Positions 1 to 64,000 of a stretch of 64,000 nt of DNA are shown piece by piece. This stretch comes from Brachybacterium ginsengisoli. GTDB taxonomy: Bacteria > Actinomycetota > Actinomycetes > Actinomycetales > Dermabacteraceae. How positions within the stretch are numbered: position 1 is the stretch's first letter; every line of letters begins with the position of its first letter. The position numbers and the translations under genes were made by a program. Where the stretch lies: positions 1,240,001 through 1,304,000 of the forward strand of contig NZ_CP023564.1 of assembly GCF_002407065.1 (NCBI RefSeq). The letters run 5' to 3'. The notes below the pieces were generated by a model. The model had not been told where the DNA came from. It ran no database searches and saw nothing but the letters and a program-made list of their open reading frames with translations.

Positions 1-1006
1 GCCAGTGGGGACCGACGGACTCCACGAGCCAGATGTCGGTGAGCGTCTTGCCGAGTCCGAAGGCGGCTGCCCCGAGGGGGATGGCCACGAACATCGTGAG
101 CCACGACGAGTCCAGCTCCATCGCCGGCGCCACGAGGAGGAAGCTGACGGCCATCAGGCCGATGGAGGCGGAGACCCACCGCCCCCGATGGCGGCGACCG
201 ATCCTGCTGGCCAGCCACCCGCCGATCGCGACGGCCACGGCGATCAGCGCATAGCTGACGCTGATCCCCATCGGATCCATGCCCAGGCGGAGCCCGAGCG
301 GCTGGAACAGGATCCTGATGGAGATGCCGACGGTGAGCACGATGGCTCCCAGGGCGATCCCGGTGCGCACCGCGGGGATCCGCAGCGCCTCACGGAGAGT
401 GGTGACGCCGCCGTGCGCCGACGCCGCGGCGAGCGGTCGCACCTCCGGGAGCGAGAGCGCCAGGAGCAGCGCCGCTATGCCGAGGGCGGAGGTCACGAGG
501 TAGGGGAGCGGGGGCCAGATCTCCAGGAGCAGTCCCGCGCTCAGCAGGGACCCCAGGCCCGCGACCCCACCGGCGAGGCGGGTCCACCCCAGGTACCGCT
601 GGGGCTCGATCATGCCCGGCCGAGACTCCGCGAGCTCCCAGGCGTAGGTCGTGTCCAGGCCCGATCCGAGCGCCCAGAGCACTCCCCAGACGCCCCAGAC
701 GACCGCCATCAGCCAGAACGAGTCCACGAGCCCGATGCCCGCGAAGATGACCGTCGTCAGCGCGCAGACGGCCAGCATCGCCCGCCGGCGTCCGATCCGG
801 TCCACGACGCGGCCCATGGGGACCTCGGCGATCACCAGCGCGGCGTGGAAGACGGCATCGACCGCGGCGGCCTCGAGCGGGGAGTATCCCTGGCCGAGCA
901 GGAAGATCATCCACGTCGGGAACCAGAACTGCACGTCCAGGAGCAGTCGGACCCCGAGCAGACGGGCGAACGGTCCCCGGTGTCCGCCGTCCCGGCGGAG
1001 CCTCAC
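1..1006 (-). CDS. MFS transporter, partial (runs off the left edge)
   Basis: Integral membrane transporter of the major facilitator superfamily; the substrate cannot be read from sequence. The minus-strand reading frame stays open from a GTG at 1006 to base 1, about 335 codons, with the C-terminus outside the window. Seen: successive hydrophobic helices, an MGRVVDRIGRRRAM loop typical of the MFS signature between TM2 and TM3, and a second RIGRRHRGRW loop at the half-way repeat. The GTG overlaps the stop of the upstream gene by 4 bp (GTGA), so translation is probably coupled and the gene is the third of a leftward operon starting at 3334. The rather basic N-terminus could mean a slightly different start. 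Confidence 0.85.
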   Translation of the reverse strand, partial: MRLRRDGGHRGPFARLLGVRLLLDVQFWFPTWMIFLLGQGYSPLEAAAVDAVFHAALVIAEVPMGRVVDRIGRRRAMLAVCALTTVIFAGIGLVDSFWLMAVVWGVWGVLWALGSGLDTTYAWELAESRPGMIEPQRYLGWTRLAGGVAGLGSLLSAGLLLEIWPPLPYLVTSALGIAALLLALSLPEVRPLAAASAHGGVTTLREALRIPAVRTGIALGAIVLTVGISIRILFQPLGLRLGMDPMGISVSYALIAVAVAIGGWLASRIGRRHRGRWVSASIGLMAVSFLLVAPAMELDSSWLTMFVAIPLGAAAFGLGKTLTDIWLVESVGPHW

Positions 1007-2304
1007 GAGACGCTCTGCCGTCGTTTCCAGATGAACACGGTGACGAGGACGATCGAGAGCAGAAGGCTGATGATGAGGATCGCATCCATGGACTGCGAGG
1101 ACAGCCAGGAGGTGATCGATCCGTTGCCCAGGTCGAAGACGGACTGGGACGGATCCTGCCCGGCTCCCCGGCCGAACTGGACCAGGGCGATCGCCGTCGC
1201 CAGCACGGAGGTGACACCGATGCTCATGAGGATGATATCGGTGAACATCGCCGAACGGGCGGCCCTGTCCTCTGCGAGGGAGGTCAGGCGCTCCTTGCAG
1301 ATGTCGACCTTCTCGCGCACGGAGCCCTCCAGGAGCTCGTCGTACTCCCAGAAGGCGAGGAATCGCTGCATCTCCTCATGCGTCCGGCGGCTGACCTGCT
1401 GGCGGACATCGGCGCGGAGCATGAACAGCTCCTGCGCCTGGGCCATGACGGTCCGGAGCTCGTGGCGCAGCTCCTTGACGGAGTGATCGCCCCGATCGGA
1501 CTCGGTCCAGGCGAGGATCTCCCGCAGGCTCTGATCCACCCAGTGCATCGCCGACCAGAAGAACTGCGCCTTCTCGAGCGCGCTCCAGCTGTGCTCGACG
1601 GCGTCGACGCGATCGGAGCGGTGCACATGGTTCATCCACTGCGCGAGCACCGGGCGCCTCCCGTCGATGAGCTCCTCCACGGTGGTCCGGTGCTCGGCAT
1701 CGATCCCGGAGACCCATCGTCGGGCGAGGTCGGCGCCCCGAGGATCCTCGGGATCCAGGACGAGCGCGCGCGTCACCCACAGGGGCTCCCCGAGATCACG
1801 GTCCTCGAGGCGCACATAGCGGTCGGAGTCGGCGTAGTGCCTCATCTGCTGGACGAGGAAGGAGTAGTCCGTCGTCGCGCAGCGCCGGGTGAGCTCCCGG
1901 CCCGCTCGCTGCACCGCGGTCTCCCAGTGCTCGGAGTCCCGGAGCGTGGCCGCGCCCATCTCGTCCGAGGTGCGGAAGCGGCCCTCGACGAGCAGCACCC
2001 CGTGGTCGAAGAGCTGCCACGAGAGCTCGGTGGTGGTGAGCCCATGGAGCTCGGGGACCGTCGCCGGGTCGATGCGGCCGGAGGCGACCTCCAGCGGACG
2101 CTGCAGGGTGTCGGCGTCGGCCCTCGACCACCCCACGCGCGCGTCCTCCGGGGGAGACGCGCGATGCATGGTCCAGGAGCTGTGACGGGTCCGCCCCTCG
2201 ACCCGCTCCCAGAAGTCGCGGTAGTCCTCCGGGGCGCGGTCCATGATCCCGGGGGCGGAGGTGAAGCCGACGCGGATCGGTGCCATCCAGCGGAACTCAG
2301 TCAT
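1003..2304 (-). CDS. Unknown protein with C-terminal coiled region and two TM helices
   Basis: 433 residues, not recognised. Residues 1-330 look soluble, with many Trp, Arg and Glu; about 260-360 is helical and charged (LEKAQFFW, REKVDICKERLTSLAEDRAARS) and could form a coiled coil. It is followed by two TM helices near 365-385 and 405-425 and a basic tail (WKRRQSVS). This soluble-stalk-two-TM layout recalls CorA-like proteins, but no GMN motif is present, so I do not call it a metal transporter. The ATG overlaps the upstream stop by 8 bp (ATGACTGA) with GGAG in front, and its own stop overlaps the MFS start. It may act with the solute-binding-like protein and the MFS permease as one unit; that is inference. 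Confidence 0.75.
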   Translation of the reverse strand: MTEFRWMAPIRVGFTSAPGIMDRAPEDYRDFWERVEGRTRHSSWTMHRASPPEDARVGWSRADADTLQRPLEVASGRIDPATVPELHGLTTTELSWQLFDHGVLLVEGRFRTSDEMGAATLRDSEHWETAVQRAGRELTRRCATTDYSFLVQQMRHYADSDRYVRLEDRDLGEPLWVTRALVLDPEDPRGADLARRWVSGIDAEHRTTVEELIDGRRPVLAQWMNHVHRSDRVDAVEHSWSALEKAQFFWSAMHWVDQSLREILAWTESDRGDHSVKELRHELRTVMAQAQELFMLRADVRQQVSRRTHEEMQRFLAFWEYDELLEGSVREKVDICKERLTSLAEDRAARSAMFTDIILMSIGVTSVLATAIALVQFGRGAGQDPSQSVFDLGNGSITSWLSSQSMDAILIISLLLSIVLVTVFIWKRRQSVS

Positions 2305-3334
2305 GAGTGATCTCCAGGTCCTCGAGGCGCGCCCACAGCAGTCGCCCGCGCAGCGGGCCGTCGAGGACCTTCACCGCGATCAGCGTGTCCGACGCCGGTG
2401 CGTCGTCCGGCCACCGGGCCACGAAGGCCTGCGTCCCGGACGGGGTGGAGCCCATGGGCTCGCCGTCGGCGTCCATGAGCTCGACGGCTCCACCGGCGGC
2501 GGAGTCGAGCACGACCTCGGCACTCGTGTCGGTGAGCCCGGCGACCAGACGGTCGTAGTCCTCGGATCCGCGGAAGTCCTCGAGCGCGGCGTTGAACTGC
2601 TTCTGGAGGGTGCGCCCCTCGGGAGTGTCCTTGATGAGCAGGTGCAGGCCCTGCGTCGACGAGGTGAGGTCGGTCCGTGGGGCGACCTCGGCGTAATCGG
2701 ACGCGTCGCCCCCGAAGGCGGCGGACTCGAGGACGGACCTCCCGGCGATCGATCCCTCCGCGACGACATCCGCCTCGCCGTCCTTCACCGCCGTGAAAGC
2801 GGCCAGCGAGGAGGGGTAGTCGATGAAGGTGGCGCCCGAGCGGTCGAGGGCGTCCCAGTACTTGTAGCCGTCGATCCGGGCGACCCGGACCCCCTTGAGA
2901 TCGGCTCGGTCCGAGAACGCGTCCAGATCCGCACCCTTCCTGCCGTGGAGCGTGTAGGTGAAATCGAGGAGGGGGTCGGTGTACAGCGCGAAGGAGGATC
3001 GGGTCTCGGAGACGATGACGGGCGCCATGCCGATGGTCGCGCCCGATCGGACGTCCCGCTCGGCGCGGGGCCAGGTGCCGAAGACGAACTCCGGGCTGTA
3101 GCCGGCCCGTCCGAACACCTCGGTGAGCATGGCGGCGACCGGCCCGTCGTCCGGGAGGTCCGGGGAGATGTAGGGGAGCCACTCGGAGGTCGAGATCTGC
3201 AGCGGCTGATTCCGCTCCGGCGGCGAAGGACGCACGATGGTGAGCACCAGCACCAGACAGACGACCAGGACGGCGGCGAGCGCGAGGATCGGCCATGAGA
3301 TACCTCTCCTGCGCTGAGCGGGAGGCCTGATCAT
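2297..3334 (-). CDS. Membrane-anchored solute-binding-like protein (SBP family 3 fold)
   Basis: 345 residues. An N-terminal helix (residues about 13-33) without a lipobox anchors the protein. The rest resembles type 3 extracellular solute-binding proteins: an LQISTSEWLPYISPD start, a MAPVIVSETRSSFALYTDPLLD lobe segment, and the AAFTAVKDGEADVVAEG pattern seen where such proteins bind the ligand carboxylate. The C-terminal 60 residues form a separate beta-rich piece. First gene of a leftward operon. I chose ATG 3334 over upstream codons because a TATAGT hexamer lies 6 nt in front of it, suggesting a leaderless mRNA. It has no ABC permease partner; the downstream genes are a two-TM protein and an MFS transporter, so it may sense rather than transport. 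Confidence 0.7.
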   Translation of the reverse strand: MIRPPAQRRRGISWPILALAAVLVVCLVLVLTIVRPSPPERNQPLQISTSEWLPYISPDLPDDGPVAAMLTEVFGRAGYSPEFVFGTWPRAERDVRSGATIGMAPVIVSETRSSFALYTDPLLDFTYTLHGRKGADLDAFSDRADLKGVRVARIDGYKYWDALDRSGATFIDYPSSLAAFTAVKDGEADVVAEGSIAGRSVLESAAFGGDASDYAEVAPRTDLTSSTQGLHLLIKDTPEGRTLQKQFNAALEDFRGSEDYDRLVAGLTDTSAEVVLDSAAGGAVELMDADGEPMGSTPSGTQAFVARWPDDAPASDTLIAVKVLDGPLRGRLLWARLEDLEITHD

Positions 3335-3340
3335 GCTCGC

Positions 3341-3346
3341 ACTATA
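3341..3346 (-). promoter_or_regulatory. Putative leaderless -10 box (TATAGT)
   Basis: On the minus strand TATAGT is followed by 6 nt and the ATG of the solute-binding-like gene, so transcription should start at or beside the start codon. No Shine-Dalgarno sequence and no convincing -35 are visible. Confidence 0.5.
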
Positions 3347-3439
3347 TCCAGCGGCGCGGGCGCGGGCGGCAGGTGACCATCCGGCGGCCGCTACCATCGG
3401 AGCACTCTGCGAGCCCCGCACCCCAGGAGAAGAGCACCG

Positions 3440-3961
3440 ATGTCCCAGGCCTTTCACGCCGACTCGTCCGACCTCGTCGTCAAGGAGGTGCTGACCTGGG
3501 ACCTGTTCGGCACCGCGTCGCGGGAGCTCGCGCAGAGCATCGCCGACTCCGACTTCGACCCGGAGATCATCATCGCCGTGGCCCGTGGCGGGCTGCTCCC
3601 GGCGGGCTCCCTCTCCTATGCGCTCGGCCTCAAGCTCGCCGACGCGATCAACGTCGAGTTCTACACCGACGTCCACGAGACGCTGCCGGACCCCGTGCTG
3701 CTGGCCCCGATGCTGGACACCGAGTCGATCCAGGGCAAGCGGCTGCTCGTGGTCGACGACGTCGCCGACTCCGGGCGCACCCTCGCGCTCGTGCTCGAGC
3801 TGCTGCGCGAGATGGGCGCCGACGCCCGCAGCGCCGTGCTCTACTCGAAGTCCGCCTCGGTGGTCGCTCCGGACTTCGTCTGGCGGCGCACCGACGAGTG
3901 GATCGTCTTCCCCTGGTCGGCCGAGCCGCCCGTGGTCGCCGCCGCCGCAGAGTCGGACTGA
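3440..3961 (+). CDS. Purine-type phosphoribosyltransferase
   Basis: 173 residues. Type I phosphoribosyltransferase fold: the PRPP-binding motif LLVVDDVADSGRTL is at about 109-122 and an ARGGLLPAG loop at about 49-57. Length and the WIVFPWS ending resemble xanthine-guanine or hypoxanthine phosphoribosyltransferases, which turn a purine base plus PRPP into the nucleotide for salvage in the cytoplasm. Exact base specificity is uncertain. AGGAG lies 11 nt before the ATG. A TACCAT hexamer at 3392-3397 is a possible -10. The gene is alone and faces the convergent gene at 4068-5633 across a strong bidirectional terminator. Confidence 0.85.
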   Translation: MSQAFHADSSDLVVKEVLTWDLFGTASRELAQSIADSDFDPEIIIAVARGGLLPAGSLSYALGLKLADAINVEFYTDVHETLPDPVLLAPMLDTESIQGKRLLVVDDVADSGRTLALVLELLREMGADARSAVLYSKSASVVAPDFVWRRTDEWIVFPWSAEPPVVAAAAESD

Positions 3962-4014
3962 CCTCTCCCGAGCCGCGCGATGCGGCTCGGCCGTGACGAC
4001 GTCGCGGCCATGAC

Positions 4015-4061
4015 AGAGGCCCGTCGTGGCCGGTGGGATCCACCGGCCACGACGGGCCTCT
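4015..4061. terminator. Bidirectional hairpin terminator, 21-bp perfect stem
   Basis: Bases 4015-4035 pair perfectly with 4041-4061 around a 5-nt loop (GGATC). It lies between two convergent genes that end at 3961 and 4068, so it can stop transcription from both sides. There is no long T tract, as is common for actinobacterial terminators. Confidence 0.85.
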
Positions 4062-4067
4062 CGTCGA

Positions 4068-5633
4068 TCAGCGGCGCGGCTGCACCGCCTCGGACGGCTC
4101 GCTCTGGTGCCAGGTGCGGTCGTAGGCCGTGACGACGTAGTACCCGCTGCCGTCGGCGCCCTCGTGCATGAGGGCCTGGGACCCGTGGCCGGCGCGCACG
4201 GTGGCCACGAGGTGGCGGCCGTCGGCGAGATCCTCCTCGCTCACCTGCTCCGTCGGGAGATGCCAGAGCGCGTAGCTGGTCGCGCCGTGGCCGCGCCACC
4301 GCACCTGCACCCCCTCCTCGGTGGTGCGTGCCACCAGCACGGTCGGCGCGACCGGGGCCTCGCCGGGCACCGAGTCGAGCACGGGGACCAGCGCCGGGTG
4401 CGCGTAGTGGCGCCGCACCATGTCCTCGACGGAGCCGGTCGTGTCGTCGCGCAGGCTCGCCGCGCTGAAGAACACGTTCCCGTCGATCTCCTCGAGCGAC
4501 CGGGTCAGATCGAGGTGGTCGCCCAGCTCGGTGGTCTCCGGGAAGGTGCCGTTGATCGCCTTGTACGCGGCCTCCCCGATGAACAGGCCCACGTCGGTGT
4601 CGGCGACCTTCTCCGCCCACCAGCGCACGAGGGTCTCGTAGTCCGCGGCGGGATGCCCGAACTGCCAGTAGATCTGGGGGTTGATGTAGTCGACCCAGCC
4701 CTGGCGCACCCAGCGCAGGGAATCCGCCGAGATGATCTCGTAGGACTCCGAGCCGGTCGTCTCCGATCCCTCCGGATCGCTGCTCGCGTTGCGCCAGATC
4801 CCGAACGGGCTGATCCCGAAGCGCACCCAGGGCTTCTCCGCCCGGATCCGTTCGTGCATCTCGCTCACCAGGAGATTGATGTTCTCCCGGCGCCAGTCCT
4901 CGATCGGGGTGACCCCGTCGGAGTGGGCGGAGTAGGTGGCCTCGTCGGGGACCGTCTGCCCGGCGACGGGGTACGGGTAGAAGTAGTCGTCGAAGTGCGC
5001 GCCGTCCACGTCGTACCGCGAGATCGCGTCCATCATCGCGTCCTGCACGAAGGCGCGGACCTCGGGCAGGCCCGGGTCGTAGTAGAGCTTCCCGCCGAAG
5101 GGCCACACCCACTCCGGATGCACCCGCGCGGGATGGTCCTCGACCAGGGTCGGTTTCTCCGTCATCGCCACCCGGTAGGGGTTGAACCAGGCGTGGTACT
5201 CGAGGTTGCGCTCATGGGCGGCCTCGATCTGGAACGCCAGCGGGTCGTAGCCGGGATCGCCGCCCTGGGTGCCGGTGAGGTACATCGACCAGGGCTCGAA
5301 GCGGGAGGGCCAGAAGGCATCGGCGGTGGGGCGCACCTGCACGATGACCGCGTTCAGCCCCATCTCCTGGGCGAGGTCGAGCCAGGCCAGGTATTCGGCC
5401 CGCTGCTCCTCGGCGGTGAGCCCGCTCGTCGAGGGCCAGTCGATGTTCACCACCGAGGACAGCCACAGCGCCCGGAACTCACGGGCCGGTGGAGCGCCTC
5501 CCTCGTCGCGCGGGACGGGGTCCGCCGGCGCGGCGAGAGCCGGGATGCCCGCGACGGTGGCGGCGAAGGCGGTGGTGCCGACGGCGGCACCGGAGGTCAG
5601 GCGGAGGAAGCAACGGCGGTCGACGGGATGCAC
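4068..5633 (-). CDS. Exported glycosyl hydrolase-like 10 family protein (GHL10/DUF187)
   Basis: 521 residues from a GTG at 5633. The N-terminus has a Tat-type signal (VDRRCFLRLTSG, then an Ala-rich stretch ending ALAAP). The catalytic-type barrel begins with FRALWLSSVVNIDWPS, the hallmark of the GHL10 family, and continues with WFNPYR, VDGAHFDDYFYPYP and WVDYINPQIYWQF. The C-terminal ~100 residues look like a fibronectin-type accessory domain. Family members act on cell-envelope or extracellular glycans; the substrate is not known here. A longer reading from GTG 5669 is possible, but the 5633 start has GAGGAG 11 nt upstream and gives a short, normal Tat n-region. Confidence 0.85.
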   Translation of the reverse strand: MHPVDRRCFLRLTSGAAVGTTAFAATVAGIPALAAPADPVPRDEGGAPPAREFRALWLSSVVNIDWPSTSGLTAEEQRAEYLAWLDLAQEMGLNAVIVQVRPTADAFWPSRFEPWSMYLTGTQGGDPGYDPLAFQIEAAHERNLEYHAWFNPYRVAMTEKPTLVEDHPARVHPEWVWPFGGKLYYDPGLPEVRAFVQDAMMDAISRYDVDGAHFDDYFYPYPVAGQTVPDEATYSAHSDGVTPIEDWRRENINLLVSEMHERIRAEKPWVRFGISPFGIWRNASSDPEGSETTGSESYEIISADSLRWVRQGWVDYINPQIYWQFGHPAADYETLVRWWAEKVADTDVGLFIGEAAYKAINGTFPETTELGDHLDLTRSLEEIDGNVFFSAASLRDDTTGSVEDMVRRHYAHPALVPVLDSVPGEAPVAPTVLVARTTEEGVQVRWRGHGATSYALWHLPTEQVSEEDLADGRHLVATVRAGHGSQALMHEGADGSGYYVVTAYDRTWHQSEPSEAVQPRR

Positions 5634-5718
5634 AGCGGTGTGGACTCCTCGGTAGCGGATCGGGGCCACTCACCGTGGCACAGGTCACTCACCGGGGCAA
5701 GCGGAACGTGCCCGCAGG

Positions 5719-6765
5719 TCAGGAGCGGTCTGTGCCATCGGTGCCCGCAGCGCCGGTGCCGCCGTGCGCGGGGGCGTTCCCGGCGGCATCGCTCCCGGTC
5801 GCCGACTCGTCGCTGCCATGCCCCGCGCCCTCGCCCGATCCGTGGTGCCCGAAGGGCAGGAAGTGCATGATCACGGCGACGACAGCACCGACGACCAGGC
5901 CGACCACGAAGGAGAAGAAGGTGTTGATCAGCCAGGCGAGCACACCGCCGATGCCGGCGACGCCCTCCACCATCCCCTCGAGGTGGTGGACGAACCCGTA
6001 GGGCTGGGCGAGGCCGAGCTCGTGGGTGCCCACCAGCAGGATGTGGCCGCCCACCCACAGCATCGCGACCATGCCCACGTAGCTGATCACGTTCATGACC
6101 TTCGGCATCGCGTGCACGAGGCCGTTGCCGAACTTCTGCTTGGCCTCGGAGTTCTTGTCAGCCGCCAGGGCGAGGCCCACGTCGTCCATCTTCACCAGGA
6201 TGCCCACCGCGCCGTAGACCAGCACGGTGATGCCGATCGCGACGACGACGAGCACGGCGGCGCGCGCCCACAGCGACTCCGCGTCGATCGAGTTCATCGA
6301 GATGACCATGATCTCGGCGGAGAGGATCAGGTCCGTGCGCACGGCGCTCGAGACGATCCGGTCCTCGGCGTCCGGCCCCTCGGCGGCGGCCGGAGCCTCC
6401 TTGGGCTTCCCGCTGACCAGCTCCCAGATCTTCTCCGCGCCCTCGAAGCTGAGATACAGACCGCCGAGCATGAGGATCGGGGTCAGGGCCCAGGGCGCGA
6501 ACACGCTGAGCAGTAGCAGGACCGGGAGGATGAAGATCAGCTTGTTGCGGAAGGAGCCCTTGGTGATCCTCCAGATGATGGGCAGCTCGCGCTTGGGCTC
6601 CAGCCCCTTGACGTACTGAGGCGTCACGGCGGCGTCGTCGATCACCACGCCCACCGCCTTCGAGCTCGCCTTGGCGGAGGCTGCCGCCACATCATCGGCG
6701 CTCGCCGCGGCCAGGCGCGCGAGTGCGGCGACGTCGTCGAGCAGTGCGGCGAGTCCACCGGCCAT
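5719..6765 (-). CDS. DUF808 family inner membrane protein (YedI-like)
   Basis: 348 residues. The start MAGGLAALLDDVAALARLAAASADDVAAASAKASSK and the following VIDDAAVTPQYVKGL are characteristic of DUF808, a widespread membrane family of unknown function. Several TM helices follow (about 75-110, 165-210, 240-260, 275-310). The last 40 residues are Gly/Ser/Asp-rich and probably disordered. AAGGA lies in front of the ATG. It sits 85 bp upstream of the GHL10 gene on the same strand and may be co-transcribed with it. Confidence 0.9.
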   Translation of the reverse strand: MAGGLAALLDDVAALARLAAASADDVAAASAKASSKAVGVVIDDAAVTPQYVKGLEPKRELPIIWRITKGSFRNKLIFILPVLLLLSVFAPWALTPILMLGGLYLSFEGAEKIWELVSGKPKEAPAAAEGPDAEDRIVSSAVRTDLILSAEIMVISMNSIDAESLWARAAVLVVVAIGITVLVYGAVGILVKMDDVGLALAADKNSEAKQKFGNGLVHAMPKVMNVISYVGMVAMLWVGGHILLVGTHELGLAQPYGFVHHLEGMVEGVAGIGGVLAWLINTFFSFVVGLVVGAVVAVIMHFLPFGHHGSGEGAGHGSDESATGSDAAGNAPAHGGTGAAGTDGTDRS

Positions 6766-6872
6766 GGTGAGGTCCTTCCCCCGAGGTGCGGGCCGCCGAG
6801 GAGCGACCCGGGCCAGGATATCGGCGCGGCGGCGGGCTCGACGACGGGATCACGTGGTGGCAGGGTGGGGGC

Positions 6873-7520
6873 ATGGACATCGCACTCATCGGAGGACATG
6901 GAAAGGTCGCGCTGCTCGCGGCCCCGCTGCTGGTGGAGGCCGGTCACACGGTCCACGCCGTGATCCGCGACCCCGGGCACGCCGCCGAGGTCGAGGCGAC
7001 CGGCGCGCAGGCTGTGCTCAGCGACATCGAGACCCTCGACGCCGGAGGCTGGGAGGAGCTGCTCACCGGCAAGGACGCGGTGGTTTGGTCCGCCGGAGCC
7101 GGCGGCGGGGACCCGCAGCGCACCATCGCGGTCGACCAGGACGCCGCGATCGCGTCGATGGACGCCGCCCAGAGCGTCGGCGCCTCCCGCTACGTGATGG
7201 TCAGCTACTTCGGGGCGAGCCTGGACCACGGCGTGCCGGAGGGCGAGCCCTTCCACGCCTATGCGGAGGCGAAGGCACGGGCCGACGAGCACCTGCGCGG
7301 CTCGCAGCTGGAGTGGACCGTGCTCGGGCCCTCCGGCCTCACCCTCGAGGAGCCGACGGGGCGGATCGACCTCGGCGCGGCCGAGTCCGGCACCGTCTCC
7401 CGCGGGAACGTCGCCCGCACCATCGTCGCCGCCATCGAGCACCCCGGCACCGCCGGGCGGACCCTCGCCTACAACGACGGCGAGCAGGAGATCGACGAGG
7501 CCTTCAGCACCGTACGCTGA
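6873..7520 (+). CDS. NAD(P)-binding SDR-like protein (atypical, NAD-dependent epimerase type)
   Basis: 215 residues from ATG 6873. The Rossmann start MDIALIGGHGKVALLAAPLL carries a GxxGxxA-type nucleotide loop; DAVVWSAGAGG follows and YAEAKARADEHL stands for the YxxxK region of atypical SDRs. This is the compact NAD(P)H-binding family found in quinone or flavin reductases and epimerase-like proteins; the substrate is unknown. The upstream frame is open further, but ATG 6873 starts exactly at the first beta strand. It is followed 66 bp later by an MFS exporter in the same direction. Confidence 0.8.
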   Translation: MDIALIGGHGKVALLAAPLLVEAGHTVHAVIRDPGHAAEVEATGAQAVLSDIETLDAGGWEELLTGKDAVVWSAGAGGGDPQRTIAVDQDAAIASMDAAQSVGASRYVMVSYFGASLDHGVPEGEPFHAYAEAKARADEHLRGSQLEWTVLGPSGLTLEEPTGRIDLGAAESGTVSRGNVARTIVAAIEHPGTAGRTLAYNDGEQEIDEAFSTVR

Positions 7521-7586
7521 GCGTGCTCCTGCCCGTCGGGCGGTGAGCGATCATCCGCCCGCCGGGCGCGGGGACCAGGAGGAACG

Positions 7587-8771
7587 GTGGACAGCGCACG
7601 ACGGTGGGCCGGAGTGGCGGCCCTCGCGATCGGCATCTTCGTGCTCATCACCATCGAGGAGCTGCCGATCGGCGTGCTCAGCGTGATGGCGCCGGACCTC
7701 GGGGTCAGCGAAGGGGTCGCCGGGCTCGCCGTGACCGTGCCGGGCATCCTCGCCGGGGTGGTCGCCCTGTGCACCCCGGTGATCGTGCGCGGCATGGACC
7801 GGCGCCTGGTGCTGGTCCTCGCGCTGGTCTCGGTGGTGATCTCCTGCGCCCTGAGCATGGTCGCCCCGAACTTCGCCGTGCTGCTGATCGCCCGCCTCTT
7901 CGCCGGGATCTCGATCGGGCTGTACTGGGCCGTGATGGCGATCGTCGCGATCGGACAGGTGCCCCGCGAGCACGTCGCCCGCGCCCTGACCATCGCCTTC
8001 AGCGGTGCCGGGGGAGCGCTCGTGGCCGGGGTCCCGGTGACGGCCTGGATCGGCGCCCATGTGGGCTGGCGGGCGGCGTTCGCCGTGGTCGGGCTGCTCG
8101 CGGCGGTCGTCGCGGTGCTCCTGCTGGTCCTGGTCGAGCCGGTCCGCACCCCGGCGGTGGTGACGCCGCGGAAGATGCTGGCCGCGGCCCGCACCCGCGG
8201 GGTCCGCTACGGGCTGGGACTCGCGGTCCTGACGGTGGTGGGTCTGTTCACCACCTACAGCTTCGTCAGCCCCGTGCTCCTCGAGCGCGCCGGGGTGCCG
8301 CTCGGCGATATCGGGCTGATGCTGCTCGTGTACGGCATCGCGGGGCTGGTCGGGAACTTCGCGGTGGGCCCGCTGCTGCGACGCAGCGCACCGCTCGCGG
8401 TCGTGGTGGTGATCACCGGCACCATGCTCTCGCTGCTCGCCGTGCTCCTGGTGATGGATGCGCCGCTCTCGGCGCTGCTGATCATGCCGGTCTGGGGGCT
8501 GTTCGTCGGGGCGATCTCCGTGGCCTCGCAGGCCTTCATCGGCTCCGAGGCCTCCGCGGTGCTCGAGGAGGCCACCGCGCTCAACAGCGCCGCCTTCAAC
8601 GCCGCGATCGCCCTCGGCGCCGCGCTCGGCGGGCTGGTGCTGGAGGCCGCCGGTCAGAGCGCCATGATCCTCACCTCCGTGGTGCTGGTGGGTCTGGGCG
8701 CCGTGGTCGCCGGTCGGTACCTCGCGACCACGGGCAGGTCCCGACCGGGCGCCCCGGTGGCCGCCCGCTGA
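7587..8771 (+). CDS. MFS exporter, DHA1 family
   Basis: 394 residues, 12 TM helices. N-terminal motif ITIEELPIGVLSVMAPDLGVS and the RLFAGISIGLYWA segment fit drug/sugar efflux MFS proteins of the AraJ type. The start is GTG 7587 with AGGAGGAA directly in front. Likely a proton-coupled exporter of small molecules; the substrate cannot be told. The stop abuts the convergent acylphosphatase gene with no intergenic space, so the two transcripts must overlap. Confidence 0.88.
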   Translation: MDSARRWAGVAALAIGIFVLITIEELPIGVLSVMAPDLGVSEGVAGLAVTVPGILAGVVALCTPVIVRGMDRRLVLVLALVSVVISCALSMVAPNFAVLLIARLFAGISIGLYWAVMAIVAIGQVPREHVARALTIAFSGAGGALVAGVPVTAWIGAHVGWRAAFAVVGLLAAVVAVLLLVLVEPVRTPAVVTPRKMLAAARTRGVRYGLGLAVLTVVGLFTTYSFVSPVLLERAGVPLGDIGLMLLVYGIAGLVGNFAVGPLLRRSAPLAVVVVITGTMLSLLAVLLVMDAPLSALLIMPVWGLFVGAISVASQAFIGSEASAVLEEATALNSAAFNAAIALGAALGGLVLEAAGQSAMILTSVVLVGLGAVVAGRYLATTGRSRPGAPVAAR

Positions 8772-9143
8772 TCAGCCGGTGATGCGGAAGCCGTCGGCTC
8801 CCCGCGGCCGGTCCCGGCGCACGTCGAGGCCGTCGACCCGTGCCGAGGCGGGGCCGCGGCGCAGGTGCTCGACCATCTCGTCCACCGCATCGGGCGCGCC
8901 CTCGACGTCGGCCTCGACGGTGCCGTCCAGCAGGTTCCGCACCGTGCCGGCGACCCCGATCCGCTGCGCCGCCGCGGCGGCGTCCATGCGGAAGCCGACT
9001 CCCTGGACCCGGCCCCGCACCCGCACGATCCGTCGCAGGACGTCGTCCTGGTTGCTGTCGGCCGCGTCGGCCGGGCCGCGCGTCATGGCCTCTTCTGCCG
9101 CGTCGGCGCCTGCCGCGCCGCCGTCCTCGGTGCCGCTGCTCAT
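8772..9143 (-). CDS. acyP: Acylphosphatase
   Basis: 123 residues. Hydrolyses acyl phosphates such as acetyl phosphate or 1,3-bisphosphoglycerate to carboxylate plus phosphate. Seen: VRGRVQGVGFR with the phosphate-binding Arg (about R52) and GTVRNLLDGTVEADVEG with the catalytic Asn (about N70). The family is usually about 90 residues; here a 35-residue Ala/Asp-rich N-terminal extension precedes the domain. GGAGGAG lies in front of the ATG. It lies 114 bp downstream of phosphoketolase, an enzyme that makes acetyl phosphate, on the same strand. Confidence 0.93.
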   Translation of the reverse strand: MSSGTEDGGAAGADAAEEAMTRGPADAADSNQDDVLRRIVRVRGRVQGVGFRMDAAAAAQRIGVAGTVRNLLDGTVEADVEGAPDAVDEMVEHLRRGPASARVDGLDVRRDRPRGADGFRITG

Positions 9144-9155
9144 GCTCGTCTCCTC

Positions 9156-9180
9156 CGCGACCGGGACCGCGCCGGTCGCG
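9156..9180 (-). promoter_or_regulatory. Hairpin between phosphoketolase and acylphosphatase genes
   Basis: 9-bp perfect stem (9156-9164 with 9172-9180, 7-nt loop) ending next to the Shine-Dalgarno sequence of acyP. It could terminate the phosphoketolase mRNA or influence acyP translation; the sequence does not decide. Confidence 0.45.
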
Positions 9181-9257
9181 CGGTGGATGCACTGCTGTCC
9201 TCGAGCGCGGCAGTGCCCCGACCTGGTGCGCCCCGCGGCCAGAGCCGGGCAGGCGCG

Positions 9258-11720
9258 TCAGTCGTTGTCGCCGCCGGTGTCCTCCAGAGAGCCGGCCGGG
9301 GCGTCGCCGCCGTCCCCCCACTGCCACTGCGTGATCTCGGGCGCGTCCTCGCCGTGCTCATAGGCATGGGCCCGGCTGCGCAGTCGGGTGTCGACCATGC
9401 GCTGGCGCAGGCCCGCGTACCGCGTGCCGAGCCCCTCGACCCGGTCGATCACATCCATCACCAGGTGGTAGCGGTCCATGTCGTTGAGCATCAGCATGTC
9501 GAAGGGCGTGGTGGTGGTGCCCTCCTCCTTGTAGCCGCGCACGTGCAGGCGCGAGCCGCGGTCGTGGCGGTAGGCCAGGCGATGGATCAGCCACGGGTAG
9601 CCGTGGTAGGCGAAGACCACCGGCACGTCGGTCCCGAAGTACCCGTCGAAGGCCTGACGGGAGAGGCCGTGCGGATGCTCGGTGTCCTCCTGCAGGCGCA
9701 TCAGGTCCACCACGTTCACCACCCGCACGCGCAGGTCCGGGATCTCCTCGCGCAGGATCTGCGCCGCCGCGAGCACCTCGACGGTCGGGATGTCTCCCGC
9801 GCACGCGAGGACCACCTCCGGCTCCGTGCCGGGCTGCTCGGACCCCGCCCACTCCCAGATGCCGAGCCCTCGGGTGCAGTGGAGGATCGCCTCGTCCATG
9901 TCCAGCCAGTTCGGGTTCGGCTGCTTGCCCGCGACCACCACGTTCACGTACTGCTTCGAGCGCAGGCAGTGATCGACCGTGGACAGCAGCGTGTTCGCAT
10001 CCGGCGGGAGGTAGACCCGCACGATCTCCGCCTTCTTGTTGACCATGTGATCGATGAAGCCCGGGTCCTGGTGCGAGAAGCCGTTGTGGTCCTGCCGCCA
10101 CACGTGCGAGCTCAGCAGGTAGTTCAGCGAGGCGATCGGTCGGCGCCACTCGAGCTCACCCGTCACCTTCAGCCACTTCGCGTGCTGGTTGACCATCGAG
10201 TCGACGATGTGGATGAACGCCTCGTAGGAGGAGAACAGGCCATGCCGCCCGGTGAGCAGGTACCCCTCGAGCCAGCCCTGGCACTGGTGCTCGGAGAGCA
10301 TCTCCATCACCCGCCCGGCGCGGGCCAGGTTCTCGCTGCGGTCGTGCTCCTCGAAGTCGGCGTTCCACTGCTTGGCGGTGGTCTCGTAGACCGCCTGCAG
10401 GCGGTTCGAGGCGGTCTCGTCGGGACCGAAGATCCGGAAGGTGCTCGGGTTGTCCCGCACGACGTCGCGCAGCCAGGTGCCCAGCTGCTTCGTGGGCTCG
10501 TCGACGCTGCCGCCCGGGCCGGGGACGTCCACGGCGTAGTCGCGGAAGTCCGGCAGGCGCAGCGGTTCGAGCACGGAGCCGCCGTTGGTCGAGGGGTTCG
10601 CGGACATCCGCAGCTCACCGCCCGGAGCGGTGGCGGCGATGTCCTCGTGGAGCCTGCCCTCCTCGTCGAACAGCTCCTCCGCGCGGTACGAGCGCAACCA
10701 GGTCTCGAGGTCCGCGAGATGCTCGTCGGTGTCCCGGGCGCTGGACAGCGGCACCTGATGGGAGCGCCAGGAGCCCTCGGTCTGCTGGCCGTCGATCGTC
10801 TCCGGTCCGGTCCAGCCCTTCGGGGTGCGCAGCACGATCATCGGCCAGGCGGGGCGCTCGGTCTCGCGTCCCGCGGCGGCGTCCTCCGCGGCGCCCCGTT
10901 TGATCTCCGCGATCTGGTCCAGCGCCTCGTCCAGCACCTGGGCGAAGCGGCGGTGGATCTCCAGCGGGTCCTCGTCGTCGAACCCGCCGGTGAAGAACAG
11001 CGGGGTGTGGCCGTATCCGCGCAGGAGAGCATCGAGCTCTTCCTGCCCGATGCGCGCGAGCACGGTGGGGTTGGCGATCTTGTAGCCGTTCAGGTGCAGG
11101 ATCGGGAGCACCACGCCGTCCTGCTGAGGATTGGCGAACTTGTTGGAGTGCCACGAGGTGGCCAGCGGCCCGGTCTCCGCCTCACCGTCGCCGATCACCG
11201 TGAAGGCGATCTGGTCGGGGCTGTCGAACATGGCACCGTAGGCGTGGGAGAGGGCGTAGCCGAGCTCCCCGCCCTCGTGGATGGAGCCCGGGGTCTCCGG
11301 TGCCACGTGGGAGGGGATCCCGCCGGGGAAGGAGAACTGGGTGAACAGCCGCTTCAGCCCCGCCTCGTCCTCGCTCACCGCGGGGTACACCTCCGAGTAC
11401 GTGCCCTCGAGATAGGTGGAGGCGACCAGGCCCGGGCCGCCGTGCCCCGGGCCGGTGATGTACATGGCCCTCAGCGCCCGCTCGCGGATCGCCCGATTGG
11501 CGTGGGCGTACAGGAAGGTCAGCCCTGGGGTGGTGCCCCAGTGGCCGAGCAGACGCGGCTTGACGTCCTCGCGCTCCAGCGGCCGGCGCAGCAGCGGGTT
11601 GTCCTTGAGGTAGATCTGCCCCACGGAGAGGTAGTTCGCGGCGCGCCACCAGGCATCGATCGCCCGGAGCTCGGCCTCGTCGGGGGCCTCGGGGGAGGAG
11701 AGCGGCCAGGGTGAGGTCAT
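9258..11720 (-). CDS. xfp: Phosphoketolase (xylulose-5-phosphate/fructose-6-phosphate)
   Basis: 820 residues, full family length. A thiamine-diphosphate enzyme that splits xylulose 5-P (and often fructose 6-P) with phosphate into acetyl phosphate plus glyceraldehyde 3-P or erythrose 4-P; cytoplasmic. Seen: [15 protein letters not shown] near the N-terminus, GHWGTTPGL, the ThDP/Mg region [19 protein letters not shown] (about 180) and [11 protein letters not shown] in the C-terminal half. GGAAGG lies before the ATG. Upstream is an unusual pair of CCTGCAGG palindromes. The acylphosphatase gene follows. It gives the cell a bypass from pentose phosphates to acetyl phosphate. Confidence 0.96.
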
Positions 11721-11748
11721 CGGGGTGCACCTTCCGGGAGTCGGGACG

Positions 11749-11768
11749 CCTGCAGGAATCCCTGCAGG
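11749..11768. promoter_or_regulatory. Twin CCTGCAGG palindromes upstream of xfp
   Basis: Two copies of the 8-bp palindrome CCTGCAGG (11749-11756 and 11761-11768), centres 12 bp apart, lie 29-48 bp upstream of the phosphoketolase start. They could be an operator; the same bases can also fold as a short hairpin. No regulator gene is adjacent. Confidence 0.35.
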
Positions 11769-11853
11769 GTCGTCACCTCCACCGTAGGGCCGCAGGCGCG
11801 GCGCGGGAAGGGACTGTCGGTCGCCGGCCTGACCGCCCGGTCCGAGCGCGTCC

Positions 11854-13026
11854 TCAGCGCTCGGCGATCACCGGGTCGCCGGCCGCGTCGCGGTGCATGA
11901 CCTCGCGGCCGGCCTGCCACACGCGCAGCGTCCGGTTCCGCACGTCCAGCGGGTCGCCCTCCCACAGCACGAGGTCCGCCTCCTTGCCCTCGGCCAGCGA
12001 CCCGAGGCGGTCGGCGACGCCGAGCACCTCGGCCGGGTTCAGCGTGATCGCCTGGAGGGCGTCGGCCGGAGCCATGCCGTGCTTCACGGCGAGAGCCGCC
12101 TGGTCGACGAGGAACTCGATCGGCACGACCGGATGGTCGGTGATGATCGAGACCTTCACGCCTGCGGCGGTGAGGAGGCCGGGCGCCTTCGGGGTGCGGT
12201 GGCGCACCTCCACCTTGGACCGCGAGACGATCAGCGGACCGTAGAGCACGGGCACCCCGGCGGCGGCGATCCGATCGGCGATCAGGTACGACTCCGTGCC
12301 ATGGTCCAGCACGAGCTCGTAGCCGAACTCCTCGGCCAGGCGCAGGGCGGTGGCGATGTCGTCGGCCCGATGGGAGTGCTGGCGCCACGGGATCTCGCGC
12401 TCGAGGACCCGGGTGAGCGCCTCGGAGACCAGATCGGCGTCCCGCTCGTCGGCCGGCTTCGCGGACCATGCTCGTGCCTTCGCGAACGCCTGACGGATGG
12501 TGAGCGCGACGCCGAGCCGGGTGGACGGGGTCTGCTTGCGCTCGCCGTAGACCCGCTTGGGGTTCTCGCCGAGCGCCGCCTTGAGGCCGGAGGGGCTGCG
12601 CAGCACCATCTCGTCCACGACCCGGCCGTGGGTGCGGATCGCGACCGCCAGGCCGCCGATCGGGTTGCCGGAGCCCGGGTTGACGTTCACCGCGGTGATG
12701 CCGCCGATGATCGCGTCGTCGAAGCCCACCTCGACAGGGTTGATCGCGTCGATCGCCCGCGCCGCGGCCATCACCGGGTCGGTCATCTCGTTGGTGTCCT
12801 GACCGGCCCAGCCCTCGCCCTCCTCCCAGACCCCGAGGTGCACATGGGCGTCGATGAAGCCCGGCAGCAGCCAGCCGCCTTCCGCGTCGACGACCTCCGC
12901 CTCCGCCGGGATCTCCAGGTCCGGGCCGAGACCGGTGATCCTGCCGTCCTCCAGCAGGACGGTGCCGTCGAAGGGCTCCGCCTCGATCGGGACGACGTGG
13001 GCGTGGGTGATGGCGGTGAGTGTCAT
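11854..13026 (-). CDS. Imidazolonepropionase-like metal-dependent amidohydrolase
   Basis: 390 residues from ATG 13026. Amidohydrolase superfamily: an N-terminal beta piece, then [11 protein letters not shown] with the HxH metal ligands (about 60-66), HSHRADDI and LDHGTESY as later His ligands, and IITDHPVVP with the catalytic Asp. The C-terminal [19 protein letters not shown] is standard for the family. The subclass related to imidazolonepropionase includes peptide and isoaspartyl hydrolases, so the substrate is not predictable. Its 5' end faces the divergent PPK2 gene across about 130 bp. Confidence 0.85.
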
Positions 13027-13143
13027 GACCTGACAGTCCAGCGCGCAGGCGGCGGAGTCAAATCGCGCCCCCGCCGGCGCGCGGCGGCCCGAAGCCCGGC
13101 CCGAAGTCCGGCGCGAAGCTCGGCGGACCACCCGGCACCGGGC

Positions 13144-13149
13144 TACTCT
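13144..13149 (+). promoter_or_regulatory. Putative leaderless -10 box of ppk2 (TACTCT)
   Basis: TACTCT is followed by 6 nt and the ATG; there is no Shine-Dalgarno sequence between them. This geometry is that of leaderless actinobacterial mRNAs. Confidence 0.55.
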
Positions 13150-13155
13150 GCCCCC

Positions 13156-14046
13156 ATGTCGAAGAAGCCGAAGTCCTCCAAGAAGTCGAAGCAGGCCGAG
13201 CCCGAGGCGCCCCGGGGCTTCCTGATCGAGTCCGGGTGGAAGGGCGAGGTCACCGACCTCGACCCGCAGGCGACCCCCGGCTTCGCAGGGAAGAAGGACG
13301 ACGGCAAGGAGCTGCTGGCCGCGCGGGACACCGCGCTGGACGAGCTGCAGGAGCGCCTCTACGCCGCGAACCACGGCCGCGCCGACGGCAGGTCCGTGCT
13401 GCTGGTCGTGCAGGGCATGGACACCTCCGGCAAGGGCGGGATCATGCGCCACGTGGTGGGCAGCGTGGACCCGCAGGGCGTGGACATCGCCGCGTTCAAG
13501 ACCCCGACCCCGGCGGAGAAGCGCCACGACTTCCTGTGGCGGATCCGCAAGCGGGTGCCGGCGCCGGGCATCATCGGGGTCTTCGACCGCTCCCACTACG
13601 AGGACGTGCTGATCCACCGGGTGCATGGCTGGGCTGACGCCCAGGAGATCCGCAAGCGCTGCACGGCGATCAACGCCTTCGAGCGCGAGCTCACCGAGGC
13701 CGGCACCGTGATCGTCAAGGTGATGCTCCACATCTCCCGCCAGGAGCAGGGGGAGCGGCTGACCGAGCGGCTCGAGCGGCCGGACAAGCACTGGAAGTTC
13801 AACCCGGGCGACGTCGACGAGCGCCAGCACTGGGACGCGTACATGGACGCGTACTCCCGGGCGCTGCGGGCCACCTCGACCGTGGGCGCCCCCTGGACCG
13901 TGGTGCCCGCCGACCGCAAGTGGTACGCCCGCATCGCCGTGCAGCAGCTCCTGCTCGACGCGCTCGAGGGGATCGATCCGCAGTGGCCCGCGGCGGACTT
14001 CGACGTCGACGAGCAGCTCGAGCGCCTGCACGACACGATGGACTGA
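13156..14046 (+). CDS. ppk2: Polyphosphate kinase 2 family protein
   Basis: 296 residues from ATG 13156. Cytoplasmic enzyme that moves phosphate between polyphosphate and nucleotides. Seen: Walker A-like GMDTSGKGG at 87-95, Walker B/lid region FDRSHYEDVLIHRVHG, and RPDKHWKFNPGDVDERQHWDAYMDAY, all diagnostic of PPK2. The single domain with an N-terminal Lys-rich tail (about 15 residues) fits class I PPK2. Which nucleotide is used is not clear from sequence. A leaderless -10 box precedes it. Confidence 0.92.
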   Translation: MSKKPKSSKKSKQAEPEAPRGFLIESGWKGEVTDLDPQATPGFAGKKDDGKELLAARDTALDELQERLYAANHGRADGRSVLLVVQGMDTSGKGGIMRHVVGSVDPQGVDIAAFKTPTPAEKRHDFLWRIRKRVPAPGIIGVFDRSHYEDVLIHRVHGWADAQEIRKRCTAINAFERELTEAGTVIVKVMLHISRQEQGERLTERLERPDKHWKFNPGDVDERQHWDAYMDAYSRALRATSTVGAPWTVVPADRKWYARIAVQQLLLDALEGIDPQWPAADFDVDEQLERLHDTMD

Positions 14047-14085
14047 GCACCGCTCCGGGCGGCAGGACGCCTCCCAGAGACCAGG

Positions 14086-14114
14086 TTGTGTCGTTCAGCT
14101 CGGGGGATGATGAT
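14086..14114 (+). promoter_or_regulatory. Putative tpx promoter (TTGTGT-17-GATGAT)
   Basis: TTGTGT at 14086-14091 and GATGAT at 14109-14114 are separated by 17 nt; GGAGGC (6 nt) then leads to the tpx ATG. The GGAGG is too close to the ATG for a normal ribosome site, so the mRNA may be leaderless. Confidence 0.5.
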
Positions 14115-14120
14115 GGAGGC

Positions 14121-14618
14121 ATGGCTTCCATCACCTTCCAGAACACTCCCGTCACCACCGCCGGAGAGCTCCCCGCACAGGGGTCCGCCCTGCCGGCCTT
14201 CGAGCTCGTCGGCCAGGACCTGGCTCCCGTCGCCAGCGCCCACCTCGCCGGCAGGCGCGTGGTGCTGAACATCTTCCCGTCGCTGGACACCGGCACCTGC
14301 GCGATGAGCGTGCGGAAGTTCAACGAGATCGCCGCCGGCCTCGAGAACACCGTCGTCGTCTGCGTCTCGAAGGACCTGCCCTTCGCCCAGGCCCGCTTCT
14401 GCGGCGCCGAGGGCATCGAGAACGTCGTCGCCGGCTCCGCCTTCCGCTCCTCCTTCGGCGAGGATCTCGGCGTGACCATGCAAGACGGTCCGCTGGCCGG
14501 CCTGCTCTCCCGCGCCGTGGTGATCACCGACGCCGACGGCAAGGTCGTCTACACCCAGCAGGTCGCCGAGGTCACCGAGGAGCCCGACTACGACGCCGCC
14601 CAGGCCGCACTGGCCTGA
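14121..14618 (+). CDS. tpx: Thiol peroxidase (Tpx, peroxiredoxin)
   Basis: 165 residues. Reduces H2O2 and alkyl hydroperoxides using thioredoxin; cytoplasmic. Seen: the peroxidatic Cys60 in SLDTGTCAMSVRKF, the resolving Cys94 in ARFCGAEG, and the conserved RAVVITDADGKVVY strand. Both cysteines in Tpx spacing make this an atypical two-Cys peroxiredoxin. Length matches the family. A promoter is visible directly upstream, so it is probably transcribed alone. Confidence 0.96.
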   Translation: MASITFQNTPVTTAGELPAQGSALPAFELVGQDLAPVASAHLAGRRVVLNIFPSLDTGTCAMSVRKFNEIAAGLENTVVVCVSKDLPFAQARFCGAEGIENVVAGSAFRSSFGEDLGVTMQDGPLAGLLSRAVVITDADGKVVYTQQVAEVTEEPDYDAAQAALA

Positions 14619-14723
14619 TCCGCGCAGGTCGTCCGGCGTCGGCGCCCCGATCGCGTCGGCGCTCGCCGGCCCCGTGCCCGAATCGGGGCGGCATCTGCCG
14701 ATCTCCGGACTTGGCGACAAGGA

Positions 14724-14799
14724 TGGTCGACTGCTGGCGGCTCAGCGATGTCTATGCCGATATCGCCGTACTCATCGCCCTGACGCCAGTAGTCGACCA
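14724..14799. repeat. Long nested inverted repeat (76 nt)
   Basis: Arms 14724-14739 and 14784-14799 are 16 bp and match except for one position, which would be a G-U pair in RNA. Inside, TCAG pairs with CTGA and CGATG with CATCG, leaving a ~22-nt loop that itself contains the palindrome CGATATCG. It could be a structured RNA, a REP-like element or a protein site. It is not placed like a simple terminator, because it lies about 105 bp after tpx and has no T run. Confidence 0.6.
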
Positions 14800-14818
14800 G
14801 CTGTGGCCCGAGGCATCC

Positions 14819-14985
14819 CTGGCCGGGCCGTGGCCACCCCCGGGCCGCCCGACCGCCCGGGCCGCCGGACCGCCCCTGCCGCCCTGCCGCCCGAGCCGTC
14901 CGAGCCGCTCGGGCCGCCTGGACCGGCCCTGGACCGGCCCGCAGAGCCTCTGCACGGCCCGTGGCCACTCCTGGCCGGCCTGCAC
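14819..14985. repeat. Low-complexity GC-rich repeat block
   Basis: An almost pure C/G tract of degenerate CCGCCC, GAGCCG and GGACCGGCC units; two adjacent copies of CTGGACCGGCC-like sequence are near 14927-14945. Borders are approximate. Confidence 0.4.
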
Positions 14986-15005
14986 GACCCCCTCGAGGAG
15001 GAGCG

Positions 15006-15386
15006 ATGACCGCGCTGAGGATCGACCTGGTCCGCGTGCACGACGTCCTGGACGACGACGGCTCCGACCCCGCCGAGCATCGGGTCCTGGTGGACCGGCT
15101 GTGGCCCCGCGGCATCCGGAAGGAGCGCCTGCAGCACGACGAGTGGGCCAAGGAGGCCGCCCCCAGCACCGACCTGCGCAAGGCCTTCCACGGCGGCGAG
15201 CTCGACGTCGAGGAGTTCGCCGAGCACTACCGCCGTGAGCTCGAGCGCTCGGGTGCGGCGCAGACCCTGCGCGAGAGCGCGCTGGACGCCGGGGCCACCC
15301 GCCTCGTGCTGCTCTTCGCCGCCAAGGACATCGAGCACAACCACGCCCAGGTGCTCCGCGACGCCGTCGCCGAGGCGGGCCGCTGA
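15006..15386 (+). CDS. DUF488 family protein
   Basis: 126 residues. The segment HRVLVDRLWPRGIRKERLQHDEWAKEAAPSTDLRKAF and the end LVLLFAAKDIEHNHAQVLRD are typical of DUF488 (YeaO-like) proteins, small cytoplasmic proteins of unknown function. Starts at ATG 15006 with GAGGAGGAG in front; the preceding reading is open but lies in low-complexity DNA. Followed 70 bp later by a TSUP exporter on the same strand. Confidence 0.9.
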   Translation: MTALRIDLVRVHDVLDDDGSDPAEHRVLVDRLWPRGIRKERLQHDEWAKEAAPSTDLRKAFHGGELDVEEFAEHYRRELERSGAAQTLRESALDAGATRLVLLFAAKDIEHNHAQVLRDAVAEAGR

Positions 15387-15456
15387 GAGCATTCCTGCCG
15401 CCCGAGCGGCGGCCCGTCGCCCGCGCAGGTCCTCCTCGTGGGTACAGTCGACGCTC

Positions 15457-16347
15457 GTGGAACCCGTCTCGCTGATCGTCCTGCTGGCCATGGGAACCCT
15501 CGCCGGCGCCATCAACGCCGCCGTGGGCTCGGGGTCGCTGCTGACCCTGCCGGTGCTGCTCGCGCTCGGGATCCCGCCGGGCGTCGCGGTGCGCACCAAC
15601 ACCATCGGGATCCTGTTCTCGACCTTCGGCTCCGTCTACGGCTACCGCCGCGAGATCGCCGAGGAGAAGGGCAACCTGGGCCCGCTCATGGCCGTCACCG
15701 CGGTGTGCGCCACCGCCGGGGCGCTCCTGCTGCTCGCCTCCCCGGGAGCGGCGCTCGACGTGATCGTCCCGATCCTGATCGTGTTCGCCCTGGTCATGGT
15801 GATCTTCCAGAAGCGGATCACCGCAGCGATCCGCGCCGGCGCCGAGCGCCGCGCGGCACGGCGGGGCGGCGCCGGCTCCCCGGCGACCGACGGCACCGAT
15901 CCCTCTGCGGCCGTCAGCCCGGGCGATGACCTGTCCTCCGCCGCGAGCATCGCATCGGCGCCCACCCCGGCCCGCAGCCCGTACCGCTCACCCGCCCTCA
16001 TCGGCACGATGGGCGCCGCCTCGATCTACGGGGGCTACTTCACCGCCGCCCAGGGCATCCTCTACCTCGGCGTGCTCGGGACCTTCACCGGCCGGTCGAT
16101 GAAGGCGGTCAACAGCGTCAAGAACCTGATGAGCCTGATCGTGAACCTGGCCGCCGCGAGCGTGTACCTCGTCGCGCACTTCGTGCTGAGGGTCGAGATC
16201 GTCTGGCTCGCGACCGCCGCGATCGCGGTCGGTGCGCTGGTCGGCGGCTACTTCGGCGCGCACCTGGCCAAGAAGATGCCGGAGTGGCTGCTGCGGGGGA
16301 TCATCGTCGTCGTCGCCCTGTTCGCGCTGGTGCGCCAGGTGCTCTGA
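15457..16347 (+). CDS. TSUP family exporter (TauE/SafE type)
   Basis: 296 residues from GTG 15457. Membrane protein with two repeats of about four TM helices: TLAGAINAAVGSGSLLTLPVLLALGIPPGVAVRTN (first repeat) and ASIYGGYFTAAQGILYLGVLGTF (second repeat), both typical of the sulfite exporter TauE/SafE family. A ~45-residue hydrophilic Arg/Ala/Ser-rich linker (about 126-175) separates the halves and should be cytoplasmic. The cargo is probably a small organosulfur or carboxylate anion, but that is only family knowledge. A TACAGT hexamer 8 nt before the GTG may be a -10 box. Confidence 0.88.
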   Translation: MEPVSLIVLLAMGTLAGAINAAVGSGSLLTLPVLLALGIPPGVAVRTNTIGILFSTFGSVYGYRREIAEEKGNLGPLMAVTAVCATAGALLLLASPGAALDVIVPILIVFALVMVIFQKRITAAIRAGAERRAARRGGAGSPATDGTDPSAAVSPGDDLSSAASIASAPTPARSPYRSPALIGTMGAASIYGGYFTAAQGILYLGVLGTFTGRSMKAVNSVKNLMSLIVNLAAASVYLVAHFVLRVEIVWLATAAIAVGALVGGYFGAHLAKKMPEWLLRGIIVVVALFALVRQVL

Positions 16348-16356
16348 CCCCCGCGC

Positions 16357-17145
16357 TCAGCGCAGGAACGGCAGGGCGTGCTCGAGCACCGGCTCGGGCG
16401 GGAACAGGGTGCCGCCGTGGTCGCGCCCGGGCAGCGGGACGAACTCGGCATCGGGCATGAGCGCCGCCGCCCGCCGGGACTCCTCGACGCGGGGATGATC
16501 CTCGGTGCCCGCCATCCACAGCGCCGGGACGGTGCACTCCGCGAGCGCCTCCTCGGGAACGGCGCCGGTGGCGTCGGTGGCGGTCAGCAGGGCGGCGACG
16601 GCGAGCGGGTCCGCGGCGAGGAAGGCGGTGCGGGTGGCCCGGGCCCGTCGGCTCTCGACCTCGGGGCCGAGCCCCTGGCCGGTGCAGAAGGCCTCCATCC
16701 CGCCCTCGCGCACCGCGTCGATCACCTCGGGGAAGAACACGGCGTCCACCGCGCCGCGCTGGGCGGAGGCCGATCCGCCGAGGCTCACCAGCCGTGTCAC
16801 CCGGCCGGGGTGCTCCAGCGCCGCGGTCAGCGCGACGCGGGCACCGAGCGAGTACCCCATCAGGGCCGCCTGACCGATGCCCTCGGCGTCCAGCACCGCG
16901 AGCAGATCGGCGACGAACGCCTGCTGGGTGTAGGCCGACGGGTCGTGCGGCGTCCCGGACAGGCCGTGGCCCCGCTGGTCCAGGCGGATCACGGTGTGCT
17001 CGGCGGCGAGGGGCCCCAGGTATCCGAGACCCCGCCAGATCGCCCGGGACAGGACCGAGCCGTGCAGCAGCACCAGCGCAGGACCGTCGCCGGAGACGTC
17101 ATAGCGCAGGTCGATGCCGTCGACGGGGGAGGGGATGACGGGCAC
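16357..17145 (-). CDS. Alpha/beta hydrolase
   Basis: 262 residues from GTG 17145. Alpha/beta-hydrolase fold with LVLLHGS (oxyanion loop, about 24-30), DQRGHGLSG, nucleophile Ser99 in MGYSLGA, and a C-terminal His in GRDHGGTLF. This resembles 3-oxoadipate enol-lactonase and haloperoxidase-like esterases; the substrate is not predictable. GGAAGGA lies 5-11 nt upstream of the GTG. It is convergent with the TSUP gene (9-bp gap) and lies downstream of icd beyond two terminator-like hairpins, so it should have its own promoter. Confidence 0.88.
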   Translation of the reverse strand: MPVIPSPVDGIDLRYDVSGDGPALVLLHGSVLSRAIWRGLGYLGPLAAEHTVIRLDQRGHGLSGTPHDPSAYTQQAFVADLLAVLDAEGIGQAALMGYSLGARVALTAALEHPGRVTRLVSLGGSASAQRGAVDAVFFPEVIDAVREGGMEAFCTGQGLGPEVESRRARATRTAFLAADPLAVAALLTATDATGAVPEEALAECTVPALWMAGTEDHPRVEESRRAAALMPDAEFVPLPGRDHGGTLFPPEPVLEHALPFLR

Positions 17146-17241
17146 GAGGGTCCTTCCGGGGGCGAGAGGTTCTTCCGGTGAGAGACCCGCTGCGCGGGCG
17201 CGTGCACCGCGCTGCGAGGCGGGCTCCAGAGTACGCAGGAA

Positions 17242-17290
17242 CGCCGACGCCGGCCCGGTCCGCACGGGGCGGTCCGGACCGGCGTCGGCG
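17242..17290. terminator. Terminator-like hairpin 2 downstream of icd
   Basis: 22-bp arms (17242-17263 and 17269-17290) with two mismatches around a 5-nt loop. With the next hairpin it forms a tandem behind the IDH gene. Confidence 0.65.
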
Positions 17291-17297
17291 CGAGGAG

Positions 17298-17326
17298 GCT
17301 GAGGCGACCGGGCGGGTCGCCTCAGC
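17298..17326. terminator. Terminator hairpin 1 downstream of icd
   Basis: 12-bp perfect stem (17298-17309 with 17315-17326), loop GGGCG, starting 13 bp beyond the icd stop codon. Confidence 0.75.
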
Positions 17327-17338
17327 GAGGCGGCCGGG

Positions 17339-19582
<2,244 letters not shown>

Positions 19583-19600
19583 TCAGGTCGATGCGGAAAT

Positions 19601-19616
19601 GTCTTGACGTCAAGAC
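19601..19616. promoter_or_regulatory. Perfect 16-bp palindrome in the icd promoter
   Basis: GTCTTGACGTCAAGAC is fully self-complementary and lies 34-49 bp upstream of the icd ATG. It overlaps a possible minus-strand TAGTCT -10 hexamer. TTGA..TCAA half-sites are common for MarR-type dimers; the regulator is not in the window. Confidence 0.6.
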
Positions 19617-19732
19617 TAATCGAGGATCGGGCGGTGCCCCGCCCGTCGATCAGAACAAGTCCACGGTACGTGAGAAGCGCCTCTCGCGTCCCGTCTCGAC
19701 GGCGGCGTGGAATCCTCGCCGGCGCGGAACGC

Positions 19733-21001
19733 TCAGGTCGCCGGATCCTCCTCCACGACCGTGACCGTCCAGGGCTTCGAGAGGACGATGTGCGTGGCGC
19801 CGTCGGCGTCCACGGCGGCCACCGCGCCGTGGGCCTCGTAGGTGCCCGGGCCCAGGGCGTCGGGCCCGCAGGCTCCCTGGCTGGTCCATGCCCGCTCGGT
19901 GCGGGTGACGCCGTCGGCGTCCATCCACTGCAGCGGGATCGTGGTGGCGTTGCGGGCCCCGGCGACGACGGTGCCGGTGCCGGGATCGGTGAGCACGACG
20001 GCATGGAACAGCCCCATGGACCCCAGATCCGGCGAGGTGGCCGTCACCTCGGCGCCCACCGAGCTGCCGACCTCCTCGTCGGGCACGACGGTGGAGACCT
20101 CCGTGGTCGGCTCGGCGACCTCCACTCCGAGCCCGTCGCCGTCGCCGCGCGGGGCGAGCGTCGCGCCGCAGTGCAGGGGGGAGAGGTCCGCGGGGATCTC
20201 GCCCGACGGGGCGCTGACGGCGCCGGGGACAGCCTCGGCGGCGCCCCCGACGACGTCGACGAGCACGTCCTCCCTCGCGCCCCATCCGGCCTCCCGGCGG
20301 CCGGGGCCGTCGAGATCGCCTCCGCTGAGGCGCAGCAGGTACTGCCCGTCCGGCAGCGGGGCGTCGTCGCAGGTGCCGAGCGTCAGCCGGGCGGTGACGG
20401 CCGACGGCGCCGGCCCGTCCCCGGCGACCTCGACCCGCTCGCGCACCACGATCGGGGGCACGGGGGCGCCCTCGACGCCGAGCTGCTCGTCCCATCCGGG
20501 GGCGGGCACGCCGCGGTTCTCGGGGTGGGCGGGCAGCAGCACGCCCGAGGGGGTGAAGCCCCGGTACTCCTGCTCGGGCTCCAGGTGGAAGGGGCCGCTC
20601 ACCTCGAGGTCGTTGCCCTCGGCGCGGACGCTGAGCGGGGTGAGCGTCCCGCCGGTCGTGGAGGTGCTCGGGGCTTTCTCCTCTCCGGGGCGACACAGCC
20701 AGGTCGGGTCCACCGGGGTGCTCTCGGCGGCGGCCACCTCGGCAGGATCCATCGGCGCGGCGGAGGCCGGTGGAGTCGTGGGCTCCTCGTCCGTTCCGCC
20801 GTCGGGACGGTCCGGGATCGGGTCGCAGGCGCTGAGGGCGCAGACGAGCAGGAACGCGGAGAGGACGGCCAGGGAGGCCGGGACCCGGGGCCGACGTCCG
20901 CCGCGCCGGGCGCGGGGGAGCGGAGCCTCCGGGGGGCCGAGACGCGCGATGCCGGAGGCGCCCCGCCCGGAGCTGCGCGTCCTGTCCCCACTGTCGCCCA
21001 T
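19733..21001 (-). CDS. Hypothetical lipoprotein
   Basis: 422 residues. A long basic n-region (about 40 residues), a hydrophobic stretch and a lipobox ALSAC with Cys59 predict a membrane-anchored lipoprotein; a shorter start inside the n-region is possible. The mature part opens with a Pro/Thr/Asp-rich linker, then beta-rich segments (PVPPIVVRERVEVAG, DGQYLLRLSGGDL, PWTVTVVEED) resembling Ig-like extracellular modules. Six or fewer cysteines may form disulfides. No known family. It lies 165 bp upstream of icd on the same strand, with a weak hairpin between (about 19628-19645). Confidence 0.75.
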   Translation of the reverse strand: MGDSGDRTRSSGRGASGIARLGPPEAPLPRARRGGRRPRVPASLAVLSAFLLVCALSACDPIPDRPDGGTDEEPTTPPASAAPMDPAEVAAAESTPVDPTWLCRPGEEKAPSTSTTGGTLTPLSVRAEGNDLEVSGPFHLEPEQEYRGFTPSGVLLPAHPENRGVPAPGWDEQLGVEGAPVPPIVVRERVEVAGDGPAPSAVTARLTLGTCDDAPLPDGQYLLRLSGGDLDGPGRREAGWGAREDVLVDVVGGAAEAVPGAVSAPSGEIPADLSPLHCGATLAPRGDGDGLGVEVAEPTTEVSTVVPDEEVGSSVGAEVTATSPDLGSMGLFHAVVLTDPGTGTVVAGARNATTIPLQWMDADGVTRTERAWTSQGACGPDALGPGTYEAHGAVAAVDADGATHIVLSKPWTVTVVEEDPAT

Positions 21002-21094
21002 CCTGCGCCCCCTGCCTGGTCCCGATGCCTCGCCCCGGGGTCGGTCACGACGGCGTCGGCGCGCGGCCCCGGGTAGAACGTACCGGAGGCGGGC

Positions 21095-21949
21095 TCAGCG
21101 CGGTGCCGGGGCGGGGGCGCCCAGCACGATCAGGGTCAGCGCCATGACCGCCATCCCGGCGATCAGCGAGTAGATCACCGTGTGGTGCTCGCCGGTCTCC
21201 TCCGCGGCGGGCAGCAGCTCGTCGAGCGAGACGAAGACCATCACCCCGGCGACCCCGGCCAGGATCGCGCCCATCGCCGCTCCCTCGAGCAGCGGGGAGA
21301 GCAGCAGGAAGCCGATCACGGCGCCCACCGGTTCGGCGAACCCCGTCATCGTGGCGAGCCAGAAGGCCTTCGCCCGTGACCCGGTGGCCCGGCGCACCGG
21401 GACCGCGACCGCGAGGCCCTCGGGGATGTTGTGCAGCGCGATCGCCGCCACCACCGGGATCGCGACCTCGGGGGCCTGCAGGGCCGCCACGAAGGTCGCG
21501 AAGCCCTCGGGCACGTTGTGCAGGGCGAGGGCGATCGCGGTGACCGTCCCCGTGCGCAGCAGGCGGGCGCGCAGCATCCGGTCCTCGGCCTGTTCCTGGG
21601 GCTCGCGCACCTCGGCATGCCCGTGGCTGCCGGTCATCCGGCCCGAGAACTCGTGCGGGCTGACCGCCTCGGGCACCAGGCGGTCCAGCACCGCGATCAC
21701 GCCGATGCCGACGAAGAACGCGAGCGCCGCCTGGGCCCCGCCCTTCGCGGTCACCGCTTCGCCACCGGAGAGCACGTGGGCTCCCTGGGGCAGCAGCTCC
21801 ATGAAGGAGACGTAGAGCATCACGCCGGCGGAGAGTCCGAGACCGCCGGCCAGGATCTTCGGGCTGGTCCCGCGGCCCATCACTCCGAGGGCGGCGCCGA
21901 TGCTGGTGGCGCCACCGGCGACGAGGGTGAGGAGGAAGGCGACGAGCAC
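21095..21949 (-). CDS. zupT: ZIP family divalent metal transporter (ZupT-like)
   Basis: 284 residues, 8 TM helices. The paired HNVPEG and HNIPEG motifs in TM4 and TM5 are the metal-binding core of ZIP/ZupT transporters, which import zinc and other divalent metals. A His-containing cytoplasmic loop (SGSHGHAEV-like region at about 105-112) lies between TM3 and TM4. The start is GTG 21949; a TAGGGT hexamer 6 nt upstream and no Shine-Dalgarno sequence suggest a leaderless mRNA. Divergent from hisD across 101 bp. Confidence 0.9.
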   Translation of the reverse strand: MLVAFLLTLVAGGATSIGAALGVMGRGTSPKILAGGLGLSAGVMLYVSFMELLPQGAHVLSGGEAVTAKGGAQAALAFFVGIGVIAVLDRLVPEAVSPHEFSGRMTGSHGHAEVREPQEQAEDRMLRARLLRTGTVTAIALALHNVPEGFATFVAALQAPEVAIPVVAAIALHNIPEGLAVAVPVRRATGSRAKAFWLATMTGFAEPVGAVIGFLLLSPLLEGAAMGAILAGVAGVMVFVSLDELLPAAEETGEHHTVIYSLIAGMAVMALTLIVLGAPAPAPR

Positions 21950-21955
21950 GGGCCG

Positions 21956-21961
21956 ACCCTA
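21956..21961 (-). promoter_or_regulatory. Putative leaderless -10 box of the ZIP gene (TAGGGT)
   Basis: On the minus strand TAGGGT is followed by 6 nt and the GTG start codon. Confidence 0.5.
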
Positions 21962-22038
21962 TCCGGTGCAGGGCCCGGATCAGCGCCGGAGGTCCTTCCG
22001 GGACGTGGGCGCGGCGAGCCTCTCCCGCGCCCCGCTCC

Positions 22039-22044
22039 TAGACT
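22039..22044 (+). promoter_or_regulatory. Putative leaderless -10 box of hisD (TAGACT)
   Basis: TAGACT, then GCGTCC, then the hisD ATG; no ribosome site between them. Confidence 0.55.
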
Positions 22045-22050
22045 GCGTCC

Positions 22051-23388
22051 ATGCCTTCCGCCGATCCGTTCCTCACCGTGACCGACCTGCGCACGCGGAC
22101 CCTCACCGCCGCCGAGCTCACCGCCGCGCTGCCGCGCGCCGAGCTGGACGTCGAGGCCGCGGTCGCCGTCGCGCGACCGCTGGTCGAGGACGTCGCCTCC
22201 CGGGGCGCCGCCGCCGTGCTCGATGCCTCCGAGCGCTTCGACGGGATGCGGCCCGAGCATCTGCGGGTCCCGCCCGAGGCCCTGCAGCGCGCGCTCGAGG
22301 AGCTCGATCCGGCGATCCGCTCGGCGCTCGAGGAGTCGATCGCGCGGGTCCGACGGGTCGACGGCGAGCAGGTCCGTCCTGCCGACAGCGTCGAGGTGGT
22401 GCCCGGCGGCACCGTCACGCAGCGCTGGGTCCCGGTGCGCCGCGTGGGTCTCTACGTGCCCGGAGGCCGTGCCGTGCTGCCCAGCTCGGTGGTGATGAAC
22501 GTGGTCCCCGCCCAGGTCGCCGGCGTCGAGCAGATCGTGCTCGCCTCCCCGCCGCAGAAGGAGTTCGGCGGGCTCCCGCACCCCACGATCATGGCCGCCT
22601 GCGCGCTGCTGGGGATCACCGAGGTGCTCGCCGCCGGAGGTGCCCAGGCGATCGCCCTGCTCGCCCACGGCGCGCAGGACCTCGGCGACGGCGAGGGCCT
22701 GCAGGGAGTCGATCTGATCACCGGGCCCGGCAATGTCTACGTGGCCGCGGCCAAGCGCCTCGTGCGCGGGATCGTGGGCATCGACGCCGAGGCCGGTCCC
22801 ACCGAGATCGCGATCCTCGCCGACGGCGAGGCCCACCCCGCCTACGTCGCCGCGGACCTGATCTCCCAGGCCGAGCACGATCCGCTGGCCGCGAGCGTGC
22901 TGGTCACCGACTCCCCGGAGCTCGTGGGCGCGGTCGAGGTCGAGCTCGCCTCCCAGGTCCCGCAGGCGCTGCACCGTGAGCGCGTCGAGGAGGCCCTGCG
23001 CGGGCGGCAGAGCGGCGTCGTGCTGGTCACCGATCTCGAACAGGGGATCGCGGTGGTCGACGCGTACGGTGCCGAGCACCTCGAGATCCAGACCGCCGAC
23101 GCCGCGGAGGTGGCCGCCCGGATCACCAACGCCGGCGCCGTCTTCGTGGGAGCCCACAGCCCCGTGAGCCTCGGCGACTACGCCGCGGGCTCCAACCACG
23201 TGCTGCCCACCGGCGGCACCTCGCGCTTCACCGGCGGACTCGGTGTGCAGACCTTCCTGCGCGGCATCCACGTCGTCCACTACGACCGCGAGGCGCTTGC
23301 CGGGGCGCGTGCTGCGGCGACCACGCTGGCCCGCGCGGAGGGTCTGCCCTCGCACGGCTCCGCGATCGACATCCGCTTCGCGGACTGA
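22051..23388 (+). CDS. hisD: Histidinol dehydrogenase
   Basis: 445 residues. Zinc enzyme that oxidises histidinol to histidine in two NAD-dependent steps, the end of histidine synthesis. Seen: [62 protein letters not shown] and [11 protein letters not shown], with the conserved zinc-ligand pattern [10 protein letters not shown] and the end [22 protein letters not shown]. Full family length. In many actinobacteria hisC follows directly; here a carbohydrate island of about 8 kb separates hisD from hisC. Confidence 0.98.
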
Positions 23389-23457
23389 CGCGCCGGGCGC
23401 TCGGCGGGCAGGAGTCCCGCCCGCCGGGCGCCTGATCTGCTGAGCGACTCGCGGGGC

Positions 23458-23486
23458 TTGCCACGATCGATGTAAGCGCATACAGT
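23458..23486 (+). promoter_or_regulatory. Promoter of the LacI-family gene (TTGCCA-17-TACAGT)
   Basis: -35 TTGCCA at 23458-23463, 17-nt spacer, -10 TACAGT at 23481-23486. Operator O1 fills the end of the spacer and part of the -10; O2 lies just past the expected transcription start. This is a classic repressible arrangement. Confidence 0.75.
23471..23484. promoter_or_regulatory. LacI-type operator O1
   Basis: TGTAAGCGCATACA, an imperfect 14-bp palindrome centred on the CG step that LacI-family proteins need. It overlaps the spacer and -10 of the regulator promoter. Confidence 0.7.
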
Positions 23487-23498
23487 CATGCTTAGTCT

Positions 23499-23512
23499 GT
23501 AAGCGCTTCCAG
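23499..23512. promoter_or_regulatory. LacI-type operator O2
   Basis: TGTAAGCGCTTCCA, sharing TGTAAGCGC with O1; the centres are 28 bp apart. It probably sits in the transcribed leader. Confidence 0.7.
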
Positions 23513-23586
23513 TCCTGTGGCAGGAAGCGGACCGACCCGGCGGGCCCCGGGAGCAGAGCACCGATGGCGGTGGGGAGGAGCACGCG

Positions 23587-24666
23587 ATGGCAGCGAGCGA
23601 CGGCCCTCCGGGCGTGCCCACCATCTATCAGGTCGCCGAGCGCGCCGGAGTCTCGATCGCGACCGTGAGCCGCACCTTCGGAGATCCCGACAAGGTCGCC
23701 GCCCGCACCCGCGACAGCGTGCTCGAGGCCGCCCGCGAGCTGCGGTACGTCCCCGCGGCGGCGGCCCGAGCCCTCGCGGTGCGTCGCAGCAAGGCGCTGG
23801 GCGTCGTGCTCCCGCACATCGCGGGCCCCTACTACGCGCAGCTCCTGGTCGGCTTCGAGATCGCCGCCTCCGAGCTCGGTCTCTCCGTGGTGCTCGTGCT
23901 CTCGGGGCCCCAGGAGAACCGCCCCACCGCCGTGCTCGATCTGCTCGGCAGGGTCGACGGCGTCGCGTTCATGGCCCGCAGCGGAGCCGATGATCAGATC
24001 GTCCGGCAGGTCTCCGAGGTGCGCCCGACGGTGAGCGTCGCGCGCGGCACGGTGGATGGCGTCGACGCCTTCTACGCCGAGAACCGCAGCACGGCCCGAG
24101 AGCTCACCGAGCACCTCATCGGCCACGGTCGGCGGCGCATCGGATTCGTCGGCCTGCCCGAGGACGGCTCCGACATCGGTCGTCGGCACCGCGGCTACCT
24201 CGACGCCCTCGAGGACGCCGGGCTGGCCCCGGCACAGCATTTCCCCGTCCCGCCGATCGAGTCGGCCGGGTTCGAGGTCGCCGAGCAGCTGCTGGCCGGC
24301 CGCGGCGGGCCGGAGAGCGGGCAGGGGATCGCGGATCTCGACGCGCTCGTCTGCGGCAACGACGAGCTCGCCCTCGCGATCATCGCCCGCCTCACCGCGG
24401 CCGGGATCGACGTGCCGGGGGACCTGGCCGTGACCGGATGGGACGACACCGTCACCGCCCGGTACCTCAGTCCCGGACTGACCACCGTGCGCCAGGAGGT
24501 CGCCGAGCTCGGCGCTCGTGCGGCACGTCGACTCGCCGACCGCATCGCGGGCGAGGACGTGCAGGAACCCACCACCGTCGCCTCGACGCTCGTGCTGCGG
24601 GACTCCTGCGGCTGCCCGCCGATCGAGGTCTCCGGCGCTTCGCCGCCCACCGGCCCCACCGCCTGA
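23587..24666 (+). CDS. LacI family transcriptional regulator
   Basis: 359 residues. N-terminal helix-turn-helix (residues 12-33: TIYQVAERAGVSIATVSRTF) with hinge RYVPAAAARALAVRRSKALGVVLP, then a periplasmic-binding-like effector domain (about 60-340) including GRRRIGFVGLP and DALVCGNDELALAII. A likely repressor of its own operon, released by a sugar ligand. Two matching operators lie in its promoter. It is the first gene of the sugar-import and glycosidase cluster reaching to 31308. Starts at ATG 23587, with GGAGGAG upstream. Confidence 0.93.
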   Translation: MAASDGPPGVPTIYQVAERAGVSIATVSRTFGDPDKVAARTRDSVLEAARELRYVPAAAARALAVRRSKALGVVLPHIAGPYYAQLLVGFEIAASELGLSVVLVLSGPQENRPTAVLDLLGRVDGVAFMARSGADDQIVRQVSEVRPTVSVARGTVDGVDAFYAENRSTARELTEHLIGHGRRRIGFVGLPEDGSDIGRRHRGYLDALEDAGLAPAQHFPVPPIESAGFEVAEQLLAGRGGPESGQGIADLDALVCGNDELALAIIARLTAAGIDVPGDLAVTGWDDTVTARYLSPGLTTVRQEVAELGARAARRLADRIAGEDVQEPTTVASTLVLRDSCGCPPIEVSGASPPTGPTA

Positions 24667-24787
24667 GAACCGCTCTCCGCCGCGGCGCCCGCGACCCCGG
24701 GCCCTCGCAGAGCCCGTCCCCGAGCGCCCCGCCGCTCCCGAGCCACAGCCCCACCCCCTCCACCGCACCACCGACGAAGGAGTCACC

Positions 24788-26080
24788 ATGACCACCACCT
24801 CGCGCCTCTCCCGCCGTGCCTTCACCGGCCTCGGCGCCGCCGGCACCCTCGCCGTCCTGGCCGCCTGCGGCCGTCCCGACGAGGAGGAGGCCGGTCCCGC
24901 GGCCTCCGCCGAGCCGATCGCCGAAGGCCCCGCCACCGGCTCCCTGACCCTCTGGGCGATGGGCGCCGAGGGCGAGGCGCTGCCCGAGCTGCTCAAGGGA
25001 TTCGAGAAGGAGAACCCCGACGTGACCGTCGAGGTGACCCCGCTGCCCTGGGACTCCGCCCATGACAAGTTCACCTCCGCGATCGCCGCCGGCACCGCGC
25101 CGGACGTCGCCCAGGTGGGCTCGACCTGGATGGCGGAGTTCGTGGGCCTGAACGCCCTGGAGCCCACCCCGGAGAGCATCGCCCTGGACGACTTCTTCCC
25201 CGGCGCCGTCGACGGCATCACCGTCGCCGACACCGCCTACGGCGTGCCGTGGTACGTCGAGACCCGCCTGGTCTACTACCGCAAGGACATCGCGAAGGCG
25301 GCCGGGATCACCGAGCCGCCGACCGACTGGGAGGGCCTGGTCGCGATGGCGAAGGCCCTCCAGGGCCAGCCCGACGGGAAGTGGGGCATCGCCCTGCAGC
25401 CCGGCGGAGCGGGCTCCTGGCAGACCGTGCTTCCGCTGAGCTGGTCCAACGGCGGGGACGTCGTCTCCGAGAACGGCGAGGAGTTCACCTTCGAGACTCC
25501 CGAGAACGAGGAGGCGCTGGCCTACTACCAGTCCTACTTCACCGACGGCATCGCGGACCCGGCGCCGGCCGAGGGCACCACCGAGCAGGACTTCGTCTCC
25601 GGAGCGGTGCCGATGTTCATCTCCGGCCCGTGGATGATGGCCGCGGTCGAGGGCGTCGGCGGCGAGGGCTTCGCGGACAAGTACGGCGTGTTCGTCATGC
25701 CGCAGATGGAGACCAGCTCGAGCTTCCTCGGCGGGGCGAACCTCGGCGTCTTCCAGGGCTCGGAGAACCGCGACGCCGCATGGAAGCTCGTCGAGTACCT
25801 CTCGCGACCCGAGGTGCAGGTCCAATGGTTCGGGATCGTCGCCGCGATGCCGGGCCTCCAGAGCGCCTGGGAGGACGAGACCGTCTCCTCGAACGAGAAG
25901 TTCGAGGCCTTCCACACCCAGCTGCAGACGGCCTTCGCACCGCCCACCATCGCCACCTGGGAGCAGGTCGCCGCGAAGTTCGACGCCCAGATCGAGCAGG
26001 TCTGCAAGCAGGATCTCGCCCCGGCCGATGCGCTCAAGACCGTCCAGTCCGAGGCCCAGGGCATCGGGACCGGGGCCTGA
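24788..26080 (+). CDS. ABC sugar-binding lipoprotein (CUT1 family SBP)
   Basis: 430 residues from ATG 24788 with GAAGGAG upstream. Lipoprotein signal with a twin-arginine-like n-region (SRRAFTGLG) and lipobox LAAC, Cys27. Family 1 extracellular solute-binding protein: LTLWAMGAEGEALPELLKGFEKENPDVTVEV opening, TAPDVAQVGSTWMAEF, VPWYVETRLVYYRKD and GAVPMFISGPWM. It captures an oligosaccharide outside the membrane and delivers it to the two permeases that follow. Specificity is unknown; the adjacent glycosidases suggest beta-glucans. Confidence 0.92.
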   Translation: MTTTSRLSRRAFTGLGAAGTLAVLAACGRPDEEEAGPAASAEPIAEGPATGSLTLWAMGAEGEALPELLKGFEKENPDVTVEVTPLPWDSAHDKFTSAIAAGTAPDVAQVGSTWMAEFVGLNALEPTPESIALDDFFPGAVDGITVADTAYGVPWYVETRLVYYRKDIAKAAGITEPPTDWEGLVAMAKALQGQPDGKWGIALQPGGAGSWQTVLPLSWSNGGDVVSENGEEFTFETPENEEALAYYQSYFTDGIADPAPAEGTTEQDFVSGAVPMFISGPWMMAAVEGVGGEGFADKYGVFVMPQMETSSSFLGGANLGVFQGSENRDAAWKLVEYLSRPEVQVQWFGIVAAMPGLQSAWEDETVSSNEKFEAFHTQLQTAFAPPTIATWEQVAAKFDAQIEQVCKQDLAPADALKTVQSEAQGIGTGA

Positions 26081-26081
26081 T

Positions 26082-27032
26082 ATGACCGCCGCTCCGCTGA
26101 CCGATCCCGGACCGGCCCCGAGCTCCGACGCCGGACCCGCCCGGCGCCGGAGCGGCCGACGAGCCGCGGGGGAGGCGCGCGCCGGGATCCTGCTCTCCCT
26201 GCCGTTCGTCCTCCTGTTCGCGGTGTTCATCGCCTGGCCCGTGCTGCAGTCGATGTTCATGTCCTTCACCGACATGCGCATCAGCGACATCCGCTCGCCC
26301 TTCGCGGTGGACTTCGTGGGCCTGGACAACTACGTCACCGCCTTCGAAGACCCGGTGTTCCGTCGCGCCGCGGCGAACACCGGCGTGTTCGTGGTGTTCG
26401 GCGTGCCGCTGACCATCGTCGCCGGCCTCGCCGCCGCGCTCGCGCTGGACCGGGGCGTGACCCGCCTGCGGGGACTGTTCCGCATGGGCTTCTACACCCC
26501 CGTCGTGACCTCGGTGGTCGCGGTCGCCGTGGTCTGGCGGTTCCTGCTGCGGCCGGACAACGGCCTGGTGAACACCGTGCTGGGCTGGGTCGGGATCGAC
26601 GGGCCGAACTGGCTGGGCGATGAGCGCACGGCGCTGCTTTCGCTCATCGTGATGGCCGTCTGGCGCAACTTCGGTACCTCGATGGTCATCTTCCTCGCCG
26701 GCCTCCAGGCGGTGGACCGCGGGCTGCACGAGGCGGCCGCCCTCGACGGCGCCACCGTGCGCCAGCGGTTCTGGCACATCACCCTGCCCGCGATCCGCCC
26801 CACGATGCTGTTCGTCATGGTCACCACGTCGATCGGGTACCTGCAGTTCTTCGAGGAACCCTTCGTGATGACCCAGGGCGGGCCGCTGAACTCCACGATC
26901 TCCGCCTCGATGTACACCTACAACCAGTTCGGGTTCGGCAACTACGGGGTCGCCGGCGCGATGGCGTACCTGACGTTCATCGTCATCGGCATCGTCACCC
27001 TCGCGCAGTTCCGCCTCATGAGGGAGAAGTGA
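26082..27032 (+). CDS. ABC sugar permease 1 (MalF/UgpA type)
   Basis: 316 residues, starting at ATG 26082 one base after the upstream stop. Six TM helices and the EAA loop HEAAALDGATVRQRFWHITLPAIRP that contacts the ATPase. The N-terminus carries about 35 Pro/Ala-rich residues before TM1. Cytoplasmic-membrane component of a CUT1 importer; forms a heterodimer with the next gene product. No ATPase gene is in the cluster, so a shared MsiK-type ATPase elsewhere is expected, as is usual in actinobacteria. Confidence 0.93.
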   Translation: MTAAPLTDPGPAPSSDAGPARRRSGRRAAGEARAGILLSLPFVLLFAVFIAWPVLQSMFMSFTDMRISDIRSPFAVDFVGLDNYVTAFEDPVFRRAAANTGVFVVFGVPLTIVAGLAAALALDRGVTRLRGLFRMGFYTPVVTSVVAVAVVWRFLLRPDNGLVNTVLGWVGIDGPNWLGDERTALLSLIVMAVWRNFGTSMVIFLAGLQAVDRGLHEAAALDGATVRQRFWHITLPAIRPTMLFVMVTTSIGYLQFFEEPFVMTQGGPLNSTISASMYTYNQFGFGNYGVAGAMAYLTFIVIGIVTLAQFRLMREK

Positions 27033-27850
27033 TGATCGACCGTCGCCGCCCCGTCCTGACCTACGTCGTCCTGACCGTCTTCCTGCTGCTGGTGATCACT
27101 CCCTTCGTGTGGATGATCCTCGGCAGCGTGAAGACCCAGGGGGAGCTGCTGCGGGTGCCCCCGACCTGGCTGCCCGAGGAGCCCACCTGGGACAACTTCC
27201 GAAGGCTCTTCGACCGACCCTTCGGGCGCTACTTCCAGAACTCCGTGGTGGTCGCGGTCGCCGTCACCGCCGGGAACCTCCTGTTCTCCTCGATGTTCGG
27301 CTATGCGCTGGCGCATCTGCGGTTCCCGTTCAAGCGGCTGCTGTTCGTGCTGGTGCTGGGCTGCCTGATGATCCCGGGCCTGGTCACCTTCATCCCGCAG
27401 TACGTGCTGGTGGTGAACCTGGGCCTGGCCAACACCATCCCGGCGCTGATCCTCCCGTTCCTGGTCCAGCCCTTCAGCGTCTTCCTGATGCGCCAGTTCT
27501 TCCTGGGACTGCCCCGGGAGCTGCTGGAGGCCGGGCGGATCGACGGGGTCGGCGAGATCGCGATCTTCTTCCGGGTCTACCTGCCGCTGGCAGGACCGGC
27601 CTTCGCGACCCTCGGCATCCTCACGTTCCTCGGTTCGTGGAACAACTTCCTGTGGCCGCTGGTCGTCTCCTCCAGCGAGGCGACCTACACGCTGCCGGTC
27701 GCGCTCGCCCTGATCTCGACCGGTCAGAACGACACCGACTACGGACTGCTGCTGGCCGGCGCCACCCTCGTGGTCCTGCCGATCCTCGCCGTCTTCCTGT
27801 TCTTCCAGCGCTACTTCATCCAGGGCATCGCCACCAGCGGCATCAAGTGA
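27032..27850 (+). CDS. ABC sugar permease 2 (MalG/UgpE type)
   Basis: 272 residues; the ATG overlaps the upstream stop (TGATG). Six TM helices, start TYVVLTVFLLLVITPFVWMILGSVKTQGEL and the EAA motif ELLEAGRIDGVGEIAIFFRVYLPLAGPA, standard for the second CUT1 permease. A GTG three bases upstream is an alternative start. Partner of the previous permease. Confidence 0.93.
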   Translation: MIDRRRPVLTYVVLTVFLLLVITPFVWMILGSVKTQGELLRVPPTWLPEEPTWDNFRRLFDRPFGRYFQNSVVVAVAVTAGNLLFSSMFGYALAHLRFPFKRLLFVLVLGCLMIPGLVTFIPQYVLVVNLGLANTIPALILPFLVQPFSVFLMRQFFLGLPRELLEAGRIDGVGEIAIFFRVYLPLAGPAFATLGILTFLGSWNNFLWPLVVSSSEATYTLPVALALISTGQNDTDYGLLLAGATLVVLPILAVFLFFQRYFIQGIATSGIK

Positions 27851-27884
27851 TCCCGCCCGTCCCGCACCGCCTCGAGGAGGCATC

Positions 27885-29444
27885 GTGAACCCCATCGACC
27901 GACGCACCCTGCTCACCGTTCCGCTCCTGGGAGCCGGTGCCCTCGCCGGCACCGCCGCCGCACCGCGCAGCGCCTCGGCGCCGCGCTCCGCCTCCGCTCC
28001 CGCCGGAGGATCCCGCCGCCCCGGCGGTACCGGGGACGACGCCCTGCTGCGGCGCTGGGCCGCGGACACCTGGCGCAGCCTCGACGCGATGACCGTGCGC
28101 CGCACCGGCCTGATCTCGGACAACATCTCCGCCGACCTCACCGGGCACTCCCGCCACACCTCGCCCACGAACATCGGCGGCTCGCTGTGGTCCACCCTGA
28201 TCGCGCGCGAGCTGCGCCTGATCACCCCCGGCGATGCTCGCCGCCGCGTCGCGGCCACCCTGGCCTCCCTCGAGGCGATGGAGCACCACGAGCCCTCGGG
28301 TATGTACGTCAACTGGTACGACGAGGTCGACGGCACGATCCTGCGCTCCTGGCCCGGCTCGGGCGATCCCGTCGTCCCCTTCGTCTCGAGCGTGGACATG
28401 GGCTGGCTCGGTGCGGCCCTGCACGTGGTCGCCGAGGCCGATCCCTCGAACCGGCGCGCGGCGCGGCGCCTGTTCGACCGCATGCGCTGGGACGTCTTCT
28501 TCGACCGCGAGGTCGACGCGCAGCCCGGCCAGACCGTCGGCGGGTTCTGGACGGAGGATCCGAGTCGGGAAGGCGTCGAGCTGCGGCCGCTGTTCAACGG
28601 CATCCCCGGCGCCGACGTCTGGTACCACTCGACCCACCACTACGACACCGCCGTCTCCGAGGCGCGCATGGTCACCTACCTGGGGATCATGACCGGGCAG
28701 ATCCCCGCCGGCGCCTACTTCACGACCTACCGGACCTTCCCGCCGGAGTGGACCTGGCCCGAGATGGCGCCGGTCGGGGAGTGGACCGAGCATGAGGGCG
28801 TGGCCGTGTTCGAGGGCGCGCACACCTATCGCGGGATGGAGATCGTGCCCGGCTGGGGCGGCTCCATGTTCGAGGAGCTCATGCCCGATCTGTTCGTGCC
28901 CGAGGCGGAATGGGGCCCGCGCAGCTGGGGGAGGAACCACCCCCTGCACGTGCGCGCCCAGCGCGAGCACGGCCTGGACGAGGCCGGGTACGGCTACTGG
29001 GGCTTCTCGCCCAGCTCCGACCCGCATGCCGGCTACCGCGAGTACGGCGTGGACGCCCTGGGACTGAACCCCACCGGCTACTTCTCCGACGCGGCGGGCA
29101 CCGACTGGCGCCAGGGCGAGCCCTACCCGCAGGGGCTCGACGGCGTGGTGACCCCGCACGCCGCGGCGCTCGCGCTGCAGTACGAGCGCGAGGCCGCGAC
29201 GGAGAACCTCTCCCGGATCGAGACGGAGCTGGGCGCCTACGGTCCCGGCGGCTTCCACGACGCCGTGGCCGTGGGCACCGGTGTCATCGCGGAGCGGCAC
29301 CTCTCGCTGGACCAGTCGATGGTGCTCGGCGCACTCGGCAACGTGCTCCTGGACGGGCAGCTGCACGCCTGGTTCGCGACCGACGAGGTCGCCGACCAGC
29401 TGCGCGGCGTGATCGAGCAGGAGGTCTTCCGTGCCCACGGCTGA
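27885..29444 (+). CDS. Exported glycoamylase-like glycoside hydrolase (GH144-type, PF10091-like)
   Basis: 519 residues. A Tat-type signal (DRRTLLTVPLLGAGALAG, ending near 30) and a Ser/Ala/Pro linker precede an all-helical domain. Motifs seen: TSPTNIGG (about 92-99), GMYVNWYDE, VSSVDMGWLGAAL, WGFSPSSDPHAGY, GLDGVVTPHAAALAL and YGPGGFHDA, the pattern of the glycoamylase-like family whose characterised GH144 members are endo-beta-1,2-glucanases. So it may cut beta-1,2-glucan outside the cell; another polysaccharide remains possible. It lies between the importer and a GH3 gene that overlaps its 3' end. Confidence 0.75.
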   Translation: MNPIDRRTLLTVPLLGAGALAGTAAAPRSASAPRSASAPAGGSRRPGGTGDDALLRRWAADTWRSLDAMTVRRTGLISDNISADLTGHSRHTSPTNIGGSLWSTLIARELRLITPGDARRRVAATLASLEAMEHHEPSGMYVNWYDEVDGTILRSWPGSGDPVVPFVSSVDMGWLGAALHVVAEADPSNRRAARRLFDRMRWDVFFDREVDAQPGQTVGGFWTEDPSREGVELRPLFNGIPGADVWYHSTHHYDTAVSEARMVTYLGIMTGQIPAGAYFTTYRTFPPEWTWPEMAPVGEWTEHEGVAVFEGAHTYRGMEIVPGWGGSMFEELMPDLFVPEAEWGPRSWGRNHPLHVRAQREHGLDEAGYGYWGFSPSSDPHAGYREYGVDALGLNPTGYFSDAAGTDWRQGEPYPQGLDGVVTPHAAALALQYEREAATENLSRIETELGAYGPGGFHDAVAVGTGVIAERHLSLDQSMVLGALGNVLLDGQLHAWFATDEVADQLRGVIEQEVFRAHG

Positions 29445-31308
29445 CCGCTCCCTGCCCCTCCACCGCAGCGCCCCCGACGGCACCCGCTTCCGGGACCTGA
29501 ACCGCAACGGCGTCATGGATCCCTTCGAGGATCCGCGCCGGAGCCCCGAGGAGCGGGCCGACGACCTGCTGACCCGGCTCTCCCTCGAGGAGAAGGTGGG
29601 GCTCATGTTCCACACCGTCATCGAGACCGGGCCGGAGGGCACGCTGCTCGAGCGTCCCGGGGCGATCTCGAAGTCGGCCACCTCCGAGGTGGTGCTGGGC
29701 AGGCGGATGAACCACTTCAACATCCACGGCCTCGAGAGCGCCGAGACCGCCGCCCGCTGGCACAACCGCCTGCAGGAGCTCGCCGAGCAGACCCCGCACG
29801 GCATCCCCGTCACCGTCTCCACGGACCCCCGCCACGGCGGGGCGCAGAACGCCGGCACCTCCTGGGTGACCTCGTTCTTCTCCCTGTGGCCGGAGCCGCT
29901 GGGCCTCGGAGCGCTCGCGGATCCCGAGCTCGTGGAGGAGTGGGCGGAGACGGTGCGCCGCGAGTACGCCGCCGTCGGCATCCGCGCCGGCCTCCACCCC
30001 GTCGCGGACCTCGCCACCGAGCCGCGCTGGGCGCGCCAGCGCGAGTGCTTCGGCCAGGACCCCGAGCTGGTCGCCGAGCTGGTGCGCGCGGCGCTCGCCG
30101 GGCTGCGCGGACGGGACGGGGAGGCGGCGGTGCAGTCCACCGTGAAGCACTTCCCCGGCGCCGGCCCGCAGAAGGACGGCGAGGACGCCCACTTCCCGTA
30201 CGGGCGGGACCAGATCTACCCGGGAGGGCGGTTCGAGGACCACCTCCTGCCCTTCCGGGTGGCCATCGCCGACGGCGCCGACGCGATCATGCCGTACTAC
30301 GGCCGACCCGTCGGCCTGACGCGGGACGGCGAGGAGATCGAGGCGGTGGGCTTCGGCTTCAACCGCCAGGTGCTCACCGGGCTGCTGCGCGGCGAGCTCG
30401 GCTTCGACGGCGTGATCGTCAGCGACTGGGAGCTCGTGAACGACAACCACGTCGGTGACCAGGTGCTGCCCGCCCGCGCCTGGGGCGTCGAGGAGCTCAC
30501 CCCGGCCGAGCGCATGCGGCGCATCCTCGAAGCCTGGGCGGACCAGTTCGGCGGCGAGGAGTGCACCGAGCTGCTGCTGGACCTGGTGCGCGAGGGCGCG
30601 ATCCCCGAGCAGCGGATCGACGAGTCCGCGCGGCGCCTGCTCCTGGTCAAGTTCCGTCTGGGGCTGTTCGACGACCCGTACGTCGACGAGTCCGCGGCGG
30701 CGGCGGAGGTGGGCACCGAGGTGTCACGCCGCCGCGGCCACGAGGTCCAGGCCCGCAGCGTCGTGGTGCTGCACGACGACGGCGAGGTGCTCCCGCTGCG
30801 CACCTCCGGCGGGCGCCTGCGGATCTACGCCGAGGGCCTGCCCGACGAGGTCGTCACGACGCTGGGGGAGCCGGTCGCCGATCCGGCGGACGCCGACGTC
30901 GCGCTGCTCCGGCTCGGGGCACCCTTCCAGCCGCGCGATGACCTCTTCCTCGAGTCCTGGTTCCACCAGGGCGATCTCGAACCCACGCCCGGGCTCGCGC
31001 ATCGCCTGGCCCGGATCCGCGCGGCCTGCCCGCTGATCGTGGACATCGACCTGGACCGCGCGGCGGTGCTCACCACCATCGCGCCCGTCTGCGATGCGCT
31101 GACCGGCTCCTTCGGCGTCTCCGCAGCGGCCTGGGCCGAGGCGATCACCGGCGTCATACCGCCACAGGGTCGCCTGCCGATCGAGCTGCCGCGCTCGATG
31201 GCGGCGGTGCGCGCCTCGCACGAGGACGTCCCCGGCGGGACGGAGGATCCGCTCTACCCCTGCGGGCACGGTCTCGAGATCGGGCCGGTGCCCGACCACG
31301 AGGGCTGA
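29431..31308 (+). CDS. Glycoside hydrolase family 3 beta-glucosidase-like enzyme
   Basis: 625 residues, starting at GTG 29431 inside the previous gene (14-bp overlap, another frame), so translation is coupled. GH3 features: MDPFEDPRRSPEERADDLLTRLSLEEKVGLM opening, KHFPG at 239-243, and nucleophile Asp332 in VIVSDWEL. The C-terminal alpha/beta-sandwich domain follows (about 410-610). No signal peptide, so it acts in the cytoplasm and probably releases glucose or another sugar from imported oligosaccharides. Last gene of the LacI-controlled cluster. Confidence 0.92.
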   Translation: MPTADRSLPLHRSAPDGTRFRDLNRNGVMDPFEDPRRSPEERADDLLTRLSLEEKVGLMFHTVIETGPEGTLLERPGAISKSATSEVVLGRRMNHFNIHGLESAETAARWHNRLQELAEQTPHGIPVTVSTDPRHGGAQNAGTSWVTSFFSLWPEPLGLGALADPELVEEWAETVRREYAAVGIRAGLHPVADLATEPRWARQRECFGQDPELVAELVRAALAGLRGRDGEAAVQSTVKHFPGAGPQKDGEDAHFPYGRDQIYPGGRFEDHLLPFRVAIADGADAIMPYYGRPVGLTRDGEEIEAVGFGFNRQVLTGLLRGELGFDGVIVSDWELVNDNHVGDQVLPARAWGVEELTPAERMRRILEAWADQFGGEECTELLLDLVREGAIPEQRIDESARRLLLVKFRLGLFDDPYVDESAAAAEVGTEVSRRRGHEVQARSVVVLHDDGEVLPLRTSGGRLRIYAEGLPDEVVTTLGEPVADPADADVALLRLGAPFQPRDDLFLESWFHQGDLEPTPGLAHRLARIRAACPLIVDIDLDRAAVLTTIAPVCDALTGSFGVSAAAWAEAITGVIPPQGRLPIELPRSMAAVRASHEDVPGGTEDPLYPCGHGLEIGPVPDHEG

Positions 31309-31334
31309 GGGGGGCAGGTCCTCGTCGGGAGGGG

Positions 31335-31769
31335 TCAGTCCTTCTCGGCGGGGGCCGCGTCGGCCTTCCGAGATGCTGTCGCCTCCGCGCCGGTCACGAC
31401 GCGGGGTCGGGTGCGCTCGCCGCGGGTGAGGAACAGCGCCGCGGCGCGCCAGCCCAGCATGCCCACTCCGGTGACGATCGCGGTGACGATGAGGAAGGAC
31501 ACCTCGGTGCCGGCGGAGAACAGGGTGCGCAGCGCCATCGCGGTGGCGAGCGTGATCGCCCAGACGAACACGCCGTGCGGCCAGATCCGGAAGGGTGCGC
31601 GCCAGGCCCGGATCGCCAGGTGGCCCAGCAGCACGCCCACAGCGAAGGGCCAGCCCACCAGGAACAGGTTCTGGGCGGTCAGCGGCGTGCCGTGCTGCAC
31701 GAAGCCGATCGCGACGAAGAGCAGGACGACCAGCAGGTCGCCGACCAGGGCACCGAAGGAGCGGAACAT
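31335..31769 (-). CDS. DUF3054 family membrane protein
   Basis: 144 residues from ATG 31769. Four TM helices; FRSFGALVGDLLVVLLFVAIG at the start, WPFAVGVLLGHL and WPHGVFVWAITLATAMALRTLF match DUF3054, a small actinobacterial membrane family of unknown function. The C-terminal 25 residues are charged and cytoplasmic. A TACTCT hexamer 6 nt upstream suggests a leaderless mRNA, although GGAG is also present. Divergent from hisC and convergent with the GH3 gene. Confidence 0.88.
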   Translation of the reverse strand: MFRSFGALVGDLLVVLLFVAIGFVQHGTPLTAQNLFLVGWPFAVGVLLGHLAIRAWRAPFRIWPHGVFVWAITLATAMALRTLFSAGTEVSFLIVTAIVTGVGMLGWRAAALFLTRGERTRPRVVTGAEATASRKADAAPAEKD

Positions 31770-31775
31770 CGCTCC

Positions 31776-31781
31776 AGAGTA
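31776..31781 (-). promoter_or_regulatory. Putative leaderless -10 box of the DUF3054 gene (TACTCT)
   Basis: On the minus strand TACTCT is followed by GGAGCG and the ATG. The same hexamer and spacing are seen in front of ppk2. Confidence 0.5.
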
Positions 31782-31905
31782 ATCCGCGCGCGCTGAGCGT
31801 CTCCTCGACATCGACGGTGATCCCGGTCGCGTCCGCGGGCCGCGGGGATCCACCGATGTGACCGGCGCGAGGTGGACGCGCCGGCCCCCGCTCCGTGCGG
31901 AGAAC

Positions 31906-31911
31906 TACCAT
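31906..31911 (+). promoter_or_regulatory. Putative -10 box of hisC (TACCAT)
   Basis: TACCAT is followed by 7 nt (GGAGGCC) and ATG 31919. Either leaderless or with the GGAGG read as a ribosome site. It supports the 31919 start over ATG 31910, which would overlap the hexamer. Confidence 0.45.
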
Positions 31912-31918
31912 GGAGGCC

Positions 31919-33052
31919 ATGCCCGCGAACTCCGCTCCGACCCTCGAGTCCTCCGCGCTGCCCGCCCCGCGCGACGGCATCGCGGGCGCCGCCCCGTACG
32001 GCGCGCCGCAGCTCGAGGTCGCCCATGCGCTGAACGTCAACGAGAACCCCTACGGACCTTCCGCGGAGCTCGCCGCCGCCATCGGCCGCGCCGCCGCGGA
32101 CGCTGCCGTCGGCCTGAACCGCTACCCGGACCGCGAGGCGCTCGCGCTGCGCGCCGAGCTCGGCGCCTATCTCGCCGCCGAGTCCGGCATCGAGGCGCCC
32201 GAGGCGCACTCGGTCTGGGCCGCCAACGGCTCCAACGAGGTCATGCACCAGCTGCTGCTGGCGTACGGCGGCCCCGGCCGCACGGCGCTCGGCTTCACGC
32301 CGCACTACTCGATGTACCCCGAGTACGCGCGGGACACCTACACCGACTGGGTCACCGCCGAGCGCGGCCCCGCTCCGGAGTTCACGCTGAGCGTCGAGGC
32401 GGTCACCGCCGCGATCGCCGAGCACAGCCCCAGCATCGTGGTGCTGACCAGCCCCAACAATCCCACCGGCACCGCCCTGGACCTCGAGGTCGTCGAGGCG
32501 GCGGCCGCGGCCCTCGCCCCGACCCGCGGCCTGCTCGTGGTCGACGAGGCCTACGGCGAGTTCCGCCGGGACGGGGTGCCCAGCGCCCTGACCCTGCTCG
32601 GCGCGCACCCGAACCTCGTCGTCTCCCGCACCATGTCCAAGGCCTTCGCCCTGGCCGGTGCGCGGCTCGGCTACCTGGTCGCGGATCCCGCGATCGTGGA
32701 CACCGTGCGCGTGGTGCGCCTGCCGTATCACCTCTCCGCCGTCACCCAGGCGGTCGCGCTCACCGCGCTCGCCCACCGGGAGGAGCTGCTGGGCAAGGTG
32801 GCCCTGCTGCGCAGCGAGCGGGACGCTCTGGACCGCCACCTGCGCGAGCGCGGCCACGACGTCGCCCCGTCGGACGCGAACTTCATCCTGTTCCGCAGCT
32901 TCACCGACCGCGACGCCGTGTTCGAGGCCCTCCTCGCCCGCGGCGTCCTCATCCGAGCCGTCGGCCCCGCCGGCTGGCTGCGCGTCTCCCTCGGCACCCC
33001 CGAGGACAACGCCGCATTCCGCACCGCCCTCGAGGAGGCCGACCCCCGATGA
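31919..33052 (+). CDS. hisC: Histidinol-phosphate aminotransferase
   Basis: 377 residues from ATG 31919; codons 31895 (GTG) and 31910 (ATG) are in frame but lie in the promoter. PLP enzyme, transaminating imidazole acetol phosphate with glutamate to histidinol phosphate. Seen: [54 protein letters not shown], and the PLP lysine in [19 protein letters not shown]. First gene of the hisC-hisB-X-hisH-small ORF-priA-sseB run; its stop overlaps hisB (ATGA). Confidence 0.97.
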
Positions 33053-33672
33053 CCGCCAGCCCCGCCGCGCGCCCCGCCCGCACCGCGACCATCTCCCGCA
33101 CCACCCGCGAGTCCTCGATCGAGCTGACCCTCGACATCGACGGCACCGGCCAGGTCGACGTCTCCACCACGGTGCCCTTCTTCGACCACATGCTCACGGC
33201 GCTGGGGACCCATGCCCGCTTCGACCTGAAGGTGTCGGCCACAGGCGACACCCACATCGACGCCCACCACACCGTCGAGGACACCGCGATCGTGCTGGGC
33301 CAGGCGCTGCGCGAGGCCCTCGGGGACAAGAAGGGCATCGCCCGCTTCGGCGATGCGATGGTCCCCCTGGACGAGTCCCTCGCCCAGGCCGTCGTGGACC
33401 TCTCGGGCCGCCCCTACTGCGTGCACTCCGGCGAGAGCGAGGCCCAGGCCCTGCACCTCATCGGCGGCCACTTCACCGGGTCGCTGACCCGGCACGTCTT
33501 CGAGTCGATCGCGCACCACGCCGCGATCTGCCTCCACATCCGGCTCCTCGAGGGCCGCGACCCCCACCACGTGGTCGAGGCGCAGTTCAAGGCGCTCGCC
33601 CGTGCGCTGCGCGCCGCCTGCGCCTACGATGACCGCGTCCTCGACGTCCCCTCGACCAAGGGAGCCCTGTGA
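33049..33672 (+). CDS. hisB: Imidazoleglycerol-phosphate dehydratase
   Basis: 207 residues, monofunctional. Manganese enzyme that dehydrates imidazole glycerol phosphate. Seen: [17 protein letters not shown], the ligand stretches [13 protein letters not shown] and the second-site [12 protein letters not shown], and the end [23 protein letters not shown] overlap with hisC, GTGA overlap with the next gene, so translation is coupled. Confidence 0.98.
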
Positions 33673-34292
33673 ACACCGTCGACCCCGAGGAGCCCCGCGC
33701 CGACGGGACCGGAGGCGAGGGCTCCGGCCGTCCCGCCGACGACATCGATGCCGAGTTCGCGCGTCTCATGGAGGGGATCTCCCTCGACGACGCGCCGCTG
33801 ACCGTCGAGGACGTGCTGTCCGAGCCTTCGGAGGAGGACTCCGAGCCGACGGTCGCCGTGGTCGCGACCTCCGTGGTCTCCGCGAAGGCGCTGGCCGGTG
33901 TGGTCCGGCTGGGCCGTGAGGCCCGCGAAGACGGGATCGACATCCCGGCCGGCACCCGGACCCTGGACACGGAGACCGGCGCCATCGCGGCCGGTCCGCT
34001 CGCCGAGGCAGCCGCCCATGACCTCGCGGCCATCGCCTCCACCGCCCTGCAGCGCAACGGCATCGTGCTGTTCTGGCGCCGCGGCGACCGCATGACCGCG
34101 ACCCGGTACAAGAACGGGGAGCGCGGCGAGGACATCTCGCCCGCGATCGTGCTCGGCGCCGTCGACGACCTCGTCGAGGAGCTGCTGCTGGGCGCCACCG
34201 ACCTGGCCGAGCTGGGCGAGGGGCTGGACCCCGCCGCGCTCAGCCGCGCCGAGGCGCTGGAGTGGATCGCCTCCGGGAAGAAGCGCAAGTGA
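33669..34292 (+). CDS. Hypothetical protein inside the histidine operon
   Basis: 207 residues, not recognised. Residues 1-60 are acidic and probably disordered ([13 protein letters not shown], then [10 protein letters not shown]). Residues 60-205 look like a compact alpha/beta domain: [42 protein letters not shown] and a Lys/Arg tail SGKKRK. It overlaps hisB by 4 bp and hisH by 4 bp, so it is made together with both and may help histidine synthesis or its control; that is inference. Confidence 0.75.
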
Positions 34293-34981
34293 CGGCGGCA
34301 CCGGAGCAGACCGCGGCCGGCCAGGCCCGTGCACCGCGCGTGGTCGTGCTCGACCACGGCTCGGGCAACGTGCGCTCCGTGGTGCGCGCCCTCGAGGCCG
34401 CCGGGGCCGAGGTCGAGCTCACCGCGGATCGCGAGCAGGCGCTCTCGGCCGACGGGCTGGTCGTCCCCGGCGTCGGCGCCTTCGCCGCCACCATGGAGCA
34501 GATCCTCGCCGTGGGCGGGGACCGCCTCATCGAGCGACGCCTCGCCGGCGGCCGACCGGTGCTCGGCATCTGCGTGGGCCTGCAGGTCATGTTCGACGCC
34601 GGCACCGAGCACGGGGAGCGCGCCGAGGGCCTCGCGCAGTGGCCCGGCGAGGTGACCCGGCTGGAGGCCGACGTCGTCCCGCACATGGGCTGGAACACGA
34701 TCGACGTCCCCGAGGGGTCCGTCCTGTTCGAGGGCGTCTCCGAGGAGCGGTTCTACTTCGTGCACTCCTACGCCGCACGGAGCTGGGAGATGGAGCCGAT
34801 CGGTCCGATGGCGCCGCCGCTGGTGACCTGGGCCGAGCACGGCGGTGACCGTTTCGTCGCCGCGGTCGAGAACGGCGCGCTCTGCGCCACCCAGTTCCAC
34901 CCGGAGAAGTCCGGGGGCGCCGGCTCCGTCGTGCTGGCCAACTGGCTGCGCACCCTGCCGCGCTACGACCGGGAGGCGTGA
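34289..34981 (+). CDS. hisH: Imidazole glycerol phosphate synthase, glutaminase subunit
   Basis: 230 residues from GTG 34289. Class I glutamine amidotransferase that supplies ammonia to HisF. Catalytic triad visible: Cys95 in LGICVGLQV and His-Glu in [31 protein letters not shown] opens the domain. The N-terminal ~15 residues are an extra tail. hisF is not in the window. Overlaps the upstream gene by 4 bp. Confidence 0.97.
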
Positions 34982-34984
34982 GGG

Positions 34985-35143
34985 ATGTTCATCGCCTTCC
35001 TCACGCTGTTCGCCGGAGGCATGCTGCTCGGCGGCGCCTGGTCGTTCCATCGATCGAAGAAGCCGTGGTGGGCCGCACTGGGCCTGCTGATGCTCGGGCT
35101 GATCTGCTTCGGCATCTCGATCTGGCGCATCCAGACCGGCTGA
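34985..35143 (+). CDS. Small two-TM membrane protein between hisH and priA
   Basis: 52 residues, 3 bp after the hisH stop: [18 protein letters not shown] and [20 protein letters not shown] are two helices joined by a short basic loop HRSKKP; the end is WRIQTG. Hydrophobic pattern and in-operon position support a real gene. GAGGG lies directly in front of the ATG, overlapping the hisH end. Function unknown. Confidence 0.7.
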
Positions 35144-35283
35144 CGCCCCGGCCCCGCCGAGCCCCGACCTCACCGAGATCTCGACGATACCGACGATCCC
35201 GCGGCGCGCACCCGCCGTGCCGCTCCACAGAACCACCCCCTCGCGGGCCCCGACCCGCCCCCATCGCTTCCAGGAGGCATCCC

Positions 35284-36018
35284 ATGACCGCTCCCGTGCT
35301 CGAGCTGCTCCCCGCCGTCGACGTGCAGGACGGCCAGGCCGTCCGGCTCGTCCAGGGCGAGGCCGGCTCCGAGACCGCCTACGGCGCTCCGCTGGACGCC
35401 GCGCTCGCCTTCCAGGAGGGCGGCGCGAGCTGGCTGCACCTGGTGGATCTCGATGCCGCCTTCGGTCGGGGCAGCAACTCCGCGCTGCTGGCCGAGGTGG
35501 TCGCCGCCGTGGACATGAACGTCGAGCTCTCCGGCGGGATCCGCGACGACGAGTCGCTCGCCTCCGCGCTCGCGACCGGGTGCCGCCGGGTGAACCTCGG
35601 CACCGCGGCCCTCGAGAACCCCGAGTGGACCGCGGAGATCCTCGCCGAGCACGGCGACCGCATCGCCGTCGGCCTCGACGTGCGCGGCACCACCCTCGCC
35701 GCCCGCGGCTGGACCCGCGACGGCGGCGACCTGTGGGAGACCCTCGAGCGTCTGGACGAGGCCGGCTGCCAGCGCTACGTCGTCACCGACGTCACCAAGG
35801 ACGGCACCCTCCGCGGCCCGAACCTCGAGCTGCTCGCCGAGGTCTGCTCGCGCACCGAGGCGAAGATCGTCGCCTCCGGCGGCATCTCCTCGCTCGCCGA
35901 TCTCGAGGCCCTGCGCTCGCTGGTCCCCTCCGGGGTCGAGGGCGCGATCGTGGGCAAGGCCCTGTACGCGCAGGCGTTCACGATGGGCGAGGCGCTCGAC
36001 GTCGCAGGCCGCCTGTGA
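35284..36018 (+). CDS. priA: Bifunctional phosphoribosyl isomerase A (HisA/TrpF activity)
   Basis: 244 residues, TIM barrel. In actinobacteria this enzyme catalyses both the HisA step of histidine synthesis and the TrpF step of tryptophan synthesis. Seen: [69 protein letters not shown] and [21 protein letters not shown] lies 8 nt before the ATG. Whether it is truly bifunctional depends on genome context (absence of trpF), which is not visible here. Confidence 0.95.
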
Positions 36019-36836
36019 CCTCCCCGTCGGAGGAGCATCCGGCGGACGGGGCGCGCCGTGCCCTGCCCGCCCATTTCCGCGAGAAGTCACCGCTGACCGA
36101 CACCGCCGGAGTGTCCTGGGAGGGGCGTGACTACAGCGTCAGCCCCTTCCCCGGGGACGACGGGACCACCCCTGCGCCGATCGCCGAGGCCCTGGCCGCG
36201 CACCGCGCCGGCCAGGACCCCCACCGCCAGCAGCTGGTGGGGGCGCTGGCCGCCTCACGGGTGCTGGTGCCGATCATGGCGGTCGCCACGGAGACGGGCA
36301 CCACCGCCCATGGCCTGACCGGGGACAACGGCGCGGACATGGCGATGGTCTCGATCACCGCGCCCGATGGGACGACCGTGCTCCCGCTGTTCACCTCAGT
36401 GGCCGCGCTCGGCGCCTGGCGACGGGATGCCAGGCCGGTGCCGGTGGTCGGCCCGCAGGCTGCGCAGGCCGCCGTGCAGGAGGGGTGCACCGCCCTGGTG
36501 CTGGACGCCGCGACCCCGCCCGAGGAGGGCGGGCCGGTGCTGCTGCCCCGGTCGGTGCTCTGGGCCCTGGCCCAGGGGCGGACCTGGCTGCCGCCGCATG
36601 AGGACCCCGAGCTGGCCGAGGTGCTGGACCGCGTGGGGCGCGCTGCCTCCCACGAGGTGCGCGCCCTGACCGCCCGAGCGGGGGAGCGCGCCGAGGTGGA
36701 CCTCCACCTGCAGCTGCGCCCGGGCCTCACCGCGGAGGAGGTCCGCGCCGTGGTCGACGCGGTCACCGCCGGGCTCGGCGCCGAGCAGATCGTGGCGGAG
36801 CGGATCAGCTCGCTGCGGCTCGTGCTCGGCTCCTGA
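36015..36836 (+). CDS. SseB family protein
   Basis: 273 residues from GTG 36015, overlapping priA by 4 bp. The central segment [13 protein letters not shown] and [42 protein letters not shown] is the SseB N-terminal-like domain found in many actinobacteria next to priA and infC; function unknown. The C-terminal part (about 200-273) resembles the SseB C-terminal domain. Last gene of the his transcription unit. Confidence 0.88.
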
Positions 36837-36898
36837 GCTGCGGCAGCTGCCGAAGCCCGGCGGAGCCTGGAGCTCGTCGGCTCCTGGCACCCGTCAGG

Positions 36899-37279
36899 TC
36901 AGGAGACCCGGCCGGTGAACTTCTCGCCCGGTGCCTCGCCGGGGCCGTCCGGGAAGGGCAGCGCCTCGGCGAAGGCCAGCTGGAGCGAGCGCAGGCCGTC
37001 GCGCAGGGACCGGGCGTGCTCGTTGCCGATCTCCGGCGCCGCCGCGGTCACCAGCCCGGCCAGCGCGTTGATCAGCTTCCGCGCCTCGGCGAGGTCCTGG
37101 TACCCGCCGGTCGCCTCGTCCTCGGCGAGCCCCACCTTCACCGCGGCGGCGCTCATCAGGTGCACGCAGGCGGAGGTGATGATCTCCACCGAGGAGACCT
37201 CGGCGATGTCCCGCAGCTCCTGCGACTCGGCGGTCTCGTCGGAGTGGTCGTGGTGGTCGTCGTGCTGGTGATCGGTCAT
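36899..37279 (-). CDS. DUF1844 family protein
   Basis: 126 residues from ATG 37279 with AGGAGG upstream. A His/Asp-rich N-terminus (HQHDDHHDHSDE) may bind metal. The conserved core IAEVSSVEIITSACVHLMSAAAVKVGL followed by DLAEARKLINALAGLVTAAAPEI is DUF1844, a small actinobacterial family of unknown function usually encoded near infC. Opposite in strand to its neighbours. Confidence 0.88.
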   Translation of the reverse strand: MTDHQHDDHHDHSDETAESQELRDIAEVSSVEIITSACVHLMSAAAVKVGLAEDEATGGYQDLAEARKLINALAGLVTAAAPEIGNEHARSLRDGLRSLQLAFAEALPFPDGPGEAPGEKFTGRVS

Positions 37280-37397
37280 GAGGGCCCTCCTGGGGGTCGG
37301 GGTGCGGCTCCCGGGAGCGGGGCCGCGCGGTTCGGGCGCCCCGAGCGGGGCGCGATGGTCACGGCGCGTCGAGCAGTGCGGCGCGCGGGTCGTCGGG

Positions 37398-38381
37398 TCA
37401 GCCGCCGAGCGGCAGAGCGCCGATCTCGCCGAGATCCGGGAGCTCGATCCGCAGTGCGGACGGGTCGGTGCCGATCGGGACGTCGAAGACGGCGTGGAAC
37501 TCGACCGTCCCCTCGGTCGGTACCACGCCGGCGTACTCCGAATCGGTCTCGTAGGCGTGCGTCGCGTCGTCATCGACGGGGAAGGTCTCGTCGGCGGCCT
37601 CCAGCACGGCGTCCGAGGTGATCCGCACCGGGGCGGAGGTCGGGTTCTCCACCGCGAAGACCACCACCACGAACTCGCCCTCGGGCTCCACGCGCGAGCT
37701 CGACGAGCCCACGGCACGGACCCCGACCTCGGTGCTCACCTCGGTGAACGTCACTCCGCCGACCTCGACGGCGCCCTTGCCCGCCGGGGCCGCCGGGGCC
37801 TGCGTGCCCGGGTCGTCCCCCGCGACGGGTGCGGGCTCCTCGGGGGAGAGGTGGCGGACGGCCAGGAGCCCACCGCCCACGACGACCACCAGCAGCAGCA
37901 CGGCCGCCGCGGCGATGCCGGCGATGAGGAGGCGTCGCGGGCGGGCGGGAGCCGTCGAGGGATCGGGCTTCGGGGCCGGCCGACGGTTCGGTCGCGCCGG
38001 ACGCGGCGGCGGAGTCGGGAAGCCCTCCGGGATCGGTCGCAGCACCGCGCGAGGGGCCGTCCCCGTGCGCAGGCCGGTCTCAGGATCGATGCTCGTGGCC
38101 GGGAAGGTCCCCGTGGCGGGGTCGGCCCCCGTGGCGGCCATCGGCCCTTCTGCCGTGCCGGAGACGTCGGCCGTGCTGGAGTCCGCGGCGCGGGGTCCGT
38201 CCGTGCCGGCGGCGTCGAGCCCGTCAGCGCCGTATCCGTAGTCGTGGGCGGTGCCCTCGGGAGCCGGGCCGGATTCCGTCGTCGGAGCCGGGTCGTCCCC
38301 GGTCGCAGGGCTCGCGGAAGACGGCGAGGCAGGACCGTCGTGCGGTGCGTCCCCGTCGGATGCCTGACGGTCGGTGTCCAC
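37398..38381 (-). CDS. Single-TM protein with extracytoplasmic DUF4352-like domain
   Basis: 327 residues from GTG 38381, which has GAGGAG upstream. A long Pro/Ala/Asp/Thr-rich cytoplasmic region (about 1-155), one TM helix (about 157-180), then an immunoglobulin-like domain (VEPEGEFVVVVFAVENPTSAPVRI, EYAGVVPTEGTVEFHAVFDVP) of the type in DUF4352 proteins. It probably senses or binds something outside the cell. An upstream extension to 38426 would give a false lipobox (LSSC), but the codons there lie in the infC promoter region. Alone, divergent from infC. Confidence 0.75.
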   Translation of the reverse strand: MDTDRQASDGDAPHDGPASPSSASPATGDDPAPTTESGPAPEGTAHDYGYGADGLDAAGTDGPRAADSSTADVSGTAEGPMAATGADPATGTFPATSIDPETGLRTGTAPRAVLRPIPEGFPTPPPRPARPNRRPAPKPDPSTAPARPRRLLIAGIAAAAVLLLVVVVGGGLLAVRHLSPEEPAPVAGDDPGTQAPAAPAGKGAVEVGGVTFTEVSTEVGVRAVGSSSSRVEPEGEFVVVVFAVENPTSAPVRITSDAVLEAADETFPVDDDATHAYETDSEYAGVVPTEGTVEFHAVFDVPIGTDPSALRIELPDLGEIGALPLGG

Positions 38382-38427
38382 CAAAACTCCTCGTCGGTCA
38401 CAGCTACTGAGCGCGACGCACATCACC

Positions 38428-38455
38428 TGGACGCTCGGCGCACTCCTGCTAGGAT
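38428..38455 (+). promoter_or_regulatory. Putative infC operon promoter (TGGACG-16-TAGGAT)
   Basis: TGGACG at 38428-38433 and TAGGAT at 38450-38455 with a 16-nt spacer, about 250 nt before infC. This predicts a long untranslated leader. Confidence 0.5.
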
Positions 38456-38600
38456 AGACGACTGGAACAGGTCGAGACCCTCGTCATCAGTTCCTCAAGT
38501 GGAGTCCCTTCCCACCTCGTGGCGATCCGCTCGTGAGCTCTCCGGCTCGCGATCATCAGCCGCTGGGTCAGTATCGCAGCCGCGCCTCGTGCGCGGCGAG

Positions 38601-38616
38601 CGGGCAGCAATGCCCG
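38601..38616 (+). promoter_or_regulatory. Leader hairpin upstream of infC
   Basis: CGGGCA and TGCCCG pair around GCAA, a stable GNRA-type tetraloop, upstream of the attenuator-like hairpin. Confidence 0.5.
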
Positions 38617-38641
38617 ATCGGCGCCGTGGCGCGTGCACCTT

Positions 38642-38680
38642 GGGGCCTCCGCATGACATGCGGGGGCCTTCTTCGTCTTC
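38642..38680 (+). terminator. Attenuator-like hairpin with T-rich tail in the infC leader
   Basis: Bases 38642-38654 pair with 38658-38670 (13 pairs including three G-U, loop GAC) and are followed by CTTCGTCTTCC. This is an intrinsic-terminator shape located before the first gene, as expected for attenuation of the IF3-L35-L20 operon. Confidence 0.65.
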
Positions 38681-38709
38681 CGACGCGAAAAACAAGGTGA
38701 GGAGCCAAC

Positions 38710-39336
38710 ATCAGCGAACAGCGCATCAACGGTCAGATCAGGGTCCCCAAGGTCCTCCTGGTCGGGCCCGCCGGCGAGCAGGTCGGCGAGGTCCGTGTCG
38801 AGGACGCCCTGCGTCTCGCCCAGGAAGCAGATCTCGACCTGGTCGAGGTCGCGCCCGGCGCGAACCCGCCGGTCGCACGTCTCATGGATTACGGCAAGTA
38901 CAAGTACGAAGCCAACCTGAAGGCCCGTGAGGCGCGCAAGAACCAGGCGAACACGGTCCAGAAGGAAATCCGTATGGGCCTGAAGATCGACACCCACGAT
39001 TACGACACCAAGCGTCGCAACGTCGAGAAGTTCCTCGACGGCGGCGACAAGGTGAAGGTCATCATCCGGTTCCGCGGGCGTGAGCAGTCCCGCCCCGAGC
39101 GCGGCGTGAAGCTGCTGCAGCGGATGGCCGAGGATGTCGCAGATTTCGGTTTCGTCGAGTCGCACCCGCGGCAGGACGGCCGCAACATGGTGATGGTCTT
39201 CGGGCCGCACAAGAAGAAGGCCCAGGCCATGGCCGAGGCCCGCAAGCGCAAGACCGATGCTGAGAAGGCTGCCGCCCGCAGCGAGGGCGAGACGCCCTCC
39301 GCCGAGGCCGGTGCCGAGACCAGCGTCGAGTCCTGA
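38710..39336 (+). CDS. infC: Translation initiation factor IF-3, with an AUC start codon
   Basis: 208 residues counting AUC 38710 as the start. Binds the 30S subunit and checks initiator tRNA and start codon. The N-terminal domain reads [20 protein letters not shown] and the C-terminal domain includes [33 protein letters not shown]; a 25-residue acidic tail follows. An in-frame TGA lies 12 nt upstream and no ATG, GTG or TTG occurs before the first conserved residues. GGTGAGGAG precedes the ATC. Rare starts in infC allow IF-3 to repress its own synthesis. rpmI and rplT follow. Confidence 0.95.
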
Positions 39337-39361
39337 GAAACGTCACAAGGAGAACAGGCAG

Positions 39362-39556
39362 ATGCCGAAGAACAAGACCCACTCGGGTACCAAGAAGCGC
39401 GTCCGCGTCACCGGCTCGGGCAAGCTCATGCGCGAGAAGGCCAACGCCCGCCACCTGCTGGAGCACAAGTCCTCCACCCGCAAGCGCCGCCTGGGCAACG
39501 ACACCACCGTCGCCAAGTCGGACGTCAAGCGCATGAAGAAGCTGCTGGGCCGCTGA
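39362..39556 (+). CDS. rpmI: 50S ribosomal protein L35
   Basis: 64 residues from ATG 39362, preceded by [27 protein letters not shown] and [12 protein letters not shown] are L35 signatures. Component of the large subunit; second gene of infC-rpmI-rplT, 25 bp after infC. Confidence 0.98.
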
Positions 39557-39615
39557 TCGCCCACGTGGGAGCACTGCTCCTGCACCCCTGAACTTTACGA
39601 TCGAAGGAGTATCAC

Positions 39616-39996
39616 GTGGCACGCGTGAAGCGGGCAGTAAACGCCCAGAAGAAGCGTCGGGAAATCCTTGAGCAGGCCAGCGGCTACCGCGGCCAGCGCT
39701 CGCGTCTGTACCGGAAGGCGAAGGAGCAGGTCCTGCACTCGCAGACCTACAACTTCCGCGACCGCAAGAAGCGCAAGGGCAACTTCCGTCAGCTGTGGAT
39801 CCAGCGCATCAACGCTGCGTCCCGCGCCAACGGCCTGACCTACAACCGTCTCATCCAGGGCCTCGGCCTCGCGGGTGTCGAGGTCGACCGCCGCATGCTG
39901 GCCGAGCTCGCCGTGAACGACGCGCCGGCATTCGCCGCCCTGGTCGAGGTCGCCAAGAACGCCCTCCCCGAGGACGTCAACGCCCCGGCAGCCTGA
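39616..39996 (+). CDS. rplT: 50S ribosomal protein L20
   Basis: 126 residues from GTG 39616 with GAAGGAG upstream. [37 protein letters not shown] is the L20 rRNA-binding N-terminus. Needed early in 50S assembly, and in other bacteria it represses its own operon through the leader. 59 bp after rpmI. Confidence 0.98.
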
Positions 39997-40015
39997 CATC
40001 GCGGCACCATCTGCG

Positions 40016-40918
40016 ATGAACGAGCGCCCGGACCGGTCGCCGATCACCTCCCCCCGCTCCGAGCGGGTGCGGAAGGTGGCGGCGCTGGCCGGGCGCTCCG
40101 CGCGTCGCAAGCAGGGCAGGTTCCGCGTCGAGGGTCCGCAGTCGGTCCGCTCGCTGCTGGAGCACCGCCCCGATCTCGCCCGGGAGGTCCACCTCACCGA
40201 GCGTGCGGCGACCGATCACCCGGAGCTGCTGGACCTGGCGCGTGACGCCGGTGTCCTCGTGAGCACCGTCGACGAGCAGATCCTGCGCGCGCTGGTGCGG
40301 GAGCCGGCCGCCGGCGCGCCCGACGGCGCAGCGGCCGACGGGTCCGGTGCCGCCGGTGCTCTGGTGACCCCGCAGGGCGTCGTCGCCATCGGCGACCTTC
40401 CCGCGGAGGACCCTGCAGCCGCCGCGAGCGCGCTCGAGGCGCTCCCCGCCGATCGCGCCGTGACCGTGGTGATCCTCCATGAGGTCCGCGATCCCGGGAA
40501 CGTCGGCACCCTGATCCGCACCGCGGATGCCGCCGGAGCCGACCTGGTGCTGCTCACGCGCACCAGCGCCGACCCGTACTCCCCGAAGGCCGTGCGCGCC
40601 TCCGTGGGCAGCCTGTTCCATCTCCCGGTGCTCACCGGTGCCGTGATCGAGGACGTCCTCGAGCAGCTCTCCGGGAGCGCCATCACCGCCGCGGCCACCA
40701 GTGGGTACGCGAGCTCGGAGCTCTTCGACGTGGAGCTGCCGCCGAGGATCGCCTGGATCCTGGGCAATGAGGCGCGCGGGCTGGACGAGGCCACCCTCGC
40801 CGCGGCGCCCCTGACCGTGCGGATCCCCCTGGCCGGGCACGCCGAGTCCCTCAACGTCCACACCGCCGCGACCGTGTGCCTCTTCGAGACGCTGCGCCGC
40901 CGACGGGCAGGGGCATGA
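40016..40918 (+). CDS. TrmH (SpoU) family RNA methyltransferase
   Basis: 300 residues. SAM-dependent 2'-O-ribose methyltransferase of the SPOUT fold: motif 1 ILHEVRDPGNVGTLIRTADAAG, motif 2 WILGNEARGLDEA, motif 3 IPLAGHAESLNVHTAATVCLFE. The N-terminal domain RKVAALAGRSARRKQGRFRVEG is the usual RNA-binding (SpoU substrate-binding) piece. Target is probably 23S rRNA. A loop at about 98-118 is Ala/Gly-rich. Lies 19 bp after rplT and overlaps the next gene (ATGA). Confidence 0.93.
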   Translation: MNERPDRSPITSPRSERVRKVAALAGRSARRKQGRFRVEGPQSVRSLLEHRPDLAREVHLTERAATDHPELLDLARDAGVLVSTVDEQILRALVREPAAGAPDGAAADGSGAAGALVTPQGVVAIGDLPAEDPAAAASALEALPADRAVTVVILHEVRDPGNVGTLIRTADAAGADLVLLTRTSADPYSPKAVRASVGSLFHLPVLTGAVIEDVLEQLSGSAITAAATSGYASSELFDVELPPRIAWILGNEARGLDEATLAAAPLTVRIPLAGHAESLNVHTAATVCLFETLRRRRAGA

Positions 40919-42972
40919 ACGCCGCCGCCCGCCGCACGAGCGCGCTCAGCATCCCCCTCCTCCTGCTCCTCAGCCTCGCCAGCGCCGTGGCCGGCATGGC
41001 CGCCACCGGTGCTCTCGCCCCGGCGGAGCTGGTCCCGGCTTCGCCCCTGGTCACCTGGGGCCTGCCGGCGGTCCGCGCCCTCCACCACCTCGGCCTGCTG
41101 CTCGCCATCGGCGCCGGAGGCACCGCCGTTCTGCTCCTGCCCGGACCCGGTCGGCGCGAGGTGACCGCGCTGGATCCTGCGCGCCGCGGGACCGTGCGCC
41201 TCGGCGCCGCGGGCGCGCTGCTGTGGTCGGTCGCGTCCCTCGCCCTGATCCCGCTGGGCGGGCTCGAGGCCACCGGCGCCGGGACCGCCCACAACGTCTG
41301 GGACGTGGCGCTGGGCGGAGAGCTGGGCCGGATCCAGCTGAGCATCGCCGTGTTCGCGGCCCTCGCCGCCCTCGCCTACGCGCTCGCGCGCTCGACGGTT
41401 GTGGCCTGCTGGGGCCTCGCCCTCGCCGGGATCGGCGCGGCCACGCTGGGCCTCGCCGGGCACGCCGGCTCCAGCCTCGACCACGTCAACGCCGTCAACG
41501 CCATGTCCGTGCACCTGGTGGCGGTTTCCGTCTGGGCCGGCGGCCTGCTGGTGCTGTTCCTGCGGAGCAGCCGGATCGACGAGGAGTCGATGGCGACCGC
41601 GATCCGACGCTTCTCGCCGTGGGCGCTCGCCTCGGTGATCGCGCTCGCACTCAGCGGTCTGGTCAGCGCCGGGATCAGGATGTCCGCCTGGTCCGAGCTG
41701 CTCACCACCGGCTACGGCCGCGTGGTGCTGGCCAAGGCGATCGGACTGCTGGCCCTGGCCGTGCTCGGCTCCCTCCAGCGGCGCCGGCTGGGGGAGCAGC
41801 TGCGCTTCCGCCACCTCGCCATCAGCGAGGGCCTGGTGATGGCTGCGGTGATCGGGGCGTCGATCGCCCTGGGCCGCTCCGCGCCGCCGGTCCCGCAGAA
41901 CATCCCCGCGGTGGGGGAGCTGCGCGTGCTGTCGCTGGTGGGCTACCTCCCGCCCACGCGCGAGTTCTCGCCCGGAGCGCTGTTCACGGTCGTCCAGCCG
42001 GACTGGATCGCCCTCGCCCTCGCCGTGACCATGGCGGGGCTCTACGTCACCGGAGTGCTGCGCCTGGGGCGACGCGGAGATGCCTGGCCATGGGTCCGCA
42101 CGCTCTGCTTCCTCGCCGGCTGCCTCGCCTTCGCCTGGGTGATGAACGGCGGGGCCGCCGCCTGGGGCCGGTTCCGCTTCGACGCGCACATGATCCAGCA
42201 CATGGCGATGATGATGATCGTGCCGCCGCTGTGGGTGCTCGGGGCCCCGGTCACGCTGCTGTCCCGGGCGGTCTCGCCGCGCACCGACGGCTCCCGCGGG
42301 ATCCGCGAATGGGTGCTGGCGGCGCTGCACTCCGGCTACTCCCGGGTGCTCTCCACGCCCCCGGTGGCCGGCTTCATCTTCGTGGGCTCGCTCATCCTGT
42401 TCTACTTCTCCCCGCTGTTCGAGCTGGCGATGCGGCACCACCTCGGCCATGTGCTGATGACGGTGCACTTCCTCGCCTCGGGGTACCTCTTCGCCTGGGT
42501 GCTGATCGGCATCGACCCCGCGCCGAAGCCCATCAACCCCATCCTGAAGCTGATCACCCTGCTGGTCACCCTCGCGTTCCACGCCTTCTTCGGCGTCGCG
42601 ATGGTCTCGGCGACCTGGCTGGTCGCGCAGGACTGGTACACCCAGCTGGGGATGTACACAGCCGATCAGCTGGAGCTCATCCAGATCCGGGGCGGCACGA
42701 TCATGTGGGCGATCTCGGAGGTCCCCACCGTGGGCTACGCGATCATCGTCGCCGTGCTGTGGATGAAGTCCGAGGACCGCCGCGCCCGCCAGTTCGACCG
42801 CAAGGCCGAGCGCGACGGCGGGGCGGAGCTCGCGGCGTACAACGCGTACCTGGCAGGTCTGCGGGGCGAGGGCGATGTTGACCGTGCTCCGGGCACTGCG
42901 GAGGCGTCAGAGGGCGCGGGCACGGCAGGTTCGTCCTCGATCGACGACTCCTCGCAGGAATCGAGACCCTGA
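40915..42972 (+). CDS. CopD-CtaG fusion: copper import/cytochrome oxidase assembly membrane protein
   Basis: 685 residues, about 14 TM helices. Residues 1-330 resemble CopD (copper uptake), with VRALHHLGLLLAIGAGG and HAGSSLDHVNAVNAMSVHLVAVSVWAGGL. Residues 370-640 resemble actinobacterial CtaG (caa3_CtaG), with FRFDAHMIQHMAMMMIVPPLWVLGAPVTLL, MRHHLGHVLMTVHFLASGYLFAW and FHAFFGVAMVSATW. The His and Met residues can carry copper to the CuB site of cytochrome c oxidase. The C-terminal 60 residues are acidic and disordered. The start is ATG 40915, overlapping the methyltransferase stop. Confidence 0.92.
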   Translation: MNAAARRTSALSIPLLLLLSLASAVAGMAATGALAPAELVPASPLVTWGLPAVRALHHLGLLLAIGAGGTAVLLLPGPGRREVTALDPARRGTVRLGAAGALLWSVASLALIPLGGLEATGAGTAHNVWDVALGGELGRIQLSIAVFAALAALAYALARSTVVACWGLALAGIGAATLGLAGHAGSSLDHVNAVNAMSVHLVAVSVWAGGLLVLFLRSSRIDEESMATAIRRFSPWALASVIALALSGLVSAGIRMSAWSELLTTGYGRVVLAKAIGLLALAVLGSLQRRRLGEQLRFRHLAISEGLVMAAVIGASIALGRSAPPVPQNIPAVGELRVLSLVGYLPPTREFSPGALFTVVQPDWIALALAVTMAGLYVTGVLRLGRRGDAWPWVRTLCFLAGCLAFAWVMNGGAAAWGRFRFDAHMIQHMAMMMIVPPLWVLGAPVTLLSRAVSPRTDGSRGIREWVLAALHSGYSRVLSTPPVAGFIFVGSLILFYFSPLFELAMRHHLGHVLMTVHFLASGYLFAWVLIGIDPAPKPINPILKLITLLVTLAFHAFFGVAMVSATWLVAQDWYTQLGMYTADQLELIQIRGGTIMWAISEVPTVGYAIIVAVLWMKSEDRRARQFDRKAERDGGAELAAYNAYLAGLRGEGDVDRAPGTAEASEGAGTAGSSSIDDSSQESRP

Positions 42973-43336
42973 CCGCAGCGACCTCGACGGGTGGCGCTGT
43001 CTCCTGTCATCGCTGTGGAGGAAGACCGCGAGCGCGTGCAATGGCGTCGATGAGGCCCTGTCGGTCACCGCGACCGACAGAGGAACTCGTGAACGTCGAT
43101 CGGGCTGTCGTCGTCATGGGCACCGACTGGGTATGACCCTCGTCGGGCAGCTTCGTCATGACGGATGTCGACGGACGGGTGCTATCGGGATGCAGGCGTT
43201 CTGGTCGCGCCTGCGCAGCCGCCATATCTGTTCCAGGAACCTGTCTTCACGGCTGCCCGAACCGATCCACCGAGCTGCTTTACCGTCCCCGATCGGAACG
43301 GCTCACACCATGCCACGCGCTGCACCTGTCTGAGCG
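42973..43336. other. 364-bp gene-free stretch of lower GC
   Basis: No supported gene. Short open frames on both strands show no known protein, no ribosome site and no codon bias like the neighbours. GC content is visibly lower than in the flanking operons. One hairpin (43058-43080) may end the upstream transcript. It could be decayed DNA at the edge of an accessory insert. Confidence 0.5.
43058..43080. terminator. Hairpin downstream of the CtaG gene
   Basis: 9-bp perfect stem (43058-43066 with 43072-43080), loop ACCGC, about 85 bp after the stop at 42972. No T tract. Confidence 0.45.
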
Positions 43337-44791
43337 TCAATCACCCTGGTGCGGGTCGGCGTCGGCGGTCGATGCGTCTGTTCGTCGTGGCGGAGCGGGT
43401 CGGGATGAGAGCCAGCGGGCGGATCGGGCGGTGAAGCGCTCGAGAGGGCCCCGGCCGAGGAACGCGGTCCATGTGGTGCAGGCGATGGCAAGGCCGAGGA
43501 TCAGGAGGAGGCAGGCGGGGTTGCTGGCGAGGTAGCCGGCAGGTCCGGCGAGCGCGAGGATGACGAGGGCGTGGAGGGTGTAGGCGGTCAGAGGCATCGC
43601 ACCGATGGCGGACAGGGGCAGGAGCATCCATCGCAGGGCGCGTGAGAGAAGTGTCGAGGCGCCGATGACGAACAGGGCGAGACCGCCCGACGTGAAGATC
43701 TCCAGCACGGAGCCGGAGTGCGGGGCGGTGGACACCACCGAACCGATCAGCACCGGAACGGGTGCCATGTCGGAGAGACGCTCGGGGTACGTGCTCCAGT
43801 CGGCGCCGTCGTCGTCCCAGTAGCTCGATGACGAGCTGCTCTCGTCGATCCAGGTTTCGCTGTACTCCTCCGGTTCGCAGTACACGACGGGGTCATACGA
43901 CGTCGCGGGATAGCAGAGCAGTCCGGTTCCGTCGATCTCATCGAAGGGCACCATCGGCACGTCCTCTTCGTACCCGGCGGAGCCTTTCGAGCTGAACTCC
44001 CACGAGCTGGAGTACCCCGTGGAGCTCCACGAGGAGTATTCCTGGTACTCCGGAAGCAGGATCCCCAGGGCCGTGCTGAGGGCGAGGCCGAGGAGGGCGC
44101 CGGTGAGGGCGAGGGTCGCGCCGATCGCGGTGATCAGACTCGCGATGCGAGGGCGGGTCAGGGGGAGGCGTCCCAGGGCCATGCCGACCAGCATCAGAGG
44201 TGCCCAGGTAGTGAGCGGGTAGATGCCCACCATGAGGAGGTTGCTGCCAGCGCCGTAAGCACCCAGGGAGAACGCTTCGAGGAGCGTGACCAGAACCGGC
44301 CCGACCAGCGCGAGGGGTGTCGCGCACAGGATGAGGCGTGAGGGTCGCAGGCGGAGCGCGGGGATCGCTGCGACGTACAGGAGGCCATAGAAGGTGAGGA
44401 TCACGGCGATGCCCACGCCGAGGAGCTCGAGCGCGAGCCCGATCGCGAAGATCGCAGCCCCTCGGCCGACGAGAGCCAGCCGCAGACGGGGCAGGTCCCC
44501 GGGCTCGGGGATGCGTTCGCGGCCGGTGAGCAAGGCGATGGAGATGCCGGCGAGGACGGCGAACAGGATCGAGGAGTTGCCGTGCACGATGTTCAGGTAG
44601 CTGAACGGGTCGCTCCAGGCGAAAGGAGGGAAGTCGCCGAGGTGCGCGGCGACCATGCCGAGGATCGCGAGGCCCCGGGCGATGTCCAGACCATTCAGGC
44701 GAGGAGGGTTCACCAGGCGCGCGAGGCGCTCGTGGGGGCCGAGCCTGACGGGTGTCACGGGAGCGTTCGCGGGGGGAAGAAGTGACGTCAC
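43337..44791 (-). CDS. DUF418/heparan-N-acetyltransferase-like membrane protein with large extracellular loop
   Basis: 484 residues from GTG 44791; a TACTAT hexamer 6 nt upstream supports this start. About 10 TM helices. RLNGLDIARGLAILGMVAAHLGDF and SILFAVLAGISIALLTGRE match the family related to heparan-glucosaminide N-acetyltransferase, and MPLTAYTLHALVIL near the end matches DUF418. The group may acylate surface glycans. Odd: between TM helices, residues about 240-325 form an outside loop rich in Ser, Tyr, Trp, Asp and Glu with two Cys (GLLCYPATSYDPVVYC), absent from usual members. Confidence 0.75.
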   Translation of the reverse strand: MTSLLPPANAPVTPVRLGPHERLARLVNPPRLNGLDIARGLAILGMVAAHLGDFPPFAWSDPFSYLNIVHGNSSILFAVLAGISIALLTGRERIPEPGDLPRLRLALVGRGAAIFAIGLALELLGVGIAVILTFYGLLYVAAIPALRLRPSRLILCATPLALVGPVLVTLLEAFSLGAYGAGSNLLMVGIYPLTTWAPLMLVGMALGRLPLTRPRIASLITAIGATLALTGALLGLALSTALGILLPEYQEYSSWSSTGYSSSWEFSSKGSAGYEEDVPMVPFDEIDGTGLLCYPATSYDPVVYCEPEEYSETWIDESSSSSSYWDDDGADWSTYPERLSDMAPVPVLIGSVVSTAPHSGSVLEIFTSGGLALFVIGASTLLSRALRWMLLPLSAIGAMPLTAYTLHALVILALAGPAGYLASNPACLLLILGLAIACTTWTAFLGRGPLERFTARSARWLSSRPAPPRRTDASTADADPHQGD

Positions 44792-44797
44792 CACCGG

Positions 44798-44803
44798 ATA
44801 GTA
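44798..44803 (-). promoter_or_regulatory. Putative leaderless -10 box (TACTAT)
   Basis: On the minus strand TACTAT, then CCGGTG, then the GTG start of the DUF418-like gene. Confidence 0.5.
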
Positions 44804-45040
44804 AGCGGTTCTCGGTTCCGAAGCAGGCAGAGTGCACAGATGTCGGGGAGCACGTCGGAGCTCAGCAGAAGGACATATCTGGAGCTCCCCGAGTCCCGTC
44901 CCGCTCCGTGACGACAACGTCATGACCCGCAACAGCGAGGGGTGGGTCGACAGCGCGGAGGTACGCTTCAGCCATCGCCCGGATTATCGGAGAATCCGCA
45001 GCGAACGAAGCTGCTGCCGGAATACGGAGCGTTGGGATAC

Positions 45041-45856
45041 ATGGCAGAGACGAAGGCGATGAGAGTCTGGGACGCGGTGGAGACCCTCTCCGACCGCGGC
45101 AGGCCGGTCGTCCGCCCGGAACGCTCAATGCGGAGCATCTCGTTCCCGGTCGCGATCATCACGCTGAGCACCCTCGCGATCGCGGCTGTTCCCCTGGCCC
45201 TGCTGGACCCCGACCGCGTTGACGGCCTGCCCTTGCTGCTGTCGTTGTTCGTCTTTCCGATGATCGCCGCAAGCGTGATCATCGAGCTCGTCGTGCTCTG
45301 CAAGCTTCAGCGGCAGGAACCTCTGTGGACCCTGTTGTGGTGGCCGCTCGCAGTCCTTCCGATCGGCCTTCTCACCATGAGCATCGGGCCGGTGCTCGCT
45401 CACCCTGACTACTTCGACGTGACGAGTGCCGCGAGTGCCGCCGGAGTCATGCTCACGTTCGCGTTCCTCGTCCTCCTCGGCCTCGGGGTGAGTTTCGTGA
45501 CCTGGGCCTTGATCGTGTTTCCGCTACGGATCCTGGGTCTGGCGGCGGTCGATGCCATGCGCGGGGAACGCATCGCCCGGTTCAGGATCTTCGCACCGCT
45601 CCTCTTCCTCGCGATCCCGACCGTCAGCCTGACGATCGTTGCCAGCCTGGGCGAACTGGAGACCAGCAGGGCCGTGGTCCTGCAGGTCGTCCTGGCGCTG
45701 CTCAGCATTCCCGGCGAGTACGAGATCGTCTGGGGGCCGGGACTCTGGATCGTGCGCGGGATCGCGCTCGCGTTGATCGGGGTCGCGATCTGGGCCCGAG
45801 TCGCGACGAGTGCGCGCAGCACGCGGAACGGCGGTCGTCCTCATCGGCGTCGGTGA
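45041..45856 (+). CDS. Hypothetical multi-pass membrane protein
   Basis: 271 residues from ATG 45041; not recognised. A ~35-residue basic N-terminus (VWDAVETLSDRGRPVVRPERSM) leads into about seven hydrophobic segments, among them FPVAIITLSTLAIAAVPLALL, LLLSLFVFPMIAASVIIELVV, LLWWPLAVLPIGLLTMSIGPVL and WGPGLWIVRGIALALIGVAIWA. No catalytic motif. Base composition is lower in GC than the neighbours, like the DUF418-like gene, suggesting a shared accessory origin. Earlier in-frame starts are possible. Confidence 0.65.
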   Translation: MAETKAMRVWDAVETLSDRGRPVVRPERSMRSISFPVAIITLSTLAIAAVPLALLDPDRVDGLPLLLSLFVFPMIAASVIIELVVLCKLQRQEPLWTLLWWPLAVLPIGLLTMSIGPVLAHPDYFDVTSAASAAGVMLTFAFLVLLGLGVSFVTWALIVFPLRILGLAAVDAMRGERIARFRIFAPLLFLAIPTVSLTIVASLGELETSRAVVLQVVLALLSIPGEYEIVWGPGLWIVRGIALALIGVAIWARVATSARSTRNGGRPHRRR

Positions 45857-45974
45857 CCGGGCGAGTCCTGAGCCCGATGGCCGTCACGCTCATCAGCAGG
45901 GGTGTCCGCGGAGCCGTCGGCGCGGACTCCCCCGCACACGCCGACTGCGCGCGGCGGAGCAGGACCACACGAAA

Positions 45975-46006
45975 CGGCGACGATCATCGCAGGATGATCG
46001 CCGCCG
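45975..46006. terminator. Bidirectional hairpin terminator
   Basis: 14-bp arms (45975-45988 and 45993-46006) with one mismatch and a GCAG loop, between convergent genes ending at 45856 and 46029. Confidence 0.7.
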
Positions 46007-46028
46007 CATCGAGCTCAGAGGGGCCGGC

Positions 46029-46649
46029 TCAGAGCCAATCGCCCTGCGCGGCCCGCTTCTCGGTGCCGATGGTGGTGTCCGGGCCGTGGCCGGTGTGGAC
46101 CACGGTGTCCTCCGGGAGCGCGAACAGGCGCTCACGCACCGACTCCTCGATGGTCTCCCTCGAGGAGAAGGAACGCCCGGTCGCGCCGGGGCCACCCTGG
46201 AACAGGGTGTCGCCGGTGAACACGGCGCCCAGCTCCTCGGAGTAGTAGCAGGTCGAGCCGGGGGAGTGCCCCGGGGTGTGCAGGGCCTCGAGGTTCACCC
46301 CGGCGATGGTGAACATGTCGCCGTCCTCGACCGTGTCGTCCCAGGGCAGGTCGCCGTGGGTGAGCTTCCAGACCTCGCCGTCGGCGGGGTTCAGCAGGAT
46401 CGGTGCCTCGAGGGCCTCGGAGAGCTCCGGGGCGAAGCGCACGTGGTCGTCGTGGGCGTGGGTGAGGAGGATCCCCACGCACTCCCTGTCGCCGACCAGC
46501 TCGAGCACGGTGTCGACGTCGTGCGGGGCGTCGAAGACGACGCACTGCTCGTCATCGCCGAGCACCCACACGTTGTTCTCGACCTCGTGGGTCTCGCCGT
46601 CCAGGCTGAAGGTGCCGGAGGTGACGGCGTGGGAGAGGCGGGCGGTCAT
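46029..46649 (-). CDS. MBL-fold metallo-hydrolase, probable partner of mycothiol formaldehyde oxidation
   Basis: 206 residues. Metallo-beta-lactamase fold with the metal motif H64-A-H66-D-D68-H69 (LLTHAHDDH), then [30 protein letters not shown] and [14 protein letters not shown]. Glyoxalase-II-like. The gene overlaps the upstream mycothiol-dependent dehydrogenase by 4 bp. The same pair exists in mycobacteria, where the hydrolase is thought to act on S-formylmycothiol or related thioesters. Probably cytoplasmic detoxification. Confidence 0.88.
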
Positions 46650-47746
46650 CCTGCCACCTCCACCACGGTGCGAAGGGTCTCGCCCTCGTGCAGCGAGGAC
46701 AGCGCCGCGTCCACGCCCTCCAGATCCGTGCGGCCGGTCACGAAGCGGTCCAGCGGGAGCCGGCCCTGGAGGAACAGGTCGATGAGGTACGGGAAGTCCC
46801 GCTCCGGCAGGCAGTCGCCGTACCAGGACGACTTCAGCGCGCCGCCGCGGCCGAACACGTCCAGCATCGGGAGGGTCAGCTCCACGCCCGGGCGCGGGAC
46901 GCCCACGAGCACCACACGACCGGCGAGGTCGCGGGCGTAGAACGCGGTCTCGTAGGTCTGCGGGATGCCCACGGCGTCGACGACCACGTCCGCGCCGAAG
47001 CCGCCGGTGAGCTCCTGGACCTTCTCCGCCACCTGCTGGGGCGAGAGGCCCTTGGTTGCCAGGGCATGGGTCGAGCCGAGCTCCGTCGCGGCGGCGAGCT
47101 TCTTCTCGTCCACGTCCAGGGCGATGATCGTGGTGGCGCCGGCGAGCGCCGCACCGGCGACCGCTGCGCAGCCCACGCCGCCCAGGCCGATCACCGCGAC
47201 GGACTCGCCGCGCTGCACGGCGCCGGTGTTGATCGAGGCGCCGATCCCGGCCATCACGCCGCAGCCCAGCAGGCCCGCGACCTCGGCCGGGGCGTCCTCG
47301 GAGACCTTCGTGCACTGTCCCTCGTGGACCAGGGTCTTCTCGGCGAAGGAGCCGATGCCCAGCGCCGCGGTGAGCTCCGTGCCATCGGTGAGGGTCATGG
47401 GCTTGGAGGCGTTGTGGGTCGCGAAGCAGTACTGGGGCACGCCCTTCTTGCAGGCGCGGCACTGCCCGCACACGGCGCGCCAGTTCAGCACCACGTAGTC
47501 GCCCACCTCCACATGGGTGACGTTCTCACCGATCACGGAGACGCGGCCTGCGGACTCGTGGCCCAGCAGGAACGGGAACTCGTCGTTGATGCCGCCGTCG
47601 CGGTAGGCGAGGTCGGTGTGGCACACACCGGTCGCCTCGATGTCGACGACCACATCGTTCGGGCCGGGGTCGGGGATGACGATGTCGAGCAGCTCGGCGG
47701 GCTGCTTCTCAGCGCGGGCGACGACGCCCTTCACGGTCCAGGACAT
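46646..47746 (-). CDS. mscR: S-(hydroxymethyl)mycothiol dehydrogenase
   Basis: 366 residues. Zinc-dependent, NAD-linked medium-chain alcohol dehydrogenase that oxidises the formaldehyde-mycothiol adduct and can reduce S-nitrosomycothiol. Seen: catalytic zinc site [12 protein letters not shown] and GHESAGRV; structural zinc cysteines [15 protein letters not shown]; Rossmann [13 protein letters not shown]. The sequence [12 protein letters not shown] is typical of the mycothiol class. AAGGAGG before the ATG; a possible -10 TAGGCT lies about 30 nt upstream. Forms an operon with the metallo-hydrolase. Confidence 0.92.
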
Positions 47747-47862
47747 GCTGGCCTCCTTCGAGGTCTGGGGTTCCGGGCCAGCCTATCCGTGGACCGGGAG
47801 CAGGGGATGATCCACCGCACCGTTCCTGGAGCGAAGGGGCGCGAGCGGGCCCCTCGGCCTCG

Positions 47863-47868
47863 TAGAAT
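47863..47868 (+). promoter_or_regulatory. Putative -10 box of pheS (TAGAAT)
   Basis: TAGAAT 61 bp before the pheS GTG. An in-frame ATG (47867) overlaps it, so that codon is unlikely to be the start. The -35 is not clear. Confidence 0.45.
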
Positions 47869-47929
47869 GGACCGCGGTGCCCGCGCCCCGGCGCGCACCC
47901 CCGTGCACTCCAGGACGAAAGCGAACCCC

Positions 47930-49036
47930 GTGTCCGAGACATCTCCCGCGCCCGGCGGGCCCTCGATCGACGAGCAGGCGATCACCGCCGCCATCGACGC
48001 CGCGCTCGCCGCGATCGCCGCGGCCGCCACCACCAGCGAGCTCAAGCAGGTCCGCATCGACCACGTCGGCGATGCCAGTGTGCTCTCGACCGCGAACCGC
48101 GCCATCAAGGACCTCCCCAAGGACCAGAAGGCCGCCGCCGGCAAGCTCGTCGGCCAGGGCAAGGGCAGGGTCCAGAAGGAGCTCGCCGCGCGCCAGCAGA
48201 AGCTGGCCGCCGCGGAGGAGGAGGCCGCGCTCGCCGCGGAGACCGTCGACGTCACCCTCCCCACGGATCTGCGCCCGCGCGGCGCCGCGCACCCGCTGAC
48301 GGTGCTGCAGGACCGGATCAACGACTTCTTCGTCGGCATCGGCTGGGAGATCGCCGAGGGCCCCGAGGTCGAGTCCTCCTGGCTGAACTTCGACGCCCTG
48401 AACGCCGACCCGGAGCACCCCTCCCGCTCGCTGCAGGACACCCTGTACGTCGCGCCCGAGGGCTCCGGGATGCTGCTGCGCACCCAGACCTCGCCGGTGC
48501 AGATCCGCGCGATGCTCGAGCGCGGCGCCCCGCTGTACGTCGCGTGCCCCGGCACCGTCTACCGGGCCGACGAGATCGACGCGACCCATTCGCCGATGTT
48601 CCACCAGGTCGAGGGCCTCGCGATCGACAAGGGCCTCACCATGGCGAACCTCGTCGGCACGCTGGACGCCTTCGCCGCGGAGATCTTCGGCGGGAAGCCG
48701 ATCACCCGCCTGCGCCCCAACCACTTCCCCTTCACCGAGCCCAGCGCCGAGATGGACTTCCGCTGCTTCAGCTGCGAGGCGCGCGAGGGTCTGGACCACG
48801 ACGCGGACCCGAGCTGCCGCGTCTGCGGCGGCACCGGCTGGATCGAGATGGGCGGCTGCGGCATGGTCCACCCGAACGTGCTGCGCGCGGCCGGTGTGGA
48901 CCCCGAGGAGTACCAGGGCTTCGCCTTCGGCCTCGGCATCGAGCGCATCCTCATGCTGCGCAACAGCGTCGCGGACATGCGTGACATGGTGGAGGGCGAC
49001 GTCCGCTTCTCCCAGCACTACGGTACGGAGATCTGA
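47930..49036 (+). CDS. pheS: Phenylalanine-tRNA ligase alpha subunit
   Basis: 368 residues from GTG 47930. Class II aminoacyl-tRNA synthetase subunit holding the active site. N-terminal coiled coil (about 10-100), motif 2 TQTSPVQIRAML, FHQVEGLAIDKGL, RPNHFPFTEPSAEMDF, and motif 3 GFAFGLGIERILML. A zinc-like CFSC..CRVC insert (about 280-305) resembles those of other actinobacterial PheS. pheT starts 1 bp after the stop. The start codon has only a weak ribosome site. Confidence 0.97.
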   Translation: MSETSPAPGGPSIDEQAITAAIDAALAAIAAAATTSELKQVRIDHVGDASVLSTANRAIKDLPKDQKAAAGKLVGQGKGRVQKELAARQQKLAAAEEEAALAAETVDVTLPTDLRPRGAAHPLTVLQDRINDFFVGIGWEIAEGPEVESSWLNFDALNADPEHPSRSLQDTLYVAPEGSGMLLRTQTSPVQIRAMLERGAPLYVACPGTVYRADEIDATHSPMFHQVEGLAIDKGLTMANLVGTLDAFAAEIFGGKPITRLRPNHFPFTEPSAEMDFRCFSCEAREGLDHDADPSCRVCGGTGWIEMGGCGMVHPNVLRAAGVDPEEYQGFAFGLGIERILMLRNSVADMRDMVEGDVRFSQHYGTEI

Positions 49037-49037
49037 G

Positions 49038-51632
49038 ATGCCCCGCATTCCCCTGACCTGGCTCGCAGAGCACACCGAGCTGACCGCAGGCGCTTCCGCG
49101 CAGCAGGTCGCCACCGACCTCTCCCGCGTGGGGCTCGAGGAGGAGGCGCTGTTCGGTGCGCAGGTGACCGGCCCGCTGGTCGTCGGCCGCGTGCTGGAGC
49201 TCGTCAAGGAGCCGCAGAAGAACGGCAAGACCATCAACTGGGTGCGCGTGGACGTCGGCCCCGAGCACAACGAGGCGCTGGACAACCCCAAGGATCCCCA
49301 GCCCGGCGAGGAGCGCCCGAGCCGCGGCATCATCTGCGGTGCGCACAACTTCGAGGGCGGCGACCTCGTGGTCGTCTCGCTGCCCGGCACCGTGCTGCCC
49401 GGCGACTTCGCGATCGCGGCCCGGAAGACCTACGGCCACACCTCCGACGGCATGATCTGCTCCGGCGACGAGCTGGGCCTGGGGGAGGACCCCGCCGGCG
49501 AGGACGGCATCATCGTGCTGGGCCGCGGCCACGCCGAGGGCCTGACCGGAGAGCCGGGCGATGACGCGATCGCCCTGCTGGGCCTCGCCGACGAGGTCGT
49601 CGAGATCAACGTGACCCCGGACCGCGGGTACTGCTTCTCGATGCGCGGCGTGGCCCGGGAGTACTCCCATGCGACCGGCGCCGACTACACCGACCCCGTC
49701 TCCACGGTCGAGATCCCGCAGGCCGACGGCGCCGGCGTCGCCGTGCAGCTGCGCGACGAGGCGCCCCTGAACGGGGTGCCCGGCTGCTCCCGCTTCGTGG
49801 CCCTCGAGGTGCGCGGCGTGGACCCCGAGGCGCAGACACCGCGCTGGATGGCGCGCCGCCTGACGCTCGCCGGGATGCGCCCGATCTCGCTGATCGTGGA
49901 CGTCACCAACTACGTCATGCTCGACCTCGGTCAGCCGCTGCACGCCTACGACGCGGACAAGGTGGTGGCCCCGATCGTGGTGCGCCGCGCCCGCGCCGGC
50001 GAGAAGCTCACCACCCTCGATGACGTGACTCGCCCCCTCGACCCCGAGGACCTGCTGATCACCGACACCGACGGCGAGCGCCTGCTGGGCATCGCCGGGG
50101 TGATGGGCGGGGAGTCCACCGAGGTCTCCGCGAGCACCGAGAACATCGTGCTCGAGGCGGCGACCTTCCACCCGATCTCGATCGCCCGCTCCGCACGCCG
50201 CCACCGCCTGCCCTCCGAGGCGTCCAAGCGCTTCGAGCGCGGCGTGGACCCGCAGCTGCCGCTCGTCGCGGCCTACCGTGCGGCGCAGCTGATCGTCGAG
50301 CACGGCGGCGGCGAGATCGCCGCCTCGGTCACCGACGAGGGCTCCGCCCCGGCGCCGGCCGCGGCGATCTCCCTCCCGCTCGGCGCGGCCGAGCGCGTGG
50401 TCGGCATCGCCTACACGGCCGAGCAGGTGCGCGGCAGCCTCGAGAAGATCGGCTGCCTCGTCGAGGACGGCACCGAGGGCACCCTCGCCGTCACCCCGCC
50501 GAGCTGGCGCCCCGACCTCTCCCTGCGCGAGGACCTCATCGAGGAGATCGCCCGCCTGGTCGGTTACGCGACGATCCCCTCGATCCTGCCCACCGCTCCC
50601 GGCGGCCGCGGGCTCACCCGCGCCCAGCGCGCCCGCCGGGCTGCGAACCGCGCGCTCGCCGAGGCGGGCCTGGTCGAGGTCAGCTCCTATCCCTTCGTGG
50701 GCGAGGGCATCTTCGATGCCCTGCGCTACGGCGCGGACGACGCCCGACGCGGCGCGGTGCGCCTGGTGAACCCGCTCGCCGACGACGAGCCCCTCCTGCG
50801 CAGCGCCCTGCTGCAGACCCTGCTGCCCGTCGCCCGGCGCAACCTGGGCCGCGGCGAGGAGGCGGTGGCGATCTTCCAGCTCGGCACCACCTCGCTCTCC
50901 CGCGGCGAGGGCGCCTCCGCGCCTGTGCCCGCTCCGGCGCAGCGCCCCAGCGACGCCGAGCTCGAGGCGATCCTCGACGCGCTGCCGCTGCAGACCCGCA
51001 GCCTCGCCGCCGTGGTCGGCGGCGCCTCCGGACCGGCCTCCTGGCAGGGTGAGGTCGCGCCGTGGGGCTGGGCCGACGCCTTCGAGCTCGCCCGCCGCAC
51101 GGCCGCCGCCGTCGGCGCGCAGGTCGAGGTGCGCCAGGTCGAGCAGGCCCCCTTCCACCCGGGCCGCGCCGGAGAGCTGCGTGTGCTCGGGGCCGACGGG
51201 GAGAGCACGGTCATCGGCCATGCCGGTGAGCTCCACCCGGGCGTGGTCAAGGAGTTCGGGCTCCCGGCCCGCACCAGCGCCCTCGAGCTCGACCTCGAGG
51301 CGCTGATCGCCGCGGCACCGGCCGTGGTCGTCGCCGCACCTGTCCCCACCTACCCGCTGGCCAAGGAGGACTTCGCCTTCGTGGTCGATCAGGATGTCCC
51401 AGCCTCCGCCGTGGAGGCCGCGATCGTGGTGGGCATCGGCGACCTCGCCGAGAGCGTGCACCTGTTCGACGTCTTCACCGGCGAGCAGATCGGCGAGGGG
51501 AAGAAGTCCCTCGCCTTCGCGGTGCGACTGCGCTCGAGCGACGGGACGCTGACCGCCGAGCAGATCGGCGAGGCACGCTCGCGCTGCATCGCCGCCGTCG
51601 ACGCCGCCGTGGGCGGGGTGCTGCGGGCGTGA
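49038..51632 (+). CDS. pheT: Phenylalanine-tRNA ligase beta subunit
   Basis: 864 residues from ATG 49038. tRNA-binding domain near the N-terminus (GVICGAHNF-type segment GIICGAHNFEGGDLVVV), the B3/B4 editing domain (about 220-440), B5 helix-turn-helix region and C-terminal anticodon-binding FDX-ACB domain (YPLAKEDFAFVVDQDVP to LTAEQIGEARSRCIAAVD). Forms an alpha2beta2 tetramer with PheS and clears mischarged Tyr-tRNA. The stop overlaps the next gene by 4 bp. Confidence 0.97.
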   Translation: MPRIPLTWLAEHTELTAGASAQQVATDLSRVGLEEEALFGAQVTGPLVVGRVLELVKEPQKNGKTINWVRVDVGPEHNEALDNPKDPQPGEERPSRGIICGAHNFEGGDLVVVSLPGTVLPGDFAIAARKTYGHTSDGMICSGDELGLGEDPAGEDGIIVLGRGHAEGLTGEPGDDAIALLGLADEVVEINVTPDRGYCFSMRGVAREYSHATGADYTDPVSTVEIPQADGAGVAVQLRDEAPLNGVPGCSRFVALEVRGVDPEAQTPRWMARRLTLAGMRPISLIVDVTNYVMLDLGQPLHAYDADKVVAPIVVRRARAGEKLTTLDDVTRPLDPEDLLITDTDGERLLGIAGVMGGESTEVSASTENIVLEAATFHPISIARSARRHRLPSEASKRFERGVDPQLPLVAAYRAAQLIVEHGGGEIAASVTDEGSAPAPAAAISLPLGAAERVVGIAYTAEQVRGSLEKIGCLVEDGTEGTLAVTPPSWRPDLSLREDLIEEIARLVGYATIPSILPTAPGGRGLTRAQRARRAANRALAEAGLVEVSSYPFVGEGIFDALRYGADDARRGAVRLVNPLADDEPLLRSALLQTLLPVARRNLGRGEEAVAIFQLGTTSLSRGEGASAPVPAPAQRPSDAELEAILDALPLQTRSLAAVVGGASGPASWQGEVAPWGWADAFELARRTAAAVGAQVEVRQVEQAPFHPGRAGELRVLGADGESTVIGHAGELHPGVVKEFGLPARTSALELDLEALIAAAPAVVVAAPVPTYPLAKEDFAFVVDQDVPASAVEAAIVVGIGDLAESVHLFDVFTGEQIGEGKKSLAFAVRLRSSDGTLTAEQIGEARSRCIAAVDAAVGGVLRA

Positions 51633-52129
51633 GCGCTCAGGATCCGGCCGCCCCTCGCCCCGGCCAGCAGGGCCCGGCTCTGCCGAGCCCCGCCGCAGCT
51701 CTGCCTGCTCCGGTCCGCAACGGCACCGTGGCCTGGGCTCTCGGCTTCCTCGCCTACATCCCGGTCCCGTTCCTGGGACTGATCGTCGCCGGGGTCGTCC
51801 AGCTGGTCGTCGGCCTCGGCCAGCGCAAGCACGGCGGCCTCGCCGCGGTCAATGGCGTGCGCGCGGCGAACTGGGGCCTCACCCAGCTGTGCTGGCCCGT
51901 CCTGATGGTGATCACGATCGTCCTCGGGGTGGCCACCGGGAGCCCGGGGGAGAGCGGCGGAGTGCACCTCACGCCCGTCATGAGGGGGGTCACGACGACC
52001 CTGTTCGGTCTGTTCTTCCTGGTGTGCGTGCTGGAGGCGATCTACGCGATCGTCGGCACCGTGCTCGCGTCCAAGGGGCGCCGGGTGTGGCTGCCCGTCA
52101 TCCCCTTCCTGCGCACGCCCCGTTCCTGA
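51629..52129 (+). CDS. DUF4870 family membrane protein
   Basis: 166 residues from GTG 51629, overlapping pheT by 4 bp. A Pro/Ala-rich N-terminus (about 30 residues), then WALGFLAYIPVPFLGLIVAGVVQLVVG, VNGVRAANWGLTQLCWPVLMVITIVLGV and a third helix LFGLFFLVCVLEAIYAIVG. The NGVRAANWGLTQ segment matches DUF4870 (Tic20-like) proteins. Function unknown. Translation is coupled to pheT and, 4 bp on, to the GH20 gene. Confidence 0.83.
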   Translation: MSAQDPAAPRPGQQGPALPSPAAALPAPVRNGTVAWALGFLAYIPVPFLGLIVAGVVQLVVGLGQRKHGGLAAVNGVRAANWGLTQLCWPVLMVITIVLGVATGSPGESGGVHLTPVMRGVTTTLFGLFFLVCVLEAIYAIVGTVLASKGRRVWLPVIPFLRTPRS

Positions 52130-52133
52130 GCCG

Positions 52134-53210
52134 ATGCCGGCACCGAGCAGGCTGACCACCGCCCGATACGTGGGGCTGAGCCTGGATACGGGCCGCAAGG
52201 CCTTCAGCCCGACCACGGTCGTCGACCTGCTCCACCGGATGGGGGCGCTGGGCTTCACTGCTCTGCACCTGCACCTCACCGAGACCCACCGGGTGGGCGT
52301 GCAGCTGCCGGGCTTCGAGGAGCTCGCCGCAGAGGACGCCTGGAACAGCGATGACGTCGCCCGGATCGTCGAGGCGGCCGACGCCTCCGGGATCGCACTG
52401 ATCCCGGAGGTCGACCTCCCCTCCCACGCCGCCGCCCTGCTGGTGGGCCGCGAGCACCTGCGATTGAGGGATCGCCACGGAACGATGCTCGAGGACCGGC
52501 TGGACATCTCCCGTCCGGAGTCGCTGCAGTTCGCCCTCGACCTGCTCGGGGCCGCTTCGGATCTGTTCCCGGGCGAGTCGATCCACCTCGGGGGCGACGA
52601 GTTCTTCGCCGCCCCGTGGGAGGACGAGGATGCGCAGCATCCCGAGCGCTTCCCGACCCTCGTCGACCACGCCCGCACCGCGCTCGGCCCGGAGGCCACG
52701 GCGCTGGACTCGTATGCGCTGTTCGTCAATGCGCTCGCCGAGCGGGCGCGGGAGCTGGGCCGGATCCCGATGCTCTGGAACGACCACGTGGTCCCGGCCG
52801 CTCAGCACCCGCTGGCGCCGATCAGCACCGACGTCGTTCTGGACGTGTGGATCCGGTGGCGCGAGTGGACCCCGTCGGTCACCGACTACCTCGACAGCGG
52901 GTACCGGGTCGTGAACTCGAACGGGGACCTGCTGTACTTCGTGCTCTCGGGGGACGGCCTGCCCGAGCCGCACGGCCGGCGACGCTTCGGCCTTCTCGAG
53001 GACACCTTCGCTCCGCGCCGCTTCATGGGCCTCGCCGCGCAGGACGTCCACCTCGACGTCCCGCCCGTGGCGGAGGGGGAGCCGGACCCCGTGCTCGGCG
53101 CCTCGATGTCGGTGTGGTGCGATGCGCCGGAGGTCCTCGGCGAGACGGAGACGCTCGCCCTGCTGGACACCTGGCTGGTGCCGTTCGCGCGGGTGATGCG
53201 GGCGGGCTGA
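52134..53210 (+). CDS. Glycoside hydrolase family 20 beta-N-acetylhexosaminidase (cytoplasmic)
   Basis: 358 residues. A single GH20 catalytic barrel without the usual N-terminal domain and without a signal peptide. Asp155-Glu156 in HLGGDEFF is the catalytic pair (substrate-assisted mechanism); LHLHLTETHRVGVQLPGFEEL, ALIPEVDLPSHAAALL and PMLWNDHVV also fit. It should remove terminal N-acetylhexosamine from imported oligosaccharides. It is 4 bp after the DUF4870 gene with no ribosome site of its own, so it probably rides on the pheST transcript, and it stands at the left border of the N-glycan island. Confidence 0.87.
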   Translation: MPAPSRLTTARYVGLSLDTGRKAFSPTTVVDLLHRMGALGFTALHLHLTETHRVGVQLPGFEELAAEDAWNSDDVARIVEAADASGIALIPEVDLPSHAAALLVGREHLRLRDRHGTMLEDRLDISRPESLQFALDLLGAASDLFPGESIHLGGDEFFAAPWEDEDAQHPERFPTLVDHARTALGPEATALDSYALFVNALAERARELGRIPMLWNDHVVPAAQHPLAPISTDVVLDVWIRWREWTPSVTDYLDSGYRVVNSNGDLLYFVLSGDGLPEPHGRRRFGLLEDTFAPRRFMGLAAQDVHLDVPPVAEGEPDPVLGASMSVWCDAPEVLGETETLALLDTWLVPFARVMRAG

Positions 53211-53281
53211 GGGGCGGCTGCACGGCCGATCGTGCCCGCTGCTCCGCGGTCAGCGCAGGTCCTCCTGGGCGCTGAGGAGCC

Positions 53282-53310
53282 TTGTGCTTACGCGCTTAAG
53301 TGTCTACCGT
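53282..53310 (+). promoter_or_regulatory. Promoter of the EndoH-like gene (TTGTGC-17-TACCGT)
   Basis: -35 TTGTGC at 53282-53287 and -10 TACCGT at 53305-53310, 17 nt apart. The spacer holds a LacI-type operator, the same arrangement as at 23458-23486. Confidence 0.6.
53287..53300. promoter_or_regulatory. LacI-type operator in front of the EndoH-like gene
   Basis: CTTACGCGCTTAAG, a 14-bp palindrome with one mismatched pair. Its complement CTTAAGCGCGTAAG shares TTAAGCGC with the site at 60511-60526. Confidence 0.65.
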
Positions 53311-53379
53311 GATCAGCGTCGGCCCACTGCAGCGCCGACCGGTCGTGCAGAGCGGCCGACGACGTCCTGGAGGACACTC

Positions 53380-54288
53380 ATGACACACATCTCGCGACGT
53401 TCGGTGCTCACAGGACTGGGCGTGCTCGCCGCCTCCGGGTCGGCGTCCGCCGGCCTGGCGGGCCCCGCGAGCGCCGCCCCGGAACGCCTGCTGGACCGCA
53501 TCGCCTCGGTCGCCTACATCGAGGTGAACACCAACTCCCTGCTCAACGCGGGCCGCTACACCCTCGATGACGGCAGCCCCGCGTTCGACATCGCCGTCAT
53601 CTTCGCGGCGAACATCAACTACGACGGCACGAACGCCTACCTGTCCCTGAACGAGAACGTCCAGCGCGTCCTCGACGAGGCGGACACCTGCATCCGACCG
53701 CTCCAGGAGAAGGGGATCAAGGTCGTCCTCTCGGTCCTCGGGAACCATCAGGGCGCCGGGTTCGCGAACTTCCCGACCCCGAAGGCGGCTGACGCCTTCG
53801 CCCAGCAGGTGGCGCAGGTCGTGTGCCGGTACGGACTCGACGGCGTCGACCTCGATGACGAGTGGGCGGAGTACGGGGCGAACGGGACCAGCCAGCCCAA
53901 CGACTTCTCCTTCGTCGCACTGGTCGGCTCGCTGCGCAAGCGGCTGCCCAACCGCCTGCTCACCTTCTACGTGATCGGCCCGTCGGCGGAGCGCCTGGAG
54001 CACGAGGGGACGCGCGTCGGTGACCTGATCGACTACGCGTGGAACCCCTACTACGGCGCCTACAACGAATACGACGTCCCCGGCCTTCCCCGTTCGCAGT
54101 ACGGGGCGGCGGCGTTCGACCTCAGCTCGGCATCGACCTCCCCTGAGCAGGTGCGCGAGTACGCGGAGCGCACGGTCCAGGACGGGTTCGGTGCCTTCGT
54201 CACGTACCAGCTCCCCGAGGAGGACACCTCGGAGCTCGTCTCGGCCTTCACCGAGCCGCTGTACGGGAGCCCCGCGAGCTTCGCCTGA
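53380..54288 (+). CDS. Secreted GH18 endo-beta-N-acetylglucosaminidase, EndoH-like
   Basis: 302 residues from ATG 53380 with GGAGGA upstream. Tat-type signal (ISRRSVLTGLG) with a cleavage region ending near SAAP (33). GH18 barrel: catalytic motif DxxDxDxE is D154, D157, D159, E161 in YGLDGVDLDDEWAEYG, almost as in Streptomyces EndoH, followed by SFVALVGSLRKRLPNRLLTFYVIG and DYAWNPYYG. EndoH cuts between the two core GlcNAc units of high-mannose and hybrid N-glycans. Acts outside the cell. A LacI-type operator lies in its promoter. Confidence 0.9.
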   Translation: MTHISRRSVLTGLGVLAASGSASAGLAGPASAAPERLLDRIASVAYIEVNTNSLLNAGRYTLDDGSPAFDIAVIFAANINYDGTNAYLSLNENVQRVLDEADTCIRPLQEKGIKVVLSVLGNHQGAGFANFPTPKAADAFAQQVAQVVCRYGLDGVDLDDEWAEYGANGTSQPNDFSFVALVGSLRKRLPNRLLTFYVIGPSAERLEHEGTRVGDLIDYAWNPYYGAYNEYDVPGLPRSQYGAAAFDLSSASTSPEQVREYAERTVQDGFGAFVTYQLPEEDTSELVSAFTEPLYGSPASFA

Positions 54289-54314
54289 CCGGCTGGAGGT
54301 CCTGCCCCGAGACA

Positions 54315-54353
54315 CACATCGCCCGCCCGTGGAGATCACGGGCGGGCGATGTG
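54315..54353. terminator. Bidirectional terminator, 16-bp perfect stem
   Basis: 54315-54330 pairs with 54338-54353 around a 7-nt loop, between the convergent EndoH-like gene and importer operon. Confidence 0.85.
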
Positions 54354-54364
54354 CGTCGGCGGCC

Positions 54365-54389
54365 GCCTTCCGGGAACCTCCCGGAAGGC
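54365..54389. terminator. Second hairpin, 10-bp perfect stem
   Basis: 54365-54374 pairs with 54380-54389, loop AACCT, 11 bp beyond the stop of the binding-protein gene on the minus strand. Confidence 0.75.
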
Positions 54390-54400
54390 AGTCGGCGGCC

Positions 54401-56158
54401 TCAGGCCTTGGTGGGGCTGAGATCCCGCAGGGTCTGGACGACGTTGTTGTAGCCGTCGACCCTCGGGAAGTAGTCGATCTCGCTCGCCTGCTTGATCCCC
54501 GACCACTTCATGGTCGTGAACATGCCGCCGGCGCCGTTGGACTGCACCGGGATGTAGGGGGCGTCATCGGAGACCGCCTGCTGCAGGACCTGGCAGTGCT
54601 CGACGATCTGATCGACCTGGTCCGGAGGGGTCTGCGTGATCGCCGTGATGGCCTCGTTCGCGGCGTCGGGCATCTCCCAGCGGCCGTAGTTCCCGTCGGC
54701 CAGCTCGTCGCCGATCTTGTAGATCTTCGTGTGCATGTACATCGTGAACGCCTGGAACGCACCACCTGCGGCGTTCGTGGTCCACAGCGACAGCTCGTAG
54801 TCGCCCTTCGCCTGCGCCGGGCCGAAGACGTCGGCGGGGAGCGGAGTGAACTCGACCTTCAGCCCGAGGTTCGTCGACCACTGGTCCACCACGATCGGCA
54901 TGGTCGTCATCTCGACGGGGTTGTCGTTCTGGATGTAGAGCTTGAGCGGGAACTCCTTGCCGTCCTTCTCGAGGTTCCCGGCGTCGTTGACGCTCCACCC
55001 GGCGTCTGCGAGCAGCTTCTTGGCGCCCTCGACATCCGCGGTCATGGGCTTGCTGAACTCCTCCTTCAGCATGCTCTCGTAGATCCCGGTGTCGAGGCCC
55101 GTGACGGACGGGACGGTGTAGGCGATGCCCGCCGCCTGCGCGACGATGCTCATGTCCGCGCCCGCCCGCAGCGCCTTGCGGACCGCGACATCCTTCGTCG
55201 GGCCCTTGTGCGTGGCCATGATGATGCCGCGGGTCGAGCCGTCGGGGTAGTAGAAGTACCCGTTGTGGTCCTCCATCCCGACGAAGTTGTCGACCACGCC
55301 GGGGGCGCCGCCCTGCGACCAGTCCACATCACCCTTGGTGATCTGGGATTCGATGTTGCCGGCAGTGCCCGCGGGGACGATGTGGACGGCCTTGAGCTCG
55401 GAGCTCACCTCGCCCCAGTAGTCCTCGCGGATCTCGATCTCGATCTGCTGGCCCGAGAACTTCGTGAGCCGGCCCGGACCGGTGCCGACGGGCGCCTTGT
55501 CCTGGTAGCTCTGCCGATCCAGATCCTTGTAGATGTGCTCGGGATAGATCGGGAAGTACAGCGACAGCGGCAGGTCCTCGGTGTACTGCGGCTCGTTGTA
55601 GGTGACGACCACGGTGTGCTCGTCCGGCGTCTCGATGGCCTTCGCGAGCCAGGGGAGGTTCCCGTCCTCGTCGGGCTCCGTCCCGGGCTCCTCGAAGATG
55701 AAGCCGTACGTGTAGGCCACGTCCTTCGACGTGAACTTCTCGCCGTCGTTCCAGGTCACGTCGTCGCGAAGGGTGTAGGTGCAGACCTTGCCCTCCTCGG
55801 TGTACTCGAAGCTCTTTCCGAGGTTCGGCACCAGGGCCGAGCCGTCCGTCGAGGAGATGCGGAACAGGGTCTCCCAGAACAGGGCGTTGCCGGGCGCCGA
55901 GTCACCGCCGCCGAACACGTTGAAGTTCTCGGGGAAGACGTTCGAGGTCGCGATCGTCGCGCCGATGCGCAGGATCCCGTCGTTGTCGATCGTTCCGGCC
56001 GTCGAACGGGCGCCGCTGCCCCCGTCCTCGGTCGCGCCGCTGGGGCTGCCGCCCCCGGTGCTGCCTCCGCAGGCCGCCAGGGCGGTCGCGGACAGGGCCG
56101 CGGCCCCCAGGCCGAGAGCCGATCGCCGGGAGAACGTGGTGGTCAGGCGTGATGTCAT
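54401..56158 (-). CDS. ABC importer solute-binding lipoprotein, SBP family 5 (Opp/Dpp type)
   Basis: 585 residues from ATG 56158 with AAGGAG upstream. Signal with twin Arg (FSRRSALGLG) and lipobox ALAACGG, Cys30. Family 5 features: LFWETLFRISSTDGSALVPNLGKSFEYTEEG, YTLRDDVTWNDGEKFTSKDVAYTY, VGTGPGRLTKFSGQQIEIEIREDYWG and DVAVRKALRAGADMSIV. Family members bind peptides, but several bind oligosaccharides. Last gene of a five-gene leftward operon; the neighbours argue for N-glycan oligosaccharides as ligand, which is inference. Confidence 0.92.
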   Translation of the reverse strand: MTSRLTTTFSRRSALGLGAAALSATALAACGGSTGGGSPSGATEDGGSGARSTAGTIDNDGILRIGATIATSNVFPENFNVFGGGDSAPGNALFWETLFRISSTDGSALVPNLGKSFEYTEEGKVCTYTLRDDVTWNDGEKFTSKDVAYTYGFIFEEPGTEPDEDGNLPWLAKAIETPDEHTVVVTYNEPQYTEDLPLSLYFPIYPEHIYKDLDRQSYQDKAPVGTGPGRLTKFSGQQIEIEIREDYWGEVSSELKAVHIVPAGTAGNIESQITKGDVDWSQGGAPGVVDNFVGMEDHNGYFYYPDGSTRGIIMATHKGPTKDVAVRKALRAGADMSIVAQAAGIAYTVPSVTGLDTGIYESMLKEEFSKPMTADVEGAKKLLADAGWSVNDAGNLEKDGKEFPLKLYIQNDNPVEMTTMPIVVDQWSTNLGLKVEFTPLPADVFGPAQAKGDYELSLWTTNAAGGAFQAFTMYMHTKIYKIGDELADGNYGRWEMPDAANEAITAITQTPPDQVDQIVEHCQVLQQAVSDDAPYIPVQSNGAGGMFTTMKWSGIKQASEIDYFPRVDGYNNVVQTLRDLSPTKA

Positions 56159-56205
56159 GGAACTACTCCTTCTTCGCAGTATCCGGATGATCCCCGAGGT
56201 CGGGG

Positions 56206-57282
56206 TCACCTCTGCCGCACGTACTCCGCGGCGTTCTCCGCCTGCCAGCACTGCACCGTGTGGTCGTCCTCGGTGCTGCGGAACAGGGGAAGGTCTTCGG
56301 TGGTGCAGCGCGGGGTCGCGACCGGGCACCGGTCGGCGAAACGGCAGCCGCGGAGCTCCTTCGTGGTGTCGACCGGCCGGGCATCGGGGATCGCCTCGTG
56401 GACCGGCGCCCCGGATCCCTTGAACCGGGCGGGATCGGGTGCCGCGCTGAGCAGCAGCTGGGTGTAGGGATGGACCGGGGCGGAGACGATCCGCTCGGTG
56501 GGTCCTGACTCGACGACCTTGCCGCCGTACATCACGTGGATGCGATCGGAGAGGTAGCGAGCGCTCGCGATGTCGTGGGTGATGTAGAGGACGGCCACGT
56601 CCTCTGACTCCCTGAGGTCGCTCAGAAGGTTCAGCACATCGAGGCGGATGGAGGCGTCGAGCATCGAGGTCGGCTCGTCGGCGAGGAGCACGTCGGGGTC
56701 GACGGCGAGGGTCCGTGCGATGGCGACGCGCTGACGCTGACCGCCGGAGAGGTCCGTGGGATAGCGGTCGAGATAGCGCTCCGGAGGAGTCAGGTTCACC
56801 TTCTGCAGCAGCTCGGCGGTGCGCTCCTGCGTCCGCTTCCGTCCGAGGCGCGGGTAATGGATCTTCACGACACGGGAGATGATCGTGCGGATCTTCTTCA
56901 GGCCGTTCAACGAGGCGAACGGGTCCTGATAGATGAGCTGGACGTTGCGGTAGTAGGCCCGCTCTGCCCGGCCGCCCCGGACCTTCACCGGCTCCCCCTT
57001 GAAGCGGATCTCCCCGGAGGTCGGCGAGTGGATCAGGGCGAACAGCCGCGCGATCGTCGTCTTGCCGGATCCGGACTCGCCGACGAGGGCGCAGATCTGG
57101 CCCGCGTGGAGGCTCAGGTCGACGCCGTCCAGGGCACGGATCGTGACGGGGCGGCCGGCGCTGTCGGTCCCCGGGAAATGGACGTGCACGTCGCGGGCCT
57201 CGAGGACCGGGGTGCCGCGGTCCGTCTCAGGAACGATGGCTTCGGCGAGGTCCGACTGCGCTGAGGGAGGAACCATGGTCAT
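56206..57282 (-). CDS. ABC importer ATP-binding protein (OppF/DppF type)
   Basis: 358 residues from ATG 57282, overlapping the previous ATPase gene by 4 bp. Walker A GESGSGKTT, signature LSGGQRQRVAIARTLA, Walker B VLLADEPTS, H-loop ITHDIA. The C-terminal oligopeptide-transporter extension PYTQLLLSAAPDP plus a Cys pattern GCRFADRCPVATPRC fits OppD/OppF (a likely iron-sulfur site in this family). Powers import with its partner ATPase. Confidence 0.94.
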   Translation of the reverse strand: MTMVPPSAQSDLAEAIVPETDRGTPVLEARDVHVHFPGTDSAGRPVTIRALDGVDLSLHAGQICALVGESGSGKTTIARLFALIHSPTSGEIRFKGEPVKVRGGRAERAYYRNVQLIYQDPFASLNGLKKIRTIISRVVKIHYPRLGRKRTQERTAELLQKVNLTPPERYLDRYPTDLSGGQRQRVAIARTLAVDPDVLLADEPTSMLDASIRLDVLNLLSDLRESEDVAVLYITHDIASARYLSDRIHVMYGGKVVESGPTERIVSAPVHPYTQLLLSAAPDPARFKGSGAPVHEAIPDARPVDTTKELRGCRFADRCPVATPRCTTEDLPLFRSTEDDHTVQCWQAENAAEYVRQR

Positions 57283-58400
57283 GACCGATCCTCTCGGTGC
57301 TGCTCGGGAGCGGCGTCGCGCGCCGCCAGCTGCTGGGCGAGCTCCTCGTCGCTGAGCTCGCCGTTGGTCAGGAAGCACGCGCTGCGGCCCGGGTCGATGT
57401 CCCGCAGCTGCGGGATGCGCTGATGGCACAGCGGCATCGCGTCCCCGCAGCGCGTGGAGAAGGCACAGCCGGCGGGGAGGGCCAGGAGATCTGGCGGGGA
57501 GCCGGGGATGCCGCTGAGCCGGCGGACCGGCTCCGACAGGGGCGGGAACGCACGGCGCAGGGCTCGGGTGTAGGGGTGCTTGGCGCTGCTGTGCAGGCGT
57601 GCGGCGGTCCCCACCTCGACCACCTTCCCGCCGTACATGATCGCGATGCGGTCCGAGATCTCCAGCAGCAGCGAGAGATCGTGGGTCACGAAGACGACCG
57701 CGAAGCCGAGGCGCTCCTGGGCGGCGAGCACCTGGTCGAGGATCTGTCGCTGCATGACGACGTCCACCGCCGTGGTGGGCTCGTCCATGAGGACGAGGTC
57801 CGGGTCGCAGGCGAGGGAGAGGGCGATCAGGGCGCGCTGCTGCATCCCTCCCGAGAGCTGGAACGGGAACGCGGTGAGCCGGTCCGCGCTGATCCCCACC
57901 ATGGTGAGGAGCTCCTCGGCCTGGGCGCGGGCCGCCGCCTCGGAGACCTCCGGAGCATGCGTGCGGATGACGTCGGTGAACTGCTCGCCGAGGCGGATGA
58001 CGGGATTCAGGCTCGCCATCGCCGACTGCATGACCACAGAGATCCTCGTCCACCGGTACGGGGCGAGCTCGCGCTCGTCGAGGGTGGCGATGTCGACGGG
58101 GTCGGAGCCGTCGGTGGGATGGAACCAGATCTCGCCGGCGCTGGTGGCGGCGGGCATGCGCTGCAGCCGGCCCAGGGCGTTGAGCAGCGTCGACTTGCCG
58201 CTCGCGGACTCCCCGGCCACGCCGAGGATCTCGCCCCGCTTGAGCGTGAGGTCGACGTCGTCGCAGGCGCGGATGTTCCCGGACTCGGTCACGTAGTCGA
58301 CGCACAGACCGCGGACGTCCAGGAGGGTCCGGGAACGCTCCAGCCGCTCGAGGATCTCCGTCTCGGTCTCGTGGTGCTGGGGAGCGGAGGTGAGGGTCAT
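57279..58400 (-). CDS. ABC importer ATP-binding protein (OppD/DppD type)
   Basis: 373 residues from ATG 58400, overlapping the permease stop (ATGA). Walker A GESASGKST, Q-loop VMQSAMASLNPVIRL, signature LSGGMQQRALIALSLA, Walker B LVLMDEPTTAVD, H-loop VTHDLS. The C-terminal extension PYTRALRRAFPPL and GCAFSTRCGDAMPLC are typical of OppD. Forms a heterodimeric motor with the following gene product. Confidence 0.94.
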   Translation of the reverse strand: MTLTSAPQHHETETEILERLERSRTLLDVRGLCVDYVTESGNIRACDDVDLTLKRGEILGVAGESASGKSTLLNALGRLQRMPAATSAGEIWFHPTDGSDPVDIATLDERELAPYRWTRISVVMQSAMASLNPVIRLGEQFTDVIRTHAPEVSEAAARAQAEELLTMVGISADRLTAFPFQLSGGMQQRALIALSLACDPDLVLMDEPTTAVDVVMQRQILDQVLAAQERLGFAVVFVTHDLSLLLEISDRIAIMYGGKVVEVGTAARLHSSAKHPYTRALRRAFPPLSEPVRRLSGIPGSPPDLLALPAGCAFSTRCGDAMPLCHQRIPQLRDIDPGRSACFLTNGELSDEELAQQLAARDAAPEQHREDRS

Positions 58401-59317
58401 GACGAGACAAGCTCCTTCTGACGGGACGCACGTGCCGTGTCGCGGAGGAAGATCCGCATCAGCTTCATGCGCCTGCTGGACAGCGTGGGGTTGGTGATCT
58501 CGTCCAGGCCGAAGTTGACCATCGTGGTGGCGAAGCCGATCAGGCACAGGGCGAGGCCCGGCGGGACGAACCACCACCACAGGCCGCGGAACAGGGCGTT
58601 CTGGGTCATCGCCCAGTTGATCATCAGCCCCCAGGAGGGCTCCGAGGGGTTGCCGATGCCCAGGAACGCAAGGGCCGCCTGCTGGTTGACCCCTGCGGCG
58701 ATGAGCCCGAGGAACATCGGAGAAATGACCCCGAGGAGGTGGGGCATCACCTCGACGAGGATGATGCGTGCCCGGGACTCCCCGACGGTCCGCAGCGCGG
58801 TGGTGAAGTCCCGCCCGCGCAGGCTCATCGTCTGTGCCCGGATCTGGCGCGCACCGCCTGCCCACTCGATGCCGCCGATCACGATCGAGACGAGCAGCCA
58901 GTTGGCGTTCTGGAACGCGGCGGCCACGATGAAGAGCAGCGCGAAGGTGGGGAAGTTGCCGAACACCAGGATCACGCCGTTGAGGAACCGGTCGACGAAT
59001 CCCCCGGAGAACCCTGCCCAGGCGCCGATGACGACGGTCAGGAAGGTGCCGATCACCGCTGAGGTGAACCCGACCAGCATCGAGGTGCGGGTCCCGTGGA
59101 GCATCCAGGACAGCACGTCCTGCCCCTGGCTGGTCGTGCCGAGCCAGTGCCCGGGACCGGGCGGGCTCCCGTTGAGGTGGAGGTAGTCGACCTGCTGGGG
59201 CGTGGTGCCCAGCACGGTGGTGCTGAACCACGGGCCGAAGATCGCCATGAGGGTGAAGACCGCGATGATCGCGAGTCCCACCTGGACCTTGCCGATGAGG
59301 AGGAACCTCTTCACCAT
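58397..59317 (-). CDS. ABC importer permease (DppC/OppC type)
   Basis: 306 residues. Six TM helices; N-terminal VKRFLLIGKVQVGLAIIAVFTLMAIFGPWF, HWLGTTSQGQDVLSWMLHGTRTSMLVGF, and the EAA loop ALRTVGESRARIILVEVMPHLLGVISP. LGTTSQGQDVLS corresponds to the usual LGTDxxGRDVLS motif. Starts 1 bp after the upstream permease stop. Confidence 0.94.
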   Translation of the reverse strand: MVKRFLLIGKVQVGLAIIAVFTLMAIFGPWFSTTVLGTTPQQVDYLHLNGSPPGPGHWLGTTSQGQDVLSWMLHGTRTSMLVGFTSAVIGTFLTVVIGAWAGFSGGFVDRFLNGVILVFGNFPTFALLFIVAAAFQNANWLLVSIVIGGIEWAGGARQIRAQTMSLRGRDFTTALRTVGESRARIILVEVMPHLLGVISPMFLGLIAAGVNQQAALAFLGIGNPSEPSWGLMINWAMTQNALFRGLWWWFVPPGLALCLIGFATTMVNFGLDEITNPTLSSRRMKLMRIFLRDTARASRQKELVSS

Positions 59318-59318
59318 G

Positions 59319-60440
59319 TCACCTCACCTCCCGGGTGCGGGGGTCGAGGAGCACGTAGACGGAGTCCGCGATGAAGTTGAACAGGAGCGAGGCGAAGATG
59401 ACCATCAGCATCACGCCCTGCATGACCGGGAAGTCGCGAGCCGCCTGGGCGCCGGTCAGGAGCGAGCCGATGCCGGGGTAGATGAACACCGTCTCCGCGA
59501 GGATCACCGCGGTGAGTGCGCCGCCCATGCTCTGGGCGAGACCCGTGAAGTTCGGCAGGAGCGCGTTGCGCGCGGCGTACCGGCTCCGGATGCGGTTCTC
59601 GGGCAGTCCCTTGGCCCGGGCGAGCTGGACGTAGTCCTCGTTGACGGTCGTGATCATCATGTTCCGCATCGAGAAGAGCCAGCGGGCGAAGCCCACGATC
59701 ACGAGGGTGAAGAACGGCAGCACGCTGTGATAGAGCGCGGAGAGGTAGAAGTCGGCGCTCGTGAGATCGATCGGGAGCGAGTTGTCGTACGCGCCCTGGT
59801 TCGGGAACCACCCGTTCATGTAGGCGAAGTACCAGACGATGAGGAGCCCGAGCCAGAACGCCGGGATCGAGCTGAAGAACATCGACAGCGGAGTGAGCAT
59901 CGCATCGAGCCGCCGTCCGGGGCGCCAGCCCAGCCGGGCGCCGAGGTAGGTGCCGATGATCCATCCCAGGACGGTCGAGACGATCGCGAGGTACAGGGTC
60001 CACGGGAGCGCTCGAGCGATGAGCTCGTTCACGGAGATCGGGTAGTACTGGGCCGACTGCCCGAGATCGCCGTGGGCGAGCTGGGTGATGTAGTCCCAGA
60101 ACTGCAGGACCAGCGGCCGATCGGGGTCTCCGTAGCGGGCCTTGATCATCTGGATCTGGTAGCCCGACGGGGGAGCGCCGGTCTTGTTGGTGATCTCCCG
60201 GATCATCTGCGTGGCCGGATCGCCGGGCATGAAGCGCGGGAGGGCGAAGTTCAGGATCACGCTGGCCACGGCGACCGTGAGGTACAGGGCGAGCCGCTGT
60301 CGGAGGTAGACGAACCCGGCGAGCCTGCTGGACCGTGAGCGTCCGCGCTCTCGGCGGTCCTCGACGGCCGGTGAGTCGGATGCCGGCCGTGCAGGGTCGT
60401 CGGCCAGAGCCACCGGATCGATCGGTGCGGGTTCGGACAT
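59319..60440 (-). CDS. ABC importer permease (DppB/OppB type)
   Basis: 373 residues from ATG 60440, preceded by AAGGTGG. A 45-residue hydrophilic N-terminus comes before TM1. LRQRLALYLTVAVASVILNFALPRFMPGDP is the standard DppB start; the EAA loop is ARAKGLPENRIRSRYAARNALLPNFTGLA. First gene of the importer operon. Its promoter region is shared with the divergent EndoS-like gene and contains a LacI-type operator overlapping a TAAAGT -10 hexamer. Confidence 0.94.
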   Translation of the reverse strand: MSEPAPIDPVALADDPARPASDSPAVEDRRERGRSRSSRLAGFVYLRQRLALYLTVAVASVILNFALPRFMPGDPATQMIREITNKTGAPPSGYQIQMIKARYGDPDRPLVLQFWDYITQLAHGDLGQSAQYYPISVNELIARALPWTLYLAIVSTVLGWIIGTYLGARLGWRPGRRLDAMLTPLSMFFSSIPAFWLGLLIVWYFAYMNGWFPNQGAYDNSLPIDLTSADFYLSALYHSVLPFFTLVIVGFARWLFSMRNMMITTVNEDYVQLARAKGLPENRIRSRYAARNALLPNFTGLAQSMGGALTAVILAETVFIYPGIGSLLTGAQAARDFPVMQGVMLMVIFASLLFNFIADSVYVLLDPRTREVR

Positions 60441-60510
60441 GATCACCACCTTGTGAACCGTGACGCGCTCGTGCCTCCGAGCGATCGTTGTGAATCGGTT
60501 GTCGTACGCC

Positions 60511-60526
60511 ACTTTAGCGCTTAACT
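60511..60526. promoter_or_regulatory. LacI-type operator in the divergent importer/EndoS-like promoter
   Basis: ACTTTAGCGCTTAACT; its complement AGTTAAGCGCTAAAGT matches the EndoH-gene operator over TTAAGCGC and the following AAG. On the minus strand it overlaps TAAAGT (60511-60516), a likely -10 of the importer operon. It can act on both divergent genes. Confidence 0.65.
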
Positions 60527-60657
60527 TGGACTCATCGCGCAACGTTACACCGACGTGACGGAGCCTCTCTGCATCGGGGAGGGCGCGATGTCCGTTCCGC
60601 CCAGAGGGGGAACGGTCGCGAGCGGGCGCTCGGCCCGTCGCGGAGAGAGGGCTGGAC

Positions 60658-61686
60658 ATGTCACGCACGACCGGTCGACGTTCACTGATCGCAGGCGGCC
60701 TCGCGGCTGCTGCCCTGAGCACTTCCGCCGCGGCCTCGGCCGCACCGCCTGCGCACTCGCAGGGGTCGGGGGCGGGATCCGGTGTCCAGGAGCAGGGCAG
60801 GATGCCGAACCATGCCCAGGCTCCCGGCAGCCCTCAGGTGTCGCTGGAGGAGATGGCACCTCCTCTCGAGTTCGCCTACTTCCGGACCTGGCATGACCGC
60901 GCGGTCGATCCCTCGCGCCCCAACTCGATCGGCGAGGTGCCCGCGGAGATCGACGTGCTGTTCGTCTTCCCCGACTACACGCCGGAGGACAGCCCGTTCT
61001 GGGACACGCTCCGGGACGAGTACGTCCCGACCCTGCATGCACGGGGGACCCGGGTGGTGCGCACGACGGACATCCGCGCCGTCCTGGACCCCCAGTTCCC
61101 GGACACCGCCGACGGGCATCGGGCCAACGCCGAGCACCTGGTCGAGACCCTCGTCGAGCAGCATGGTCTGGACGGCCTGGACATCGACATGGAGCGCACC
61201 CTCACCGAGGCCGAGAACGCGCGAGCGGTCGGGGTCTTCCGGGAGCTGTCCCGGCTGATCGGCCCGCTGAGCGGGACCGGGCGGCTCTTCATCTACGACA
61301 CCAACCGGGACGGCGACGTGCCGCTCCTCGGCGCGGTCGCCGACGGCATCGACTACGTGCTGGTGCAGTCCTATGGACGCTCCCCCTCCAGCCTCCAGGC
61401 GACCTGGGACACCTTCGCGCCGCACATCGATCCCGAGCAGTACCTGATCGGATTCTCGTTCTACGAGGAGAACGACGACTGGAACGAATGGAACGACACC
61501 TCCGAGCCGTTCGAGGAGTCACGAGCGGTCGCCTTCGCCGACTGGCAGCCGGCCGGGGCGAGCAAGGGCGGCGTCTTCTCCTACGCCGTCGACCGCGACG
61601 GTGTCGCCTTCAAGGACGACACCATCAGCCATACGACCTATGGCTGGAGCATCAGGCTCAAGGAGCGCATGCTCGACCGGATCTGA
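60658..61686 (+). CDS. Secreted GH18 endoglycosidase resembling the EndoS catalytic domain
   Basis: 342 residues. Tat-type signal (GRRSLIAGGLAAAAL) and a Gly/Ser/Gln linker to about 60. The GH18 domain has EFAYFRTWHDRAVDP, EVPAEIDVLFVFPDYTPEDSPFW, the motif D172, D175, D177, E179 in GLDGLDIDMER, YLIGFSFYEEND and KGGVFSYAVDRDGVAF. Remembered EndoS shows closely similar stretches in the same order (YFRTWHDRAS, EVPKEVDILFVFHD, DGLDIDIE, FMIGFSFFEE, AGIFSYAIDRDGVAH). EndoS cuts complex N-glycans of IgG. This protein lacks the EndoS leucine-rich, Ig and carbohydrate-binding domains, like the small EndoF2-type enzymes. Confidence 0.87.
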   Translation: MSRTTGRRSLIAGGLAAAALSTSAAASAAPPAHSQGSGAGSGVQEQGRMPNHAQAPGSPQVSLEEMAPPLEFAYFRTWHDRAVDPSRPNSIGEVPAEIDVLFVFPDYTPEDSPFWDTLRDEYVPTLHARGTRVVRTTDIRAVLDPQFPDTADGHRANAEHLVETLVEQHGLDGLDIDMERTLTEAENARAVGVFRELSRLIGPLSGTGRLFIYDTNRDGDVPLLGAVADGIDYVLVQSYGRSPSSLQATWDTFAPHIDPEQYLIGFSFYEENDDWNEWNDTSEPFEESRAVAFADWQPAGASKGGVFSYAVDRDGVAFKDDTISHTTYGWSIRLKERMLDRI

Positions 61687-61862
61687 GCGGGCCGGCGGTG
61701 CTCAGGGGCCGGGGCCGGTCGTACGGGCAGGCGCCCCACGGCCGGGCCCGGCCCTCCGGGGGGGGGCGTGCAGTTCCGGACAGAGTGGTGCTGCCTGAGG
61801 GGTGCGGAGTCCACGACCTGGACCTCCGACGAGCCAACTGGCTGATCATGCACTGCGGTGTA

Positions 61863-61868
61863 TATACT
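61863..61868 (+). promoter_or_regulatory. Leaderless -10 box of argC (TATACT)
   Basis: TATACT, then TCCGAC, then the argC ATG. Just upstream (61850-61863) TGCAC..GTGTA is an imperfect inverted repeat that could be part of an ArgR site; this is weak. Confidence 0.6.
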
Positions 61869-61874
61869 TCCGAC

Positions 61875-62990
61875 ATGACTTCCGCCAGCAGCTCTCCCGC
61901 CCACGCCCCGGCGACGCAGGACGGCGACCCGCGACGCCTGCGCGCAGCCGTCGTCGGCGCCTCCGGCTACGCCGGGGGAGAGACCCTGCGGCTCCTGGCG
62001 GGGCACCCGGAGATCGAGGTCGCCACCGTCACCGCGCACTCGAGCGCCGGCAAGCTGCTCTCCGAGGTCGCCCCGCACATCGACCTCGGCCACGACCCCG
62101 TCCTGCAGGAGACGAGCGTGGAGACCCTTCGGGGTCATGACGTCGTGGTGCTCGCGCTCCCGCACGGGCAGTCCGGCACGATCGCCGCCGCGCTGCGCGC
62201 CGAGGACCCGGACGTGCTGGTCCTCGACCTCGGCGCCGACCACCGGCTCGAGAGCGCCGAGGACTGGGCCGAGTACTACCGCAGCGAGCACTCCGGCACC
62301 TGGACCTACGGCATGCCCGAGCTGCCGCTGGCCGACGGCACGAAGCAGCGCGATCACCTCGTCGGCGCCCGCGAGATCGCGGTCCCCGGCTGCAACGCGA
62401 CCGCCGTCAGCCTCGCCCTCGCCCCGCTGCTGCGGGCCGGGCTCCTGGACGCCTCCCGGCTCGGCGCCGTGCTCCCGGTCGGCTACTCCGGTGCGGGCCG
62501 CGCCGCCAAGCAGCACCTGCTGTTCAGCGAGGCCTCCGGCACCGCCTCCCCGTACGCCGTGGGCGGCAGTCACCGCCACGTGCCCGAGGTGCTGCAGAAC
62601 CTTCGCCGCGCCACCGGGCAGGACGGCCAGCTCCTCACCTTCACCCCCGTGCTGGTGCCGATGAGCCGCGGGATCCTCGCCGTCTGCACTGCGCCGGTGC
62701 CTGGGGGGACCTCCACCGCCGATCTCCTCGGCGCCCTCCAGGCCGACTATGCGGACGAGCACTTCGTGACCGTTCTGCCCGAGGGGGTCTTCCCCTCCAC
62801 CGGCGAGGTGACAGGCGCGAACACCCTGCGCATCGGCGCCGCGGTGGACCGTCACAGCGGCCAGGCCACCGTGATCTCGGCGCTGGACAACCTCGTCAAG
62901 GGCACCGCCGGCGCGGCGATCCAGTCCCTCAACCTGGCCCTCGGCCTGCCCGAGATCACGGGGCTGACCCGCACCGCGCTGGCCCCCTGA
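61875..62990 (+). CDS. argC: N-acetyl-gamma-glutamyl-phosphate reductase
   Basis: 371 residues from ATG 61875. NADPH-dependent third step of arginine synthesis. Seen: VVGASGYAGGETLRLLAGHPEIEV (Rossmann loop), VVLALPHGQSG, catalytic Cys in AVPGCNATAVSLALAPLL, GGSHRHVPEV, and the end ALDNLVKGTAGAAIQSLNLALGL. First gene of the arginine operon, followed by argJ. No ribosome site; leaderless promoter. The long frame upstream reaches into the EndoS-like gene in another frame and is not coding. Confidence 0.97.
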   Translation: MTSASSSPAHAPATQDGDPRRLRAAVVGASGYAGGETLRLLAGHPEIEVATVTAHSSAGKLLSEVAPHIDLGHDPVLQETSVETLRGHDVVVLALPHGQSGTIAAALRAEDPDVLVLDLGADHRLESAEDWAEYYRSEHSGTWTYGMPELPLADGTKQRDHLVGAREIAVPGCNATAVSLALAPLLRAGLLDASRLGAVLPVGYSGAGRAAKQHLLFSEASGTASPYAVGGSHRHVPEVLQNLRRATGQDGQLLTFTPVLVPMSRGILAVCTAPVPGGTSTADLLGALQADYADEHFVTVLPEGVFPSTGEVTGANTLRIGAAVDRHSGQATVISALDNLVKGTAGAAIQSLNLALGLPEITGLTRTALAP

Positions 62991-63089
62991 GACCCCGGCG
63001 ACGTCCGACCCGCCCCTCGGCCCTCGCGCCGCCGTCGGCCGCCCGCCCCATCACTCGCACCACTTCCTTCCCTGCCTCCAGGAGCATCC

Positions 63090-64000
63090 GTGTCGATCAC
63101 CCGCCCCCGCGGCTTCCGCGCCGTCGGCCTCCCCGCCGGCATCAAGTCCACCGGCGCCGCCGATCTCGCCGTCATCCTCAACGACGGCCCCCGCGACACT
63201 GCCGCCGCCGTTTTCACCAGCAACCGCGTGCAGGCCGCGCCCGTGCTCTGGTCCCGCCAGGCGATCGCCGACGGCCGCGCCCGCACCGTCGTGCTGAACT
63301 CCGGCGGCGCCAACGCCTGCACCGGGCCCGAGGGCTTCGCCGACTCGCACCGCACCGCGGAGCACCTGGCCGAGCAGCTCGAGGTCTCCGCCCAGGACGT
63401 CCTGGTCTGCTCCACCGGGCTGATCGGCGAGCGCCTCCCGATGGAGCCGCTGCTGGCCGGCATCACCACCGCCGTCACCCAGCTCGACGCCGGCCCCCAG
63501 GCCGACGAGTCCGCCTCGCGCGCCATCATGACCACGGACTCCGTGCCGAAGACCTCCGAGGCGACCACCCCGTCGGGCGTCGTCGTGGGCGGGATCGCCA
63601 AGGGTGCGGGCATGCTCGCGCCGCAGCTGGCCACCATGCTGGTGGTGCTCACCACCGACGCGGACGTCGACGCCGCCACGGCCGACGCCGCGCTGCGTGC
63701 CGCGACCTCCACCACCTTCGACCGCGTCGACTCCGACGCCTGCATGTCCACGAACGACACCGTGATCCTGCTGGCCTCCGGCGCCAGCGGCGTCACCCCC
63801 TCCCTCGAGGAGCTGACCGAGGCCGTGCGCGCCGTCAGCGCCGACCTCGCCCGCCAGCTGGTCGCCGACGCCGAGGGCGCCAGCCACGACGTGCACGTGG
63901 TGGTGTCCTCGGCGAGCACGGAGCAGTCGGCGCTCGCCGTGGCGCGGGAGATCGCCCGGTCGAACCTGGTCAAGGCCGCGATCTTCGGCAACGACCCCAA
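63090..64000 (+). CDS. argJ: Glutamate N-acetyltransferase/amino-acid acetyltransferase, partial (right edge)
   Basis: 303 complete codons from GTG 63090 to the window end; about 80 C-terminal residues are missing. Transfers acetyl from N-acetylornithine to glutamate. Seen: GFRAVGLPAGIKSTGAADLAVI, FTSNRVQAAPV, LNSGGANACTG, STGLIGERLPM, and the self-cleavage site A181/T182 in APQLATMLVVLTTD. CCAGGAGC lies 6 nt before the GTG. Continues the arginine operon after argC. Confidence 0.97.
   Translation, partial: MSITRPRGFRAVGLPAGIKSTGAADLAVILNDGPRDTAAAVFTSNRVQAAPVLWSRQAIADGRARTVVLNSGGANACTGPEGFADSHRTAEHLAEQLEVSAQDVLVCSTGLIGERLPMEPLLAGITTAVTQLDAGPQADESASRAIMTTDSVPKTSEATTPSGVVVGGIAKGAGMLAPQLATMLVVLTTDADVDAATADAALRAATSTTFDRVDSDACMSTNDTVILLASGASGVTPSLEELTEAVRAVSADLARQLVADAEGASHDVHVVVSSASTEQSALAVAREIARSNLVKAAIFGNDP

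Follow-up and report, generated by a model that had tools for sequence, protein, structure and literature searches.

A candidate LacI-controlled N-glycan regulon with a peptide-type ABC importer in Brachybacterium ginsengisoli

Introduction

Which substrate is handled by a locus in which secreted endoglycosidases and an importer of the peptide type lie side by side? Such a locus is found in Brachybacterium ginsengisoli at positions 52134-61686 of the window, the 64-kb stretch of DNA analysed here. It is flanked by pheST and argC and encodes a GH20 enzyme, an EndoH, a five-gene Opp/Dpp-type importer and an EndoS-like enzyme. A preliminary description proposed that it serves the harvesting of N-glycans. 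Only a few bacteria are known to have importers for released N-glycans.

Results

Enzymes encoded at the locus

Gene boundaries and family scores (bit scores for Pfam and NCBIfam models, set against the curated cut-offs) confirmed the gene inventory of the preliminary description, namely two secreted GH18 proteins, an Opp/Dpp-type importer and a GH20 between pheST and argC. The catalytic motifs noted there in all three enzymes are intact. Twin-arginine signals were called by eye throughout.

The EndoH-family GH18 protein (53380..54288, + strand) comprises 302 aa when read from an ATG with a ribosome-binding site; a longer open reading frame starts at 53284. It scores 368.6 bits against the NCBIfam equivalog NF045482 Endoglyc_H (cut-off 300) and 39.6 bits against PF00704 (cut-off 29.6), its best solved relative is 1edt (E 1e-93), and the GH18 motif DxxDxDxE is present as DGVDLDDE at residue 154. 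With a twin-arginine signal at its N-terminus, it is expected to be a secreted endo-beta-N-acetylglucosaminidase for high-mannose N-glycans.

The second GH18 protein (60658..61686, + strand, 342 aa) is a single-domain enzyme of the EndoS/Endo-CoM type, scoring 317.6 bits against PF23916 (cut-off 27) and carrying the same motif as DGLDIDME at residue 172. Its best solved relative is 6kpl (E 1e-76), which we take to be the core-fucose-specific fungal Endo-CoM, followed by EndoS2, EndoS and CP40; the E value for 6e58 is 2e-56. In the Pfam profile search the barrel was the only match and no domains follow it, so that the earlier label "EndoS-like" is apt for the catalytic domain and does not extend to the additional domains of EndoS. 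The protein has a twin-arginine signal and is expected to be secreted and to act on complex N-glycans, perhaps core-fucosylated ones. The similarity of its catalytic domain to EndoS, EndoS2 and CP40 would also suit an enzyme that chiefly disarms host antibodies, nutrition being secondary. We consider this highly improbable, since the catalytic domain is present alone, 6kpl is closer than EndoS, and the gene has its operator in common with the catabolic regulon described below.

The GH20 hexosaminidase-like enzyme (52134..53210, + strand, 358 aa) scores 97.9 bits against PF00728 (cut-off 22.3) and contains the motif HLGGDE. No signal peptide was seen by eye, and the protein is likely cytoplasmic. 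The nearest structures to its AlphaFold model (5 sequences, pLDDT 81.9) are lacto-N-biosidases and the GH20 domains of StrH. The gene starts 4 bp after the end of the preceding gene, is not preceded by an operator and is missing from the loci of several relatives; for these reasons the GH20 step is the weakest part of the N-glycan reading.

Between the convergent genes for EndoH and the binding protein lies an inverted repeat (54315..54353, no strand assigned) with perfect arms of 17 bp and a 5-base loop, which is probably a two-way terminator. It has no T tail and was not reported by a scan for T-tail terminators.

The importer

All five importer genes are encoded on the - strand. They comprise a family-5 solute-binding lipoprotein (54401..56158; SBP_bac_5 PF00496, 183 bits, cut-off 32.4) with a LAAC lipobox and a twin-arginine signal, an OppF/DppF-type ATPase (56206..57282) and an OppD/DppD-type ATPase (57279..58400), both with ABC_tran and oligo_HPY domains, an OppC/DppC-type permease (58397..59317; BPD_transp_1, OppC_N) and an OppB/DppB-type permease (59319..60464 from a GTG, or starting at an ATG at 60440; BPD_transp_1, 138 bits). 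The combination of SBP_bac_5, two BPD_transp_1 permeases and two oligo_HPY ATPases places the importer in the Opp/Dpp (peptide/nickel) family. For both ATPases the top NCBIfam models are dipeptide/oligopeptide ATPases, with scores below the cut-offs of those models.

The nearest solved relatives of the binding protein are chitooligosaccharide and mannoside binders, with peptide binders ranking lower, and a Foldseek search with the model of the protein returned chitooligosaccharide- and mannoside-binding proteins as its first 14 matches. Since the nearest solved binding proteins bind chito- and mannooligosaccharides, a sugar importer of the peptide family is not in itself new. The preliminary description had called a peptide-type N-glycan importer unusual; sugar import by this family has precedents in Vibrio and Thermotoga, whereas a peptide-type importer dedicated to N-glycans was not found in the open-access papers searched.

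The locus could alternatively serve the use of chitin or chitooligosaccharides, with the GH18 proteins as chitinases, the importer carrying (GlcNAc)n and the GH20 cleaving it, as in Vibrio. Vibrio chitooligosaccharide-binding proteins are indeed among the nearest solved relatives of the binding protein, and a set of GH18, GH20 and an importer of this type would fit. However, the EndoH lies above the NCBIfam cut-off for EndoH, the second enzyme has the EndoS TIM barrel, the operators join the endoglycosidases to mannosidases that chitin would not call for, and a GH85 gene adjoins the importer in a relative. As described in PMC8449061, Trp363 and Asp365 of VhCBP are needed for tight (GlcNAc)2 binding; these residues align with Asn and Val in the Brachybacterium protein, a weak argument at about 21% identity. 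Altogether, chitin use appears very unlikely.

Operator and proposed regulon

The preliminary description had mentioned operators, and these proved to be real. They were scored with a matrix built from 16 sites, all from other genomes, which were picked with a consensus drawn by eye from promoters including those of the window. The LacI-type operator at 60511..60526, located in the divergent promoter region of the importer and the EndoS-like gene, scores 25.9 and the one at 53286..53301, which precedes the EndoH start by about 79 bp, scores 21.5 (no strand assigned to either), while the next-best score in the 64-kb window is 7.4. Elsewhere in the same genome the matrix detected a site at lacI/GH5_18 (21.1) and one at GH38 (16.0), and nothing else reached 10 in the 115 kb scanned. 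A strict pattern applied to the whole 3.95 Mb matched at the same four places, EndoH, importer/EndoS, lacI/GH5_18 and GH38; the reversed-pattern control gave no match. This pattern with one mismatch was chosen knowing that the four sites pass, and its information is that no other place in the 3.95 Mb matches; the GH125 and GH20 genes accordingly showed no operator in this search. The LacI HTH protein encoded beside GH5_18, at C1:1883098-1884219 of the genome, scores 51.1 bits against PF00356. The genome thus combines a LacI HTH protein with four palindromic operators at target genes, the make-up of a LacI-family regulon, and this repressor probably acts on all four.

Single matches to GH38, GH125 and GH5_18 were found at three places outside the locus, so that endoglycosidase, importer and all three mannosidases occur together in this genome. 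Contrary to the preliminary description, the locus is therefore not self-contained: these mannosidases and a lacI sit elsewhere on the chromosome. The GH5_18 protein matches nine solved GH5_18 sequences with E values from 3e-146 to 3e-112, among them 6gvb, an enzyme that cleaves Man-GlcNAc (PMC6160142). No CUT1 relatives were seen at the GH38 and GH5_18 loci (L067, L069); at a distance of 4.8 kb from GH125, and separated from it by other genes, there is a gene for a CUT1-type binding protein (PF01547, 101.7 bits) that lacks an operator.

Conservation in related genomes

Gene tables of the relatives were made with a simple codon-composition script and by reading of the proteins, with no gene finder; linkage in clusters was judged from match coordinates, and the GH38 of L077 was not used as a query. 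The operator is present at the importer and EndoH promoters of relatives. It was found in all seven lacI/GH5_18 divergons fetched (scores 11.3-23.9, the B. ginsengisoli one included) and also precedes several GH5_18/GH38/CUT1 clusters. Sites scoring at least 9 were absent from four of the seven fetched GH38-only loci (L076, L184-L186) and from four of five GH125 loci, that of B. ginsengisoli among them. LacI-type operators of the same kind near other importers amounted to nine sites at 15 or above, five of them at 20 or above, in 1.24 Mb.

Among 47 genomes of the family, 11 have both the EndoS-type enzyme and a near importer, one has only the former, one only the latter, and 34 have neither (uncorrected for relatedness). 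The term near importer leaves out that of G030 (34% identity), and G037 carries a second copy of this kind. Ten of the 12 near importers adjoin an EndoS-type gene, which is interrupted in G016, and one adjoins EndoH. In G018 a GH85 gene (PF03644, 111.7 bits) adjoins the importer, a non-homologous swap of the endoglycosidase. Mannosidase genes are the neighbours of the importer in Arthrobacter silviterrae (GH5_18/GH38/GH125) and, together with lacI, in a Microbacteriaceae MAG (lacI/GH5_18/GH38). Again uncorrected for relatedness, importer presence in the 47 genomes shows only a weak association with GH5_18 (p 0.017) and none with GH38 (p 0.17) or GH125 (p 0.3). One genome, G044, has the importer beside a CshA-type adhesin and gave no match for EndoS-type, EndoH, GH5_18, GH38 or GH125. 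More distantly related importers have GH35 as their neighbour. In G001 and G008 a C69 peptidase gene is found close to a paralogue of the EndoS-type gene.

N-glycan release could be real and the importer could nevertheless take up the leftover peptides or glycopeptides, the glycans entering by another (CUT1) importer. The importer does belong to the oligopeptide family, a CUT1 importer accompanies GH5_18/GH38 in relatives, some of which have it in the regulon in addition to the peptide-type importer, and the CUT1-type binding protein near GH125 and the C69 peptidase neighbourhood would also be in keeping with peptide uptake. On the other hand, the solved proteins closest to the binding protein bind sugars, the importer lies with mannosidases in A. 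silviterrae and the Microbacteriaceae MAG, and in B. ginsengisoli the GH38 and GH5_18 loci lack CUT1 relatives and the strict pattern reveals no fifth operator. Peptide uptake is thus unlikely. The shared N-glycan purpose put forward in the preliminary description is well supported by the operator regulon, the conserved neighbourhoods and the co-occurrence.

Discussion

Proposed pathway

Taken together, these results make it quite likely that B. ginsengisoli possesses a regulon for N-glycan catabolism that includes a peptide-type importer dedicated to this purpose. From the sequences we infer the enzyme specificities, the ligand of the binding protein, the identity of the LacI protein as binder and the order of steps. 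The exported EndoH-type and EndoS/Endo-CoM-type enzymes would release high-mannose and complex N-glycans from glycoproteins by cleaving between the two GlcNAc residues of the core. The freed oligosaccharide, with Man-beta-1,4-GlcNAc at its end, would be captured by the lipid-anchored family-5 binding protein and carried into the cell by the peptide-type ABC importer. Inside, two alpha-mannosidases (GH38 and GH125) and a beta-mannosidase (GH5_18) would yield mannose and GlcNAc, and GH20 may remove terminal hexosamines. The LacI-type repressor, using one operator, probably switches EndoH, the importer, the EndoS-type enzyme, the lacI/GH5_18 pair and GH38.

For actinobacteria more widely, we regard it as reasonably probable that an Opp/Dpp-type importer lineage is now dedicated to released N-glycans, beside or in place of CUT1 and with interchangeable endoglycosidases (EndoS-type, EndoH, GH85), and that a LacI-type repressor, conserved in at least three families, controls it along with the core mannosidases at their scattered loci. 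The parts are already known; what looks new is the wiring and the type of importer. If true, a second importer family would explain uptake where endoglycosidases and mannosidases have no adjacent CUT1 importer. The operator offers a cheap marker of the pathway where its genes are dispersed. Cheese rinds are the habitat of the Brachybacterium species B. alimentarium and B. tyrofermentans, and yeast and milk glycoproteins would be likely food there.

Comparison with known systems

The N-glycan importers of Bifidobacterium longum are of the CUT1 type, and the N-glycan system of Streptococcus pneumoniae has a CUT1-type importer together with a GH85 endoglycosidase. CUT1 genes were likewise recognised, by reading of the proteins, in a cluster comparable to that of B. 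longum (L044, an f4 genome). The B. longum high-mannose system, as presented in PMC10154615, resembles the one proposed here in having an endoglycosidase outside and GH38 and GH125 inside the cell, and that of S. pneumoniae in combining N-glycan degradation with ABC transport (PMC5215778). The Vibrio chitooligosaccharide (CBP) and Thermotoga mannoside importers likewise belong to the peptide family and use an oligosaccharide-binding family-5 protein; their ligands are (GlcNAc)n or mannosides, in contrast to the released N-glycans proposed for Brachybacterium. Endo-CoM and Sphingobacterium ORF1188, described in PMC5762919, are small GH18 endoglycosidases like the EndoS-like protein; their specificity for fucose-containing glycans is demonstrated in that work, whereas for the Brachybacterium protein such a specificity is conjectural.

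N-glycan locus 1 of Cutibacterium acnes (PMC6160142) likewise comprises GH38, GH5_18 and GH20, a GH18 endoglycosidase, a regulator and genes for sugar ABC import, and the core is broken down in the cytoplasm, as proposed here; the GH38/GH5_18 pair is also named there in Dermabacter vaginalis. The Brachybacterium importer is of the peptide type; for C. acnes the source speaks of sugar ABC importer genes in general. According to the same account, C. acnes has a single locus and a GH18 without secretion signal, whereas in Brachybacterium the endoglycosidases are apparently exported and the mannosidases are unlinked, most of them tied in by the operator.

Organization of the locus between pheT and argC

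The genome measures 3.95 Mb on a single contig, of which the window covers bases 1,240,001–1,304,000. Between pheT and argC, the GH20 and EndoH genes are located on the plus strand. Next come the five importer genes, on the minus strand, and then, beyond a divergent promoter, the EndoS-type gene on the plus strand; a DUF4870-like gene lies at the pheT side of this locus. Judged by family match and motif, all genes of the locus are intact. The EndoH product scores above the NCBIfam EndoH cut-off, and twin-arginine signals were seen by eye on EndoH, the EndoS-type product and the binding protein. Family matches, motifs and these signals confirm the grouping given in the preliminary description, namely two exported GH18 endoglycosidases, an Opp/Dpp-type importer and a GH20 at pheST/argC. 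The label EndoS-like holds for the type of TIM barrel, but the product consists of this barrel alone and its nearest solved relative is structure 6kpl.

The GH20 gene begins 4 bp after the DUF4870-like gene, matrix and pattern searches of DNA from this genome detected no operator for it, and its structure model most resembles lacto-N-biosidases and StrH GH20 domains, with 17–24% identity; for these reasons its role is uncertain. The DUF4870-like gene (51629–52129, between pheT and GH20) encodes a small membrane protein with a weak DUF4870 match under the cut-off, and such a protein is also found in some relatives (loci L017, L019, L021).

Two other features of the window were recorded. A second sugar cluster (23587–31308) combines genes for a GH3 enzyme and a glucoamylase-like protein (PF10091) with lacI, a CUT1-type binding protein and two permeases, the last four named by reading; its substrate is perhaps a beta-glucan. 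An exported GHL10-family protein (PF02638, 4068–5669) has no relation to the N-glycan locus.

A predicted LacI-type operator marks mannosidase genes elsewhere in the genome

A palindrome near ACTTAAnCGnTTAAGT is common to the importer and EndoH promoter regions of relatives. A matrix built from 16 sites, all in other genomes, scored the two window sites at 25.9 and 21.5, against 7.4 for the runner-up there; it also gave 21.1 to a site between the GH5_18 gene and lacI and 16.0 to one about 90 bp upstream of the GH38 gene. No further site scored at least 10 in 115 kb of DNA from this genome, and the top score in 40 Markov-shuffled windows was 13.3. Across the whole genome, a strict pattern matched exactly these four places, and an earlier pattern three of them.

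A search of 47 family genomes returned a single match each for GH38 (2.57 Mb), GH125 (0.49 Mb) and GH5_18 (1.88 Mb) in the Brachybacterium genome. With these mannosidases at other chromosomal places, the locus is not self-contained as first proposed. The GH5_18 protein matched nine solved GH5_18 sequences (E 3e-146 to 3e-112); one of these, 6gvb, is from C. acnes and, according to PMC6160142, cleaves Man-GlcNAc. The divergent neighbor of its gene is lacI (PF00356). The shared purpose proposed earlier on the basis of proximity and operators is well supported by the sites at EndoH, importer/EndoS-type, GH5_18/lacI and GH38; GH20 and the GH125 locus have no operator. Judging from these sites, one predicted operator joins scattered parts of the N-glycan pathway. 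A CUT1-type binding protein (PF01547) and a permease are encoded some 4.8 kb away from GH125 and separated from it by other genes (L068, the fetched GH125 locus, 14598–16953); since the matrix scan detected no operator near them, their link to N-glycans is only putative.

All seven fetched lacI–GH5_18 divergons, including that of this genome, carry a site between the two genes (scores 11.3–23.9), and operator sites are present upstream of GH5_18/GH38/CUT1 clusters in relatives. Sites scoring at least 9 are missing from four of seven GH38-only loci (L076, L184–L186) and from four of five GH125 loci. The LacI recognition region AVS-x-A-[LV]-NGR is identical in 15 of 17 loci inspected, the other two giving no match to the search expression. 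Control DNA (1.24 Mb, 67 mostly actinobacterial loci around distant family-5 binding proteins) contained 26 sites scoring at least 12, nine at least 15 and five at least 20. Because sites are this frequent, the motif is of a general LacI kind, and its value as evidence comes from the particular genes that it marks.

A second EndoS-type paralogue (52–55% identity) was found elsewhere in genomes G008 (L025 9395–10336), G001 (L026 951–1892) and G037 (L027 9594–10616), with operator-like sites scoring 14.5–19.7 near its start. Its surroundings in G008 and G001 include a gene for a C69-family peptidase (PF03577).

Co-occurrence of endoglycosidases, importer and mannosidases

The EndoS-type enzyme and the near importer are each present in 12 of the 47 family genomes, after one of 13 genomes at the importer threshold (G030, 34% identity) had been left out. 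Both occur together in 11 genomes, each alone in one and neither in 34 (Fisher p = 8e-9, kinship ignored). At the order level (396 genomes, two search draws taken as one set), ten genomes have both, seven the EndoS-type enzyme alone, two the importer alone and 377 neither. Ten of the 12 near-importer genomes have the EndoS-type gene next to the importer, in G016 in interrupted form; in G001 EndoH takes this position, and in G044 neither gene adjoins the importer.

EndoS-type and/or EndoH enzymes occur in 17 of the 47 genomes. GH5_18 is present in 15 of these versus nine of the 30 others (p = 2e-4), and the p values for GH38 and GH125 are 0.012 and 0.053; the importer shows a weak association with GH5_18 (p = 0.017) and no significant one with GH38 (p = 0.17) or GH125 (p = 0.3), kinship being ignored throughout. 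The two endoglycosidase genomes lacking GH5_18 are G029, which is 74% complete, and G011, which has a fragmented EndoS-type gene and no match for importer, GH38 or GH125. The five other endoglycosidase genomes without importer (G009, G021, G023, G038, G041) all carry linked GH5_18–GH38 genes with adjoining CUT1 relatives (L070, L071, L172–L174). Since both importer types are found together in G001, G003, G008, G018 and G372, they are not simple alternatives.

Decay was seen in G016, where transposase-like genes (by reading) interrupt the EndoS-type gene (L029 8148–11456), in G011, with this gene in pieces and the importer absent (L028 9822–10441), and in G009, where a binding protein remnant lies beside EndoH (L079 7868–8281).

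Gene swaps and independent neighborhoods

In G018 a GH85 protein is encoded between pheT and the importer, and EndoH and GH20 are both missing there. GH85 is unrelated to GH18 and includes known endoglycosidases. Outside the family, importer relatives (35–70% identity over importer parts) also have glycosidase neighbors. In Arthrobacter silviterrae these are GH5_18, GH38 and GH125, and in a Microbacteriaceae MAG they are GH5_18 and GH38 together with lacI. Two Tessaracoccus species have GH20 near the importer, and Haematomicrobium sanguinis has the EndoS-type enzyme with it. Two genomes of family f19 have the EndoS-type gene, in one split over two frames, near CUT1, GH5_18, GH20 and lacI genes, and one genome of family f4 (L044) has it together with CUT1, GH20 and GH38 (CUT1 and lacI named by reading).

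Tandem EndoS-type genes are present in two f4 genomes (L044 3852–16690 and L045); in L044 no signal peptide is evident for the first of them, and operator-like sites by this gene group score 26.3 and 20.7. In G044 the importer adjoins a CshA-repeat adhesin (L050 10114–19545), and none of the N-glycan enzymes searched for was found in this genome. A distant importer relative (32–58% identity) adjoins a GH35 gene (PF01301, >360 bits; L052 1614–8998, L053 4999–12924), which suggests that glycans are the cargo of the wider importer branch.

Proposed pathway and comparison with known systems

Two endoglycosidases of differing preference would release glycans outside the cell, the peptide-type importer would capture and import them, GH38 and GH125 would trim them, and GH5_18 would then cleave Man-GlcNAc. 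This order of steps is the most economical explanation built on the co-regulated parts, and such an N-glycan catabolic regulon is likely. It also seems probable from the sequence comparisons that a peptide-family importer lineage in actinobacteria turned into a dedicated N-glycan importer under LacI control with scattered mannosidases. The CUT1 genes near GH125 and the operators missing at GH38 loci of several relatives slightly reduce our confidence in the regulon and in the dedicated importer.

The catabolic chain has been described for C. acnes and B. longum, according to PMC6160142 and PMC10154615, respectively. A search of a collection of open-access papers found no such system in Brachybacterium, no peptide-type N-glycan importer and no LacI regulon of this kind. 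Taken together, the catabolic chain is known, and the predicted peptide-type N-glycan importer and the putative LacI regulon appear to be new.
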